A stretch of 46,824 bases of DNA from a virus: positions 1-46,824 of the IMG/VR virus record IMGVR_UViG_3300037149_000098. One strand, given 5' to 3'. Each line of letters opens with the position of its first letter. Position 1 is the first letter of the stretch. A program made the translations under genes and the position numbers. The notes under the pieces were generated by a model. The model was not told where the DNA came from. It was given only the letters and a program-made list of their open reading frames with translations, and did no database searches. Shown piece by piece: positions 1 to 46,824 of the stretch.

Positions 1-32
1 CCCCTACGGGGGAACTCTTCCATGGAGAACAA

Positions 33-716
33 ATGAACAAATGCTATAAATTCACCCGAGACGTTAACTTCCCTCAGAAGGGACCGGACGGGAAAACTCC
101 CAACGGTTTCGTCGCTTTGCCTGGGGACACGATTACCCAGATTTCTCACACCACCTATCAGTTTTCAGATGGATATAAGGAACGTGAACTCACATTAACC
201 GACCAGGGTATTGAGACTATGCTGGGTCATGGCTGGATTGAAGAAATTGGTGTTGAGGGTGAGGAGGGAGAGGAACAAGAGGTCTCCACAGATCCCTATG
301 AGATCATCGCTGCGGCTCAGGCACAGATTGCTGCGGCTCAGGCTGCCATCAATCAGGCGACTGCCAGCAAGGCTATCTCTAAGGCAGCGGCTCTGCGTCC
401 TGCAAATCGCCCTAATACCCCCACAGCTAAGCCTGTCCCCACTCCCCAGGCCCCTCGTCCTGTCCCTCCTCCGGCAAGGCCAGTAGTTCCAGCCCCCTCT
501 CCTAAGCCAGCCCCCAAGCCCCTTCCTAAGCCCATTGGAAAGGTCGTGGCTCCCGCCGCCCCCGAGCGGGTATCCCCCATTCTTGAGTCCGCTCTGGGAG
601 AAGACCCCACGCAGGGTCATGGTCAGCTTTCAGAAGCTGAGGCAGTTGATGCCGTTCTATCCAGAGTCAAGAGGGTGAACCGCCCCCGTACCCCAGCAGG
701 AACGGCAAAGGGTTAA
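33..716 (+). CDS. Hypothetical protein with Pro/Ala-rich linker; paralogue of the next gene
   Basis: Unrecognised 227-residue protein. The ATG is preceded by GGAGAA at suitable spacing. Residues about 5-75 form a compact domain with a phased pattern (aromatic, R-D/E-hydrophobic-x-F-P, then P-G-D-x-I, then a G-W-I/V-E/K ending). The same pattern is in the N-terminal half of the next gene, so the two look like tandem paralogues (inference from reading the alignment by eye). An acidic stretch follows, then an Ala/Gln helix-forming segment (about 95-120), then a long Pro/Ala/Lys-rich linker (about 125-180) and a basic tail. This is the architecture of a small structured domain on a flexible tether. 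Function unknown; a virion or assembly protein is possible from context only. Confidence 0.75.
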   Translation: MNKCYKFTRDVNFPQKGPDGKTPNGFVALPGDTITQISHTTYQFSDGYKERELTLTDQGIETMLGHGWIEEIGVEGEEGEEQEVSTDPYEIIAAAQAQIAAAQAAINQATASKAISKAAALRPANRPNTPTAKPVPTPQAPRPVPPPARPVVPAPSPKPAPKPLPKPIGKVVAPAAPERVSPILESALGEDPTQGHGQLSEAEAVDAVLSRVKRVNRPRTPAGTAKG

Positions 717-717
717 A

Positions 718-1167
718 ATGCTGCATCAGTATCAGTCAGATCGTGAGTTGAAGTTCCCTGATCAACGGCTTTACACTAAGCCGGGGGATATTTTAATGTA
801 TAACGACCTAACCTTTGCACTGACCATTTATCGGAACTCAGTTTTGATGGGAACAGTTCAGTTCTCTCGAAGCGGCCTCCAGGAGTTCTTGAGACTCGGT
901 TGGGTAAAAAAGCCGACTGAAATCAATTCTCTCCCCACTGTTTCCACCCCTCCTTACATCGTTGGGGTGGACCTGGGGTTTGGTGAGGATAAGTCGGTCG
1001 AGGTGACAGCTATTCAGACACCTGAAGGGGATATCAAAATTACAAATATCGCAGAGGTTAAAGGGATCCCAGATTCCATGCTTCCGCTGGTTCCCGGCAT
1101 CACCTCTGAAGATAGAATGGTCGAAACTATGGCCATCCCCAAACTACGCAAAGCGAAAAAGTCTTAG
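718..1167 (+). CDS. Hypothetical protein sharing a domain with the upstream gene
   Basis: 149 residues, starting one base after the upstream stop, so probably translationally coupled. Residues 1-65 resemble residues 5-75 of the upstream protein: both have a R-E/D-hydrophobic-x-F-P start, a K/L-P-G-D turn and a final helix ending G-W-V/I-K/E. The C-terminal half begins near residue 80 with a hydrophobic strand containing GVDLGFGED, followed by a charged segment and a basic C-terminus. That motif recalls the first strand of actin/RNase H folds, but the protein is too short to be such an enzyme, so I assign no activity. Function unknown. Confidence 0.72.
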   Translation: MLHQYQSDRELKFPDQRLYTKPGDILMYNDLTFALTIYRNSVLMGTVQFSRSGLQEFLRLGWVKKPTEINSLPTVSTPPYIVGVDLGFGEDKSVEVTAIQTPEGDIKITNIAEVKGIPDSMLPLVPGITSEDRMVETMAIPKLRKAKKS

Positions 1168-1192
1168 ACTATTGCCCTCTCTTATTGAAGGT

Positions 1193-1214
1193 GTGGGTCT
1201 ACAAAATAGACCAC
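1193..1214 (+). other. RNA hairpin between genes
   Basis: Eight paired bases with one bulged G around a five-base loop in the 63-base gap between two genes. No T-run follows, so it is not a convincing intrinsic terminator; an mRNA-processing or stability hairpin is equally possible. Confidence 0.4.
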
Positions 1215-1230
1215 TGACACAGAGTGATCA

Positions 1231-2139
1231 ATGTCCGATAGTCCCAAACAGCCAGAAGAAGTGTGGGTGAGCATCCCACTCCCCTATCTGGCTGTATCTC
1301 GTTATAAAATTGCTTTGAACATCCGAGAGCTTACCACTCTGACTAATCAGTTCAGTTTGAAATACGTCAAGGGCTGTGTTCCCACGTTGATTCGCTCTCT
1401 CCCCAAAGAACTTTCAATGCAATACAGGGTGAAGTGCCAGAAAGAGGACTCTGATCCTGCTGGTCATGAGGTTAGAGTCAAATTCGATATATCTCAGGTA
1501 ACCAAAGATACTACCCTGAATGACCTTCAGGTTCGTTGTTCCTGCACGTGCCCCGCCTTTTTATACTGGGGGGCTCAGTGGCACCTCCATGAGAAGGACG
1601 GCTTAGAGGGCCAGCCAAGGCCCCTCTTACAGGCCCCCCAGGAGCGGCTAGATTTGCGAAATGGATACTTGATTTGCAAGCACGTGAAAGTCGTCGCGGA
1701 TCGTATCATCCCTTCTATTAGCAAGGTCATCAAAAATATCTCCAGAGATCTTTTAGTTCAAGAGAACAAATCTCGTGAAGAGCAGGAACGCTTGGATCAG
1801 GAAGCTGACGATAAGTTGCAACAGGCTCTACCCCATGAAAAGGGCAAGCCAGTCGCCCCAAGGCCCACTAAAGCCCCAAAACCCACTCCTCCCCAGAAAG
1901 CTCTCACTCAGATGCAAGGGCCTAGCCCACAGGAAGTTCAGCGCAGACAAGATCTTCTTCAGAAAGAGCAAGACCGTTTGATGGATCTGGTTATGAAGCC
2001 TATCGAAGAAACTAAATCGGTAGAGGATATGCAGGGGACTCCAAATAGGCCAGCGAAGCCTAAAAAGCCAGAACGGAGTGGTCTGGACATGAGCCTCAAG
2101 CCCGGTCAAAAAGTTCGCACACGCCAGGGAGTTATTTGA
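1231..2139 (+). CDS. SWIM-type zinc-finger protein
   Basis: 302 residues. Around residues 103-152 it carries a C-x-C-x-C-P-A-F segment followed, after a roughly 45-residue insert, by an I-C-K-H motif. This matches the SWIM zinc finger (CxCx(n)CxH), a DNA- or protein-binding module (family knowledge). The N-terminal 100 residues look like a folded beta-rich domain. After about residue 175 the protein is a charged Gln/Glu/Lys coiled coil with a Pro/Lys linker, ending in a basic tail. Its stop overlaps the next start (TGATG), so the two are probably made together. Role in the phage unknown; an assembly or internal head protein is possible but not shown. Confidence 0.7.
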   Translation: MSDSPKQPEEVWVSIPLPYLAVSRYKIALNIRELTTLTNQFSLKYVKGCVPTLIRSLPKELSMQYRVKCQKEDSDPAGHEVRVKFDISQVTKDTTLNDLQVRCSCTCPAFLYWGAQWHLHEKDGLEGQPRPLLQAPQERLDLRNGYLICKHVKVVADRIIPSISKVIKNISRDLLVQENKSREEQERLDQEADDKLQQALPHEKGKPVAPRPTKAPKPTPPQKALTQMQGPSPQEVQRRQDLLQKEQDRLMDLVMKPIEETKSVEDMQGTPNRPAKPKKPERSGLDMSLKPGQKVRTRQGVI

Positions 2140-3116
2140 TGAAAAACGCCGCTCTTCCCGATACTATTAATCTTCCCAAACAACCGATGTCTAAGGAGTT
2201 TGATGCGGTTCGCCGCACCTATCAGACTATGGCAGATGAGGGCATTCAAGCCTTGAGTTGGAGAGAGTTCCAACAAAAGTTCCAACAGGCCGTGAAGCAG
2301 TATCCTCAATTGTTCACAGAAATTCGCCACAATAAACCCACTGTCCAGCAGTCTGATCTGAAGAGTTGGGTTGATAAGCAGCAGAGCCGTGGAAACTATA
2401 ATATCACCTATGATAAATATCATAGTCCCGAGCACTCCTACCGAGATGTTGAACAATTGGTTATGCAGTTGAACAGGGGAGCCGATGCAAATAAAATATT
2501 GGAAGAGGACTCTCCGTTAGGTCAATTTATTGATATGGTAGGTCAGGCTAGTGGGCCTTCTGGGCACCCCGCCAAACGAGATACAGTAGGGTGGCTGCGG
2601 GTTGACTTCGTGGATGAAGACTACCTGTTTGTTGACGAGATTCAGTCTGATTTGGTAAACGGAGTCTCCCAGGCTCAGGCATTTCTTAAGCACCCAAACT
2701 ATCAGGCATGGTATGAGGCTCAGAATGCTGGGGTCAGAACCCAGATTGACGCGATTCCCGATGCGAGACAGCGGTTCAATGGAGCAAAGGGCCAGTTTCA
2801 AATGATGGGTTACACGATTGAGAGTCTAGAAGAAATCAAGGGTAAACTAGTCCAGTTGTTTGAAGATTGGAGCGAGTATGCGTTAGCCACAATGTTGGAA
2901 ATTGCAAGGTCACACGGGATCAAATATGTGGCCATTAATAGCTCTGACAGTATTGCTACGAGAGACCCCTCGGTAGACCCACAGAAAATCAAGATGTATT
3001 ACGATAATCTGGCAAAATCCTTTGGATTCAAAAAAGAGAAGGTCGATACGGGCCAGATTTCAGGCATCTTCTGGGTCCGCAAGGCTTCTATTCCCTCCTA
3101 CCTGACAGCCCGGTAA
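2139..3116 (+). CDS. Phage protein with DEIQSD motif
   Basis: 325 residues from the ATG at 2139, which has GGGAG seven bases upstream; the frame could also open at the TTG just before. The central part reads W-L-R-V-D-F followed by VDEIQSDL. This D/E-E-I-Q-S-D signature is familiar from large phage polyvalent proteins of unknown function. Near the C-terminus, a helix (ALATMLEIARSHGIKYVAI) and a Y-Y-x-N-L-x-x-x-F-G-F-K segment resemble the end of an acetyltransferase-like fold, which is only suggestive. The N-terminal 90 residues are helical and Gln-rich. Activity unknown. It lies in a tight run with the SWIM protein. Confidence 0.68.
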   Translation: MKNAALPDTINLPKQPMSKEFDAVRRTYQTMADEGIQALSWREFQQKFQQAVKQYPQLFTEIRHNKPTVQQSDLKSWVDKQQSRGNYNITYDKYHSPEHSYRDVEQLVMQLNRGADANKILEEDSPLGQFIDMVGQASGPSGHPAKRDTVGWLRVDFVDEDYLFVDEIQSDLVNGVSQAQAFLKHPNYQAWYEAQNAGVRTQIDAIPDARQRFNGAKGQFQMMGYTIESLEEIKGKLVQLFEDWSEYALATMLEIARSHGIKYVAINSSDSIATRDPSVDPQKIKMYYDNLAKSFGFKKEKVDTGQISGIFWVRKASIPSYLTAR

Positions 3117-3181
3117 GGACAAGTCTTCATCACAAATGGACTTCCTAATTCTTAGGATGTAGACTTTTACTAGGAGCCCCT

Positions 3182-3385
3182 ATGACTACAAAAATTGCTG
3201 CCGTTGACGCTGAGGCGATGAACAACCTCTTCGCTGAAGAACTCACTAAGACAGGTTCTAAGGTCGCTGCCGGAGAAAAGCTCCAGTGCTTTGACGATCA
3301 CAAGGATTATGTGTCCACCCTCGAATCCGTCCTGAGTGACGACAAGAACGATGCGTGGGAACCAAATGACATGATTCTCGATTAA
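3182..3385 (+). CDS. Small acidic hypothetical protein
   Basis: 67 residues with a good ribosome-binding site (AGGAG six bases before the ATG). Strongly acidic, especially near the C-terminus; one cysteine, no membrane segment or recognisable motif. It is the last gene before the terminator-like hairpin at 3435-3489, so it may be an abundant small product of its own unit. Upstream, TCCTA at 3143-3147 can pair either with 3153-3157 or with its Shine-Dalgarno at 3171-3175. Function unknown. Confidence 0.65.
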   Translation: MTTKIAAVDAEAMNNLFAEELTKTGSKVAAGEKLQCFDDHKDYVSTLESVLSDDKNDAWEPNDMILD

Positions 3386-3434
3386 TCGAGATAAATAATG
3401 AAGCTCTCGGCTGGCCTAGTTCTCTCAGGTTTGA

Positions 3435-3489
3435 GAACACAAGAACAAGGACGGATAAAATCATCCGCCCTTTCCCGTTCTGTGTTTTC
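3435..3489 (+). terminator. Long imperfect hairpin with T-tract
   Basis: The arms ACACAAGAAC (3437-3446) and GTTCTGTGT (3477-3485) pair with one bulge. Inside, CGGAT pairs with ATCCG around a short A-rich loop. The right arm runs straight into TTTT (3485-3488). This fits an intrinsic terminator ending the 3182-3385 unit just before the sigma-like gene. Confidence 0.6.
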
Positions 3490-3505
3490 AAGTCTGGTGA
3501 GAATT

Positions 3506-4303
3506 ATGAGTTTCAACGAGGATTTCAACATCTATGTTCATGAGGCCCTAAAGGCCCATAATCTCCCTATTGACCCAAAAATGGACTGGGCCAAGTGGCT
3601 CAATGCAGTGTATCGAACCAAGGTCGCCCCTCATAACGAGGAAATGCGTGATGAGGCGATTCACGAAGTCCTGGTCCACCACTTGTTCGAAGAAAAGTCG
3701 GATGTGTTGAGTAAATTTGACCTAGCCCGACTCCCTGAGAAAGTTCAGCAACGCCCTCTTGAAGAACAGGTTTCTTCTTATCTGAAAACCTGCTTTATTT
3801 ACATGATGGGAGACGCAATTAAGTATCTCCGTAAAATGTATCCCGAACAGGAGACCGCGATGGGTCTGACTACAGAAGATCCTGACGCCCCGAGCATTCT
3901 TAACAAAATTCAACATGGAGTGGTCGATCAGGAAGAGGAGGAGCTTGTACAGAATGTTGAAATGCGTAAACTCTGTCATGCTTTTGACGAATGGTGTACA
4001 CGAAAGCTACGGCCAGCTACGGCCAAGCAGATAAGGCAGTTTTTCGATCTGATTATCATCTTTGATGGGGGTCAGGGAGAGATGCTAGATGAGTTTGCTT
4101 CTCGTTCTGGGGTTAGTCGTGCGAGAGCCAACCAGCTTCTGTACCATGAATTACCCCGCTACCTACGTCAATTCTCTAGTTCCCCGGAAGGAAAAGGTTT
4201 TAGTCTTGCTAAGCGTATTCGCACCAAGATTGAAAACGAAGGGCGTGAATCCAAACAGCCTGCGGTCGAACCAGAACCAGAACTTGCCCAATCAAACCCC
4301 TAA
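3506..4303 (+). CDS. Sigma-factor-like protein 1
   Basis: 265 residues from the ATG at 3506, preceded by GGTGAG. The frame is open further upstream, but that part overlaps the terminator-like hairpin, so I reject it. Residues about 45-110 are helical with spacing like sigma region 2. Residues about 195-220 hold a clear helix-turn-helix (FASRSGVSRARANQLLYHEL) preceded by a helix where region 4 sits. A basic, Pro/Glu-rich tail follows. I infer an ECF-like or diverged phage sigma factor that could redirect host RNA polymerase; region 2 is weak and needs profile searching. Neighbours include another HTH/region-4-like gene at 5563. Confidence 0.55.
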   Translation: MSFNEDFNIYVHEALKAHNLPIDPKMDWAKWLNAVYRTKVAPHNEEMRDEAIHEVLVHHLFEEKSDVLSKFDLARLPEKVQQRPLEEQVSSYLKTCFIYMMGDAIKYLRKMYPEQETAMGLTTEDPDAPSILNKIQHGVVDQEEEELVQNVEMRKLCHAFDEWCTRKLRPATAKQIRQFFDLIIIFDGGQGEMLDEFASRSGVSRARANQLLYHELPRYLRQFSSSPEGKGFSLAKRIRTKIENEGRESKQPAVEPEPELAQSNP

Positions 4304-4320
4304 TCCTTTGGAGGAACCTC

Positions 4321-4803
4321 ATGCGTGAGAAAAGAGAACTAGAAACCCCGGTTGTTGCTGCTGAACAGCCCGTCAAATTTGCCCGATTCAAGCAGATTGC
4401 CAATGAAGATCCTGCCGCTCTGTCGGATGCCCTGTGTGAATTGTCAGAGGCATTTTCCAGTATGGCAGAGGCTTCAGAAGCATTGATCGAGAACCTCGAT
4501 CTAACCCCAACCCCTAAAGAAGCCTCTATTCGTGAAAAAGTAGCAGCCCGAAAGAAGTTCGCTACTATGTTGAAGAAGTTGGCTGAAGAGGCCCCCGAGA
4601 AGGTGGAAGAAGCTCTAAACGAGATTTATAACGCCGTAGATGAAGTGGCTCTCGCAATTGAGAACCTTTCTGGTAATCTTGGCTTTAATCTTGGAGAGAC
4701 CGCTGAAGAACCAGTTGAGGGACCAGTAGATGAGGTTGAATTGGCTGAAGAGCATCTTGGAGAGCCCCCAGTTGCCCCAGCCGAAGAAAAATGCATGATG
4801 TAA
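4321..4803 (+). CDS. Acidic helical protein with internal repeat
   Basis: 160 residues; AGGAGG lies just before the ATG. Two helical units repeat: residues about 20-62 (F-K-Q-I-A-N-E-D-P...AL-E-L-x-E...IENLDL) and about 80-120 (L-K-K-L-A-E-E-A-P...AL-N-E-I-Y...IENLSG). Each ends in I-E-N-L. The tail is Glu/Pro/Val-rich and acidic. The repeat suggests duplication of a helical hairpin. Function unknown; an adaptor or scaffold-like role is only a guess from composition. The hairpin at 4817-4866 lies directly downstream. Confidence 0.65.
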   Translation: MREKRELETPVVAAEQPVKFARFKQIANEDPAALSDALCELSEAFSSMAEASEALIENLDLTPTPKEASIREKVAARKKFATMLKKLAEEAPEKVEEALNEIYNAVDEVALAIENLSGNLGFNLGETAEEPVEGPVDEVELAEEHLGEPPVAPAEEKCMM

Positions 4804-4816
4804 TGCATCACAAAAT

Positions 4817-4866
4817 TAAGCTAAACTGCGTGATAGGTAAAAATTACCCTCACGCAGTTTAGCTTA
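4817..4866. terminator. 17-bp perfect inverted repeat, probable bidirectional terminator
   Basis: Bases 4817-4833 and 4850-4866 are exact reverse complements (17 bp). Inside, GGTAA (4836-4840) pairs with TTACC (4844-4848) around AAA. This gives one very stable hairpin in a 104-base gap before the homing endonuclease. There is no long T-run on the + strand; on the - strand the exit sequence contains TTTT. Confidence 0.65.
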
Positions 4867-4907
4867 TACAGTAATATACAGAAGAATCACATCTTAAGGA
4901 GCTTGAT

Positions 4908-5561
4908 TTGGGCGCACGAAGAATCTATAAGAAACAACCGTACGAAACTGGTATTTACCACATAAAAAACAGTGTGACTGGTAAATACTACATCGGTTCC
5001 TCAATTGAATTATCGAAACGAATGGGGAGGCACCTGTGGGGACTGCGAAAAGGTATTCATCATTCACTCAAGCTCCAGAGGTCTTTCGATAAGCACGGTG
5101 AAGTTGCGTTCGAATTCAAGATCCTGCTGGTGTGCGAGGCCAAGGATGTCGAGATGTTCGAGACCAGAGCCATCCATGCCTATGACTCTTACCAGAATGG
5201 CTACAACGTAGCCCCAGAGGCCAAGGGAGGGTTCATGCGGGGCCGCAAGTGGCCTGAGGGGACCAAGGAGGCTAGGGTCGAGGCTATGAAGGGACGAACC
5301 ATGTCAGAAAACAATAGAGCAGACCAGTCCGTAAGAAAGAAAGCCGAATGGGCAGACCCCGCTACGCACGAGGCTAGATCAGCCAGTATGCGAAAACCCA
5401 AAAGTAGAGATGGGGCTGCAAATATTGCTGCCGCCACCGCAAAACGTCTTCATGACCCTGACCCTATTCAAGTAGAACTTCGGCGTCAAAACGTGTTAAA
5501 AGGCTGGGAAACCAGACGTAATAAAAAACTAGTACAGCACGTAAGTGTTGAAAGGAGCTAA
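4908..5561 (+). CDS. GIY-YIG homing endonuclease (free-standing)
   Basis: 217 residues with a TTG start six bases after AAGGAG. The N-terminal domain shows the GIY-YIG core: GIYHI near residue 16, then YYIGSS near residue 27, an Arg-containing helix and a conserved Glu further on in the EFKIL strand region. The C-terminal half is basic and repetitive (MRGRKWPEGTKEA, MKGRTMSE), like NUMOD3-type DNA-binding repeats. The family makes site-specific breaks that drive copying of the gene into related genomes. No intron is evident, so it is free-standing. It separates the 4321 gene from the sigma-like gene at 5563, which starts right after its stop. A strong hairpin lies upstream. Confidence 0.88.
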   Translation: MGARRIYKKQPYETGIYHIKNSVTGKYYIGSSIELSKRMGRHLWGLRKGIHHSLKLQRSFDKHGEVAFEFKILLVCEAKDVEMFETRAIHAYDSYQNGYNVAPEAKGGFMRGRKWPEGTKEARVEAMKGRTMSENNRADQSVRKKAEWADPATHEARSASMRKPKSRDGAANIAAATAKRLHDPDPIQVELRRQNVLKGWETRRNKKLVQHVSVERS

Positions 5562-5562
5562 C

Positions 5563-6312
5563 TTGGCGGAGAACAGCCCGTACTTTGAGTCAATTGTAGC
5601 ATCTAGGGCTATGCTCTTGGACCCCGATGACTACCAGGGAGACCACACCCTTTCCTTGGAAACTCAGGCAGATATGGTCTCTCAAAGTACCATATCCTAC
5701 ATCCAGGACAATTTTGGCAAATTTATGGAATATCTGAAGTTTTTGAGTTTCGAAGACCAAGAACTGCTCCTATCCTACTATTTGCTTAGTAAAACCCAAT
5801 GGTCTATAGCGCGACTTCACGGTTCCACACAGACAATTTGCAGTTTCAAATTGCGCCTAGCCATGAAACGTCTAGGCACCTATATTCTCATGGGTATCCC
5901 TTCAAAGGAAAAGATAAACCAGACGTTAGGGACCATTGATATGGTGAATTTTCAACCGGAAGAGTCTGCCGCCCCCATCCCTTATTCGGATATGATTGAC
6001 CTCTATGCTAAGACCCGTTCTTTCAAGACTGTGGCGTTGGCTTTTGGGGTAAAGCGTCCCGATGTGAGAAGAGCCCTCTCCTCTCTCTCTAAAACCCTCC
6101 TAGCCACCAAGGAATCTCCTACGTTGGCCCTAGGAGCCTATGTATTCGGCTTAATTGACAAGGCATCCGCACAGGGAAGGGGCCTGAGCCAGCGAGAACG
6201 TGCCAAGATATGCCCCATTTACCGAAGAGACCCAGACATGCTGGGGAAATTCGAAATCAACGTAGCAGCCCCAGAATTTGATCATTTCCTTCTGTCTCGT
6301 GCGAACAATTAA
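5563..6312 (+). CDS. Sigma region-4-like HTH protein 2
   Basis: 249 residues. I choose the TTG at 5563, seven bases after GAAAGGAGC; the frame also opens at a GTG at 5545 but without that spacing. Residues about 60-110 resemble sigma region 4: L-S-F-E-D-Q-E-L-L-L, then an HTH with S-I-A-R-L-H-G-S-T-Q-T, then a basic recognition helix ending K-R-L. A second HTH-like segment (MIDLYAKTRSFKTVALAFG, then R-P-D-V-R-R-A-L) is at about 145-180. No clear region 2. It is likely a DNA-binding transcription regulator, perhaps a sigma-like or sigma-partner protein. Expression probably follows the upstream endonuclease transcript or an internal promoter. Confidence 0.5.
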   Translation: MAENSPYFESIVASRAMLLDPDDYQGDHTLSLETQADMVSQSTISYIQDNFGKFMEYLKFLSFEDQELLLSYYLLSKTQWSIARLHGSTQTICSFKLRLAMKRLGTYILMGIPSKEKINQTLGTIDMVNFQPEESAAPIPYSDMIDLYAKTRSFKTVALAFGVKRPDVRRALSSLSKTLLATKESPTLALGAYVFGLIDKASAQGRGLSQRERAKICPIYRRDPDMLGKFEINVAAPEFDHFLLSRANN

Positions 6313-6345
6313 GACCATCGCTAAAAAAGACTATCTGACCCATTA

Positions 6346-6660
6346 ATGAAATGGAGTCGCACACCCATGCAAGCCGATATTAACCAGCAAGTTTACTACC
6401 TATCTGGCAAGCCCCAGAAGCTGGCGTCTTCGAAACGAGCGTCAGATAAAGGGTTGAAGAAGGCTGCGTCGATGGGACTCATCAGGGTCGCTGGAAACTT
6501 TTTCGAATGCCCAAGCAGTAAGGATTTATGGAAAGTGGACGGGGATAAAGTGAAACGTGTGTCTTCAGTAGAAGTGGACTTCAACGAAAAACTTTCCGCA
6601 GCCGACCCTGAAGATCCCAATGGATATTTGAAAGATATCCTGGCCCAACTCGATTTCTAA
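6346..6660 (+). CDS. Small hypothetical protein
   Basis: 104 residues from the ATG at 6346. A second in-frame ATG at 6367 has GGAG ten bases upstream and may be the true start. The middle reads like a small winged or beta domain (KKAASMGLIRVAGNFFECPSS region) with a basic N-terminal half and an acidic C-terminus ending in a short amphipathic helix. No recognised family. It is followed after 14 bases by a larger cysteine-rich protein gene, so it is probably in the same operon. Confidence 0.6.
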   Translation: MKWSRTPMQADINQQVYYLSGKPQKLASSKRASDKGLKKAASMGLIRVAGNFFECPSSKDLWKVDGDKVKRVSSVEVDFNEKLSAADPEDPNGYLKDILAQLDF

Positions 6661-6674
6661 AAAGGTAAACCCTA

Positions 6675-7997
6675 ATGGACGACAACAAGCAATTCTCTCT
6701 TATCGACTCTTTCCTTCAGGATGTAGAACCCAACTATGGGAATATTGGCCTAAAAAAGCCTCAGAAGATGGATGAGCAATTCACTGATGCCTCGTCCCAG
6801 GTGGATAACGCCTTCCTTGACCAAATTGGGGGGAGGTCCGAGCACACTGTTGTTCCTTCTGGCCGAACTGCTGCTGGGGGTCGTGAGACTAAACCCATCA
6901 GGGACGCGACTACCGGAGACTCTGCTCTTGCTGATGCGTTCAAAGCCCTTGGAGCCGTAGAGCAGCATAACGAGCTTGATGTGCTCACGGATGCAGAAAT
7001 CAAAAATCGTGTCAATTACCTACTGAGTTTGGGACACAAACCCAGTCGTGTGGCGGGTATGATGGAGAAGATGGCCGAGTCGGCTCTGAAGGTCTATGAC
7101 AAGAAGACCACAACTGAGTTTCTTAAAGATCAGGCTGGGCAGGCTGGACTGGCCTATTTGGAGCCTAATTTTTACATGAATTCTTGTGTGGCATCTGCTA
7201 AGGAGATCCAGAAGAACGGTCATCTAAACGCTATGTCAGTTAAAAAGATTGCCGCTTGCCCCGGATGCAAGTATAACAATTGCGGTAATTGCACCCTTTA
7301 TAGCCGCCCCATTGTTGCTTCGGCCAAAGAGCTTGAGACTGTGGTCAAGGCAAATTTGAAGGCCAAGGATATAAAAATTGCCGGAACTTTGAAATCCACA
7401 TTAGTCAAGATGCACGAAGGTGGGGAAAAAGAGGCCCAGGCCCTCCCATATAGCCGGAATACTGAAAAGTATGTGGTCAGGACTGCTGGTGATAAGCAGT
7501 CTATGGTCCACAAAGAGGCCAGTGTTGAAGAGATTGGCACTATGGTCAGTTCAGGCATCCCCCTTAAGGATGTGTATAAGACCGCTGCGGCTCAGTATGG
7601 TAAGACTTCTGCAATGGCTGCGATTAAACGCTACATTACGGGCCTTAAGAAGAGTGGTGCAAAAGTGGTGCTGGCTGCGGTTGACTGCACTCTGCTGAAA
7701 AACAAGCTAGCAACTGGAAATGCCATTGTTGGTGAGAGTAAGTGTGCCTCCTGCTCCTATCGAAACGGAATGCACTGCGGTTTGACTGGTGGGACGCTCC
7801 TGACATTCCCTGGGATGGATCGCGTATCTTCTAAACATATCGCTCACGAAGGCGTGAAAGACGGGCGTGAAGTTCTATTTGAGTTTGACCTTCTTGACAC
7901 CGGAGAAGATAGCCCCATCGAGTATAAGGAAGTGCCAGAGCAGGCAGATACTGATGTGGAACTGACTCGTTCGTCAGAAATCAACATCGAGGACTAA
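6675..7997 (+). CDS. Hypothetical protein with two cysteine clusters
   Basis: 440 residues, AAAGG before the ATG. Two metal-binding-like motifs are visible: CPGCKYNNCGNC at about residues 195-206 and CASCSYRNGMHC at about 357-368. Both sit in similar surroundings (basic helix, then C-x2-C...G...C), as if two related modules were present. Between them are Ala/Lys-rich helices, including a helix-turn-helix-like KTSAMAAIKRYI region. The tail is acidic. Zinc or Fe-S binding is inferred from the cysteines only. It forms an unbroken run with the genes up to 12994 and then the terminase, suggesting a virion or assembly role; not proven. Confidence 0.65.
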   Translation: MDDNKQFSLIDSFLQDVEPNYGNIGLKKPQKMDEQFTDASSQVDNAFLDQIGGRSEHTVVPSGRTAAGGRETKPIRDATTGDSALADAFKALGAVEQHNELDVLTDAEIKNRVNYLLSLGHKPSRVAGMMEKMAESALKVYDKKTTTEFLKDQAGQAGLAYLEPNFYMNSCVASAKEIQKNGHLNAMSVKKIAACPGCKYNNCGNCTLYSRPIVASAKELETVVKANLKAKDIKIAGTLKSTLVKMHEGGEKEAQALPYSRNTEKYVVRTAGDKQSMVHKEASVEEIGTMVSSGIPLKDVYKTAAAQYGKTSAMAAIKRYITGLKKSGAKVVLAAVDCTLLKNKLATGNAIVGESKCASCSYRNGMHCGLTGGTLLTFPGMDRVSSKHIAHEGVKDGREVLFEFDLLDTGEDSPIEYKEVPEQADTDVELTRSSEINIED

Positions 7998-8495
7998 ATG
8001 GAAAAAGACGGATTAATCACTTTTACGGTTCAGTCCACAGAGGCGGCTGGGAAGCCCTCTGAGGGGGAACTGTCAAAGCGTATGGTTGAGATTCTGGGGA
8101 AAATTAATGACCCCAGCCAGCCCGTATCCGAAATTAATCGACTGATTGCCGGTGAGATTGCCGTGGTCACGGGGGAGATGAGTATGCTCTCTCAGGCCAA
8201 TATGTACAAGCAGAAGCTCTATACCGAACAGATCAGATCTCTCAGAGATCTCTCTAAGACCCTCAGTGAGTCTGAGCTTCTTTCTAAGAAGGATTTCTTG
8301 AACTTTGATGGTCCGAAGTTCCAGTTCGTTTTCCAGGAACTTGCCGGTGCGGTTAGAAAGTCAGCCAAAGACTCCGGATTCAGCGAAGATCAAACCAACA
8401 CTCTGCTCCGTAATTTCCGAGACACGGTAACTCAGATGGAACCAGAGCTTCGCAAACAAACCGAAAAAATTGATTCCAGTTTTCTTCAGAGGTAA
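7998..8495 (+). CDS. Coiled-coil hypothetical protein
   Basis: 165 residues; the ATG follows the upstream stop directly (TAAATG). Mostly helical with many Glu, Gln, Lys and Leu residues; heptad-like patterns at about 55-100 and 120-160. No cysteine clusters, membrane segment or known motif. Tight coupling to both neighbours suggests it works with them in the same complex. Function unknown. Confidence 0.62.
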   Translation: MEKDGLITFTVQSTEAAGKPSEGELSKRMVEILGKINDPSQPVSEINRLIAGEIAVVTGEMSMLSQANMYKQKLYTEQIRSLRDLSKTLSESELLSKKDFLNFDGPKFQFVFQELAGAVRKSAKDSGFSEDQTNTLLRNFRDTVTQMEPELRKQTEKIDSSFLQR

Positions 8496-8497
8496 TA

Positions 8498-11233
8498 ATG
8501 GCACGAGTAGAAAAATCATTCACAACGCTAGGCTTGGAGGGCATCCTTCAGGGTGTCGTCGCTTGCCTCATTGATGCCGAGAAGAAGGCTCAGTCCTCTC
8601 GTGAGATTCAGTCTATTGATGTCAGTCGCCGTGGTCTCAGACAAGACCTCTACGTTGGCAAATTGATGGTGATCCCAGCTTCTGTCATGGATGAAATGGA
8701 TAAGATTCCTGATCCGCTCCTCAAGGGCGCGGTTATCCGTCTCTTCGATGGAGAGGATGCCTCCTACCTGGAGATGCACCGACTCAGCACGAGCGAGTTT
8801 GACAATTTGACTCCGAAAGAGATTAATGAATACAAGGATAAGGTGTTCAAGGATGCGGACGGAAAGATGGGGTGCATCGTTATCTTCCAGCCAGCCTGGG
8901 GTAACGTTCGTGATCTTCATGCATTCCGTTTCACTAAGGAAGTCCCCAAACTGACTCTGCTGGTTCGTCACCTTGTATTCTCCGCCTACTACAACCCCAG
9001 TCTTTCCGCATTGTTTGATACGCTAGCCGAAGACGCAATCAAACTGGATGCGGTGAACATCACCCACGATCACCTTGGCCCAGCTTATGAGTTTCAGTCT
9101 AAAGAGAATGTTTACCCTAAACTGGACAAACTGGCAAAGATTGCCGCCATCATGAAGATGAGCCCCGATGAGTTCACTACAGCCTATCTGGAAGCCGCAG
9201 TGTGGACCGGAACGGATGAAACGGGTGAACCGCTGGATCGAGAAGGAAAATTCTCTATTGAGGATTTCTCCACCGAAGCTCTTCGAAAAGCTGAAGAAGA
9301 TTGCACAGCCTTCATGGAGATGGCCGGTCCAGAATTGGACGCCCTGAGTTCCGATCAAGCGGGGCATCTGTTTTGGTTGAATCGTAACGGCCACGGCACC
9401 GGTTTCTGGGATGAGGATAAGCTCTCCCCAGAAGCTCAACAGTCCCTGGACAAACTAGCCCATTCATTTGGGGAATGTGATATGTATGTCAGTGATGACG
9501 GGGAGTTGGAACTCTCTGGAGGCCAGATTCCCGCACCCACTCCACAGCCTGGAAGTGGGCATATCCTCCCCAAGGAATCTAAGTGGATTCGCCTAAACGC
9601 CGCCGCTCTGCCACTGATTTTGGCTGACAAGATCACACCTGAAGAGTCTAGTGTTTTTGACGAATTGACTATACAATTAAAAAAAAAGACCGCTGGTAGC
9701 AAGACTGCTGTTGAAGTAGGGCCTTACGAAGGCTACTGCCCAATTTGTGGGACTCCTGGATGCCAGGGAGAGTGCTCCTCAGCCGGAACGGGGAATAAGG
9801 AAAATTTTACTGATCGAACCGCCACTGGGGATGCCGGTTCGGTAAGAATTCCCACCTCTCCTAATACCGGAACCCGAGCACAAGAAGATTTTCAGGATCC
9901 CGGTTCCCAACCGACTGAAGAGGAGCCGGTGCATTTTGGGTCAGCCAGGATGGCAGCTTTTTTAGAGAAAGTAGCAAGTGGTGAGGTTCTTAATGGGTAT
10001 ACACAGATGCGAGAGACTTTCAAATCTGACTTTGCTTCTAAGAACGAACCCACTAAGGAAACAGATCACGCAGAGGATTTGGTCGCAAACAAGAAGGCAG
10101 CCGATCAGGCTGTTAGCTCTGCGGCTAACCGGCTGATAGAGCAGCATGAGGGGGAGTACCTCTCTAAAGAAAACTTGATGCGACTCATATCCCACATGAC
10201 GAACAATGTCAAAGCAGTGTTCTCCTTCCTAACACAGCAAGGGCTTCTTCAACCATACGGCAAGGATAGTTTCAAAGTTATGACCCGCACTGAGCAGGAG
10301 GATACCCATGGAGACGGGGTGTTCTGCCCTAACTGCGCTGGCCCTGGTGTTTCAATGGGGAACCTTGGTGGCCGTGAACACTTCCGTTGTAGGAATTGCG
10401 GAACTGATTTCAGTCAAAAAACAGCCGGTGACGTTAAAACTGCGTCTACTCATAAGCTGGCCCTAACCTACATGCATCCAGGTGAAGCCTTGGAGCAATT
10501 TTACCCGGAAATCCTGAAGGACACCTCTGACTATCCCATCGGTTACCCAGAGCGCAACTCCACCCCACCACCCCTCTCCTTGGAATTGCAGAATGAGCCG
10601 GGTGGCGAGTCTCAAGTAACGGACAAGGACTATAGTGATAATGGAATGAAGCACTCTTTAGGGGAGCCTGGACTGCTCCAAACTGAACAGGACAACTCCT
10701 CCGTTCCTCTCAAACCGAATGAACGTTCGATACGTGGTCCTTTCTTTTCTGACCAATTCTACCGAATCCACACAGATATTGAGCCAGCTTTACTGACCAT
10801 GAAATCCTCTTTGGAGAACAAGACTGCGGCTGCCCCTGCCAAGGCGACTATTATAGCTGAGTTTCTCCGTAAACTAGCTGGTGAGATCGCTTCCTCCTTA
10901 CTGGCCGCTTTTGTGGTAACAGACCGCCCCCTCTTTACCAACAGCCCCTCTTATTCAGTGGTAAACTTGGCAAATGAGTCTACGATTTGCCCCATGAACC
11001 CCCTGCTTACCAGCGGAGGGATGAGCCCCTATGTGGCTCAATTCAAGTCTCTGCTTTCCTCCGTCAATAGTGGAGAACTCACTGAAGCAATCAACAACGC
11101 TTGGGCTCAGGGTGGGGTATGGCATGATGGTCCGGATGGCCGTTTCCTATACGAAATTTTCGTGAGAATCGAAAAAGTTGATCTGGAGACGCTGGATATC
11201 ACGTATAAGTATATTACGGGAACCAAGGAGTAA
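8498..11233 (+). CDS. Large multidomain zinc-binding phage protein
   Basis: 911 residues. Around residues 230-335 lies a domain common in phage proteins of unknown function: a W-T/S-x-T-D-E segment, a helix with C-x-x-F, then GHLFWLNRNGHGTGFWDE, and a final FGECDMYVSDDGEL strand. Two cysteine motifs follow: CPICGTPGCQGEC near 414-426 and a zinc ribbon (CPNC...CRNC) near 609-634. Linkers rich in K-T-A and acidic residues separate the segments. The C-terminal about 130 residues form another folded domain. It looks like a fused or polyvalent protein that may be processed. Function unknown; the position upstream of terminase fits a virion or injected protein. Confidence 0.65.
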   Translation: MARVEKSFTTLGLEGILQGVVACLIDAEKKAQSSREIQSIDVSRRGLRQDLYVGKLMVIPASVMDEMDKIPDPLLKGAVIRLFDGEDASYLEMHRLSTSEFDNLTPKEINEYKDKVFKDADGKMGCIVIFQPAWGNVRDLHAFRFTKEVPKLTLLVRHLVFSAYYNPSLSALFDTLAEDAIKLDAVNITHDHLGPAYEFQSKENVYPKLDKLAKIAAIMKMSPDEFTTAYLEAAVWTGTDETGEPLDREGKFSIEDFSTEALRKAEEDCTAFMEMAGPELDALSSDQAGHLFWLNRNGHGTGFWDEDKLSPEAQQSLDKLAHSFGECDMYVSDDGELELSGGQIPAPTPQPGSGHILPKESKWIRLNAAALPLILADKITPEESSVFDELTIQLKKKTAGSKTAVEVGPYEGYCPICGTPGCQGECSSAGTGNKENFTDRTATGDAGSVRIPTSPNTGTRAQEDFQDPGSQPTEEEPVHFGSARMAAFLEKVASGEVLNGYTQMRETFKSDFASKNEPTKETDHAEDLVANKKAADQAVSSAANRLIEQHEGEYLSKENLMRLISHMTNNVKAVFSFLTQQGLLQPYGKDSFKVMTRTEQEDTHGDGVFCPNCAGPGVSMGNLGGREHFRCRNCGTDFSQKTAGDVKTASTHKLALTYMHPGEALEQFYPEILKDTSDYPIGYPERNSTPPPLSLELQNEPGGESQVTDKDYSDNGMKHSLGEPGLLQTEQDNSSVPLKPNERSIRGPFFSDQFYRIHTDIEPALLTMKSSLENKTAAAPAKATIIAEFLRKLAGEIASSLLAAFVVTDRPLFTNSPSYSVVNLANESTICPMNPLLTSGGMSPYVAQFKSLLSSVNSGELTEAINNAWAQGGVWHDGPDGRFLYEIFVRIEKVDLETLDITYKYITGTKE

Positions 11234-11236
11234 TTG

Positions 11237-11716
11237 ATGTCTGATACGAATATTGTCATCGCTCAACTGAAGAGTATGATGAGTGAGGTTCTGGAACTTC
11301 GGGATCAAAAACCTGAAGCACAATCCAAGGCCATTGAACTCTTGAAAAATGTAATCAATGCTCTCCATCTGGGGCGTAAAACAGGGGCAAAGAGGGCTGC
11401 CACAGCCCCCAGGAGCTTTGATACCCCAGCCACCGAGTATTTGTACGGTCTGAAACCTGACCTCGAATCTGGCGACCCCAACCATGATAACGGCTGGTGG
11501 GGGCTTTATCTGGGTATGCTCTCAGAGGGCAGTCCAGAAGGTTCCGGTGTTTCCAGTGGGGCCGACTCTGATATGCTTAAGCGTAATCATGGTGCTATCA
11601 TCCACGAAGCAGAAGATGGCTCTGTTACCGGTCAATTCTTCCCTCTTGAAGAAGATGCGGTTGACCAATGGGAAGAGTCTATCAGTGGCGACGAACCCGA
11701 ACTTTCTCACATTTAA
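11237..11716 (+). CDS. Hypothetical protein
   Basis: 159 residues. The ATG at 11237 has AAGGAG seven bases upstream; a TTG directly before it is the alternative. The N-terminal 50 residues form an amphipathic helix ending in a basic Gly/Ala/Arg linker. The rest is acidic with a Trp-rich patch (HDNGWWGLYLGM) and a Gly/Ser loop. No known family. It is coupled to the 911-residue protein and to the next gene by short spacers. Confidence 0.6.
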   Translation: MSDTNIVIAQLKSMMSEVLELRDQKPEAQSKAIELLKNVINALHLGRKTGAKRAATAPRSFDTPATEYLYGLKPDLESGDPNHDNGWWGLYLGMLSEGSPEGSGVSSGADSDMLKRNHGAIIHEAEDGSVTGQFFPLEEDAVDQWEESISGDEPELSHI

Positions 11717-11728
11717 TAGAGGTAATAC

Positions 11729-12994
11729 ATGAAACTCTCACTCACTGCAAGACTTTTCCTGGCTGATGTCTCTGGGTCTACCAAGGCCACCATCGTACAG
11801 ATGTACAAAGCCAAGCCCACTTTCCCCAAAGATGACGCTCAGATCGGAGCAGTTCTTGCAGCTTTGGACTCCACTCTCCCCCCAGGTCTTCCTCCCAATC
11901 GTCAGAAGGTTTATTTGAAATATTTGGCCAAGCAGCTTTGGGGCATCACCCCTCCAGGATTCGTTTTGAAGATGAGTCCGGAGGGGCAGATCGACTTCGA
12001 GGATAAGCCCCGTGTCAGTTCTACGCTGGCTAATTTTGAGCAGGCCGTTAAGGACCAGACTCTCACCGGAGAGGCTACGAATGTGGAAGCTTACGCCACC
12101 CTATCAGATATGCAGGAAGCTGCTGCCACGGAGAAGGGACAGAAAGTCAAGGCTAAGTTCACCATTGATAACCTTCCCGAAGAGGCGGAGTCCTCTAAGG
12201 GTGGTCAGCCCGGTAATCCCCGGCAGGCCGTAGCTGAGGGCAGCAAGGTGATTGCCCAGGACGGACCCTGGAAGTGCTACAAGATTAATGCCGGTGATCC
12301 AAAAGGTAAAGAAGCTGGAAGTTGGCTGGGAATGAACGGCTGGTGGGGCGTGAGTTGGTGTGTGGGCCGCGATTACAGCGGTGATGCCTGGAAGAGCCGC
12401 CCTTACATGAACGAAGGGGATTTTTATTTCCTGGTTCGTGATGGCATTAGCCGCTATGCCATTGCTACGGATGGATCCAAGGCGGATGTTTATAACCCTG
12501 CGGATGACGTGATTTGGCAGACCGGTGGAGCGAGTGGTGGAAACTTCCCGTCCCTGAAGGCCACAGCCAAGCAATTAGGGGCTGAGTTCAACGCAAGCTC
12601 TGTTTCTAGTCTTCCCCAAGAAGCTCTGGGTATCCTTCGTGCTGCTACGGCTGCTGACCCCTATCTGGCTGGTCTGATCCCCCCAGACCAATTGAATGAG
12701 ACTGACACATCCTCTCTGGACAAGGTTATTGCTTCTTGCCCTGCTGAGGGGTTGGTGAAGGATCTGAACTCCAACTCAGGCTATCGTGGCAAGGGAGTGA
12801 CGGCTGGCATCATCAATCGTTGCGTGGCCAAGAATAATAAATTTGGCGCAAAGGATTTTTCCACTGTTTGGGATCAGTTCGGGGAGCAGGCTATGATCAT
12901 GTATATTGAAGCTCTTGCCTCCAATGGTTACAAAGAGCTACCCCCCACATTGGAGGCTTACTTTGTCAAGGAGGCGGAGAACTTCGAGTTCTAA
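11729..12994 (+). CDS. Hypothetical protein with WC-type phage domain
   Basis: 421 residues, GAGG before the ATG. A central domain at about residues 170-265 has the pattern G-V-S-W-C-V-G-R, then YMNEGDFYFLVRDG, then R-Y-A-I, then D-V-Y-N. This resembles a recurring phage domain with a W-C-T core and a following strand of type 'lyvi..g..yai'; its function is not known to me. The N-terminal 120 residues are helical and may form a separate module. The C-terminal 130 residues are helical. It is the last gene before terminase. Confidence 0.62.
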   Translation: MKLSLTARLFLADVSGSTKATIVQMYKAKPTFPKDDAQIGAVLAALDSTLPPGLPPNRQKVYLKYLAKQLWGITPPGFVLKMSPEGQIDFEDKPRVSSTLANFEQAVKDQTLTGEATNVEAYATLSDMQEAAATEKGQKVKAKFTIDNLPEEAESSKGGQPGNPRQAVAEGSKVIAQDGPWKCYKINAGDPKGKEAGSWLGMNGWWGVSWCVGRDYSGDAWKSRPYMNEGDFYFLVRDGISRYAIATDGSKADVYNPADDVIWQTGGASGGNFPSLKATAKQLGAEFNASSVSSLPQEALGILRAATAADPYLAGLIPPDQLNETDTSSLDKVIASCPAEGLVKDLNSNSGYRGKGVTAGIINRCVAKNNKFGAKDFSTVWDQFGEQAMIMYIEALASNGYKELPPTLEAYFVKEAENFEF

Positions 12995-13017
12995 GCTGAC
13001 TGAGAAAGTAAGGTAAT

Positions 13018-14871
13018 GTGAGTAGCAGACAGAGATTTAGCCAAAAGTCAAGGGAGTCGGTGCTGGGTGGGTTGGTTGATACTCACATCACAGACAGTAC
13101 AACTCTGCTTAATGCCCTGGAATTCATTGAATCTCCTAGTGGGCTGAATATAACCTTATACCCAGTTCAGCGTGTTTTGATCAAATTGATATTTGGCATT
13201 CCGATGGACTGGGACGAACGGGAAGTGCCCGTTTACGACCAATTCTGTGAAAAGCTCCTCTTTACTTTTACAGAACGTGAATATATCCGTTATGTATTCG
13301 AGAAGGGTCGGATCAACATCCCCACCTGGGAGGATGCCAACCCGCTGGGATATAATGAGATTGACATGATTGTCGGTCGCCGTGGTGGTAAGAGCGTTGT
13401 GGTCGCCGCAGTTGCTGCCTACAAGCTCTACCTCTTGTTAAGCCATCGAGATCCCCAGGAATACTACGGCTTGGTCCCCGGTTCCCCGATTGATCTGACT
13501 ATGATGGCCCAGGATTCCAAGGGGTCTAGTCGGCTTTATGATCAGCTTAAAGAGGATATCAACCGAGCCCCCTTCTTCGCCCCTTACATTAAATCCATGA
13601 CAGGTGAGGAGATGACCTTCATCTCTGAATCTGACCGTGGTAAGCGAGAACTCACCCCCTCCATCAAAGCCGCCGCTTACCCCTGCACCACTAATGCCGT
13701 GCGTGGACCCAGCAGTTATTTCCTAGCCTTGGACGAGTTTGCTCACTATCGGCAGCAGATCGGTTCCACCTCTGATGAGATGTATTCCGCCGCCGCCCCC
13801 GCTACTATGCAATTCAAGGGTGGAGGAACCCGTGACGGTCTGAGGGAAAGTATGATTTTTATCATAACTTCCCCAGTAAATAAAATTGGTAAGTACTATA
13901 CTTTGTTCAGGGATGCTTTATTGGAAGGCCCTTCTAGTCCTGTCCTAGCCTTCCAATGCTCAACCGCAGAGATGAACCCTCGCTCCGACACTCCGTTCTT
14001 GAAGAAGGAGTACAAGGATAATCCTGAAAAGTTCAAGGCTGAGTATGGTGGGGAGTTTCTGGATGCATCTGAGACCTATGTTAAAGGTTTAACGATTGAT
14101 GAGTGTGTTGACCAAGATCGGGGTAATGTGACTATCCTCACTTCTTCTATGATAGGCCACAATTACTTCTGGGGTCTTGATTTGGGTATGAAACATGACG
14201 CTACGGCCCTTGCGGTCTGCCACTGGGAGGGGGGTCAGAACAAGGCATGGCTCGTATATGATTACATTGATAGGTTAATGGTGGGCCTGGGTAAATATAA
14301 AGATGTTGCTGAACTTCCACTAGATGATGTGCTGGACTGGCTAAAGGACGCACATGCAATGCTCCCCTGCTTCCAGGGTGTGACTGACCAGTATGGTGGT
14401 TCCCTTCTGGTTCAGCTACTGAATGCAAATCAGGTAACTGGGATTGAGTTGCTTCATTTGACCTCTGGTGTTAACTCGCAAATGTACCTCACACTTAAAA
14501 CTCTCATGGAGAATCGTCAGGTAAAGTTCCCTAATGTGTCTGCATTTGTCTTAGAAATGAAGCTCCTGGAAGCCTCTTTCATTAATAAATATCAGGTTAT
14601 CGTTAAGGCTCCGACCGAAAAAGATGCTCATGATGATATGGCAGATGCGGTAGCTCTTGCTGCCTATAAAGCTCAGCTATGGGCCATAGGTGACGGTAAG
14701 CGTGTCATGTGGGACATCATGCAAGGGGTTCCGCAAAACATGATCCCCGGCACTATCAGGGGTGGGTGGGATATGAATGGCTCCCTTGCCCATCTCAGAT
14801 CCTACGAACGACAGCTTCAACATCAATTAAATCCCTATGGTGCGGTTCAAAACCCATGGAGAAGACATTAG
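13018..14871 (+). CDS. terL: Terminase large subunit
   Basis: 617 residues, GTG start five bases after AAGG. It is the packaging motor that cuts phage DNA and drives it into the prohead through the portal. ATPase: a Walker A-type G-R-R-G-G-K-S at about 120-126 and Walker B L-A-L-D-E-F at about 236-241. Nuclease (RNase H fold): D-L-G at about 387, T-D-Q-Y-G-G near 455, and the final acidic D-D-M-A-D-A near 540. All key residues seem present. Length is usual for the family. No small terminase subunit is obvious next to it; the portal lies about 8 kb downstream, behind the DNA polymerase. A strong hairpin follows the stop. Confidence 0.95.
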   Translation: MSSRQRFSQKSRESVLGGLVDTHITDSTTLLNALEFIESPSGLNITLYPVQRVLIKLIFGIPMDWDEREVPVYDQFCEKLLFTFTEREYIRYVFEKGRINIPTWEDANPLGYNEIDMIVGRRGGKSVVVAAVAAYKLYLLLSHRDPQEYYGLVPGSPIDLTMMAQDSKGSSRLYDQLKEDINRAPFFAPYIKSMTGEEMTFISESDRGKRELTPSIKAAAYPCTTNAVRGPSSYFLALDEFAHYRQQIGSTSDEMYSAAAPATMQFKGGGTRDGLRESMIFIITSPVNKIGKYYTLFRDALLEGPSSPVLAFQCSTAEMNPRSDTPFLKKEYKDNPEKFKAEYGGEFLDASETYVKGLTIDECVDQDRGNVTILTSSMIGHNYFWGLDLGMKHDATALAVCHWEGGQNKAWLVYDYIDRLMVGLGKYKDVAELPLDDVLDWLKDAHAMLPCFQGVTDQYGGSLLVQLLNANQVTGIELLHLTSGVNSQMYLTLKTLMENRQVKFPNVSAFVLEMKLLEASFINKYQVIVKAPTEKDAHDDMADAVALAAYKAQLWAIGDGKRVMWDIMQGVPQNMIPGTIRGGWDMNGSLAHLRSYERQLQHQLNPYGAVQNPWRRH

Positions 14872-14880
14872 AAATCAAAA

Positions 14881-14908
14881 CTTTCCTCTGCTATGATAGA
14901 GAGGAAAG
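14881..14908 (+). promoter_or_regulatory. Hairpin burying the next gene's ribosome-binding site
   Basis: CTTTCCTCT (14881-14889) pairs with AGAGGAAAG (14900-14908). CTA (14891-14893) continues the stem with TAG (14897-14899) around a three-base loop, leaving G14890 bulged: 12 bp in all. The right arm contains the Shine-Dalgarno of the GTG at 14912, so the fold would block initiation unless melted. It could also mark a transcript end after terL, but no T-run follows. Confidence 0.6.
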
Positions 14909-14911
14909 CGT

Positions 14912-15109
14912 GTGTCAGACTCTGATGAACTGCTATTCAAAATCCAACAGGATATCGAGCATCTGACTAATAGGGTTGGTCAGATAGAAGAGGATACAGG
15001 CTCCTTAGTAATGGTTCAAAGCCGAATCTTGAATTCTTTAAATGATTTGCAGACTTCTGTATTAAAAGTGCGTGAAGCCCTATTGAGAGTGAGAGAGAAA
15101 CTAGGATGA
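14912..15109 (+). CDS. Short coiled-coil protein
   Basis: 65 residues with a GTG start; its ribosome-binding site AGAGGA is inside a 12-bp hairpin. Almost the whole protein is a coiled coil with regular hydrophobic spacing (I-x-x-L-x-x-R-V-x-x-I). No cysteine or membrane segment. The stop overlaps the next start (ATGA), and the next protein is also a coiled coil, so the two may bind each other. Function unknown. Confidence 0.62.
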   Translation: MSDSDELLFKIQQDIEHLTNRVGQIEEDTGSLVMVQSRILNSLNDLQTSVLKVREALLRVREKLG

Positions 15110-15789
15110 GCGAAGAACTGTTCGATGACGAAGAGACCACCGAGAGTGGGAAAAAATCTGGCCCTCGGTTCTTACCGAGCAAGGCCACTATAAAGGATGA
15201 TCTTCAAGAAATTTATGACACCGAACGCCAGATCGGCTCTGCGGTATTCAAACTCCACCAACTTATCGGTCAGGTGCAGGAGACATTGGGCAAGAAAGCC
15301 GATTCAGAAGAGGTTAGCTGGGGCCTTGAGGATCTCAACCTCTATCTTGAGACCAATAGTAAAGCTGTGCAGGACCGTCTGACAGAGATCAAGGCGGTGG
15401 CGGATGTGTTTACCAACCACTTGGCTAAAATCGATAATGATTGGCTTCGGGTGCAAAGGGCAACCAACGAGACCCTCAAATCTCATGGAATTGACCCCCA
15501 GACCCTGGCTGAGGAATCAGACAAAATAAAAAAACTTGGGCGATGGATGACGGCAATCCAGATGGTTGGAGTATCAATCATAGTGACCCTCATTTCGGCC
15601 TGGATTATGTCCTCGGTCAGCAAAACGATTGTCACCGACCAGAAAGCAGTAAATGATCAATTATTGCAACAGAACCAACAAATTTTGTTGCAAAATCAGC
15701 AGCTTGAACGCACAATGGAAGAGCACATACTCTTGGACGAACAGAAGTTCAGGCGTAGTAATGACCATTCTCCGGAACACTCCCACTAG
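15106..15789 (+). CDS. Membrane-anchored coiled-coil protein
   Basis: 227 residues, ATGA overlap with the previous gene. Residues 1-30 are acidic then basic. Residues 30-145 form long helices with coiled-coil spacing. One hydrophobic membrane segment lies at about 149-171 (IQMVGVSIIVTLISAWIM), followed by a Gln/Asn-rich coiled coil (QLLQQNQQILLQNQQLE) and a His/Ser-rich end. Topology suggests a type II or tail-anchored inner membrane protein with domains on both sides. A lysis or membrane role is possible, but no holin or spanin signature is present. Confidence 0.62.
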   Translation: MSEELFDDEETTESGKKSGPRFLPSKATIKDDLQEIYDTERQIGSAVFKLHQLIGQVQETLGKKADSEEVSWGLEDLNLYLETNSKAVQDRLTEIKAVADVFTNHLAKIDNDWLRVQRATNETLKSHGIDPQTLAEESDKIKKLGRWMTAIQMVGVSIIVTLISAWIMSSVSKTIVTDQKAVNDQLLQQNQQILLQNQQLERTMEEHILLDEQKFRRSNDHSPEHSH

Positions 15790-15803
15790 GCAAAAATTTC
15801 CGT

Positions 15804-15832
15804 ATAGGTTTTCGCTGGGAAGTGGGTATAAT
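15804..15832 (+). promoter_or_regulatory. Possible sigma-70-type promoter
   Basis: A perfect TATAAT at 15827-15832 lies in the 69-base gap before the third sigma-like gene. The expected -35 region (around 15804-15809) is poor, so this is a weak call resting on the -10 box and the gap. Confidence 0.3.
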
Positions 15833-15858
15833 AGGTTGCAGGACCACAGGAGGTTTTC

Positions 15859-16671
15859 TTGACAGACTCTTTTGTTTTCTCTTCAAAAATGCTAGGACAC
15901 GGCTCAGATGCTGTGCCTGAGTACGAGGGTGAGCCGTTCACTGGGGACGGAACTCACTTCATCGGTCAGGACGGATTCGTCGTTCCGGCAAACTTCATCG
16001 AGTTCTTCGAACGCTACCCCGTGTACGTTCGGAACTGGGTGTCGAAGAAACTCCGCAAGTGCAGCAGCCATCCGGATGTGGAGGACTGGACCCAAACGCT
16101 GCTGACCCACTTGTACCAGCTTCATCACGGGCGCACCATCAAAGGGGGTGAAGGTGAGGAGGATCGTGAAATCGGTGGAACTCTCTATAAATTGGGGTTC
16201 ACGGACGTAATCCATGCCTTCAACCCATGGGCACAGCATGGAGCCTCGGTTCGTCGGTTTTTCAATTTCGTCAACACGTGCCTGGGCAACAAGTACATCA
16301 GCCTTGGGTCCAAGTATGGCAAGGATGCGACCAGCCACTCCCTGTTCAGCCTGGATTCTCCCACTCCCATCCAGGGCATGGATGAGTCCAATGGCCCCAT
16401 CAGCCGTGAATACCTGCTGATGGACCGCTCTAGTCTCTATCGGGATCAGGTGGCTGAGAACCGCCCTCTCACTGCTGATGATGTGTTCGTCCAGCAGTTC
16501 AGGGATTTCGTGGAGCGGAAGGATCCGAATCTGCTCCCTCTGGTTAGTGCGATCATGAACAAGGATAAGGTGGATGAGATCCTGGAGGTGCTGGGTTATG
16601 ACCAGAACCGCTACCTTCGTGACCGGAAGAAGCTGATCCGGCTTTCCAAGTCGTTCCAGGCAGGGGACTAA
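15859..16671 (+). CDS. Sigma-factor-like protein 3
   Basis: 270 residues, TTG start four bases after a perfect AGGAGG. Residues about 50-90 match the sigma region 2 pattern: an aromatic-rich helix (YPVYVRNWVSKKL), then D-V-E-D-W-T-Q-T-L-L-T-H-L-Y, equivalent to the conserved 'DlvQe.fl.l' of ECF factors. A Trp/Arg-rich helix region follows, and residues about 215-265 could be region 4 (a helix pair ending R-D-R-K-K-L-I-R-L). The family binds core RNA polymerase and directs it to specific promoters; a role in late transcription is inferred. Composition is slightly more GC-rich than its neighbours. A TATAAT box lies just upstream. Confidence 0.55.
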   Translation: MTDSFVFSSKMLGHGSDAVPEYEGEPFTGDGTHFIGQDGFVVPANFIEFFERYPVYVRNWVSKKLRKCSSHPDVEDWTQTLLTHLYQLHHGRTIKGGEGEEDREIGGTLYKLGFTDVIHAFNPWAQHGASVRRFFNFVNTCLGNKYISLGSKYGKDATSHSLFSLDSPTPIQGMDESNGPISREYLLMDRSSLYRDQVAENRPLTADDVFVQQFRDFVERKDPNLLPLVSAIMNKDKVDEILEVLGYDQNRYLRDRKKLIRLSKSFQAGD

Positions 16672-16707
16672 CAACGTCAACATCACTTCAAACCCGGAGG
16701 AGTTTAA

Positions 16708-17040
16708 ATGAGTAAGGCCGATAAGATTCAGGGAACCCCGAAACCAGCCGATGTGAAGCGGGTTGACTCACCTGATCCGCACCATCTTAAGGCTCGTCAG
16801 CGCAAGGTGTACCCACCACATATGCAAGTGCGAAGATGTGGAAACGGGGACTTCTTCGTCAAGCCGCATGGACTCCCCCATCTTAACCACTGGATCTACT
16901 ATGACCACTGGGTGGATCGGAAAGACTTGCCGAGCATTATCCACTGGTTTGAGGGGCGCTACCCCGAAACCTGTGGTTTACCAGTTCGATTCATCAATTG
17001 TCCCCCCTTCGAGTGCGGACGGGAAGCTATTCCCAATTGA
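16708..17040 (+). CDS. Small basic hypothetical protein
   Basis: 110 residues; GGAGG lies seven bases before the ATG. The N-terminus is Lys/Pro/Asp-rich, and the body is rich in His, Trp, Tyr and Pro (HLNHWIYYDHW). Cys residues at about 44, 90, 99 and 103 and many His residues could bind metal, but no known motif is present. It lies between a sigma-like gene and the tRNA-like element. Function unknown. Confidence 0.6.
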   Translation: MSKADKIQGTPKPADVKRVDSPDPHHLKARQRKVYPPHMQVRRCGNGDFFVKPHGLPHLNHWIYYDHWVDRKDLPSIIHWFEGRYPETCGLPVRFINCPPFECGREAIPN

Positions 17041-17045
17041 AGTAA

Positions 17046-17158
17046 AAGTGCGGATGACCTGGGACCACGGCTCCCATGCCTCACGGCGGGTCATCTCCTG
17101 GGTAGCGGGTGGGGTTAAACTCCCCGTCTGCGGAAAGGTTCGAATCCTTTCGCACCTA
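17046..17158 (+). tRNA. tRNA-like element, atypical (possible Leu-UAA class II)
   Basis: The T arm is textbook: stem AAAGG/CCTTT around TTCGAAT at 17139-17145. Bases 17151-17157 (CGCACCT) pair 6 of 7 with AAGTGCG at 17046-17052 as an acceptor stem. CCG-TCTG-CGG at 17124-17133 fits a class II variable arm, and an arm with loop GTTAAAC (17114-17120) would present anticodon TAA. The D arm does not fold normally. Instead a 43-base insert-like structure (7-bp stem 17053-17059/17089-17095 enclosing two small hairpins) occupies the 5' half. It may be an unusual, interrupted or degenerate tRNA. No CCA is encoded. The - strand GIY-YIG gene ends exactly at its 3' edge. Confidence 0.4.
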
Positions 17159-18052
17159 CAGTCTTCCCCGCGCAAAACCTTCAGCTACTTCAGAGGGTTT
17201 TGCGCGAAGTTCTATGACCCCATTGTTATACCAATAAACCCCTAGAAGGGGACTCTCACCATCCGGTGTGCTAAACACTTTCTTTCGACCTTTCAGTGCT
17301 TTTGACTTGGCTTTATTTTGTTTTTCTTTTTCCTCATCAGTCAAGCTAGCCCAGTAGGCTCTCTGTTTAGCTGATGCTATTTCGCTTCGTAGTTCTCGCT
17401 GCTCTTCTGTCATTGCAGCTTCGCGTCTAGCTGCTACATCTCTTCCGATTTGAGTGAGACGTTCTTTATCCTCCTCTGTTAGACTAACTCTATAGTTCTT
17501 TATACCTTCTCGTTGCGCTTGAACAGTCTTGGTGTAGAGAGCTTCCTGTTCTTCCTGAGTTAACTGTCTCTTCCATGTCTTCAATCGCTCTGCTCCAGCT
17601 ACCTGTAAAGCAGTCCGCTTCTTTGAATTCTTTTCCCAGAACTCAACTGTTCCTTGCAGTCTTTCCTTTTTCTCCTCATCTGAGCATTCTTTCCAATAAT
17701 TTACCATCTGGGCCGAATGTAAAGCTCTCGTTTCATCGGTGCAATTCTTCAAGGGGTTCACGGCAATGGGGCAGACGTTATATCCAATCTCTCTGTCGTA
17801 TGATTTTAACAAATCCAGATACCGCTGCTCTTTTTGATCAAGTTCTTCCACTGAGCATTCACATAAAACCTCAAATGTAAACTTTTCAATTCCATATTTT
17901 TTGACAGCCGCCAGCAGATGCCGATTGTGGTGGGTGCCTTTTCTGAGTTTGCTCAGGTGTGACCAGAGCCGCCCTTGAAGATTGATGGATTGACCCACAT
18001 AGACCTTGCCGTTCACAGTATTAGTTATTAGATAGATACCACTTTTCCGCAT
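17156..18052 (-). CDS. GIY-YIG homing endonuclease (free-standing, opposite strand)
   Basis: 298 residues, the only convincing - strand gene. The N-terminal GIY-YIG nuclease shows GIYLI at about 5-9, VYVGQS at about 17-22, Arg at about 28, and the E-x-F-T-F-E strand with its following Glu-rich helix. The middle is a long basic/acidic repeat region with recurring T-x-E-E-x-E/R-x-x units, like NUMOD-type spacers. The C-terminus WYNNG...GFARGR is a small domain often seen at the end of homing endonucleases. Its stop codon abuts the tRNA-like element and its start lies 12 bases from the start of the CHC2 gene on the other strand. Mobile by family knowledge. Confidence 0.88.
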   Translation of the reverse strand: MRKSGIYLITNTVNGKVYVGQSINLQGRLWSHLSKLRKGTHHNRHLLAAVKKYGIEKFTFEVLCECSVEELDQKEQRYLDLLKSYDREIGYNVCPIAVNPLKNCTDETRALHSAQMVNYWKECSDEEKKERLQGTVEFWEKNSKKRTALQVAGAERLKTWKRQLTQEEQEALYTKTVQAQREGIKNYRVSLTEEDKERLTQIGRDVAARREAAMTEEQRELRSEIASAKQRAYWASLTDEEKEKQNKAKSKALKGRKKVFSTPDGESPLLGVYWYNNGVIELRAKPSEVAEGFARGRL

Positions 18053-18063
18053 GGAGCCCTTTC

Positions 18064-18693
18064 GTGGAAGAAAATCTTGATTTTGAGTTTGGAGACAAGC
18101 TACCCTATCTGGATGATGAGATTCATCCTGACAGGTGGCTTCGGGCCAGAAATGAAATTGATCACGTAGCCCTTTTGGAAGAGTTCATTAAGAAACCCAT
18201 AATGGGGAATGTCATAAATTGCCCGTTGGGGATTCACCGAGACTCTACCCCTTCCTTTAATATATACAGACAGTCCAATTCTTCACATTGCTTTGGTTGC
18301 CCTGGAACCACGAAAGAGCAGTACAATGACAACGTGAACCTCGTCTCCAAATGGTTTGGTATCAATAAAGTAGCTGCCTTGCAATGGCTAGAGAAGCATT
18401 TTAAGCTCCCCCCGATTGCAGGACAACCTATCGAACCTGACGAGGAAGAAGAAAGGGACGAGGAGGAATCCGATCCATTCACGGTGAAGGATCTGGTTCC
18501 AATGTTCCTTACGATAGCCCCCACTCTGATTGAAACAGTGGATGACGCTAAGTATCTGATAAAGAAATACTTCTTGGCTCTTCATCTTGACGATCCACTA
18601 TTTTTGGCACGGGTTCTTGGACGAAAGCGGCTTGAGAGTATTAGATTATCAGGACGAGTGTCGAATGAAGGAATTGGAAGAAGCAATAAATGA
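18064..18693 (+). CDS. CHC2 zinc-finger primase protein (lacks TOPRIM)
   Basis: 209 residues, GTG start after GGAGCC. Residues 53-79 form a DnaG-type CHC2 zinc finger: C53-P-L-G-I-H58-R-D-S-T-P-S-F, then H-C76-F-G-C79. This domain reads the template for primer synthesis. The rest has a helical segment like the zinc domain's tail (NLVSKWFGINKVAALQWL), an acidic linker near 125-140 and a helical C-terminus. There is no TOPRIM catalytic domain, whereas the gene at 32544 has a TOPRIM but no zinc finger. I infer a primase split over two distant genes. It overlaps the DNA polymerase gene start. Confidence 0.8.
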   Translation: MEENLDFEFGDKLPYLDDEIHPDRWLRARNEIDHVALLEEFIKKPIMGNVINCPLGIHRDSTPSFNIYRQSNSSHCFGCPGTTKEQYNDNVNLVSKWFGINKVAALQWLEKHFKLPPIAGQPIEPDEEEERDEEESDPFTVKDLVPMFLTIAPTLIETVDDAKYLIKKYFLALHLDDPLFLARVLGRKRLESIRLSGRVSNEGIGRSNK

Positions 18694-21600
18694 GCAAGAT
18701 CCTGTAATAACGGGAAAGAAGCCTCGTAAAAAGAAGGAAAAGGCTGAGAAAAAGCCCAAGGCCCCCAAAGTAATTAAAACCCTCCGTGAGATATTTATGG
18801 AGAGGTTGGCCCTCATCGATATCGAAAACTTGAAGAAGCCATGGATGGCTACCAAATCGTTCAGGTTGATTGATACGGCGGAGGAGCTTCAACGCTGGGT
18901 TGATATGGTCATGAGCGATCCTGGACGCTCCCAGACCCACTCATGGGCTGCTCACACTGGCCCCGTCATTGCGGTGGACACCGAGACGGATGGCCTGGAT
19001 ATTCGTGTAGTTGAAGGGAAGATGCGAACCAAGCTGGCAGGAGTCTGTCTGTCAGCCGATGGACTGGAAGGTCTCTACATTCCGGTCGGGCATGAGAATG
19101 GGAAGAACATTCCCGCCACTGAGTTGGCCCCGATCCTCCAGAAGCTCTTTGACCAGTGCCACCTCGTATTTTTTAACGCCAAATTTGACCGTGAGGTATT
19201 GCGACTCAGCCTTGGTCTGACTTTCAGGGATTACCCGTTCTTTGAAGATGTACAGACGCTGACCTACCTAGATGACCCTAAAGCCAAAGTTGATGACAAA
19301 GGGGCTGGCAGCCTTCAAGAGGGCCTGAAGAATCTTTCCAAGGTGAAGCTGGGGTTTGAACAGATTGAACTGGAAGATCTGGTCAAGGTCAAGGCCAAGG
19401 TATGGAATGTGGAGTTGGAGAAGTACACCCAGCGTATGGTTTACTGCCCATTCACTTGGGTTCCTACAGAAATGGCTCTTTGGTACGCGGCTTCTGATGC
19501 AATTACCACTTGGCTGCTCTGGCGATTATTCCACCAGGAGCGAGATTTCTCCCAGATGTTGGGGGTCCATCGACTTGACCATCTATTAGTGGACACCATT
19601 ACCTGGATTGAGCGGCAGCGTCCTCGTGTGGATGGGGATCGTCTGCAAAATACTATTGACTTTCACGCTAGTCGGGTGAAGCAACTTACTGAAGAATTGG
19701 GTAAGATTTCCGGCATCGAAAATTTCAATCCCGGCTCTACTCCTCAGATCACCAAAATTCTTTTTGAGGACAGGGGTATGGAGGTGATTGAACGGTCTGA
19801 GAAGACTAACGATCCGTCTACAGCTATTGGGGTGCTGAAAGAGCTTCATAAACGATACCCTACTGATGAATTTCTGATTAAATTGATGGATTTTCGTGAG
19901 TACGCGGCTCTGCATCCAGCTAGTATGCGTTATGACCCAGTTGACCACACAATTAGGTTCTACCTCAAACAGAACGTTGTGGCTGGCGGTCGTCTCGCGG
20001 CTGCGGGTGGAGAGTTTGAAAAGGATGGCGGGTGCCAACTTAACCCCCAGGCTATCAAGAAGGTGGGTGGAAATTGGTGGGTCAAAGGGTGGCTGTTGGA
20101 CACGCTTCCAGAAGAGTTCGCCGCTCTGACGATTCTCACGGAGTATCCGGACCCCTCTATGCTAGAACCCTCTTGTGTTAAGGATGGAAAGATCGCCCCC
20201 AATATCGACTCCAATAACCACACGGCCACCTATTTTGGCAGACGCTACTGCATGGTCCCCTCCTGTAAGTCTTGTTTACGGGCGCTAAAACCAGAGCGGA
20301 TAGACGCCAATGAGATTATCAATTTCCGAGGTCTGATTGTTGCGGATCCAGGCTGGACGATGTTCAGTTCTGACTACAGCAATATTGAAATGAGAGTAGC
20401 AGCAAACATTTCAAAAGAACCGCTATTCATCAAGGAGTTCATGGAAGGGACGGGAGACTTCCACTCTCTCACCGCTATGGCCCTTTTCCCTGAGTTTTCT
20501 AATCCCAACACCCCCAAGGCCAGAAAAAAAGAGCTTCGTGCATTGGCCAAAATTATTAACTTCGCTTTGTTGTATGGCGGGACTGCCTATACGATCAAAG
20601 AGAACATGAATAAGGAGGGGTTCAACATTAGCTTTGAAGAAGCTGAAGAACTGGTCCAAAAATATTGGGATTCAGTGCCCACGTTCGCCGCATGGTGCCA
20701 GAATAAGCGTGATGTGGCCAGAGCGAAATTGATCTGCCGTACTCCAACGGGTCGGATCGTTAATTTTGAATCAGCCATGAAGGGATTCCGTATCCATAAG
20801 CCAGAGCAGTGGGAGAAGGACAATTTCTGGGAGTGGAAGAAGTTATGTAAGCGTGAGGTAGAGCTTACTCGCTTGGAGCTTAAAGAGGATGCGTTGGCGG
20901 TAAAGAGGACTGCGGAGGCAATTTGGGCTAATCCTAAATCTGGAGTGCGTAACGTTCAGGAGTTCAATCGTTTCCTGGGCAAGGCAGAGCGGGTAGCCAT
21001 CAACATCCCGCTTCAGGGGACCGCAGGAGATCTAATGCGCTCCGCCCTAAATCGGATTCGTATTTGGGCATTGGCCAACCCAGGTCTAGAGAAGGTGTTC
21101 CGTCTTCACCTTACTGTGCATGATGAAATTGACTTTTCAGTGAAGAATGAGTTCGTACCCTATGTGCTGCCTAGGGTTAACCGATTGATGAAGCTCCGCA
21201 AACTCCATGCATCTAAGGGATGGCCGGTACCTATCGAAACAGACTGTGAGTATGGACAGACCTGGGATGTGAACCAGCACCTTACTGGAGATGATGGTCA
21301 TAAGGCGGCTGGATGGACGGCCATTGCGGGAATGGAAGCTTACACCCCTCCTGATTTCGCTGAAGATGTGGTAGACCGGATTGTTGACACATGGATGAAG
21401 GGCGACCGAGAGCGGGTAACTAAGTGGTTGCAACAGCTTCATCCCAGAGTTCATGGCTATTTGGCAGAGTTTAATGATGACCCTGAGACGGTCCGTCATT
21501 ACCTCATTGTAATGCTCCAACTCCACGAATTTTGGAAAATCGATGAAGATGAAAGTGACACGTTGACCTTGTTGGAGTATGCGGAGGAGAATGGTTTGAA

Positions 21601-22054
21601 GATAACTGAAGAGCCCCTGGTGGGTAATCTTTCGGGCTATTTGAACTCCGTCCCCCCGGAGGACATACCTATTGTCACAGAGGTGGTGTTGGAACCAGAG
21701 GCTCAGTCTGAGCCAGAGCTAGCGGTAGAGCCGGAAACTGAGAAAATCACTTCCATCGAACAGCTTCATGAAATGGTACAGAATGTCGTAGAGATGGCAG
21801 CAGCCGGAGAAGTGGAAGAGGAAGTGTTCTTTCAGGAACCCCCTCGTAAAGAGGTAGCTCAGGTTGTGGGTACAGCCCCAAAAATTCCAGTTGTTCGGAA
21901 TATGGACCTGGATGAACAAAAGGTGTTCAAGACACTAATAGGAGCAGGTTTGGGTAGAAAGGAGATCGAATTTGTTTACGAATTTGATAGCAAATATTAC
22001 AAGATACCTAACACTATTACTGATGTGATTCCCAAGGAATACCTGCTATGTTAG
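18665..22054 (+). CDS. polA: DNA polymerase I (family A) with 3'-5' exonuclease
   Basis: About 1129 residues from the ATG at 18665 (AGGACGAG upstream); the frame also opens at a TTG at 18587. A Lys-rich N-terminus precedes a DEDDy 3'-5' exonuclease: V-D-T-E-T-D-G near 103, the F-N-A-K-F-D block near 180 and Y-A-A-S-D near 275. Polymerase motif A is D-Y-S-N-I-E-M-R-V near 570, motif B is R...K-I-I-N-F-A-L-L-Y-G-G near 624-638, and motif C is V-H-D-E-I near 819. It copies phage DNA with proofreading. Extra features: an insert of about 100 residues between motifs B and C, and a roughly 250-residue acidic C-terminal extension ending in a small folded part. No 5' nuclease domain. Confidence 0.93.
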   Translation: MKELEEAINEQDPVITGKKPRKKKEKAEKKPKAPKVIKTLREIFMERLALIDIENLKKPWMATKSFRLIDTAEELQRWVDMVMSDPGRSQTHSWAAHTGPVIAVDTETDGLDIRVVEGKMRTKLAGVCLSADGLEGLYIPVGHENGKNIPATELAPILQKLFDQCHLVFFNAKFDREVLRLSLGLTFRDYPFFEDVQTLTYLDDPKAKVDDKGAGSLQEGLKNLSKVKLGFEQIELEDLVKVKAKVWNVELEKYTQRMVYCPFTWVPTEMALWYAASDAITTWLLWRLFHQERDFSQMLGVHRLDHLLVDTITWIERQRPRVDGDRLQNTIDFHASRVKQLTEELGKISGIENFNPGSTPQITKILFEDRGMEVIERSEKTNDPSTAIGVLKELHKRYPTDEFLIKLMDFREYAALHPASMRYDPVDHTIRFYLKQNVVAGGRLAAAGGEFEKDGGCQLNPQAIKKVGGNWWVKGWLLDTLPEEFAALTILTEYPDPSMLEPSCVKDGKIAPNIDSNNHTATYFGRRYCMVPSCKSCLRALKPERIDANEIINFRGLIVADPGWTMFSSDYSNIEMRVAANISKEPLFIKEFMEGTGDFHSLTAMALFPEFSNPNTPKARKKELRALAKIINFALLYGGTAYTIKENMNKEGFNISFEEAEELVQKYWDSVPTFAAWCQNKRDVARAKLICRTPTGRIVNFESAMKGFRIHKPEQWEKDNFWEWKKLCKREVELTRLELKEDALAVKRTAEAIWANPKSGVRNVQEFNRFLGKAERVAINIPLQGTAGDLMRSALNRIRIWALANPGLEKVFRLHLTVHDEIDFSVKNEFVPYVLPRVNRLMKLRKLHASKGWPVPIETDCEYGQTWDVNQHLTGDDGHKAAGWTAIAGMEAYTPPDFAEDVVDRIVDTWMKGDRERVTKWLQQLHPRVHGYLAEFNDDPETVRHYLIVMLQLHEFWKIDEDESDTLTLLEYAEENGLKITEEPLVGNLSGYLNSVPPEDIPIVTEVVLEPEAQSEPELAVEPETEKITSIEQLHEMVQNVVEMAAAGEVEEEVFFQEPPRKEVAQVVGTAPKIPVVRNMDLDEQKVFKTLIGAGLGRKEIEFVYEFDSKYYKIPNTITDVIPKEYLLC

Positions 22055-22515
22055 TGACATCTAAAAATCCAAAATATCTCAATTTAGGGCGAGATATTGA
22101 GAACGCTACGCTTCGAATGGCTCATATGCGGCGATTAATCGATATGATGCAGGGGTGCCTTGGGTCTGGCGTGACAGTCCTGGAGTCCTTCAAGGAATTA
22201 GATAATAAGGGAAAGTATGCCAAAGTTGAAGGTGAGAAACTGGAACATCTGGTTCAAGTCAAAATGATTTTGTCAAATATCCAGGAGTGTATTTCTATCG
22301 CTGATAGCGAATTTGAGAAATATGCAAATGAGTTTGACAAATTAGATAAGACATTCATTAGACTGAAGAATGCCCCTCAACCCAAAGAGAAGAAAGCGGC
22401 AGAACCCCAGCCCCAGCTTCCCGAGGCTACAGCAGCCTCATTCCCCGATGCCTTACCGGCTCCCATAGAACCACCCGAACTGCCCGAATCCCCAGAAGAG
22501 TCCAAGGACAACTGA
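22048..22515 (+). CDS. Coiled-coil protein with Pro-rich tail
   Basis: 155 residues; start overlaps the polymerase stop. Residues 10-115 are helical with coiled-coil spacing; the tail is Pro/Glu/Ala-rich (PEATAASFPDALPAP). No known family. Position between polymerase and portal does not settle its role; translational coupling favours co-expression with the polymerase. Confidence 0.6.
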   Translation: MLVTSKNPKYLNLGRDIENATLRMAHMRRLIDMMQGCLGSGVTVLESFKELDNKGKYAKVEGEKLEHLVQVKMILSNIQECISIADSEFEKYANEFDKLDKTFIRLKNAPQPKEKKAAEPQPQLPEATAASFPDALPAPIEPPELPESPEESKDN

Positions 22516-22531
22516 TAAAAATGGACTTTTC

Positions 22532-22548
22532 CTCCCTTTCGTAGGGAG
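22532..22548 (+). promoter_or_regulatory. Hairpin overlapping the portal gene's ribosome-binding site
   Basis: CTCCCT (22532-22537) pairs with AGGGAG (22543-22548) around TTCGT. The right arm is the best Shine-Dalgarno-like sequence before the ATG at 22560, though spaced 11 bases; a GGTGG closer to the start could serve instead. Confidence 0.45.
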
Positions 22549-22559
22549 TTTGGTGGTAT

Positions 22560-24875
22560 ATGGCAGGAAGACGTAGGCAGACGAGAATCAAAGTAGCAAG
22601 TAAGGATATTCCGCAGTTCTCTGTGGGGAAATACTCCAGTTTTGATACCAATGGCACAGTTGTGGACCCCATTAGGAGTGCCTCCTCTGCTGATGCTAAA
22701 GTCAGAATGGCCAATAAGATGCGGAAGAGTGCTGATCTATGGGCTGGAGAGAATGGTCCTGCCAACATTTCTGATTCTGAGAATATTGGCTATTATAGCT
22801 ATGAGTTCCCTGTGGATGCGTTGGAACTCCCGCAATCCAGAGCCCAGGAACTCCGATTTTACCGTCTAGCCTATGATCGTGACCCCATCGTTGGAAGGGG
22901 TATTGATCTCCATACTGAAATCCCCATGAACAAGATCAACCTTGATCGTCCTAAGTGCTCATCTGAGGCTTTTGGAGATTACATTTACGACTTCTATCAG
23001 GGATTGGTAACCAATTCAAGATTGTTTGAGACCCTTCTTCACGCTAGCCGTGAGTATTGGAACATTGGTGAAGCCTTCCTATTCGTAGAGGACGACCCTG
23101 GCATCAAGCCATCTGAGGCGGCTGAAGAGTATGTTCAGGCCATGGATGAACAAGACGATCAGAAAATGGCAGAACAGGGTCAGTCCCGTTCTTATTTCGA
23201 AACTGACAACACCTCTTGGGGTTCTGAAGCGGTCAGCATGACCACCAAGCACTCCTCCGCCAAGTTGGCAGCCCAATTGGGGTTTGATCCTCTTGCTGAG
23301 ACTGACAAGGCTATTCGCAAGAAAGTAGCGGCTCTGACTCAGATTATGAGTGACTTGAAGACCTTGGAAAAGACTGCTGAGGCTAAACAAGCTGCCCCCC
23401 CAGCAGATGATGGAGGTGGAGCAGCCGTTGGAGAATCAACTGATGCCCCAACCGGTGGAGCGGATCTTCCGGCCCCAGGGGATGAGACGGGTGGGGGTGA
23501 CGCAGACTTAGGCTTCGAAGACGACACGGCTGGTGGAGGTGGTGGAATTATGCCCTCCAGCGGTGGCGGAGGCGGGGGAGGGGGCTTTGGTGGCGGTGGC
23601 ATGGATATGGGCCTGGATGATACGGGCACTGGCATGGAGCAGCCTGTCCCTCCTAAAGACTTAGAAACTCGCAGAATGGAAGAAGTGATCAAGCTCTTGA
23701 GGAGAAAGAAAGACCTCTTGGAGGAGTTAGAAGATCTTCATGAGATCCGAAAGAACGACTTCGAGCTTTTCTCGCATCTGTGCAACAAGAATTACATGGG
23801 ATTTGACCGTATTCAGCTTCTTCCGCCTGAAGATGTGGAAATCAAGAAATCTTCAACCTTTGGTTCTGAACCTACGATATTCTATAAGCCCCCAGAAGAC
23901 GCCAAGGCGTCCTATATTGACAATCCGGATACCCCGGATGCGGTCCGAGATAGCCTTTCGGCGGATGGGGTCATCCCCTTGAATGATAACCCATTCAAGG
24001 GCTCTTATGCGATTCATTTCGCTCGTAAAAAAGCCCCATTTGAGGATCATGGACGTAGTATTCTTCAGCGTTGCATGAGAAGTATCATCTACCGTGAGAA
24101 GCTCCGTCAGGTCCAGACAACCATCGCTTCCCGCAATATGACCCCTAAAACTTTAGTGGTCGCTCCGGGTGTGGCGAATGGAGAATTGATGGCCCTTAGA
24201 GGCCATATTGACGAGGCCAAAGCGGATCCGGATTATACCGTAGTGGTGAACTATGAATGCACCTGGAACGAGATTGGTTCTGAGGGTCGCCTTCTCACCC
24301 TGGATGGTGAGTGGAGCCATACCGGCAATGATCTAGCCATCGGTTTGGGCTTCAGTCCTGATATCCTCAACGGCGAAGGGCTCTACAGCAACACCCGTAC
24401 TCAGTTGGATATCCTTAGCACTACCTACCTCCAGTTCCGCGCAGTCGTTGCTTATATCGTGCAGGAATTGATATTCAAGCCCATCGCAATGAAGAAGGGC
24501 TTCTATGAGATCGACCGTTATGGCCGTCCCCGCTGGCTCTACCCAGAAGTAAAATTTGGCCGCATGGCTCTTCGCAATGCCGGAGAGACCTATCAGATGC
24601 TGTTTGATCTTTACCAGAAGGGTTCGGTGCCGGTTAGCGTCCTGCTTGAGCTTCTTGATGTAGACCCAGAAGTTTGCCGTAAGAACCTGGAGGCTGACCT
24701 CTTTACTGTCAATGACTCTAAGTTTAACGCTTTCTTGGAGAACCTCTATAGCAACGTTGCTGGCTCTGGCTCGTTCACTACAACTGACATTGCAGATAAA
24801 TTCAAACGTGCGCTTGGTTTGAAGGAAAAGGATATCGATGAATCTGAGATCGAAGGTTCTGGCGAGGGCATCTAA
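22560..24875 (+). CDS. Portal protein with glycine-rich insertion
   Basis: 771 residues. It forms the ring at the head vertex through which DNA is pumped. Portal-like features: Y-D-R-D-P-I-V-G-R-G-I-D-L-H near 110-123, a W-N-I-G-E-A-F-L-F-V-E segment near 160, the P-P-E-D-V-E-I strand near 420, and the helix-rich FARKKAPFEDHGRSILQRC region near 485-503. The T-R-T-Q-L-D-I block near 615 precedes the long stem helices. Unusual is a low-complexity insert at about 277-360 (Pro/Ala/Gly, then runs of Gly with Met/Asp), which may be a disordered loop. Length is at the long end for portals. No prohead protease or major capsid gene follows; fibres do. Confidence 0.82.
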   Translation: MAGRRRQTRIKVASKDIPQFSVGKYSSFDTNGTVVDPIRSASSADAKVRMANKMRKSADLWAGENGPANISDSENIGYYSYEFPVDALELPQSRAQELRFYRLAYDRDPIVGRGIDLHTEIPMNKINLDRPKCSSEAFGDYIYDFYQGLVTNSRLFETLLHASREYWNIGEAFLFVEDDPGIKPSEAAEEYVQAMDEQDDQKMAEQGQSRSYFETDNTSWGSEAVSMTTKHSSAKLAAQLGFDPLAETDKAIRKKVAALTQIMSDLKTLEKTAEAKQAAPPADDGGGAAVGESTDAPTGGADLPAPGDETGGGDADLGFEDDTAGGGGGIMPSSGGGGGGGGFGGGGMDMGLDDTGTGMEQPVPPKDLETRRMEEVIKLLRRKKDLLEELEDLHEIRKNDFELFSHLCNKNYMGFDRIQLLPPEDVEIKKSSTFGSEPTIFYKPPEDAKASYIDNPDTPDAVRDSLSADGVIPLNDNPFKGSYAIHFARKKAPFEDHGRSILQRCMRSIIYREKLRQVQTTIASRNMTPKTLVVAPGVANGELMALRGHIDEAKADPDYTVVVNYECTWNEIGSEGRLLTLDGEWSHTGNDLAIGLGFSPDILNGEGLYSNTRTQLDILSTTYLQFRAVVAYIVQELIFKPIAMKKGFYEIDRYGRPRWLYPEVKFGRMALRNAGETYQMLFDLYQKGSVPVSVLLELLDVDPEVCRKNLEADLFTVNDSKFNAFLENLYSNVAGSGSFTTTDIADKFKRALGLKEKDIDESEIEGSGEGI

Positions 24876-27800
24876 TGATTACACAACTTGGAACCCAGTC
24901 ATGGACCTCTGAAGTCCTTACCGGTAACGGGGAATTTCTGGAAACATCTCCAGGGACTTTTTACGTTGTATCCAATAGCTTATCTAATGGAACGTTCCAA
25001 ATATTCAAATCAACAGATCATGGTAATACTTTTACCGCAACCGTAACTTACACATTCCCCACCGTAGGGGACATTGCGTTTGACCCAGCCATCAGCTATG
25101 ATGGGACTTTAGTCCATATCATTGGGGCGGTTACCAACGCCACAAATAGCACTCTTACTGACTTGGTAGTCTTTACCCTCACTCCTGGGTCCACGGACAC
25201 TCTCTCGGCCCCTTCAATCGTGATTACTGGCACCCGTATTCACTCTGGATACGACATCGTTTCACAGTCTGATGGGACGAGCGTTATCGTCACAGCCGTC
25301 ACCAATCCTACCGTGCCCACTTTGACGAACGATTATACGCTAGTGGGTATCGTCTTAGCTTCGAATAACACAGTAAGCAGCATCGCACCACTACTTGCTC
25401 CGGCTTGGGCTGCCTCCACTATGTATGTAGTTGGAAATCGAGTATCCTACGGTGGGGTGGGGTATGTCTGCATCAAAGCCAACACTTCTGGCTCTTCCTT
25501 CGTCACTGATAAGGCGGCTGGGGATTGGGCCGTAGAGTCAATTCGAACCGGTGAGACTTATGGAGCCGTCTCCCTCACGACCGATGGAACCACTGTTGAA
25601 GCCTACTATACGGCTCACCTTAAAGTATTGACTTTTGGCTCTGCCTTGCAACAAATTAGAGTGCGGACATTCCATAGTGGAGTATGGTCTGCGGAAACAG
25701 TTGTGTATTATTACGCCAGCAATTTCATCGACACCAAGCTCACTGTTCTCCCACTGACCGATCCAACCTATGATCGAGTCATGTCTCATTTGTATTACAC
25801 TCAGGTTGGCAATCAGCTTTCCTCAACTCTTCTAGTCGGAACTAGAGCTTATGGAACTTGGCATTTCATTACCTACACAGGGTCAACCACTCAGACTTAC
25901 ATGGAGCCAACGCTTATATACGACTCAGGGGATAACATTCACCTTAATTACTTATGGGGGAACGTTAATGCGGGTGCGGGAGGGCTTTTGGTCTCCAATT
26001 TGCTAGACCCCACAACGCTGAAATACACATTCCAACCGGGTCATTATGACCAATTACTCCTAACATGGCTGAGAGGGACTAAGAGTGTAGTGGATACAGC
26101 CTCTGCCTGGGCTGTGATTGGAGAGCAGACCCCCGCCACCCCCACTATTCCTCCCTCTTACACCCCCTTATTCGTCTCCTTTTACAACTCTCCCCCTGTG
26201 GTAAGTCTAGTTATTGATGCGGGTAACCACACAACCATCACCCCTCCAATTGAGACAGTAAAAAGAGGGGCTGTAACTATTCTAGATGCAACAGGAACTT
26301 TTGATCCGGATTATGATCCGATGCGTTTCATTTGGAGTAGTGATGATGGGACTGGGCTGGTTCAACTCATCCCAGTTGCCGGTAACCCAGCCCTTCTCAA
26401 TGTTGTCATCCCTAATCAGATAGGCCCTTCCTCATTCACCGTGCATATCACGGTTTCCGTAGTTGACCTCGCTCAGGATGGCCTCACCCCGCTGCACTCT
26501 CCCGTGACCGCCACCGCGACCCTCACAGTTGCAACCACAGCCCCTCCGGTCGTCACCTGGGATCCAGCCCTCTTTACTTACAATTCCATGACGAGCCAGT
26601 GGGATATCCCACTTCCCCGAAATAGCACGGTTGCCCTGGTTCCAACTATTGTGGGTTCCTACGGGGCGACAGCTAGTTTCGCCACCAATGTGATGACCCT
26701 TCAGACCGTTCCATCTGAAGGAGAGATTGCAATAGGACAGACATTACAAGGGGCTGGTGGCGCACCCAATGCCCTATCGGGTCTGACCATTACGGGACTC
26801 CTTTCAGGTGTGTTAAATGAGGTAGGATCTATCTACTCGCTTTCCGGAACAGTGGGAACCATCGCAACGGAAGACATCTCTACCGGAAGCTACTACCCCT
26901 TAACTTATTCATGGGCTCAGATTTCTGGGACACCCATTCCTATCCTGAATAGCACTAGCCTTTCTTATCTTTGGATACTGCTGAGCGGAACTTACGTGCT
27001 GGGCAGCACTGTGGTTTTCCAAGTTACCGTATCAGATGGGATCAACACTCCAGTGGTCTCCACGGTAGCTGTTGCGATCTCAGCTATCAACACTACCGCC
27101 CTGGATGGGAATTTCATAAGCAGGGCCATTTACTCCACTCCAGCCCTATCTTCAATCACCACGCGCAATAATCCAACTGATCAGTCAGCCTGGGGTGCCA
27201 TTGAGGTAGGGCTTGTCACATCAGATTTTGTCCAGATGAAAATCTCTCGGAACTCTGCTACGGGGGCCAGACGACAGACTTACATCGGAGATTATTCCAT
27301 TGCGATTATAGGAGAAGAGGGCTCTGGGGACATATATTATAGGAAGGTGTTCCTCCCTGGAAATGATCGTGGGAAGATCGTGGATGCGGTCCTTTTAGAG
27401 GATGATGATCTGATGGTTTTGACGGACGATCACCAGCTTCTCCGATACACAGACCTAGGTCTTTACAACATTTCTGACTATTATCAGAACTCTATCGATC
27501 TTAGCTCTTATTTTTCTGCTAATACGGAAGTAATGTGGTTTTCTGCCACTCCTTCGTTTAATGGCTCTAGAGTTTTTGCTTTTGCCACCTCAGCAGGGGC
27601 TTTCCTCATCCAAGTGGCGGAAACCGGTTTGGTCCTTGGGGATGTTTTGCTCCTATCTACTTCTAGCTTCAATCTGTATGGTGGAGACTACATTGTGTTC
27701 ATTAGATTCCAGCAGGTTGAAAGTCTTCGTCAGGGCACAATTTTGGTGGGAAGCCTCGCCCCCAAGACTCAAACGTCTGCTCTTCAATACTTTGAAACGG

Positions 27801-28072
27801 TGTTCGATCTCAGTCTGAGATCGATTGTTAATGTGTGGGATCGCACCAGCCGTATCAATCAGAGCGTGGTTACGGGCGAGTTTCTCAGTAACTTCGAGTC
27901 CAACTACACCGGAGTTCTCCAGGCTCCCATTCTTACTCTTACTCAAAATACCAATACAGCCGTGACCCTTACGTGGACTCAGGTTAGACCAGACTTAGTT
28001 GAGACCTATCAAGTATTTGGTAGCTCTACACCTGGGGTGTCGGTGGCCCCACTTTCTGATGCGACGAGCTAG
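24875..28072 (+). CDS. Large fibre/adhesin protein (split from next gene?)
   Basis: 1065 residues, TAATG overlap with portal. Beta-rich modules in order: a sialidase-like Asp-box (S-T-D-H-G-N-T-F at about 46-53); a chitin/carbohydrate-binding-like segment (W-A-A-S-T-M-Y...G-N-R-V-S-Y near 178-200); a PKD-like domain near 440-550 (D-A-T-G-T-F-D-P-D-Y-D); a phage 'G-x-T-L-x-G-x-G' beta domain near 590-670; and the first half of a fibronectin-III domain near 1015-1065 (TAVTLTWTQ...YQVFGSS). It probably binds host surface sugars. The frame stops in mid FnIII; the second half lies in another frame at 28081. Confidence 0.75.
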   Translation: MITQLGTQSWTSEVLTGNGEFLETSPGTFYVVSNSLSNGTFQIFKSTDHGNTFTATVTYTFPTVGDIAFDPAISYDGTLVHIIGAVTNATNSTLTDLVVFTLTPGSTDTLSAPSIVITGTRIHSGYDIVSQSDGTSVIVTAVTNPTVPTLTNDYTLVGIVLASNNTVSSIAPLLAPAWAASTMYVVGNRVSYGGVGYVCIKANTSGSSFVTDKAAGDWAVESIRTGETYGAVSLTTDGTTVEAYYTAHLKVLTFGSALQQIRVRTFHSGVWSAETVVYYYASNFIDTKLTVLPLTDPTYDRVMSHLYYTQVGNQLSSTLLVGTRAYGTWHFITYTGSTTQTYMEPTLIYDSGDNIHLNYLWGNVNAGAGGLLVSNLLDPTTLKYTFQPGHYDQLLLTWLRGTKSVVDTASAWAVIGEQTPATPTIPPSYTPLFVSFYNSPPVVSLVIDAGNHTTITPPIETVKRGAVTILDATGTFDPDYDPMRFIWSSDDGTGLVQLIPVAGNPALLNVVIPNQIGPSSFTVHITVSVVDLAQDGLTPLHSPVTATATLTVATTAPPVVTWDPALFTYNSMTSQWDIPLPRNSTVALVPTIVGSYGATASFATNVMTLQTVPSEGEIAIGQTLQGAGGAPNALSGLTITGLLSGVLNEVGSIYSLSGTVGTIATEDISTGSYYPLTYSWAQISGTPIPILNSTSLSYLWILLSGTYVLGSTVVFQVTVSDGINTPVVSTVAVAISAINTTALDGNFISRAIYSTPALSSITTRNNPTDQSAWGAIEVGLVTSDFVQMKISRNSATGARRQTYIGDYSIAIIGEEGSGDIYYRKVFLPGNDRGKIVDAVLLEDDDLMVLTDDHQLLRYTDLGLYNISDYYQNSIDLSSYFSANTEVMWFSATPSFNGSRVFAFATSAGAFLIQVAETGLVLGDVLLLSTSSFNLYGGDYIVFIRFQQVESLRQGTILVGSLAPKTQTSALQYFETVFDLSLRSIVNVWDRTSRINQSVVTGEFLSNFESNYTGVLQAPILTLTQNTNTAVTLTWTQVRPDLVETYQVFGSSTPGVSVAPLSDATS

Positions 28073-28080
28073 GAGTAAAG

Positions 28081-28737
28081 ATGTCCGCACCCTTTAGTCT
28101 TTTACAAACGATTGGTAGTGGGGCCATAACCACTGCCTCACTGACTGGACTGGACCCCACCCTAACCTATAAATTCTACGTAAACTCCACAAATAGTGAT
28201 GGGACGAGCCCTAATTCAAACGTGGTAACCTTCGGAGCCCCTCCGCTCTTCTTTACTTATCTACCAAAATTCTTTAAGACTGTTCCTGGCGCCTCTGGAA
28301 TTCTAACTCAACCGGTCACTATGGTGGATGGCTCAGACCCCACCTCTTACACCTGGACCGCTACGTTGACAATGCTGAGTGTCATCCTTAACTTCCCTCC
28401 TAATACCTCTGATGATACCATCTTAAGTATCCCTGCGTCTACCACAGCCCCGACTCAAATCACCAATTATGAGTGGACATGGTTCGACTCCGCTACAGGG
28501 ACATTTTACCTTTCGAATAATTATACTAGCTGGTTCACCAATGGAGCCCGACTTTCGTTTGATGTTACGGCCACCAGAATTTCAGATGGGTTGATTTTGC
28601 AGGGAGCCTATTACTCTTTCCAAGCCCCGCCATCACTTGAGGTTGACCCCCTAACAACTTTTGGTTTTGCAGGATCAGGATTCCAGCCCTTCGGTCAGGG
28701 AACGTTCTCTCAGGGAGTTGTAAATGTCCGCAGTTAG
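28081..28737 (+). CDS. Fibre protein beginning with the second half of an FnIII domain
   Basis: 218 residues; ATG preceded by AGGAG with five-base spacing, where the upstream TAG stop forms part of the Shine-Dalgarno. Residues 10-50 contain the typical FnIII ending ([16 protein letters not shown]...S-D-G-T-S), but the first strands of that domain are encoded at the end of the upstream gene in another frame. The rest is beta-rich and ends in a Gly/Phe/Gln repeat ([15 protein letters not shown]). It may be a real separate protein that pairs with its neighbour, or the result of an indel. It overlaps the next gene by 14 bases. Confidence 0.68.
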
Positions 28738-30223
28738 TAAACCCGTAATTCAGACTAATCCATTCGCCTACGCAGGGTTGAAAAATGCTATCTCGTATGC
28801 ATCCAACTCCCCGGCTGCCTCCACACATGATGGGTTCCCTCAGATCACAATGCAGCCCATTGCCTTCGGCGGTCAGCCACCCACCGGTCAAGATTTTAAT
28901 GGTATTTTCAATTTTATAACCGCTTCTCAGGTTTGGACTAATTGTGGCGGCTACTGGTGGTACGATTCCAACTTTGCCGATACGATTGGTTATCCAATTG
29001 GTGCGGTGTTGAAGACTAACGATTTAGGCTATGAATTTGCCTGTATTGAAGACGGAACAGCCGTGGATCCTAATGTGAGCGGTCCAGACGGCACCAACTG
29101 GGCCTCTTGGGGTGGTCTGGTCTCCGGGGCTTTGAGGCATGTTCAAGATACTGGGCTAATTAATGCTCTAGTTGTCACTACTAAGCCTATTGTTACCAAA
29201 CTCTATGATGGCATGAGTTTCAGCGTTGTGGTAAAAAACACTATCACAGGTGCTTGCACATTGAATGTGGGAACGGGGGCCATCTCTATTGTTCGCTCTG
29301 ATGGCTCTACCCCCCACCCTAATGATATGGTAGCCGGGGGTTGCTACGAACTTGTGTATGACAAGGCCAAGGACAATTTCTTTGTTGGCTCCAGTGTGAT
29401 GGGTGCGACCGGTTTGACTGGTCCGACTGGTGCCCAAGGGCAAACCGGAAAAACTGGACTGACCGGTGCGACTGGTTTGACGGGCCTCACAGGTCAGAGT
29501 GGATACACCGGGTACACGGGGTCTACAGGGCCAACTGGTGCGGCTGGAATGACCGGAGCGACCGGTTTGACTGGCATTAACGGTAACACCGGCCTGACTG
29601 GAATCGTGGGGCCGACCGGACCGCAAGGCAATCAGGGTATCCAAGGTATCCAAGGTATCCAGGGTATCCAAGGTAATCAAGGTATCCAGGGGGTGGCTGG
29701 GGCTGCTGCCTATTCAGGCTACTTTACTGTGATCAACGGAATGGTTACCGCTGGAGTCAACCCAGCCGGTGCATCCATTTCCGGCTCTTCTACCAAGTTG
29801 TCAGCCACTTATAATTCAGGTAATACGGTTGAATTCACCGCTAACACTTCCTGCCTTGTAATCATTGGAGGGTGGCTATGGGCTCAAGGTTATGATAATT
29901 CGGCCCCCGGAGGAGGTCACTGTGGCTACATTGGCTCCATATACAATCAACAGACTAGTGTTGGAGGGTCCATTACAATTTGGCTTAGTAATGCAAACGG
30001 CAGTGATGTCCTTCCTATTTCTTACATTTTGAATAATCCTTATTGGAACCAGATGGTGCTCAATAGTTCTGGGAACGCCCCTTCGGCAACGGTTGCGATG
30101 GGTCAGATCACTGTTCCCCTGGCCGCAGGACAAGTGTTAGTCCTGACGATGAATAATACGTGGAACACTTCCGCTTGGATTCAGAGCACTTGGTACTGGT
30201 ACAGCTCTATCGCGGTCGTCTAA
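28724..30223 (+). CDS. Collagen-like tail fibre protein
   Basis: 499 residues. The N-terminal domain (about 1-130) is a phage fibre attachment type: [19 protein letters not shown], then W...G-G-Y-W-W-Y-D, then [10 protein letters not shown] second domain covers about 135-220. Residues about 226-327 are Gly-X-Y collagen-like repeats (GLTGATG, GPTG, then GIQ units), which would form a trimeric stalk. The C-terminal 170 residues are a beta-rich head resembling C1q/TNF-like trimer knobs ([18 protein letters not shown]). It likely makes the distal, receptor-binding part of a fibre. The stalk DNA holds 9-base tandem repeats at 29627-29689. Confidence 0.82.
29627..29689 (+). repeat. Tandem 9-base repeats in the fibre stalk
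   Basis: Seven units of GGTATCCAA or close variants, each encoding one Gly-Ile-Gln (or Gly-Asn-Gln) collagen triplet. Gain or loss of a unit keeps the frame, so slippage can change stalk length without breaking the gene. Confidence 0.85.
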
Positions 30224-30249
30224 CCGCTCCCTATGGAGTAATAGGTTAG

Positions 30250-30936
30250 ATGGACTTCAACTCTCAATTCGAATCTGTGCGCTCCGGGCTACTCACCGAA
30301 CAGACTATTCTTCAACGAAACCAAGTCAAGATTGATGATCTGGAAGCTCAGAAAATCATGAATACAAAAGCCCTGGGGGTCATAGACAAGGCCATCCAGG
30401 TCATCAGTGCAAACGGCATTGGCAAGGTGGAGTCCATCGTTTCAGATGGATTGAAACTAGTTTTTGACCAGGATCTCCAGCTTGTGATTGAACGTAAGGA
30501 GGGGGCCAGGGGGGACTCCTATCGTCTCATGGTCCAGGAAGGTGATGTGATTGGCCCCCCAATCGACACGATGGGTGGGGGCGTGGTCAATGTCATCTCC
30601 TTCCTCCTCAGAGTCATCATGATCCAGCGGTTCAAATTGAATAAACTGATCATCTTGGATGAAGCGTTCAATAACGTATCAGCGGACCGGCTCCCCAAGG
30701 TCTCAGAAATGCTCAAATCTCTCTGTGATGACCACGATTACACTATTTTATCAATTACCCAGCAGTCCTTGCTGGCGTGTGCGGCAGACCGAGTATTGAG
30801 TGTAGAAACGGGGCCGCTCCTGCGGGAGCTTACCTCTGATGAACTGGATGAATTGAGGGCAAATGGCTCAAATCAAAGTAAAGTCCGATCTGGAGATTCT
30901 GGCAAGGCTAAAAGAACTCCTTCAGCGACATCGTAA
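30250..30936 (+). CDS. SMC/Rad50-like half ABC-ATPase lacking Walker A
   Basis: 228 residues; AGG before the ATG. Residues 1-60 form a coiled coil. Then comes the C-terminal lobe of an SMC/Rad50-type ATPase: signature-like M-G-G-G-V-V-N-V near 107-114, Walker B L-I-I-L-D-E-A-F near 134-141, and the D-loop (N-N-V-S). The switch His is replaced by Gln (I-T-Q-Q). There is no P-loop anywhere in the protein. A set of bacterial and phage proteins with this half-domain is known, function unclear. It may complement another ATPase, bind DNA ends, or act without ATP hydrolysis. The tail is basic and Ser-rich. It overlaps the next gene by 74 bases. Confidence 0.72.
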   Translation: MDFNSQFESVRSGLLTEQTILQRNQVKIDDLEAQKIMNTKALGVIDKAIQVISANGIGKVESIVSDGLKLVFDQDLQLVIERKEGARGDSYRLMVQEGDVIGPPIDTMGGGVVNVISFLLRVIMIQRFKLNKLIILDEAFNNVSADRLPKVSEMLKSLCDDHDYTILSITQQSLLACAADRVLSVETGPLLRELTSDELDELRANGSNQSKVRSGDSGKAKRTPSATS

Positions 30937-31279
30937 ACGATATGTTAAGGCCAGACTCAAGCCCAAGGGCTCAAACTGTGCTCACAAAGTGTGGGACGAT
31001 GCGAAAAAGGAGTGGTTCTGTGAGGGCTGTGGGTCCAGAGACCCCGAACTATGCCTCAACCCTATGTGTTTCGAGCCTGAACTAACCAAAGAAGAACTGG
31101 CCGTGGCCTTCAGGGAGGATATCTGCAATACGCAGCGGATGCTTCGTGATTACCGGGATATTGCCACGCTTTTGTGGGTTCTGAGTCAGTTTGACGATCC
31201 GGCTGAGTATGAGCGGACCAAGGAAGGGTTGATTGGAATGGAGCAGCGACAGATCTCTGACACTCCGGAGAAAAAATGA
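30863..31279 (+). CDS. Small zinc-binding-like protein
   Basis: 138 residues; starts inside the 3' end of the ATPase gene (GAGGG upstream). The N-terminal basic helix leads to a cysteine/histidine cluster: C-A-H-K-V-W, then F-C-E-G-C-G-S, then C-L-N-P-M-C at about 39-73, likely one zinc site. The C-terminal half is helical. No named family. The long overlap suggests coupling with the half-ATPase. Function unknown. Confidence 0.65.
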   Translation: MAQIKVKSDLEILARLKELLQRHRKRYVKARLKPKGSNCAHKVWDDAKKEWFCEGCGSRDPELCLNPMCFEPELTKEELAVAFREDICNTQRMLRDYRDIATLLWVLSQFDDPAEYERTKEGLIGMEQRQISDTPEKK

Positions 31280-31371
31280 ACAAAGAGCCTATACGGATTG
31301 TCGATGTTGTGGGTATAATAGCTGTAGTGGCCATCCTCTTGGTCGCTCATTTTTTTCTGCATTGGATCTGA
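31276..31371 (+). CDS. 31-residue single-pass membrane protein
   Basis: Tiny gene between two real ones: its ATGA overlaps the upstream stop, and its stop lies one base before the next start, so it fills the gap exactly. After a charged start (MNKEPIRIVD), residues 10-30 are one hydrophobic helix ending in aromatic residues. Likely a small inner-membrane protein; role unknown. A TATAAT inside it is coding sequence. Confidence 0.6.
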   Translation: MNKEPIRIVDVVGIIAVVAILLVAHFFLHWI

Positions 31372-31372
31372 T

Positions 31373-32374
31373 ATGAAACTTCTGGTTAAAACGATCTACG
31401 GTTCTAAACTGTTCGGCACCGCCCTCCCCACTTCTGATACGGACCTAAAAGCCGTGTTCGTATGCGACATGGAGGGGTTGGTTTTCAATAAAACCGATGC
31501 GGAGAACACGGTGGAGGGAAAGGGAAGCCAGAAGGTCGAGTTCGAAGCACACCACATTTCCAACTTTTGCCGTATGCTCAAGCAGGGGCAGACTCTGGCC
31601 TACAGCATGTTGTTCACGCCAAAGGATCTGGTGGTCAGCACCTCTGATGCATGGGAGGAGTTGGTGGAGAACAAGGCTCGGCTGGTGAGCAAGAATCTTC
31701 GGCCCTTTGTCGGCTATGCTCGTTCCCAGGCTCAGAAATACAGTCTGAAGGGGGAGCGTCTGGCCACTCTTGATCATTTCATTGAGGACATTAAGATGTT
31801 CCTGGATGAAAAAGAAGTCACCCCCAATGGTCGTCTTTATGAATCCGCTTTTTGTGGGCTCATGGAGCATTACAAGGATGCTGAGGGTGCTAGACTTTGG
31901 ACTGAGCACACAGCCAACATGGACGTTCGGCATATCGAGATCTGTGGCAAGAGTTTCGGTGAGACTACCCCTCTGAAGTTGTGGGTAACACCCCTGATGG
32001 AGCTTCGCAGTCGCTACGGGGGCCGCTCCCAACAGGCCAAAGAGGACAAGGGCATTGATTTGAAGGCCATGTATCATGCGGTTCGGATCACAAGTGAGAT
32101 GAACGAAATCCTCACCACTGGTAGTCTCACATACCCTAGGCCAGAGGCCCCACTGCTCATGGATATTCGCAATGGCAAGTTGACGAATCGTGAGGTTGGT
32201 GATATCATCGACCGTCTCATCTGTACGGGTGACGAGTTGTTTGAAACCTCCACTCTTCGGGATAAACCTGATGCTGAGTGGCTGGATGACTGGCAGCTTC
32301 GCACTCAAGGTGACGCAGCCTTCTGGGCTTGGAGTAATCGAAATGCCATGGTGAGGCCCAATGCACGTTCCTGA
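31373..32374 (+). CDS. RlaP-like nucleotidyltransferase
   Basis: 333 residues. The N-terminus carries the nucleotidyltransferase signature: I-Y-G-S-K-L-F-G-T-A-L-P-T-S-D-T-D-L-K at about 8-26, where G-S and the D-x-D pair bind nucleotide-Mg. A third acidic residue is likely in the following strand (VEFEAHHI). The helical C-terminal two thirds match the RlaP/DUF-type predicted nucleotidyltransferases found in bacteria and many phages. The substrate is unknown; RNA-end or protein modification is proposed for relatives. It overlaps the next small gene by 14 bases. Confidence 0.75.
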   Translation: MKLLVKTIYGSKLFGTALPTSDTDLKAVFVCDMEGLVFNKTDAENTVEGKGSQKVEFEAHHISNFCRMLKQGQTLAYSMLFTPKDLVVSTSDAWEELVENKARLVSKNLRPFVGYARSQAQKYSLKGERLATLDHFIEDIKMFLDEKEVTPNGRLYESAFCGLMEHYKDAEGARLWTEHTANMDVRHIEICGKSFGETTPLKLWVTPLMELRSRYGGRSQQAKEDKGIDLKAMYHAVRITSEMNEILTTGSLTYPRPEAPLLMDIRNGKLTNREVGDIIDRLICTGDELFETSTLRDKPDAEWLDDWQLRTQGDAAFWAWSNRNAMVRPNARS

Positions 32375-32540
32375 TCCCGTAGAACTCTCAGAGGCGCGGA
32401 TCGACCGGCTCATGGCCTTGTTTGTCGATGAACATACCTGCATGGAGTGTGGAAAGCACGTAGACTACGAGTTGTACTGTATGTCACCACAAGGGGATGG
32501 CCCGTGCGTTTGCATGGAATGCGCGGGGGTTAGCGAGTAG
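32361..32540 (+). CDS. 59-residue zinc-finger protein
   Basis: Small gene overlapping the nucleotidyltransferase stop by 14 bases and ending three bases before the next start. The N-terminal helix (ELSEARIDRLMALFVDE) is followed by two knuckles: C-M-E-C-G-K and, after a turn with another Cys, C-V-C-M-E-C. This is a compact zinc-binding fold by cysteine spacing. No membrane segment. It may bind nucleic acid or a partner protein; function unknown. Confidence 0.65.
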   Translation: MHVPDPVELSEARIDRLMALFVDEHTCMECGKHVDYELYCMSPQGDGPCVCMECAGVSE

Positions 32541-32543
32541 TCT

Positions 32544-33275
32544 ATGGGTTTATACTTACAAGACGCATGGTGGAACGACCTTAACGAATTGAGGTCCAGG
32601 ACAGAGAAGCTGTATGAGAAAATAGGTCGTGATATGTGGCAAGTCACGGCTGAAAAAATGATTGCGCTTCGAGGCTGGAAAATCAAGGAGTCTGAGGTCA
32701 TTCCAGTTTTGCAGGAATTGGGAGCGTATTATGTCCCCAAGAAAATGATTCCTGGCCCCATGTTCGTGTTCCCCAAGGTGGATGCGGCGGGGCATACCAC
32801 TAGTGCTCAGACAAAGCCTCTCCACGACTTGTTTGGCCCCGGTAAGTATCATACACTAGGGGTGAGTCAGAAAGTCTTTCTAGGCCCTACCTGGATAGGG
32901 AATACAGATGAGACGCTGGAGAAGATCCTACGGCTAAAATCGGTCACACTGGCAGAGGGTCCGTTTGATTTGGTGGCCGCGAAGATCCTGGCCCCCCTCC
33001 TCCCTATTATGTCTTCCCTCACCAAGTCTATTGGAGAGAAGCATGTCGCGTATTTGAAGATCCTTGGAGTTCAGCATCTCTACCTGTTGTTTGATCATGA
33101 TGAGGCTGGTGAAAAATCTAAAATCATTCTGAGTAAAATTCTGGACATTCCGGTAGAGGCGATTGGTGATTGCCCAGGAGACGATCCTTCTGGGGCGTTA
33201 AAGACTAAAGGTACAAAAGATGCTCTCCGTCGAGTATTAAAGACCATAGAAGAGGATCATGAACATGATGATTGA
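32544..33275 (+). CDS. TOPRIM-domain primase-like protein
   Basis: 243 residues. Residues about 132-220 form a TOPRIM fold as in DnaG: L-A-E-G-P-F-D (catalytic Glu at 138), then L-Y-L-L-F-D-H-D-E-A-G (Asp 184 and 186), then C-P-G-D-D-P-S-G. This is the primase/topoisomerase metal site that joins nucleotides. The N-terminal 130 residues look like the small domain that precedes TOPRIM in primases and hold no zinc finger. With the CHC2 protein at 18064 it could make a two-piece primase. It overlaps the next gene start. Confidence 0.78.
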   Translation: MGLYLQDAWWNDLNELRSRTEKLYEKIGRDMWQVTAEKMIALRGWKIKESEVIPVLQELGAYYVPKKMIPGPMFVFPKVDAAGHTTSAQTKPLHDLFGPGKYHTLGVSQKVFLGPTWIGNTDETLEKILRLKSVTLAEGPFDLVAAKILAPLLPIMSSLTKSIGEKHVAYLKILGVQHLYLLFDHDEAGEKSKIILSKILDIPVEAIGDCPGDDPSGALKTKGTKDALRRVLKTIEEDHEHDD

Positions 33276-33633
33276 CTCCATCCCTTTGCTTAGAGGAGCC
33301 CTCTATAAGGTCTTCAAACACCGTGACACAGCGGAGATGATGGATGTATTTATCTCCGGAGAGTGTGGTCGCTATTGGATTTATGACCTCACTTTGGAGG
33401 ATGGAACCGTTACCCCGTTTATCGACTATTCTCTCCAAGATGGAGGAGGCTGGCTCAATACGGGCTGCTCCTATACAGATTTTGTAGCTGCGGTGGACCA
33501 AATCATTTCCACTTGGCCTCTGTCTGAGGGTATCAAAACAATTCTTGAAAATGAAAAATCCAGGCTTGCAAAATTGATGCAAGACAGTATCAGTAATAGC
33601 AAGCCTGATTCACTGCCCAAGGAGGCAAAATGA
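33265..33633 (+). CDS. Hypothetical protein
   Basis: 122 residues from the ATG at 33265 (GAGG nine bases upstream); in-frame ATGs at 33259 and 33268 are alternatives. The N-terminal 90 residues look like an alpha/beta domain with several Trp and Gly residues (YWIYDLTLEDG, GGGWLNTG). The C-terminus is a charged helix. No family recognised. Start and stop overlap both neighbours, so translation is coupled. Confidence 0.6.
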   Translation: MMIDSIPLLRGALYKVFKHRDTAEMMDVFISGECGRYWIYDLTLEDGTVTPFIDYSLQDGGGWLNTGCSYTDFVAAVDQIISTWPLSEGIKTILENEKSRLAKLMQDSISNSKPDSLPKEAK

Positions 33634-33782
33634 ACAACGTAGCGAAGTTTTTTTACTCGGTCGGTGGGGTGGCGGTCGTCACTCTCGGCTCCTGGCTCCT
33701 CAATTTCGGACTCATCCATGGCCTTATCGCGGGTGTGATCCTCTGCATCGGAGCCCACATCTTTCTTAAGCTGAAGGGGTAA
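33630..33782 (+). CDS. 50-residue two-helix membrane protein
   Basis: ATGA overlap with the upstream stop, and the next gene begins six bases after its stop. Two hydrophobic segments, about 8-26 and 29-45, with a Gly/His turn between and basic ends (K6, KLKG). A small helical-hairpin membrane protein. Holin-like size and layout are suggestive, but its place among replication genes argues against a simple lysis assignment. Confidence 0.58.
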   Translation: MNNVAKFFYSVGGVAVVTLGSWLLNFGLIHGLIAGVILCIGAHIFLKLKG

Positions 33783-33788
33783 GTCACA

Positions 33789-35096
33789 ATGATGTTTGGT
33801 AAAGGAACATGGACCCTGCTGAAACTAGTGCAGGGTGATGGGGGTGTGACCCCATTGGAAGCCTTCAAGACAGCGTTTGAAGCCGCTGGGTCTCGCTATA
33901 TTCCCCTTGTGGCCATTAGCGAGGCTATCCACGAGAAGTCTTCCACGATTGGCCTCGCTCCCTTTTCTCAGCCCCGCATGGGGGATCTGGAAGAGATCGA
34001 GTTCTACGTGGACAAGGCGGCAAAGGACTTCAAATCAGAAGATACGGAGTGTTTTATCAATAACCAGACCAACCTCCGTGAATGGGAGATGGTCGATGGG
34101 GAGCTTCTTTCGGGGCAGATTCATGTCCCCCTGGACCCTTTCTGGGAGCCAAGTTTTGATCAGTGGCAGTTCTCCCCTGGTGTTTACGGTATGTGGGTAA
34201 TGATGTTCGAGTATATCGACGCGATGGATGTGAACAGCAAGAAAGAGCATCTGGCCTACAATTACGGTGCCCCTTTCAAGTTCCAGTCTGCGGATATCAA
34301 GAAGCAGATCACCGAACAGGTGGAGGATATCAACACCTTCGTTCGCAAGCACCATCAGGTGGTGATTGACTTCAATATGGGCTACATCTGGATTAGTAGT
34401 GGGGCAAAGGCAATTCTTGAACCCGTCATGACCTTGCTGGATGAAATGGGCCTGATTTTTGAAACCCCCACTGATTTGGTGGGAGACATCAACGCAGATG
34501 ACGTTTCTGAGGCTCTGGAGACGCTGTACAACGCTTCCGTGATCAAGGATGATGTGGTGCGCCGTCTGGAAGAGTTCAAGCTCCACGGAGCCGATGGGGT
34601 TGAACCAGACTCCAACGCAGTGATGGAGAAGATCCTGAAGGCTTATTGTGCATTCAGCGAAATTCAGGGGTTCCATGTCGGCATGTCCGCGCCATTGGCC
34701 CTTTTTCTGGATCCCCGCTTCGTCTCACCCACAGCAGCCAGGAGCACCTACGAGGTGACAGAGCTTCTCAACTCGCATGAGTCGGCACGGGTAGCAGTCG
34801 CAGATTTGACGTTCTGTCATTACACTGATAGGATTGCCAAGAACGGAGAACCCAGGAAGTTTCTGGAGAAGCTGTTCAGCATTCAGGCATCCCCTGTGTT
34901 ATTCCATAAGGATCTTCCAGGGCTTCGAGTCTGTGGTTTGAATATCGATAACTACAGACGGATGATCAAGGTTCATATCAAAGCCACTGGTAATGCCCCA
35001 ACGATTGCGGAATACTGGAAGATGAGTCACGACTCCATGAAGGAATCGGTGTTCACTTACTACTCCGTGCTGAAGGACATCAAAGAATCCAGGTAA
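33789..35096 (+). CDS. Hypothetical protein, possibly RdgC-like
   Basis: 435 residues; two ATGs in a row at the start. Unrecognised at high confidence. The middle has K-K-Q-I-T-E-Q-V-E-D-I, a loop, then VVIDFNMGYIWIS and SSGAKAILEPVMTLLDEMG. This order (basic helix, strand 'wiD...g.i.v', helix of 'k.ae.v...L') is loosely like RdgC nucleoid/exonuclease-regulating proteins. Length is longer than the usual RdgC of about 300. Position in a replication/repair cluster fits, but I rate this guess low. No cysteine cluster or membrane segment. Confidence 0.55.
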   Translation: MMFGKGTWTLLKLVQGDGGVTPLEAFKTAFEAAGSRYIPLVAISEAIHEKSSTIGLAPFSQPRMGDLEEIEFYVDKAAKDFKSEDTECFINNQTNLREWEMVDGELLSGQIHVPLDPFWEPSFDQWQFSPGVYGMWVMMFEYIDAMDVNSKKEHLAYNYGAPFKFQSADIKKQITEQVEDINTFVRKHHQVVIDFNMGYIWISSGAKAILEPVMTLLDEMGLIFETPTDLVGDINADDVSEALETLYNASVIKDDVVRRLEEFKLHGADGVEPDSNAVMEKILKAYCAFSEIQGFHVGMSAPLALFLDPRFVSPTAARSTYEVTELLNSHESARVAVADLTFCHYTDRIAKNGEPRKFLEKLFSIQASPVLFHKDLPGLRVCGLNIDNYRRMIKVHIKATGNAPTIAEYWKMSHDSMKESVFTYYSVLKDIKESR

Positions 35097-35121
35097 TAGA
35101 TAGTAGGAAGAGGGAGCACTG

Positions 35122-36153
35122 TTGAATTTCTGGGCACCGGTATCGCTGAATCAAATTGTGGGCAACACTAGATCATTGGAGTTGCTTAGAGCGATCCTGG
35201 AGAACCGGGATCGTGCTCCCTCCTGCTATGTGTTAGACGGGCTGAATGGAGTCGGGAAGAACGCCATGGCTAAGCTGTTTCTCCATGAGTTGTTTCCCGA
35301 TGTCAAACCTAAAGTTGTCCAGCCTGAATTTTTCACACAAACGCTACAACAGGAAGACCTGGACGAGTATACTTGTCTGATTTGGGATCATGCGGAGCGG
35401 CTATCCACCGAACAGGCGGATCAACTTTGCGCTTATTTGGATCGATCAGATGTGAAATCGGTTTCGGTGTTCCTCTGTGTTAATTACAACAAGGTGCATA
35501 AAGGGCTCAGGGCCAGGGCCTTACGAATTCCTTGCTTGAAGCCAAGTCGAGCGGATCTGGTTGGTCTGCTTGGCTCCATTTGCGCGAGTCACCATCTTAA
35601 CTTTGAGCTAGAGGCGCTTAACCTCATAGCTGCCCGAAGTTCAGATACCCCTTCACGAGCTATTCTAGACCTTCAGGCTATTTCAGTGATGGGAGGGGTA
35701 ACAACTAAGACGGTGTGTAAATTGCAAGTAAATATTGAGGAGCAAGCTATCCAGCTTCTAACTAATATTGATCATCCGGATATCATGAAAATGGCTAGTT
35801 TGATTAAGGATATGCACCCCATGGAGGAGCTTATCGATGCTTTATTTGAAGTATATTCGACAGCTTTTTATGATAGTACAAAATCTCTTGGGGTTATTGC
35901 CGAAAAACTGAGTAATTATAAAAGGGTGGGAGACATTTTCATTAAATGGAAATCTGTTGTGGCTCCTCCCTCCTCAGCGTTGTTTATTCTCATAAAAGAA
36001 CTGGTAGATTCAAGAAAAGCAGTGGAAATGCCAGTTTTCATCTCCTCCCCTTCTCCAAAAAAGGAGGTCCAACGGGCTCCCATTGCCACGGAGGAAAGTT
36101 GGAACAAAATTATTTCTGAAGCGAGTAATATCGGTGATTCTTCAATACGGTGA
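35122..36153 (+). CDS. Clamp-loader-like AAA+ protein with altered ATP site
   Basis: 343 residues, TTG start six bases after GGGAG. Order and motifs match DnaX/RFC-type loaders: the N-terminal W-A-P-V-S-L-N-Q-I-V-G, then Walker A G-L-N-G-V-G-K-N at 40-47, Walker B-like C-L-I-W-D-H-A-E at 85-92, and the L-R-A-R-A-L-R-I segment where sensor/SRC residues lie. The Walker A Thr/Ser is Asn and the Walker B acidic pair is D-H, so ATP hydrolysis may be lost, as in delta'-type subunits. It would load a sliding clamp for the phage polymerase. No clamp gene was recognised here. It overlaps the NusG-like gene. Confidence 0.72.
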   Translation: MNFWAPVSLNQIVGNTRSLELLRAILENRDRAPSCYVLDGLNGVGKNAMAKLFLHELFPDVKPKVVQPEFFTQTLQQEDLDEYTCLIWDHAERLSTEQADQLCAYLDRSDVKSVSVFLCVNYNKVHKGLRARALRIPCLKPSRADLVGLLGSICASHHLNFELEALNLIAARSSDTPSRAILDLQAISVMGGVTTKTVCKLQVNIEEQAIQLLTNIDHPDIMKMASLIKDMHPMEELIDALFEVYSTAFYDSTKSLGVIAEKLSNYKRVGDIFIKWKSVVAPPSSALFILIKELVDSRKAVEMPVFISSPSPKKEVQRAPIATEESWNKIISEASNIGDSSIR

Positions 36154-37231
36154 TATCAAAAAGCTCAAAGGACTCAAGTGGTATATCCTTGAAGTCAGAT
36201 CAGAGCGAACAGTAGAGAACGTAATTCGTCGTGTTGGTAAGACCATGCCTACTATATTTAAGGACGGAGGGTCTTGTGAGGTGTTTGTTCCGATAGAGGA
36301 CCGAGATCTCAATTTGTTTAGCCTATCCACCTCCTCCTATGTGTTTCTCCGTTCTGATCGAAAGAAAGAATTACAGAAGTTCAAAGGGGTCACAGGTGTG
36401 GTAGGGATCCTCTGTGAGGGGGAGCAGCAGCGGATTGATAAGGCCCTGATGGTGGAGGATGACTACGTTCAGGAATTAATCAAGATGACAGAGGAGAAGT
36501 TTATGAAGAGCCCAGAGTCCATACAGGTCGGCTCCTTTGTTCGTATTCTGGATGGTTTGGATAAAGGGTTCTGTGGGCATGTATCTCGCATAGATCGAGG
36601 CTACGCCCTGATCCGGGTTGAGCTTAAAACTAGACAGATGTTCATTGATACTCCTCTGCACAATCTCAAAGATTTGAGTTTTGTGCCACCCAACTCAAGA
36701 GTGTTTTACTACTCTGACTTAGTGGACGAGTATGTGAAGGAGTACAGTGATGAGGCCATCATGACCCTAGCTAAGGATTTGGAGTTTGTGATGGAGGTGA
36801 CTGAACCCCTCCCCTCTGATGAACCAGATGAAAAGAAAGTCAAGTATGGTCGGCAGAAGACCGTTACGGCCATGACAAAGAAATTGATATTCAGCGGCAT
36901 CAAAGACCCAAAGGTCATAATTAAAGAAACATTGGCAGCCATTGAATCAAGTGACATCAAAAAACCGAAGAGTGCGTTTATCTTCTATTCAATCCTTAAA
37001 CAGGCCATCATGGAGACCCTGTTCAAAGATGATAGTAGGATCAAAACTTATAAAGATGTGGTCAAGTATTACGGGGATTCTTACCGTTTTTCTCCAAAAA
37101 TGATCGCTGAATTGGATGAACATTCGATCCTACCTCCAAAAAGCGAGACCTCGGATAAATCGAATCAGCACTCTACAGTAATAAAAATCAAACTGACCAA
37201 GGAGTCAAAATGTCAAACACCACCGGAATAG
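36134..37231 (+). CDS. NusG/Spt5-like transcription elongation protein
   Basis: 365 residues from the GTG at 36134. The frame is open from a TTG at 36083, but no ribosome-binding site is properly spaced there. NGN domain: L-K-W-Y-I-L-E-V-R-S-E-R near 15-26, the E-V-F-V-P strand near 55, a S-Y-V-F-L-R segment (GYvfvr position) near 75, and G-V-T-G-V-V-G near 93. KOW domain: V-G-S-F-V-R-I-L-D-G-L-D-K-G-F-C-G-H-V near 137-155. NusG family members ride on RNA polymerase and affect pausing and termination. A roughly 180-residue helical C-terminal extension is unusual. The gene lies between the loader and the actin-like ATPase, overlapping both. Confidence 0.75.
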   Translation: MILQYGDIKKLKGLKWYILEVRSERTVENVIRRVGKTMPTIFKDGGSCEVFVPIEDRDLNLFSLSTSSYVFLRSDRKKELQKFKGVTGVVGILCEGEQQRIDKALMVEDDYVQELIKMTEEKFMKSPESIQVGSFVRILDGLDKGFCGHVSRIDRGYALIRVELKTRQMFIDTPLHNLKDLSFVPPNSRVFYYSDLVDEYVKEYSDEAIMTLAKDLEFVMEVTEPLPSDEPDEKKVKYGRQKTVTAMTKKLIFSGIKDPKVIIKETLAAIESSDIKKPKSAFIFYSILKQAIMETLFKDDSRIKTYKDVVKYYGDSYRFSPKMIAELDEHSILPPKSETSDKSNQHSTVIKIKLTKESKCQTPPE

Positions 37232-38292
37232 GATTAGATATTGGTACCGCTTACATCGTCTCTGCCAAATCTGACATCGACAATAAAGTCAAAATTAGCT
37301 CGGTAAGGGACTGCTTTCTTGCTCTCCCTCTGGATCAATCTCCCGCATTGGAGATTGCGGGAGTGGAGTTCATTGAGGGTGCAGAGGAGGTCTATGTGGT
37401 CGGTAACGATGCGATCAATTTGATTGGTGTCCTCGGAGGGGAGCTACGCCGTCCTCTCAGCAAGGGCTTTATCAGTCCCAAGGAAGAAGATGGGAAGGAG
37501 ATACTTCAACTCATCCTTCAGCAGATCCTTGGAAAGCCCCAGGTTCCGGGGGAGCTTGTGGCTTTCTCAGTACCTGGGCCTATTTTTGACGTTGAATCCA
37601 CGGTCGCCCCTAAACCCAGCCATGATTCCTCTCTGACCTTCCATACCAGCTTCTTCAAGAATCTGATCACCGATCTGGGTTATACGGCCCGTCCGGTCAA
37701 CGAAGCGGTAGCAGTCTGCTTCAATGAAACCGTGGTCCCCAAGAACCCATCTGAAACCCCCCTAACCGGACTCTCAATTTCGTTTGGTGCTGGCACTACA
37801 AATTTGGCCTTAACATTCAAATCTATTCCTGTTAAGTGCTTTGCTCTTCCCTTCGGCGGAGATTATGTAGACCAGATGGCAGCCAAGGCCACTGATTCCA
37901 CACTTTCTCATGTAACTTTGTTGAAAGAACGTGGTGTTGATTTGATGACTGGACTCGTAACAACCAAGGGTGAGTTTGACGATACCCAGACTGAACGTCA
38001 GGCCGAAGCAATTGCAGTCGCCTATGCAGACCTAATCACTAAATTGGTCAACGCCACCAATAAATTCTTCAGCTTCAATGAGAATCGTGTGGAAATCCCT
38101 GATACTATTCCGGTCATCCTGGCGGGTGGGACTACTAAGGCCCCCAATTTCATGAAACTTTTCAATAAAATTTTCATGGAGAATCTTGATGTGAGATTCA
38201 AAGTTTCAGAGGCAAGGCTGTCCGCAACTCCTTTGGATGCTACGGCCAGTGGCTGCTTGAACTTCGTCCGGATCCTTCAGAAAAGAGGCTAA
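37210..38292 (+). CDS. Actin-like ATPase (ParM/MreB/Hsp70 fold)
   Basis: 360 residues; AAGGAG before the ATG. Motifs of the actin superfamily in order: phosphate-1 G-I-G-L-D-I-G-T-A at 6-14, connect-1 P-V-N-E-A-V-A-V near 163-170, phosphate-2 I-S-F-G-A-G-T-T-N-L near 189-198, adenosine V-I-L-A-G-G-T-T-K-A-P-N near 301-312. Length fits plasmid ParM/Alp proteins. These polymerise with ATP and move or position DNA or other cargo. A DNA-binding partner and iterated centromere site are not evident nearby, so plasmid-type partition is unproven. The next gene encodes a membrane-anchored coiled coil, a possible partner. Confidence 0.8.
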   Translation: MSNTTGIGLDIGTAYIVSAKSDIDNKVKISSVRDCFLALPLDQSPALEIAGVEFIEGAEEVYVVGNDAINLIGVLGGELRRPLSKGFISPKEEDGKEILQLILQQILGKPQVPGELVAFSVPGPIFDVESTVAPKPSHDSSLTFHTSFFKNLITDLGYTARPVNEAVAVCFNETVVPKNPSETPLTGLSISFGAGTTNLALTFKSIPVKCFALPFGGDYVDQMAAKATDSTLSHVTLLKERGVDLMTGLVTTKGEFDDTQTERQAEAIAVAYADLITKLVNATNKFFSFNENRVEIPDTIPVILAGGTTKAPNFMKLFNKIFMENLDVRFKVSEARLSATPLDATASGCLNFVRILQKRG

Positions 38293-38344
38293 TCGGAGTA
38301 GTGGGCTACCCGTTTCTCTGTTTGTAGCGGAACAGGTAACTCTC

Positions 38345-39232
38345 ATGAATGACGATAAAGCTCTCCTTAATTCAGTCCCAGCATTGGTCCCAGCCCCAGC
38401 GGTTACCCCGCTCCCCGTGGCCCCCCCGAGACTTCAAATGCCCACCATTAATTTCAGTGGTGGGCATTTTATCATAATGCTCATAGCCATTGGAATCACA
38501 TGGTGGGTGACTAAACGCAATCTCCCTACTCAAGCCATCGCTCAGACTCAGATGGCTCAATTCCAAGCCCTTTCTGATAAAGTTGACCAACTAGCCGGTC
38601 ACGTAGTCACACAATCTGACCTTGAAGACAAGGTTAAGGCTCAGATGGGATCAGCCTTCTCCGCAGCGGTAGCCAAACAGGATGGAACCCTCACTAATCT
38701 TGCCACAGCAGTTGGGCAAATCCAGGGGCAATTATCAGCTATGGGTCAGACCACGGTACAGAAAACACCTACCGGAGGCTTCAGCACCACTCTGAATCAG
38801 GATAGAGGGGCAGCCCCCCCGCTTACCAGTGTAAATCTCACATATGATCCGACCTCCTCTGGGCTTAAAAGTCAGTGGGATAATCATACTGAAAAATTTA
38901 CAGCAAGTTATGGAGAGTGGAGAACTAGCGGGGATGGCGCGAGAGCGGCACTTACACTGTCTAGGGATGTGTATAACGGCTCAGTGAAAGTTGGAACTGA
39001 ACAGATCCCCCTAGTCAACGGAGACGCCTATTTCAGTCAATCTGATATTGCTCGAACTGCTCCAACACCAAAGTATACGTTTATGATTGGATCCAGTTAT
39101 GATATGCAAACAGGGAAACCCCACCTGAGTGGTCTGATCGGAAAGCAGTTCTCCCCAGTATCTGGGATTGCTACCGGCTATGTGAATAACGGATGGACAG
39201 TCCTTTATACCTATAGGTTTGGCACGAAATAG
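38345..39232 (+). CDS. Membrane-anchored coiled-coil protein with beta-rich C-terminus
   Basis: 295 residues. A Pro/Ala-rich cytoplasmic-looking start (1-38) is followed by one membrane helix at about 41-56 (HFIIMLIAIGITWWV) and K-R. A helical coiled coil covers about 62-135, and a Ser/Thr/Gly-rich beta region reaches the aromatic C-terminus (Y-T-Y-R-F-G), similar to outer-membrane beta-strand ends. Orientation is probably N-in or as a signal anchor. It follows the actin-like ATPase by 52 bases. Function unknown; envelope-spanning or filament-anchoring roles are both conceivable. Confidence 0.62.
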   Translation: MNDDKALLNSVPALVPAPAVTPLPVAPPRLQMPTINFSGGHFIIMLIAIGITWWVTKRNLPTQAIAQTQMAQFQALSDKVDQLAGHVVTQSDLEDKVKAQMGSAFSAAVAKQDGTLTNLATAVGQIQGQLSAMGQTTVQKTPTGGFSTTLNQDRGAAPPLTSVNLTYDPTSSGLKSQWDNHTEKFTASYGEWRTSGDGARAALTLSRDVYNGSVKVGTEQIPLVNGDAYFSQSDIARTAPTPKYTFMIGSSYDMQTGKPHLSGLIGKQFSPVSGIATGYVNNGWTVLYTYRFGTK

Positions 39233-39377
39233 TGTATTTTTAACACTGAGTCAGAATCGTAGTTTTATGCGAGTTCCTCAACAACATAAAAGTAAATTTT
39301 GGCCTTAATAAACTGAATATTCAGTACCTAGAATAGGTGAGGAACTTCCCCCTTTTTGATATCATAGGAGACGCAAC
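39233..39377. promoter_or_regulatory. Intergenic control region with nested inverted repeats
   Basis: 145 gene-free bases. A 14-base perfect palindrome ACTGAATATTCAGT lies at 39312-39325. It is enclosed by AGTTCCTCA (39272-39280) and TGAGGAACT (39338-39346), exact reverse complements. TAGAAT at 39329-39334 could be a -10 box. AT-rich. The palindrome looks like a dimer-protein operator; the outer arms may also form an mRNA hairpin. Confidence 0.45.
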
Positions 39378-39884
39378 ATGGCAGCACCCATCAGTGCAAC
39401 TGGAGTGACTGGAGCAACCGGAGCAACTGCTCCTCCCCTCCCCCCCATCACTATTGTAATCAACAAGGCACAGTTTGAGGCGGCGGTCCAGCAGTATCTC
39501 AACTTATCCCCCGCAAAGGCAGAGTTGGATGTCATCAAGTCGTTGAGTTGGCCGTCCTGCTGCATCCCCCCAGCCCTTTGGACTACTATGGCAGATGTGG
39601 AGACCCTGATTGCCTTGGTCGCCTCAGCTTGTGAGTTGGCAAAGACGGCTATCCTGAAACAGTATGACCCTGCGGGAACCTTGGGAAACAAGATTGACAA
39701 CGAGATCGTACTCGCTGTGGCAGTGCAGATTGTGGGTCAGGCCATTTCCTTTGGTGGCATTTTCGGTGTGTTGGCCGAGCATCTGAAAGAGGGGCTCCTC
39801 TCTATGCTGGTAAGCATCTGGGTAGACCAGCAGCCCACAAACTGGGTTTCGCTGGCAGAAAAAATTCTCGGCCTCAGTCTCTAA
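39378..39884 (+). CDS. Hypothetical protein with short G-A-T repeat start
   Basis: 168 residues; AGGAG before the ATG. The first 20 residues (ATGVTGATGATAPP) recall the collagen-like/fibre repeats elsewhere in the window. The remainder is Ala/Leu-rich and helical with hydrophobic stretches (LVASACELAKTAIL; ILAVAVQIVGQAISFGGIFGVL region, exact residues about 115-138) that might cross a membrane. Two adjacent Cys residues near 55. No known family; function unknown. Confidence 0.6.
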   Translation: MAAPISATGVTGATGATAPPLPPITIVINKAQFEAAVQQYLNLSPAKAELDVIKSLSWPSCCIPPALWTTMADVETLIALVASACELAKTAILKQYDPAGTLGNKIDNEIVLAVAVQIVGQAISFGGIFGVLAEHLKEGLLSMLVSIWVDQQPTNWVSLAEKILGLSL

Positions 39885-39895
39885 TCGAGGTCAAT

Positions 39896-40171
39896 GTGTG
39901 CCTTCTTGCTAAAATCGGAGATCATGAATACATGGCCTTTTTTAAGCCAGTGCATGGCAGCACCGACTATAGCGGGAGAATAGAACTCCGAGACTCCACC
40001 TTTCAAACTATCCCTCTTGACTCTCTACTCGGCCCCATTGGTAGTATCCTGGTTAAGGATCCCGCTGAGGCCGATTGGCATGAAATGTCTATAGAAGACT
40101 TAAAACAATTGGCCAAGGATTCTATGGCGAAATCTCTCGTCGGCCTGCAAAGTCTTTCGAAGCAGTCATGA
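39896..40171 (+). CDS. Small hypothetical protein
   Basis: 91 residues, GTG start shortly after a GAGG. An N-terminal beta-rich part (LAKIGDHEYMAFFKPV) is followed by an acidic helix and a Lys/Ser-rich helix. No motif recognised. In a row of small genes between the control region at 39233-39377 and the terminator at 40752-40780. Confidence 0.55.
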   Translation: MCLLAKIGDHEYMAFFKPVHGSTDYSGRIELRDSTFQTIPLDSLLGPIGSILVKDPAEADWHEMSIEDLKQLAKDSMAKSLVGLQSLSKQS

Positions 40172-40210
40172 CAAAACGCAGTATTAGTAGAGCAGGTAGA
40201 AGGAGTTTGG

Positions 40211-40456
40211 GTGGGTGTCTTGAGCCTTAGTAAGTTAGACCGTATTGAACCGAAGGGCGGGACACGCTCCACATATGAGAAGAGGGCACCGGCAGGTTCC
40301 AAGGCAATTCCGTGCTGTCTCCAATGTAGGGCACCCTTTGACTTGGCAGAACTGTCTATGGTAGATCAGATGGACGCCCTGGACGGTGTTTTGATTTGTG
40401 AAGATTGCAAGAAAGAGAACAAACTTTCTGAGCAAAAGCACCACCATTTCGAGTAA
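40211..40456 (+). CDS. Small zinc-finger protein
   Basis: 81 residues, GTG start after AAGGAG; a TTG at 40220 is the alternative. After a basic start the protein shows C-C-L-Q-C-R-A-P-F-D-L at about 33-43 and I-C-E-D-C-K-K at about 63-69, a treble-clef or DksA-like four-Cys spacing. It ends His-rich. It might bind RNA polymerase or nucleic acid by analogy with DksA/TraR-type fingers, but the helical coiled coil typical of DksA is missing. Function unknown. Confidence 0.6.
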   Translation: MGVLSLSKLDRIEPKGGTRSTYEKRAPAGSKAIPCCLQCRAPFDLAELSMVDQMDALDGVLICEDCKKENKLSEQKHHHFE

Positions 40457-40510
40457 TACATAACATACCAGCGGAATCCTCCGCACCCCGTTAACTCAAA
40501 GGAGAGTCCT

Positions 40511-40717
40511 ATGACCACCAAGCCCGATGTAACCTCAGTCATCAGAGGAGAGTTCGCCAAGACCGACACGCTCACCGTCAAGCAGATCAGAGCCATCAGT
40601 CCCGAACTCGACAACGCCAATCTCGTTCGCAAGGGGTTCAAGGCCCTGATTGCCGAGAATCTCTGCACTCTGGAGGGCAGCAAGCGCGGATCCAAATACG
40701 TCCGCAAGCAGTCCTAA
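40511..40717 (+). CDS. Small winged-HTH-like protein
   Basis: 68 residues, AAAGGAG before the ATG. Pattern: helix, T-V-K-Q-I-R-A-I-S-P-E-L, N-A-N-L-V-R-K-G-F-K-A-L-I recognition-like helix, then a wing (TLEGSKRGSKYV) with a basic end. This is a typical small winged helix DNA-binding layout. It is the last gene before the strong terminator at 40752-40780. It could regulate phage transcription, for example at the 39312 palindrome (inference). Confidence 0.6.
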   Translation: MTTKPDVTSVIRGEFAKTDTLTVKQIRAISPELDNANLVRKGFKALIAENLCTLEGSKRGSKYVRKQS

Positions 40718-40751
40718 CCAGACCCCAAGAGCACAGCAAGTTGATGAGTAG

Positions 40752-40780
40752 ACCGAGGCTTAAATGAGCCTCGGTTTTTT
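40752..40780 (+). terminator. Intrinsic terminator
   Basis: CCGAGGCT (40753-40760) pairs perfectly with AGCCTCGG (40767-40774) around a six-base loop, followed directly by six Ts (40775-40780). This is a classical Rho-independent terminator. Confidence 0.92.
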
Positions 40781-40797
40781 ATTGCTGGACTTTTTGT

Positions 40798-40812
40798 CCC
40801 TCCTGTAGAGGG
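40798..40812 (+). promoter_or_regulatory. Hairpin burying the lipoprotein-like gene's ribosome-binding site
   Basis: CCCTC (40798-40802) pairs with GAGGG (40808-40812) around CTGTA. The right arm is the Shine-Dalgarno of the ATG at 40820. A competing hairpin, GGAC/GTCC (40787-40799), shares two bases with it, so a switch is conceivable. Confidence 0.4.
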
Positions 40813-40819
40813 GGTAGCC

Positions 40820-41605
40820 ATGCGACCCATATGTTTTGCCCTAGTGATGGGGTTGGTATTAATGGTAAATTGCGGGAGGACACCTCCCCCCATAAAGACG
40901 GTGGCCCCCGTTCCGGCTGAAACAACCATTCGGACTAAGGTAGAGGAACAGGCCGTTTCTAAATCAGTGGCGAAAGCTGTCCAGCAGTCTCATCTTAAGA
41001 TAGCAGCCACTCCTAAACCACCTCCTAAACCCCCTGAGAAGGAAGCAATGGATACTTTGGAAGTGGAAACTGACACCTCTGTTTGGACAGTGGGGAAGAC
41101 GGGGATCATTACAGTGGTGATCGCTGAGCCGGAACTAGTAGCGGACGCCTCTCATTCGAATGAGATTGGCATCGGGTCCACTTTGGTGCCTATCTCCGCA
41201 TACTATCTCGTAGCCCTCGAAGGAGCCCTTCCAGGGCAGTTTGATATCGCTCCCGCCCCAGGACAGCAGGAAAAGCAACACAGGGCTCCAAAGGGCTATC
41301 CGGCCACTTGGCGATACGAAATCACACCGCTTCGCAAGGGGAAGGTGGACCTTCTCTTCACCCTGAAAATTTTTGCGGAGAATGATACGGCTGGGACAGC
41401 CATCGCTACCCGTCCCCTTCATCTGGATGTTACCTCAAAATTTCCCTCTTCATTTTTATTCAGTCTGAACCACACTATTACCAACGGCCCCGGCTGGGGA
41501 GCAGTATTAGGAGTTGTGGCCGCCCTCATCACAGCGTTGGCATATTCAACGTGGTGGAGAAGTAGGCGCAAAAGTCGTAAAAAGCAAATCGTTTCGAAGG
41601 ACTGA
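40820..41605 (+). CDS. Lipoprotein-like protein with C-terminal membrane helix (possible u-spanin)
   Basis: 261 residues. N-terminal signal with Cys 18 after a hydrophobic stretch (FALVMGLVLMVNC); the residue before Cys is Asn, which is poor for a lipobox. Then a Pro/Lys/Val-rich linker, a beta-rich periplasmic-looking domain (about 75-210), and one C-terminal membrane helix near 222-243 followed by a strongly basic tail (RSRRKSRKK). An N-terminal lipid anchor plus C-terminal membrane helix is the layout of unimolecular spanins, which join outer to inner membrane during lysis of Gram-negative hosts. The weak lipobox and lack of adjacent holin/endolysin keep this tentative. Confidence 0.6.
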   Translation: MRPICFALVMGLVLMVNCGRTPPPIKTVAPVPAETTIRTKVEEQAVSKSVAKAVQQSHLKIAATPKPPPKPPEKEAMDTLEVETDTSVWTVGKTGIITVVIAEPELVADASHSNEIGIGSTLVPISAYYLVALEGALPGQFDIAPAPGQQEKQHRAPKGYPATWRYEITPLRKGKVDLLFTLKIFAENDTAGTAIATRPLHLDVTSKFPSSFLFSLNHTITNGPGWGAVLGVVAALITALAYSTWWRSRRKSRKKQIVSKD

Positions 41606-41650
41606 AACCAGCTAGTTTACCACTACCAGCTTCTCTTGAAAGGGGACACA

Positions 41651-41878
41651 ATGGACACCGTGAAACAGTCTTGTCAGGTGTTGGATCGCATCCTACGTCA
41701 GGGTGGGGTGATCGATGAATCTGCGTTACCCTATGATAACGACTTGCTTATGTACAGACTAACCCAGAGAAAGTTCATTCAGCCTACCGCTACGTATGAC
41801 AGCGGGGAACGCATTTTTGCCATAACCGACAAGGGCATTGCAGAATTGGAGCGTCACCCCAGTCATGCCGGGAACTGA
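41651..41878 (+). CDS. Small winged-helix-like protein
   Basis: 75 residues from the ATG at 41651 (AAAGGGG seven bases before); the frame also opens at a TTG at 41636. Helical start with V-L-D-R-I-L-R-Q-G-G, a second helix with Y-R-L-T-Q-R-K-F-I, and a terminal strand-wing-helix I-F-A-I-T-D-K-G-I-A-E-L. The last motif (T-D-K-G-x-x-x-L) is common in winged HTH regulators. Likely DNA-binding; target unknown. Confidence 0.58.
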   Translation: MDTVKQSCQVLDRILRQGGVIDESALPYDNDLLMYRLTQRKFIQPTATYDSGERIFAITDKGIAELERHPSHAGN

Positions 41879-41879
41879 T

Positions 41880-42152
41880 ATGTTTCCCGTTGACTACCGC
41901 ATCCACCAGTTGGAATTGCGTGTCAACGGCTGGTTGTTCCCCCATGTATGGCTGGCTATTTATTCATTTGATAAAGTCGTGAAGTATGCTCTGATGGTTG
42001 AAGACCCCACCTTTGGCAGATTCGAATTATCAAGTAATATGGTAGTAGAATGGAAGACCAAAGGACGATGGTATCAGACTAAGCCGCAGTTTGTGATTAA
42101 TCACCTACTCGCTAAAGGAGCGTACGATGACGCAGAGGCCCAAGAAGGTTGA
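41880..42152 (+). CDS. Small hypothetical protein
   Basis: 90 residues from the ATG at 41880, one base after the upstream stop; in-frame ATG at 41865 and TTG at 41838 are alternatives. Rich in Trp, Tyr and Phe (WLFPHVWLAIYSF, WKTKGRWYQ), beta-rich, ending in an Ala/Glu helix. No known family. It overlaps the next gene by 26 bases. Confidence 0.55.
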   Translation: MFPVDYRIHQLELRVNGWLFPHVWLAIYSFDKVVKYALMVEDPTFGRFELSSNMVVEWKTKGRWYQTKPQFVINHLLAKGAYDDAEAQEG

Positions 42153-42306
42153 AGATATTGAAGACCAGATGGACGCAGCGATTGATCAAAAAGATCATAA
42201 GGAAATGAGAAAGTGCCGCCATGGGATCAGCAAACATATCGAATCCAGCGTTAAGCTCAGGATTTCTGATGAGGTGGAAGATCCCCCATCCTGGAAATAC
42301 GAGTAA
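42127..42306 (+). CDS. 59-residue charged helical protein
   Basis: Overlaps the upstream gene by 26 bases and ends 20 bases before the helicase start; AAAGGAG lies before its ATG. Highly charged (Asp, Glu, Lys), one Cys and several His in the middle (KCRHGISKH), acidic C-terminus with Trp. No known family. Probably coupled to the helicase gene. Confidence 0.55.
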   Translation: MTQRPKKVEDIEDQMDAAIDQKDHKEMRKCRHGISKHIESSVKLRISDEVEDPPSWKYE

Positions 42307-42326
42307 TACGTAAGGTGAGGGTCGGC

Positions 42327-44270
42327 GTGGACGAACAGTGCCCACTGGTTACACCATATACGGATAATGAAGGCATCCCAGTAAAGATGCTGGAGTTGCT
42401 GTATCGGATCCGAAAGCATGATCCGGAGGACGGGCCTATTCCGGTCCCAGTCCCCTCATGCTTTCGAGAATTTTCCCTCACGGCGCATAAACCAGTAAAA
42501 CTTAAAAACTTCCAGACCCAAATGACGGCCCATCTGATCAAGATGCATCGGTTTATCAATGGGGAGGGGACGGGCCTGGGTAAGACCCTGGAGAGCATCG
42601 CTGCGGCTGCCTATCTGCATGAGAAGCACGGCTGCAAAATCTTGGTCTTGGGCACTAAATCAACTACATATCAGTGGAAGACAGAGGGATTTGACGAGTT
42701 CACCACACTCAGGACTCATGTGGCCACCGACACTTACAAGGGGCTGAAGGGGTCGCAAGCCAGACTCGCTCAGATCACAGATTTTCTTAAAAATGATATG
42801 TGTGATGTGATGATATGCAAATATTCCTCTCTCATCGGCAGAACCAAATCTCTAGAAGGTGAATTTGACGAACAGGGCTACCCAATTGAAAAAGGTCAAC
42901 GAGAAGAGTTAAGCCAGGAAGTGAAGGATCTGATTCAGATTGTTGAACCTTACGGGGAGAAACTGATTCTGATTTGCGATGAGGCTCAGAAATTTAAATC
43001 CACCACTACCCAGGTTCGCAAAATGATTTTGGAGTTGCAGAGCCGAGTGGGCCGAGTGTGGGCCATGACTGCTACGGTTATCCAGAATAGTTTGGAAGAA
43101 TTCTATAGTATCGCTAGCGCGATTGGGATCCGCCCCTTTGGGGGGATGGCTAAGTTCAGAGATCGCTTCTGCAAGTATCAGATGTCATATATCGGCAACG
43201 GGAGGCAGAAGCCTTCGTTAGTGGGTTACCGGAATGTCAAAGAATTCAAGATTGGGATGCGCCCCTTTTACTTGGGTCGGTCCTGTGCTCAGGTAAAAGA
43301 GCCTCTACCTAAGCTCACCACTCTCTATCACCCGATTGATCTGGACGCCAAACAGGTCAAAATGTTGGAAGACATCCGAAGTAAAAAGCTGGTGCTCCCG
43401 CCCTCTATTCACAAAATAGCCGGGGAAATCGTAGAGAAAGAGCGGGATGCGGATAACCGGATGACTATGTTGTCGGTTATGCAGTTAATTTCAAATCATC
43501 CCTGCCTTATTGACCCCACTGACAAAAAAGCCTTCTTCTCTAAGTCCCTTAGCCCGAAGGAGGAGGCCCTGCTTGAGCTTCTAGACGGAGAGCTTGCGGG
43601 GGAGAAGGTCTTAGTCTTCACAAAATCCAGAAAGTGGATTGACCGATTTGAGCAGCTTTGTAAGGATGGCCATTTTACTAATCGTAAGTTCCTCCGGATC
43701 ACTGGGGCTGAAGACGAAAAGCAACGGGACACCAACAAACGTCTGTTCCAAACTGACCCCGACTATAATCTGTTGTTCATCAACACTGCAATTATGGAGG
43801 GGGCAAACCTTCAACAATCTGCCCATATGATTCTCTTGGATGCTCCGTGGGGTTGGGGGGCACTGATTCAATTGGTGGGCCGGATGGTCCGGATGTCAAG
43901 TCCTCACTCGGTTTGTACCTTGCATGTGGTATGTGCTAAAGGCACGATTGATGAATATGTGATCGATACGCTGCGAGGCAAGAAAGGGGTGTTTGACATC
44001 ATTCTTGGAGAGTCCCATGCGGCGGGACTGCTGGACACCGGGAATGACCTCGATCTTTCTAGCGGTATGGAAACCCTGAATGATGACAAGGAGTTTAGGG
44101 AACTTTTGACCGCTCATGTCAAAACTACAAAAATGGGCGACTATTTGAAAGGCAAAATCCTCGCAGAAGCAATAGGGGAGGGGAAAGATTATGTAATGAG
44201 CTTCGAGAAGGAGCCCAAAGAGAGTAATAAGAACAAGAAGAAATCATTCGAGTTTTCTGAGAAATGGTGA
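42327..44270 (+). CDS. SNF2-type (superfamily 2) helicase/ATPase
   Basis: 647 residues from the GTG at 42327, six bases after AAGGTGAGG; a GTG at 42315 is inside that site. Motif I: G-T-G-L-G-K-T near 80-87. Motif II: C-D-E-A-Q near 217. Motif III: M-T-A-T near 250. Helicase C domain: V-F-T-K-S near 429, the motif V region with E-G-A-N-L-Q near 490, and motif VI Q-L-V-G-R-M-V-R near 515. SNF2-type enzymes translocate on double-stranded DNA and remodel protein-DNA or DNA structures; phage members act in replication or recombination (UvsW-like roles). The C-terminus is basic. It leads the gene cluster that runs to the end of the window. Confidence 0.88.
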   Translation: MDEQCPLVTPYTDNEGIPVKMLELLYRIRKHDPEDGPIPVPVPSCFREFSLTAHKPVKLKNFQTQMTAHLIKMHRFINGEGTGLGKTLESIAAAAYLHEKHGCKILVLGTKSTTYQWKTEGFDEFTTLRTHVATDTYKGLKGSQARLAQITDFLKNDMCDVMICKYSSLIGRTKSLEGEFDEQGYPIEKGQREELSQEVKDLIQIVEPYGEKLILICDEAQKFKSTTTQVRKMILELQSRVGRVWAMTATVIQNSLEEFYSIASAIGIRPFGGMAKFRDRFCKYQMSYIGNGRQKPSLVGYRNVKEFKIGMRPFYLGRSCAQVKEPLPKLTTLYHPIDLDAKQVKMLEDIRSKKLVLPPSIHKIAGEIVEKERDADNRMTMLSVMQLISNHPCLIDPTDKKAFFSKSLSPKEEALLELLDGELAGEKVLVFTKSRKWIDRFEQLCKDGHFTNRKFLRITGAEDEKQRDTNKRLFQTDPDYNLLFINTAIMEGANLQQSAHMILLDAPWGWGALIQLVGRMVRMSSPHSVCTLHVVCAKGTIDEYVIDTLRGKKGVFDIILGESHAAGLLDTGNDLDLSSGMETLNDDKEFRELLTAHVKTTKMGDYLKGKILAEAIGEGKDYVMSFEKEPKESNKNKKKSFEFSEKW

Positions 44271-44273
44271 TAA

Positions 44274-45074
44274 ATGGACCCAAATGAAGTTTCGGAATGC
44301 CCTCGTTGCAAAGGCTCCGGATTCATAAGACTTGCTAACGGGATGCTGGACTTCTGCACTTGTTTTTTCACGAGGCAGCTAGCATTACAACTAGGCACTC
44401 TGACTACCTTCCCTGAGATCAATGTGCCATCCAAGCTCTCTCCGTTCCTGCTCAAACGAAGAGGGAACGGGCTTATAGAAGTAGACTCCTTGGATGGGAG
44501 CATGGAGGCATTCTCGGTCCATTTGCGAAAGGCTCTCACAGACGAATTTTATGACGCGATCAATAAGGGTCGTAAGCCTATTACGTGGAGAGAGACTACA
44601 ATGGTGGAGGTGACAGATATCAGATTTGGTAATATGCCGTACGCGGAGAAATTCGCCCTCTTGACTGCTCCTCAGCTTCTCATTATCAGAGCCGCCATGT
44701 GGCCCCCTTATGTTCAGCACTATGACAATGTTAGGATGTTGATCGGGGACCGAATGGGGAAGAAGAATCTAACATGGCTGGTCAACCCTAACTTTTCAAA
44801 AATGAAGGATGATAAGGCTATCCCCTTGTCATTTAAAGATTTTATTAAGGATATTATGGGGTTGAACAGGTTTGTTCATATAACCAGGGAAGAATCAAAA
44901 GGGGAGAGCGGAGCAAAAGTGAAAAAAACAACTGAAATGGGTATTCACCAGGGGATCGGGGTAGCGGGTATTAATCAAAAGATGCTGACCGATGCAAACG
45001 ATCCGGTTCAGACCAGAATAGCCAAGATGGAGAAGACCGTTGACCAATATGACCGTAACAGCAGTGATGGTTAG
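44274..45074 (+). CDS. Zinc-motif protein, possible degenerate DnaC/DnaI-type helicase loader
   Basis: 266 residues. N-terminal zinc motif C9-P-R-C12...C28-T-C30 with G-S-G-F between, like the start of DnaI/DnaC-type loaders. Near residues 130-165 the order L-L-I-I-R...V-R-M-L-I-G-D-R...L-T-W-L-V-N-P-N resembles the Walker B helix, Arg-helix and sensor-1 Asn of such loaders. No Walker A is present, so if related it is ATPase-dead. Gene context (after a helicase) fits a replication role. I rate the loader idea as plausible but weak. Confidence 0.58.
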   Translation: MDPNEVSECPRCKGSGFIRLANGMLDFCTCFFTRQLALQLGTLTTFPEINVPSKLSPFLLKRRGNGLIEVDSLDGSMEAFSVHLRKALTDEFYDAINKGRKPITWRETTMVEVTDIRFGNMPYAEKFALLTAPQLLIIRAAMWPPYVQHYDNVRMLIGDRMGKKNLTWLVNPNFSKMKDDKAIPLSFKDFIKDIMGLNRFVHITREESKGESGAKVKKTTEMGIHQGIGVAGINQKMLTDANDPVQTRIAKMEKTVDQYDRNSSDG

Positions 45075-45381
45075 CCTTAAAGTTGGGGATGTGGACTACG
45101 GACGAGGATCTGAACGATTCGTCTCGCTACGTGGGGAGATCCCTGAAGGCCAGGAAGGTATCCCTATCAATGACTACGATGAGATCTTGAAAAGGGTTTT
45201 AGATCTTCAATTAGAGGCATGGGAAGCAGTGCAGGGCAGCCGGTATGTGGGAGGGGTCGTGAAGGCTCCGTTGTTCAAGGATTTGATCGCCATAGGCCGA
45301 AAGCGCACCGAACGAGTGAAACAATTTTTGACTGAAAGAGGCGAAGTAGATGTTACCGATATTGAATCAACTGAAAGCTGA
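45049..45381 (+). CDS. Small hypothetical protein
   Basis: 110 residues from the ATG at 45049; TTG at 45040 and ATG at 45067 are alternatives. It overlaps both neighbours. Mixed alpha/beta, Gly/Arg near the start, helical second half with W-E-A-V and R-K-R-T-E-R-V-K. No cysteine or membrane segment. No known family. Confidence 0.55.
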   Translation: MTVTAVMVSLKVGDVDYGRGSERFVSLRGEIPEGQEGIPINDYDEILKRVLDLQLEAWEAVQGSRYVGGVVKAPLFKDLIAIGRKRTERVKQFLTERGEVDVTDIESTES

Positions 45382-46819
45382 GACAGTCCTGGAGGGAACG
45401 GGGCTACTTGAGAAGGTGGAAAAACTCCGCTCAACCTTCACTTATAAGTCGTCTGAAGAGGCTTACTCTTTTGATGACTATTACTTGAGGCTGCTGAAAG
45501 AGGCAGATGGGGTTGAACAGATCACCCTCCTGTCCTCCGTAGCTCCTGGCACGGCTCAGTCTTATTTGGTGCAGCTTACCCAATCTCTGCAATTGGTCAC
45601 TGATAAAATTGAATCTATCCACAGTCGAGCTTTATTTTTCCTGGGGAAGGTCCGTGCGGCTATCCACAATAAGGATGGGCTGGAAGCTGCATTCACCGTA
45701 TGGTACCAGATTGCCATCACCGATGTGCTAAAGGCACATGACCTCAAGTTCACAGCCTCTGTCTGTAAGGCTTTGGCCGAGTCTGAGTTCACTCGTCTGA
45801 TTGGTGAAGAGGTGGTCCTGGAAGGCATGGAGGATGCGATCAGTATGCTGATCGAACATCTGAAAAGTGCTAAGAAATTGGCCATGGAAAAGTATAAACT
45901 CGGCACCGAACAGGCCAATGCCTCTCTCCTACGTATGCCACCCAGTCAGGGCTTAACGGAGAATGAAGACCCATACCCTCTGCTAAAGCAACGATACGGC
46001 TCCCTCACAGAGGAGCCGCAGAAGCCTAAATACGATGATGACGATGAGTCCGAAAACGGACTTCCTGCTGAAGAGGGTGACCCTAACTACGTGGAAAGAC
46101 GCGAGTTTGCTGGACACCCTTTGAGTGACAAGGTAATCAAATTCATTCAGGGCACCGTCGAACAACCGGAAGTCGGTGTGGTGCTGGGCGGAGAACTTGA
46201 AGAAGTGGCGAAGAAGTGGCGTGAAGAGCAGTTGGACGCAGCCCAAGAAGCTGAGGACAAAGCACTCCTTCAGATGCTAGTTTCTAAGGAACTCACTCCC
46301 TTGGTGGAGATGCTGGCTCAGCTTCCAGATACCGGCTTCACTCATAGCGAAGATTCAAATGCGGATGCAGAATATGTAGCTGCTCATCCAGAGACCCGGA
46401 CACCATTGGTGGTGAAGCGGCGTGATTTTGATGAGGCTCTAGAAGTTCAAATAGAGCCCTCTCCAAACTTGGCCACTGGCCCAACTTTTGATGCTGATAA
46501 ATTTGATGAGGTACCTTTGGCCGTACCCGCAGATAAAATCATTCACGATCCTTTTGTTGGAGACGTAAAGGTGGTTCAGGGTGAGGATGGCCCCACGCTC
46601 GTAAAAGAAAAGGGAGAGAAGGCCATTCAGCCCCAGCCTAAGCCAAAAACCAAGCCCAAATACGATGATGAAGATGATGAAGATAATGAAGATGGTATCT
46701 CTGTGCCCTCTTCTACCCCGGAGTCCCTAGCCCCGGAACTAGTAAGTCCAGTAGCACCAGCGGAAGTTCAACCGGTCAAAAAAGATCGAAGAAAGATCAC
46801 TTTTGACGACTCATTCTGA
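45350..46819 (+). CDS. Hypothetical protein with acidic repeats and FDDSF C-terminus
   Basis: 489 residues; GAGGCGAAG before the ATG. Residues 1-200 are helical. Two copies of a K-P-K-Y-D-D-D/E-D motif with following acidic run occur near 222-234 and 436-450. Most of the second half is disordered, acidic and Pro-rich. The last residues R-R-K-I-T-F-D-D-S-F form a basic patch then an acidic tip ending in Phe, like the protein-docking tips of SSB and T7 gp2.5 proteins. The helical N-terminus is not an OB fold, so it is not called SSB. Possibly a replication hub protein; function unknown. Confidence 0.6.
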   Translation: MLPILNQLKAETVLEGTGLLEKVEKLRSTFTYKSSEEAYSFDDYYLRLLKEADGVEQITLLSSVAPGTAQSYLVQLTQSLQLVTDKIESIHSRALFFLGKVRAAIHNKDGLEAAFTVWYQIAITDVLKAHDLKFTASVCKALAESEFTRLIGEEVVLEGMEDAISMLIEHLKSAKKLAMEKYKLGTEQANASLLRMPPSQGLTENEDPYPLLKQRYGSLTEEPQKPKYDDDDESENGLPAEEGDPNYVERREFAGHPLSDKVIKFIQGTVEQPEVGVVLGGELEEVAKKWREEQLDAAQEAEDKALLQMLVSKELTPLVEMLAQLPDTGFTHSEDSNADAEYVAAHPETRTPLVVKRRDFDEALEVQIEPSPNLATGPTFDADKFDEVPLAVPADKIIHDPFVGDVKVVQGEDGPTLVKEKGEKAIQPQPKPKTKPKYDDEDDEDNEDGISVPSSTPESLAPELVSPVAPAEVQPVKKDRRKITFDDSF

Positions 46820-46824
46820 GTATC

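Follow-up and report, generated by a model that had tools for sequence, protein, structure and literature searches.

The window, by which we mean the whole 46,824-base stretch of a virus record, carries on its plus strand a gene for a 365-residue protein (36134-37231) that resembles NusG, a universal factor keeping RNA polymerase in motion. The gene begins with a GTG codon and overlaps by 20 nt the DNA polymerase clamp-loader gene located directly upstream on the same strand (35122-36153; PHROG 5846, E 2.8e-14). The start at 36134 is backed by the proteins of relatives, including that of the phage Tunturi_5, which begin at the same residue (MIL.YGD). Directly downstream, and likewise on the plus strand, there is an actin-like gene (37210-38292; Pfam Volactin PF25216, E 2.8e-48), from a family named after an archaeal actin. 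The NusG-like gene belongs to a plus-strand run opened by a gene at 31373, which encodes an RlaP-like nucleotidyltransferase (31373-32374; Pfam PF10127, E 2.2e-7; PHROG 388, E 1.1e-64). Some specialised NusG genes head operons (PMC12118408), and the gene described here sits instead in the middle of its run, behind the clamp loader. A copy 99% identical at the protein level is found in a much longer IMG/VR contig of 313,597 bases (G001). Elsewhere in the window, two primase-like pieces lie about 14 kb apart and are possibly a split primase: one at 18064-18693, which matches PHROG 18097 primase at E 1.6e-5 and has a family of unknowns as its best match, and the other at 32544-33275 (PHROG 47 primase, E 1.3e-7; Toprim_2 under its cut-off). 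Tunturi_5 also has two genes annotated as primase (gp4 and gp22). Two reading frames resemble GIY-YIG homing endonucleases, one on the plus strand (4908-5561; PHROG 314, E 7.1e-28) and one recognised by eye on the minus strand (17156-18052), where it appears to be the main gene of the window.

As a single sequence, the protein resembles NusG only faintly, with every NCBIfam and Pfam score lying far under the curated cut-offs. Its best NCBIfam match is UpxY (E 8.8e-7, 29.1 bits against a cut-off of 100), and the matches to TIGR00922 NusG (E 3.6e-4, 20.4 bits against a curated 135.7), LoaP (E 1.3e-3, 18.9 bits against 125) and Spt5 (E 0.028) likewise fall short, as does the Pfam KOW match (E 0.056). 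No RfaH model was among the NCBIfam matches and a phmmer search of PDB sequences returned nothing relevant. PHROG 6386, a 'transcription antiterminator' family from a collection that has no curated cut-offs, was matched at E 1.8e-4 across profile positions 13-177 of 179, while four relatives matched it at E 0.00085-0.067. A profile built from 21 members of the family identified Spt5 and NusG chains only at E 0.025-0.74, alongside ribosomal L24 and one unrelated peptidase. When the 21-row alignment, from which Tunturi_5, the members with inteins, duplicate sequences and the near-identical L005/L009 are excluded, was compared with 26 bacterial NusG sequences using hhalign, this single pairwise comparison yielded an E value of 4.4e-8 and a probability of 94.9% over E. 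coli NusG residues 67-160, which comprise the second half of the NGN domain and most of KOW. The first ~60 residues are placed on NusG by fold rather than by profile comparison. From the same 21 rows, AlphaFold2 predicted (mean pLDDT 81.1, pTM 0.54) a beta-alpha pattern like that of NGN, followed by a KOW barrel and two helices and then, beyond a disordered linker, by a helical domain with a disordered tail; a pTM this low is what domains joined by flexible links would give. Foldseek comparison of this model with the PDB produced 27 matches at E <=0.001, all of them titled NusG, RfaH, Spt4/5 or transcription complexes, with a best E value of 7.8e-7 and with RfaH entries at E 1.6e-4. Because the family profile and the structure add to the weak single-sequence matches, the kinship with NusG is firm. 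The preliminary description of this DNA had read the gene as a phage-borne NusG/Spt5-like protein with both NGN and KOW domains, and each of these claims is now confirmed; both folds were present and no other family matched much more strongly.

The NGN domain comprises residues 1-100 (36134-36433, plus strand) and is predicted with pLDDT values of 85-94 per ten-residue block. In VIA comparisons, it superimposes upon 1m1h (Z 9.5, rmsd 2.8 A, 98 residues aligned) and upon E. coli NusG 6c6u_N (Z 9.1, rmsd 2.6, 96 aligned). The KOW domain, delimited by AlphaFold2, VIA and the alignment, consists of five strands within residues 129-184 (36518-36685, plus strand) and matches human DSIF KOW6-7 (5ohq; Z 8.7, 1.5 A, 52 aligned) as well as 3c4s (Z 10.1, 1.2 A, 55 aligned), the latter being the cyanobacterial protein Ssl0352 and no NusG. 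A MAFFT alignment of the 21 members indicates that the NusG positions W9, P45, G91, V134, G139 and G146 are retained, as is an aromatic residue at the position of F144 (21/21); Y68 and G131 are each retained in 19 members and replaced in the other two by L and D, respectively. Missing from the family is the FFPG stretch that precedes Y68 in NusG, and the alignment shows a shorter NGN hairpin at this site, so the contact with polymerase may differ. A further departure concerns the NusG loop residues I164-F165-G166, which contact Rho (PMC7593976). Each of the three is retained in at least 90% of the 26 NusG sequences, a set composed of E. coli NusG plus 25 from one phylum, and is absent from all 21 phage members. 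At this position the phage proteins mostly read LKT[KR] plus a gap, with an invariant T, although the exact placement of the gap depends on the MAFFT alignment. Since the Rho-contact loop is replaced, Rho should not be brought by the phage protein to a polymerase that carries it.

The remainder of the protein is foreign to normal NusG, as the preliminary description had suspected, and the extension estimated there at roughly 180 residues measures 181 (185-365). It starts with helices and an acidic, partly disordered linker (residues 185-236; 36686-36841, plus strand; mean net charge of -8.0 over 21 members), in which AlphaFold2 places helices at 195-216 and disorder at 220-239. This is followed by an orphan basic domain of five helices (residues ~237-334; 36842-37135, plus strand), delimited by a separate structure prediction, charge and conservation, and by a variable tail of about residues 335-365 (37136-37228, plus strand), for which the model shows disorder at 337-365. 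When residues 232-337 were predicted alone, the five helices were obtained with a pLDDT of 88.8 and a pTM of 0.79. The net charge of this domain is positive in 21/21 members, with a mean of +9.4 and a range of +5 to +14, a count in which the L036 copy is shortened by the end of its contig. Between the window and the relative L004, dN/dS is 0.005 for residues 1-100, 0.005 for residues 101-185, 0.075 for the linker and 0.019 for the C-terminal domain, and between the window and L003 the C-terminal domain has zero amino-acid changes at a pS of 0.41; in three other pairs synonymous sites were saturated and no ratio was obtained for the domain. Judged by these comparisons, purifying selection on the protein is strong, the C-terminal domain included.

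The origin of the C-terminal domain was sought in several directions. It has no PDB sequence match at E <=5, its best Foldseek match to PDB folds (E 2.6) is not convincing, and its best VIA score among the 170 chains compared is Z 3.7, although weak or absent fold matches are not proof of a new fold. A resemblance to a yeast clamp-loader fold was too weak to use (VIA Z 2.3), and derivation of the domain from the clamp loader (hhalign E 0.39) or from another part of the NusG fold (against NusG, E 0.063 across 27 columns) is unsupported. Similarly, an HMG-box match appeared in one relative at E 0.031 and was absent from the other members scanned. Searches of PHROGs with 20 members at E <=1 returned 17 scattered families of unknowns (best E 1.3e-4), which could be faint relatives of the domain. 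The domain is present once per record, within the NusG-like protein, in 12/12 records, and no second genomic copy was detected in these at E <=10; the L024 protein itself seems to hold the domain twice (hhalign E 8.6e-6, probability 83%).

Further elaborations were encountered among the relatives. In L014, L015, L019, L026 and L034 the C-terminus is prolonged by a tail rich in cysteine (TDKCGECFHER...CWCKRF, with variants), which may bind zinc; that of L019 has no Pfam match. Intein-like inserts are found in three distinct relatives (L023:2721-5033, L026:6001-8397 and L027:3847-6114, the last identical to L028), all at one shared conserved site in the C-terminal domain, placed by eye after the residue matching Y285. 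The L023 insert matches a Pfam splicing domain and LAGLIDADG_3 above cut-off and the L026 insert LAGLIDADG_3 only, while the L027 insert has a weak Pfam match under cut-off (E 0.0068). Transcription elongation factors seldom carry inteins, and the conserved site shared by these inserts is probably a constrained position.

When examining the distribution of the family, we found members in 29 IMG/VR contigs of 9.5-463 kb, and the carriers form a set of giant phages from soil and peat. In a collection of 50,697 phage records, from which records very near the window were possibly excluded, the sole match was Tunturi_5, a phage of 308,711 bp whose host is Tunturiibacter (Acidobacteriota). Exactly one copy of the NusG-like gene is present in each of the 11 phage records searched (170-463 kb). 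One contig of a Geobacteraceae MAG also carries a member and is probably a binned phage piece; a host origin of the gene was rejected, as just one of 198 genomes of the MAG's phylum matches, namely the MAG itself. Of 32 neighbourhood rows, 29 have the clamp-loader gene upstream and in the same orientation, at a distance of <=30 bases in 12 and farther away in the rest, and was not seen in the sequenced flanks of L017, L027 and L028. The volactin-like gene lies downstream in 8 of 32, where some flanks are shortened. Some of the 32 rows are identical copies and several of the queries were taken from these same loci. RfaH-like genes have been reported on prophages (PMC7593976), and short phage NusG-like proteins are already present in BFVD and PHROGs, just as Tunturi_5 gp25 is already labelled 'transcription antiterminator'. 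Our partial search of the literature found no description of a phage NusG with an extra domain, and as far as we found, an architecture of three domains that includes an orphan basic one, the spread among jumbo phages and the loss of the loop are previously undescribed.

Which polymerase such a protein might serve can be approached through the remaining transcription genes. The RNA polymerase families PF00562, PF04998 and PF00940 had no match above cut-off in eight records, including the window fragment, and no RNA polymerase is annotated in Tunturi_5. A sub-threshold PF00940 match in Tunturi_5 (E 0.023) has a stop inside, and the PF00940 search matched 0 of 14 control genomes, leaving it with no positive control. 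Polymerases of the phiKZ type may have diverged too far to be recognised by these Pfam models. Since no phage RNA polymerase family was found above cut-off, the host RNA polymerase is the likely target of the NusG-like protein. The window was also thought to hold three sigma-like genes, for which no coordinates were given, and three candidates were therefore chosen by eye (3398-4303, 5545-6312 and 15859-16671). Of these, one gains support: the gene at 15859-16671 (plus strand), a putative phage sigma factor and an ortholog (34% identity, E 1e-36) of Tunturi_5 gp3, which is annotated 'RNA polymerase sigma factor', a second annotated sigma factor in that phage being gp211. The other two are unsupported. 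None of the three has a sigma match in Pfam or PHROGs, and Pfam sigma regions r2 and r4 had no match in the window at E <=1; region 2 exceeded its cut-off in Tunturi_5 and in another record, G002, and region 4 in G002.

Promoter-like motifs were also evident. The motif GGGTATAATA occurs on the plus strand at 15824-15833, 35 bases before the sigma-like gene, and at 31311-31320, with 62 bases between it and the gene starting at 31373, this second copy falling within a possible 31-aa ORF (31276). GGGTATA[AC]TA is found 13 times in the contig G001, whereas 50 shuffles contained it 0.76 times on average and 3 times at most, and all 13 copies lie outside the genes of a crude caller. This 'outside genes' is approximate, since the caller accounts for 80% of the contig and overlooked the clamp loader, and since one copy (window 31311) falls in the possible small ORF. 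Upstream of these sites, an exact CTATACAAA occurs within 26 bases in 4/13 and TATAC in 8/13. In the same contig, GAGTAATA occurs 32 times (19 outside called genes) versus 6.0 expected and a maximum of 11 in shuffles, and GAGTAATA and GAGTATTAT, often located upstream of genes, are a possible second promoter class. The 10-mer GGGTATA[AC]TA is absent from Tunturi_5 (0), which is enriched in motifs of its own: against 20 shuffles, TGGGTATTA occurs 40 times versus 0.3, TCATCTTTGG 20 times versus 0.6 and TGTAGGTTGA 22 times versus 0.3, and every one of the 20 copies of TCATCTTTGG has G[TC]AGGTTG downstream, with exactly 13 bases in between. Tunturi_5 has two strongly enriched classes of promoter-like site, one being TCATCTTTGG with G[TC]AGGTTG and the other TGGGTATTAGC, which is strongly enriched over the whole record (L001, L051-L057) and by eye often has an upstream GATATTC/AATAATC element. 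The enriched motifs look like phage promoter classes, which the phage sigma factors would presumably read, and together with the sigma ortholog they suggest that the phage reprograms transcription. Within 27000-46824, promoter-like sites show no excess (22 versus 21.1) and terminator-like sites are at chance level (22 found versus 19.3 expected). A hairpin with a T run at 31326-31347, after the motif at 31311, was considered as an attenuator ahead of the operon and is unsupported, as this sequence may belong to a membrane ORF of 31 aa, and as L004 has lost the T run and L003 has a shorter one; the hairpin itself can still form in the window (-10.8 kcal/mol), L004 (-9.4) and L003 (-6.4). No recruitment element was found either through this candidate hairpin or, otherwise, through k-mer counts upstream of genes.

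Long one-strand transcription units had likewise been postulated, and G001 bears this out with 64 consecutive plus-strand genes at 148,210-213,274, as delimited by the crude gene caller mentioned above. A basic extra domain, a host polymerase as the likely target, long gene blocks and loss of the Rho-contact loop together make a specialised, Rho-blind NusG paralog, acting as a processivity or antitermination factor, the best reading of this protein, to which we assign a probability of about 0.6. Counting against it are the scores far under the curated cut-offs, the missing FFPG stretch, the placement of the first ~60 residues by fold, the failure to find a recruitment element, the chance level of terminator-like sites, the possible escape of divergent phage polymerases from the models, the sub-threshold PF00940 match in Tunturi_5 and the position of the gene in mid-run. 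Put simply, the protein probably helps the phage to read its long gene blocks with the host polymerase unstopped, and antitermination, an idea favoured by the loss of the Rho-contact loop, is plausible. Most likely, the NGN domain would dock on the clamp helices and gate loop of the host RNA polymerase and suppress pausing. With a KOW domain devoid of the Rho-contact loop, polymerases carrying the phage factor instead of host NusG should resist Rho termination, and this resistance would extend over long phage gene blocks. The basic helical domain, in turn, would most likely bind either a phage partner or nucleic acid, be it the nascent RNA or the DNA upstream, and, tethered by its acidic flexible linker, would retain the factor on complexes that transcribe the phage. 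A bolder version, which we regard as distinctly unlikely, is that of an antitermination machine made of one polypeptide, in which a Rho-blind NusG core and a new nucleic-acid-binding fold would accomplish by covalent linkage what lambda N, NusB and NusE accomplish when they assemble on boxA/boxB RNA. Such a machine would have no fixed recruitment site or would be recruited via the replication proteins encoded next to it, such that only polymerases on phage DNA receive the factor.

Several other explanations draw upon the same observations. The protein could serve general elongation, taking the place of host NusG on polymerases that transcribe phage DNA with no true antitermination, while its KOW domain couples transcription to the ribosome via S10. 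The aromatic residue found in 21/21 members at the F144 position speaks for such a factor, and the 43 tRNA genes reported for Tunturi_5 (PMC11924767) suggest that translation matters to these phages; however, the loss of the I164/F165 loop argues against this explanation and a conserved extra domain would be superfluous to it, which renders it unlikely. The same NGN fold, strongly conserved as it is, would equally suit a factor of host takeover that binds the host RNA polymerase, displaces host NusG, and shuts off or redirects host transcription. Yet host shut-off genes are usually variable and located among small early genes, whereas the NusG-like gene is conserved and adjoins the clamp loader, and we find this role very improbable. 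That same adjacency, seen in 29/32 rows and within 30 bases in 12, together with genes for a DNA polymerase and for primase-like proteins that share its strand in the window, might instead suggest a replication-linked protein, either an NGN/KOW scaffold used for another purpose or a link between transcription and the replisome via the C-terminal domain. Gene neighbourhood is weak evidence, though, and the C-terminal domain shows no kinship with the clamp loader by the hhalign value given above, making a replication role highly doubtful as well.

Jumbo phages of a lineage that has no detectable polymerase, yet brings along a NusG, a sigma factor and promoter-like motifs specific to the phage, would exemplify phage control of the host enzyme at initiation as well as during elongation. 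In the orphan C-terminal domain they offer a defined, testable module, and Tunturi_5 with its cultured Tunturiibacter host makes the system accessible.

Among known systems, the closest counterpart is Tunturi_5 gp25 (XOB77468.1, 'transcription antiterminator'), an ortholog that is 42% identical over 93% of the query and has the same domain order and a clamp loader upstream, but whose next gene is dissimilar to the volactin-like gene of the window; neither 'antitermin' nor 'NusG' occurs in the main text of the Tunturi paper (PMC11924767). Bacterial NusG (TIGR00922) shares the NGN and KOW folds, W9, P45, Y68, G139 and the aromatic residue at F144, whereas the phage protein lacks the Rho loop and has 181 extra residues and a shortened NGN hairpin. 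Like the 21/21 phage members, RfaH has lost the Rho-contact loop (PMC7593976). UpxY is the top NCBIfam match, yet the score of the phage protein is under the UpxY cut-off, as it is under that of LoaP. Unlike RfaH, UpxY and LoaP, the phage protein has an extra C-terminal domain, a KOW predicted in the beta form, and no ops-like or RNA element that we could find. The short phage NusG/RfaH-like proteins (PHROG 6386; BFVD F5B3X4, A0A6J5PZH6 and A0A6J5MAV8) have a similar predicted fold or profile, and the five BFVD matches at E <=0.001, with 146-241 residues, are too short for an NGN-KOW core plus a 181-residue extension. Two other phage factors, Xp10 p7 and lambda N, are not known to be NGN-KOW proteins. 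The likeness to them would lie in the role we propose, as both are phage processivity/antitermination factors acting on a host polymerase (PMC4513864; PMC7819879).
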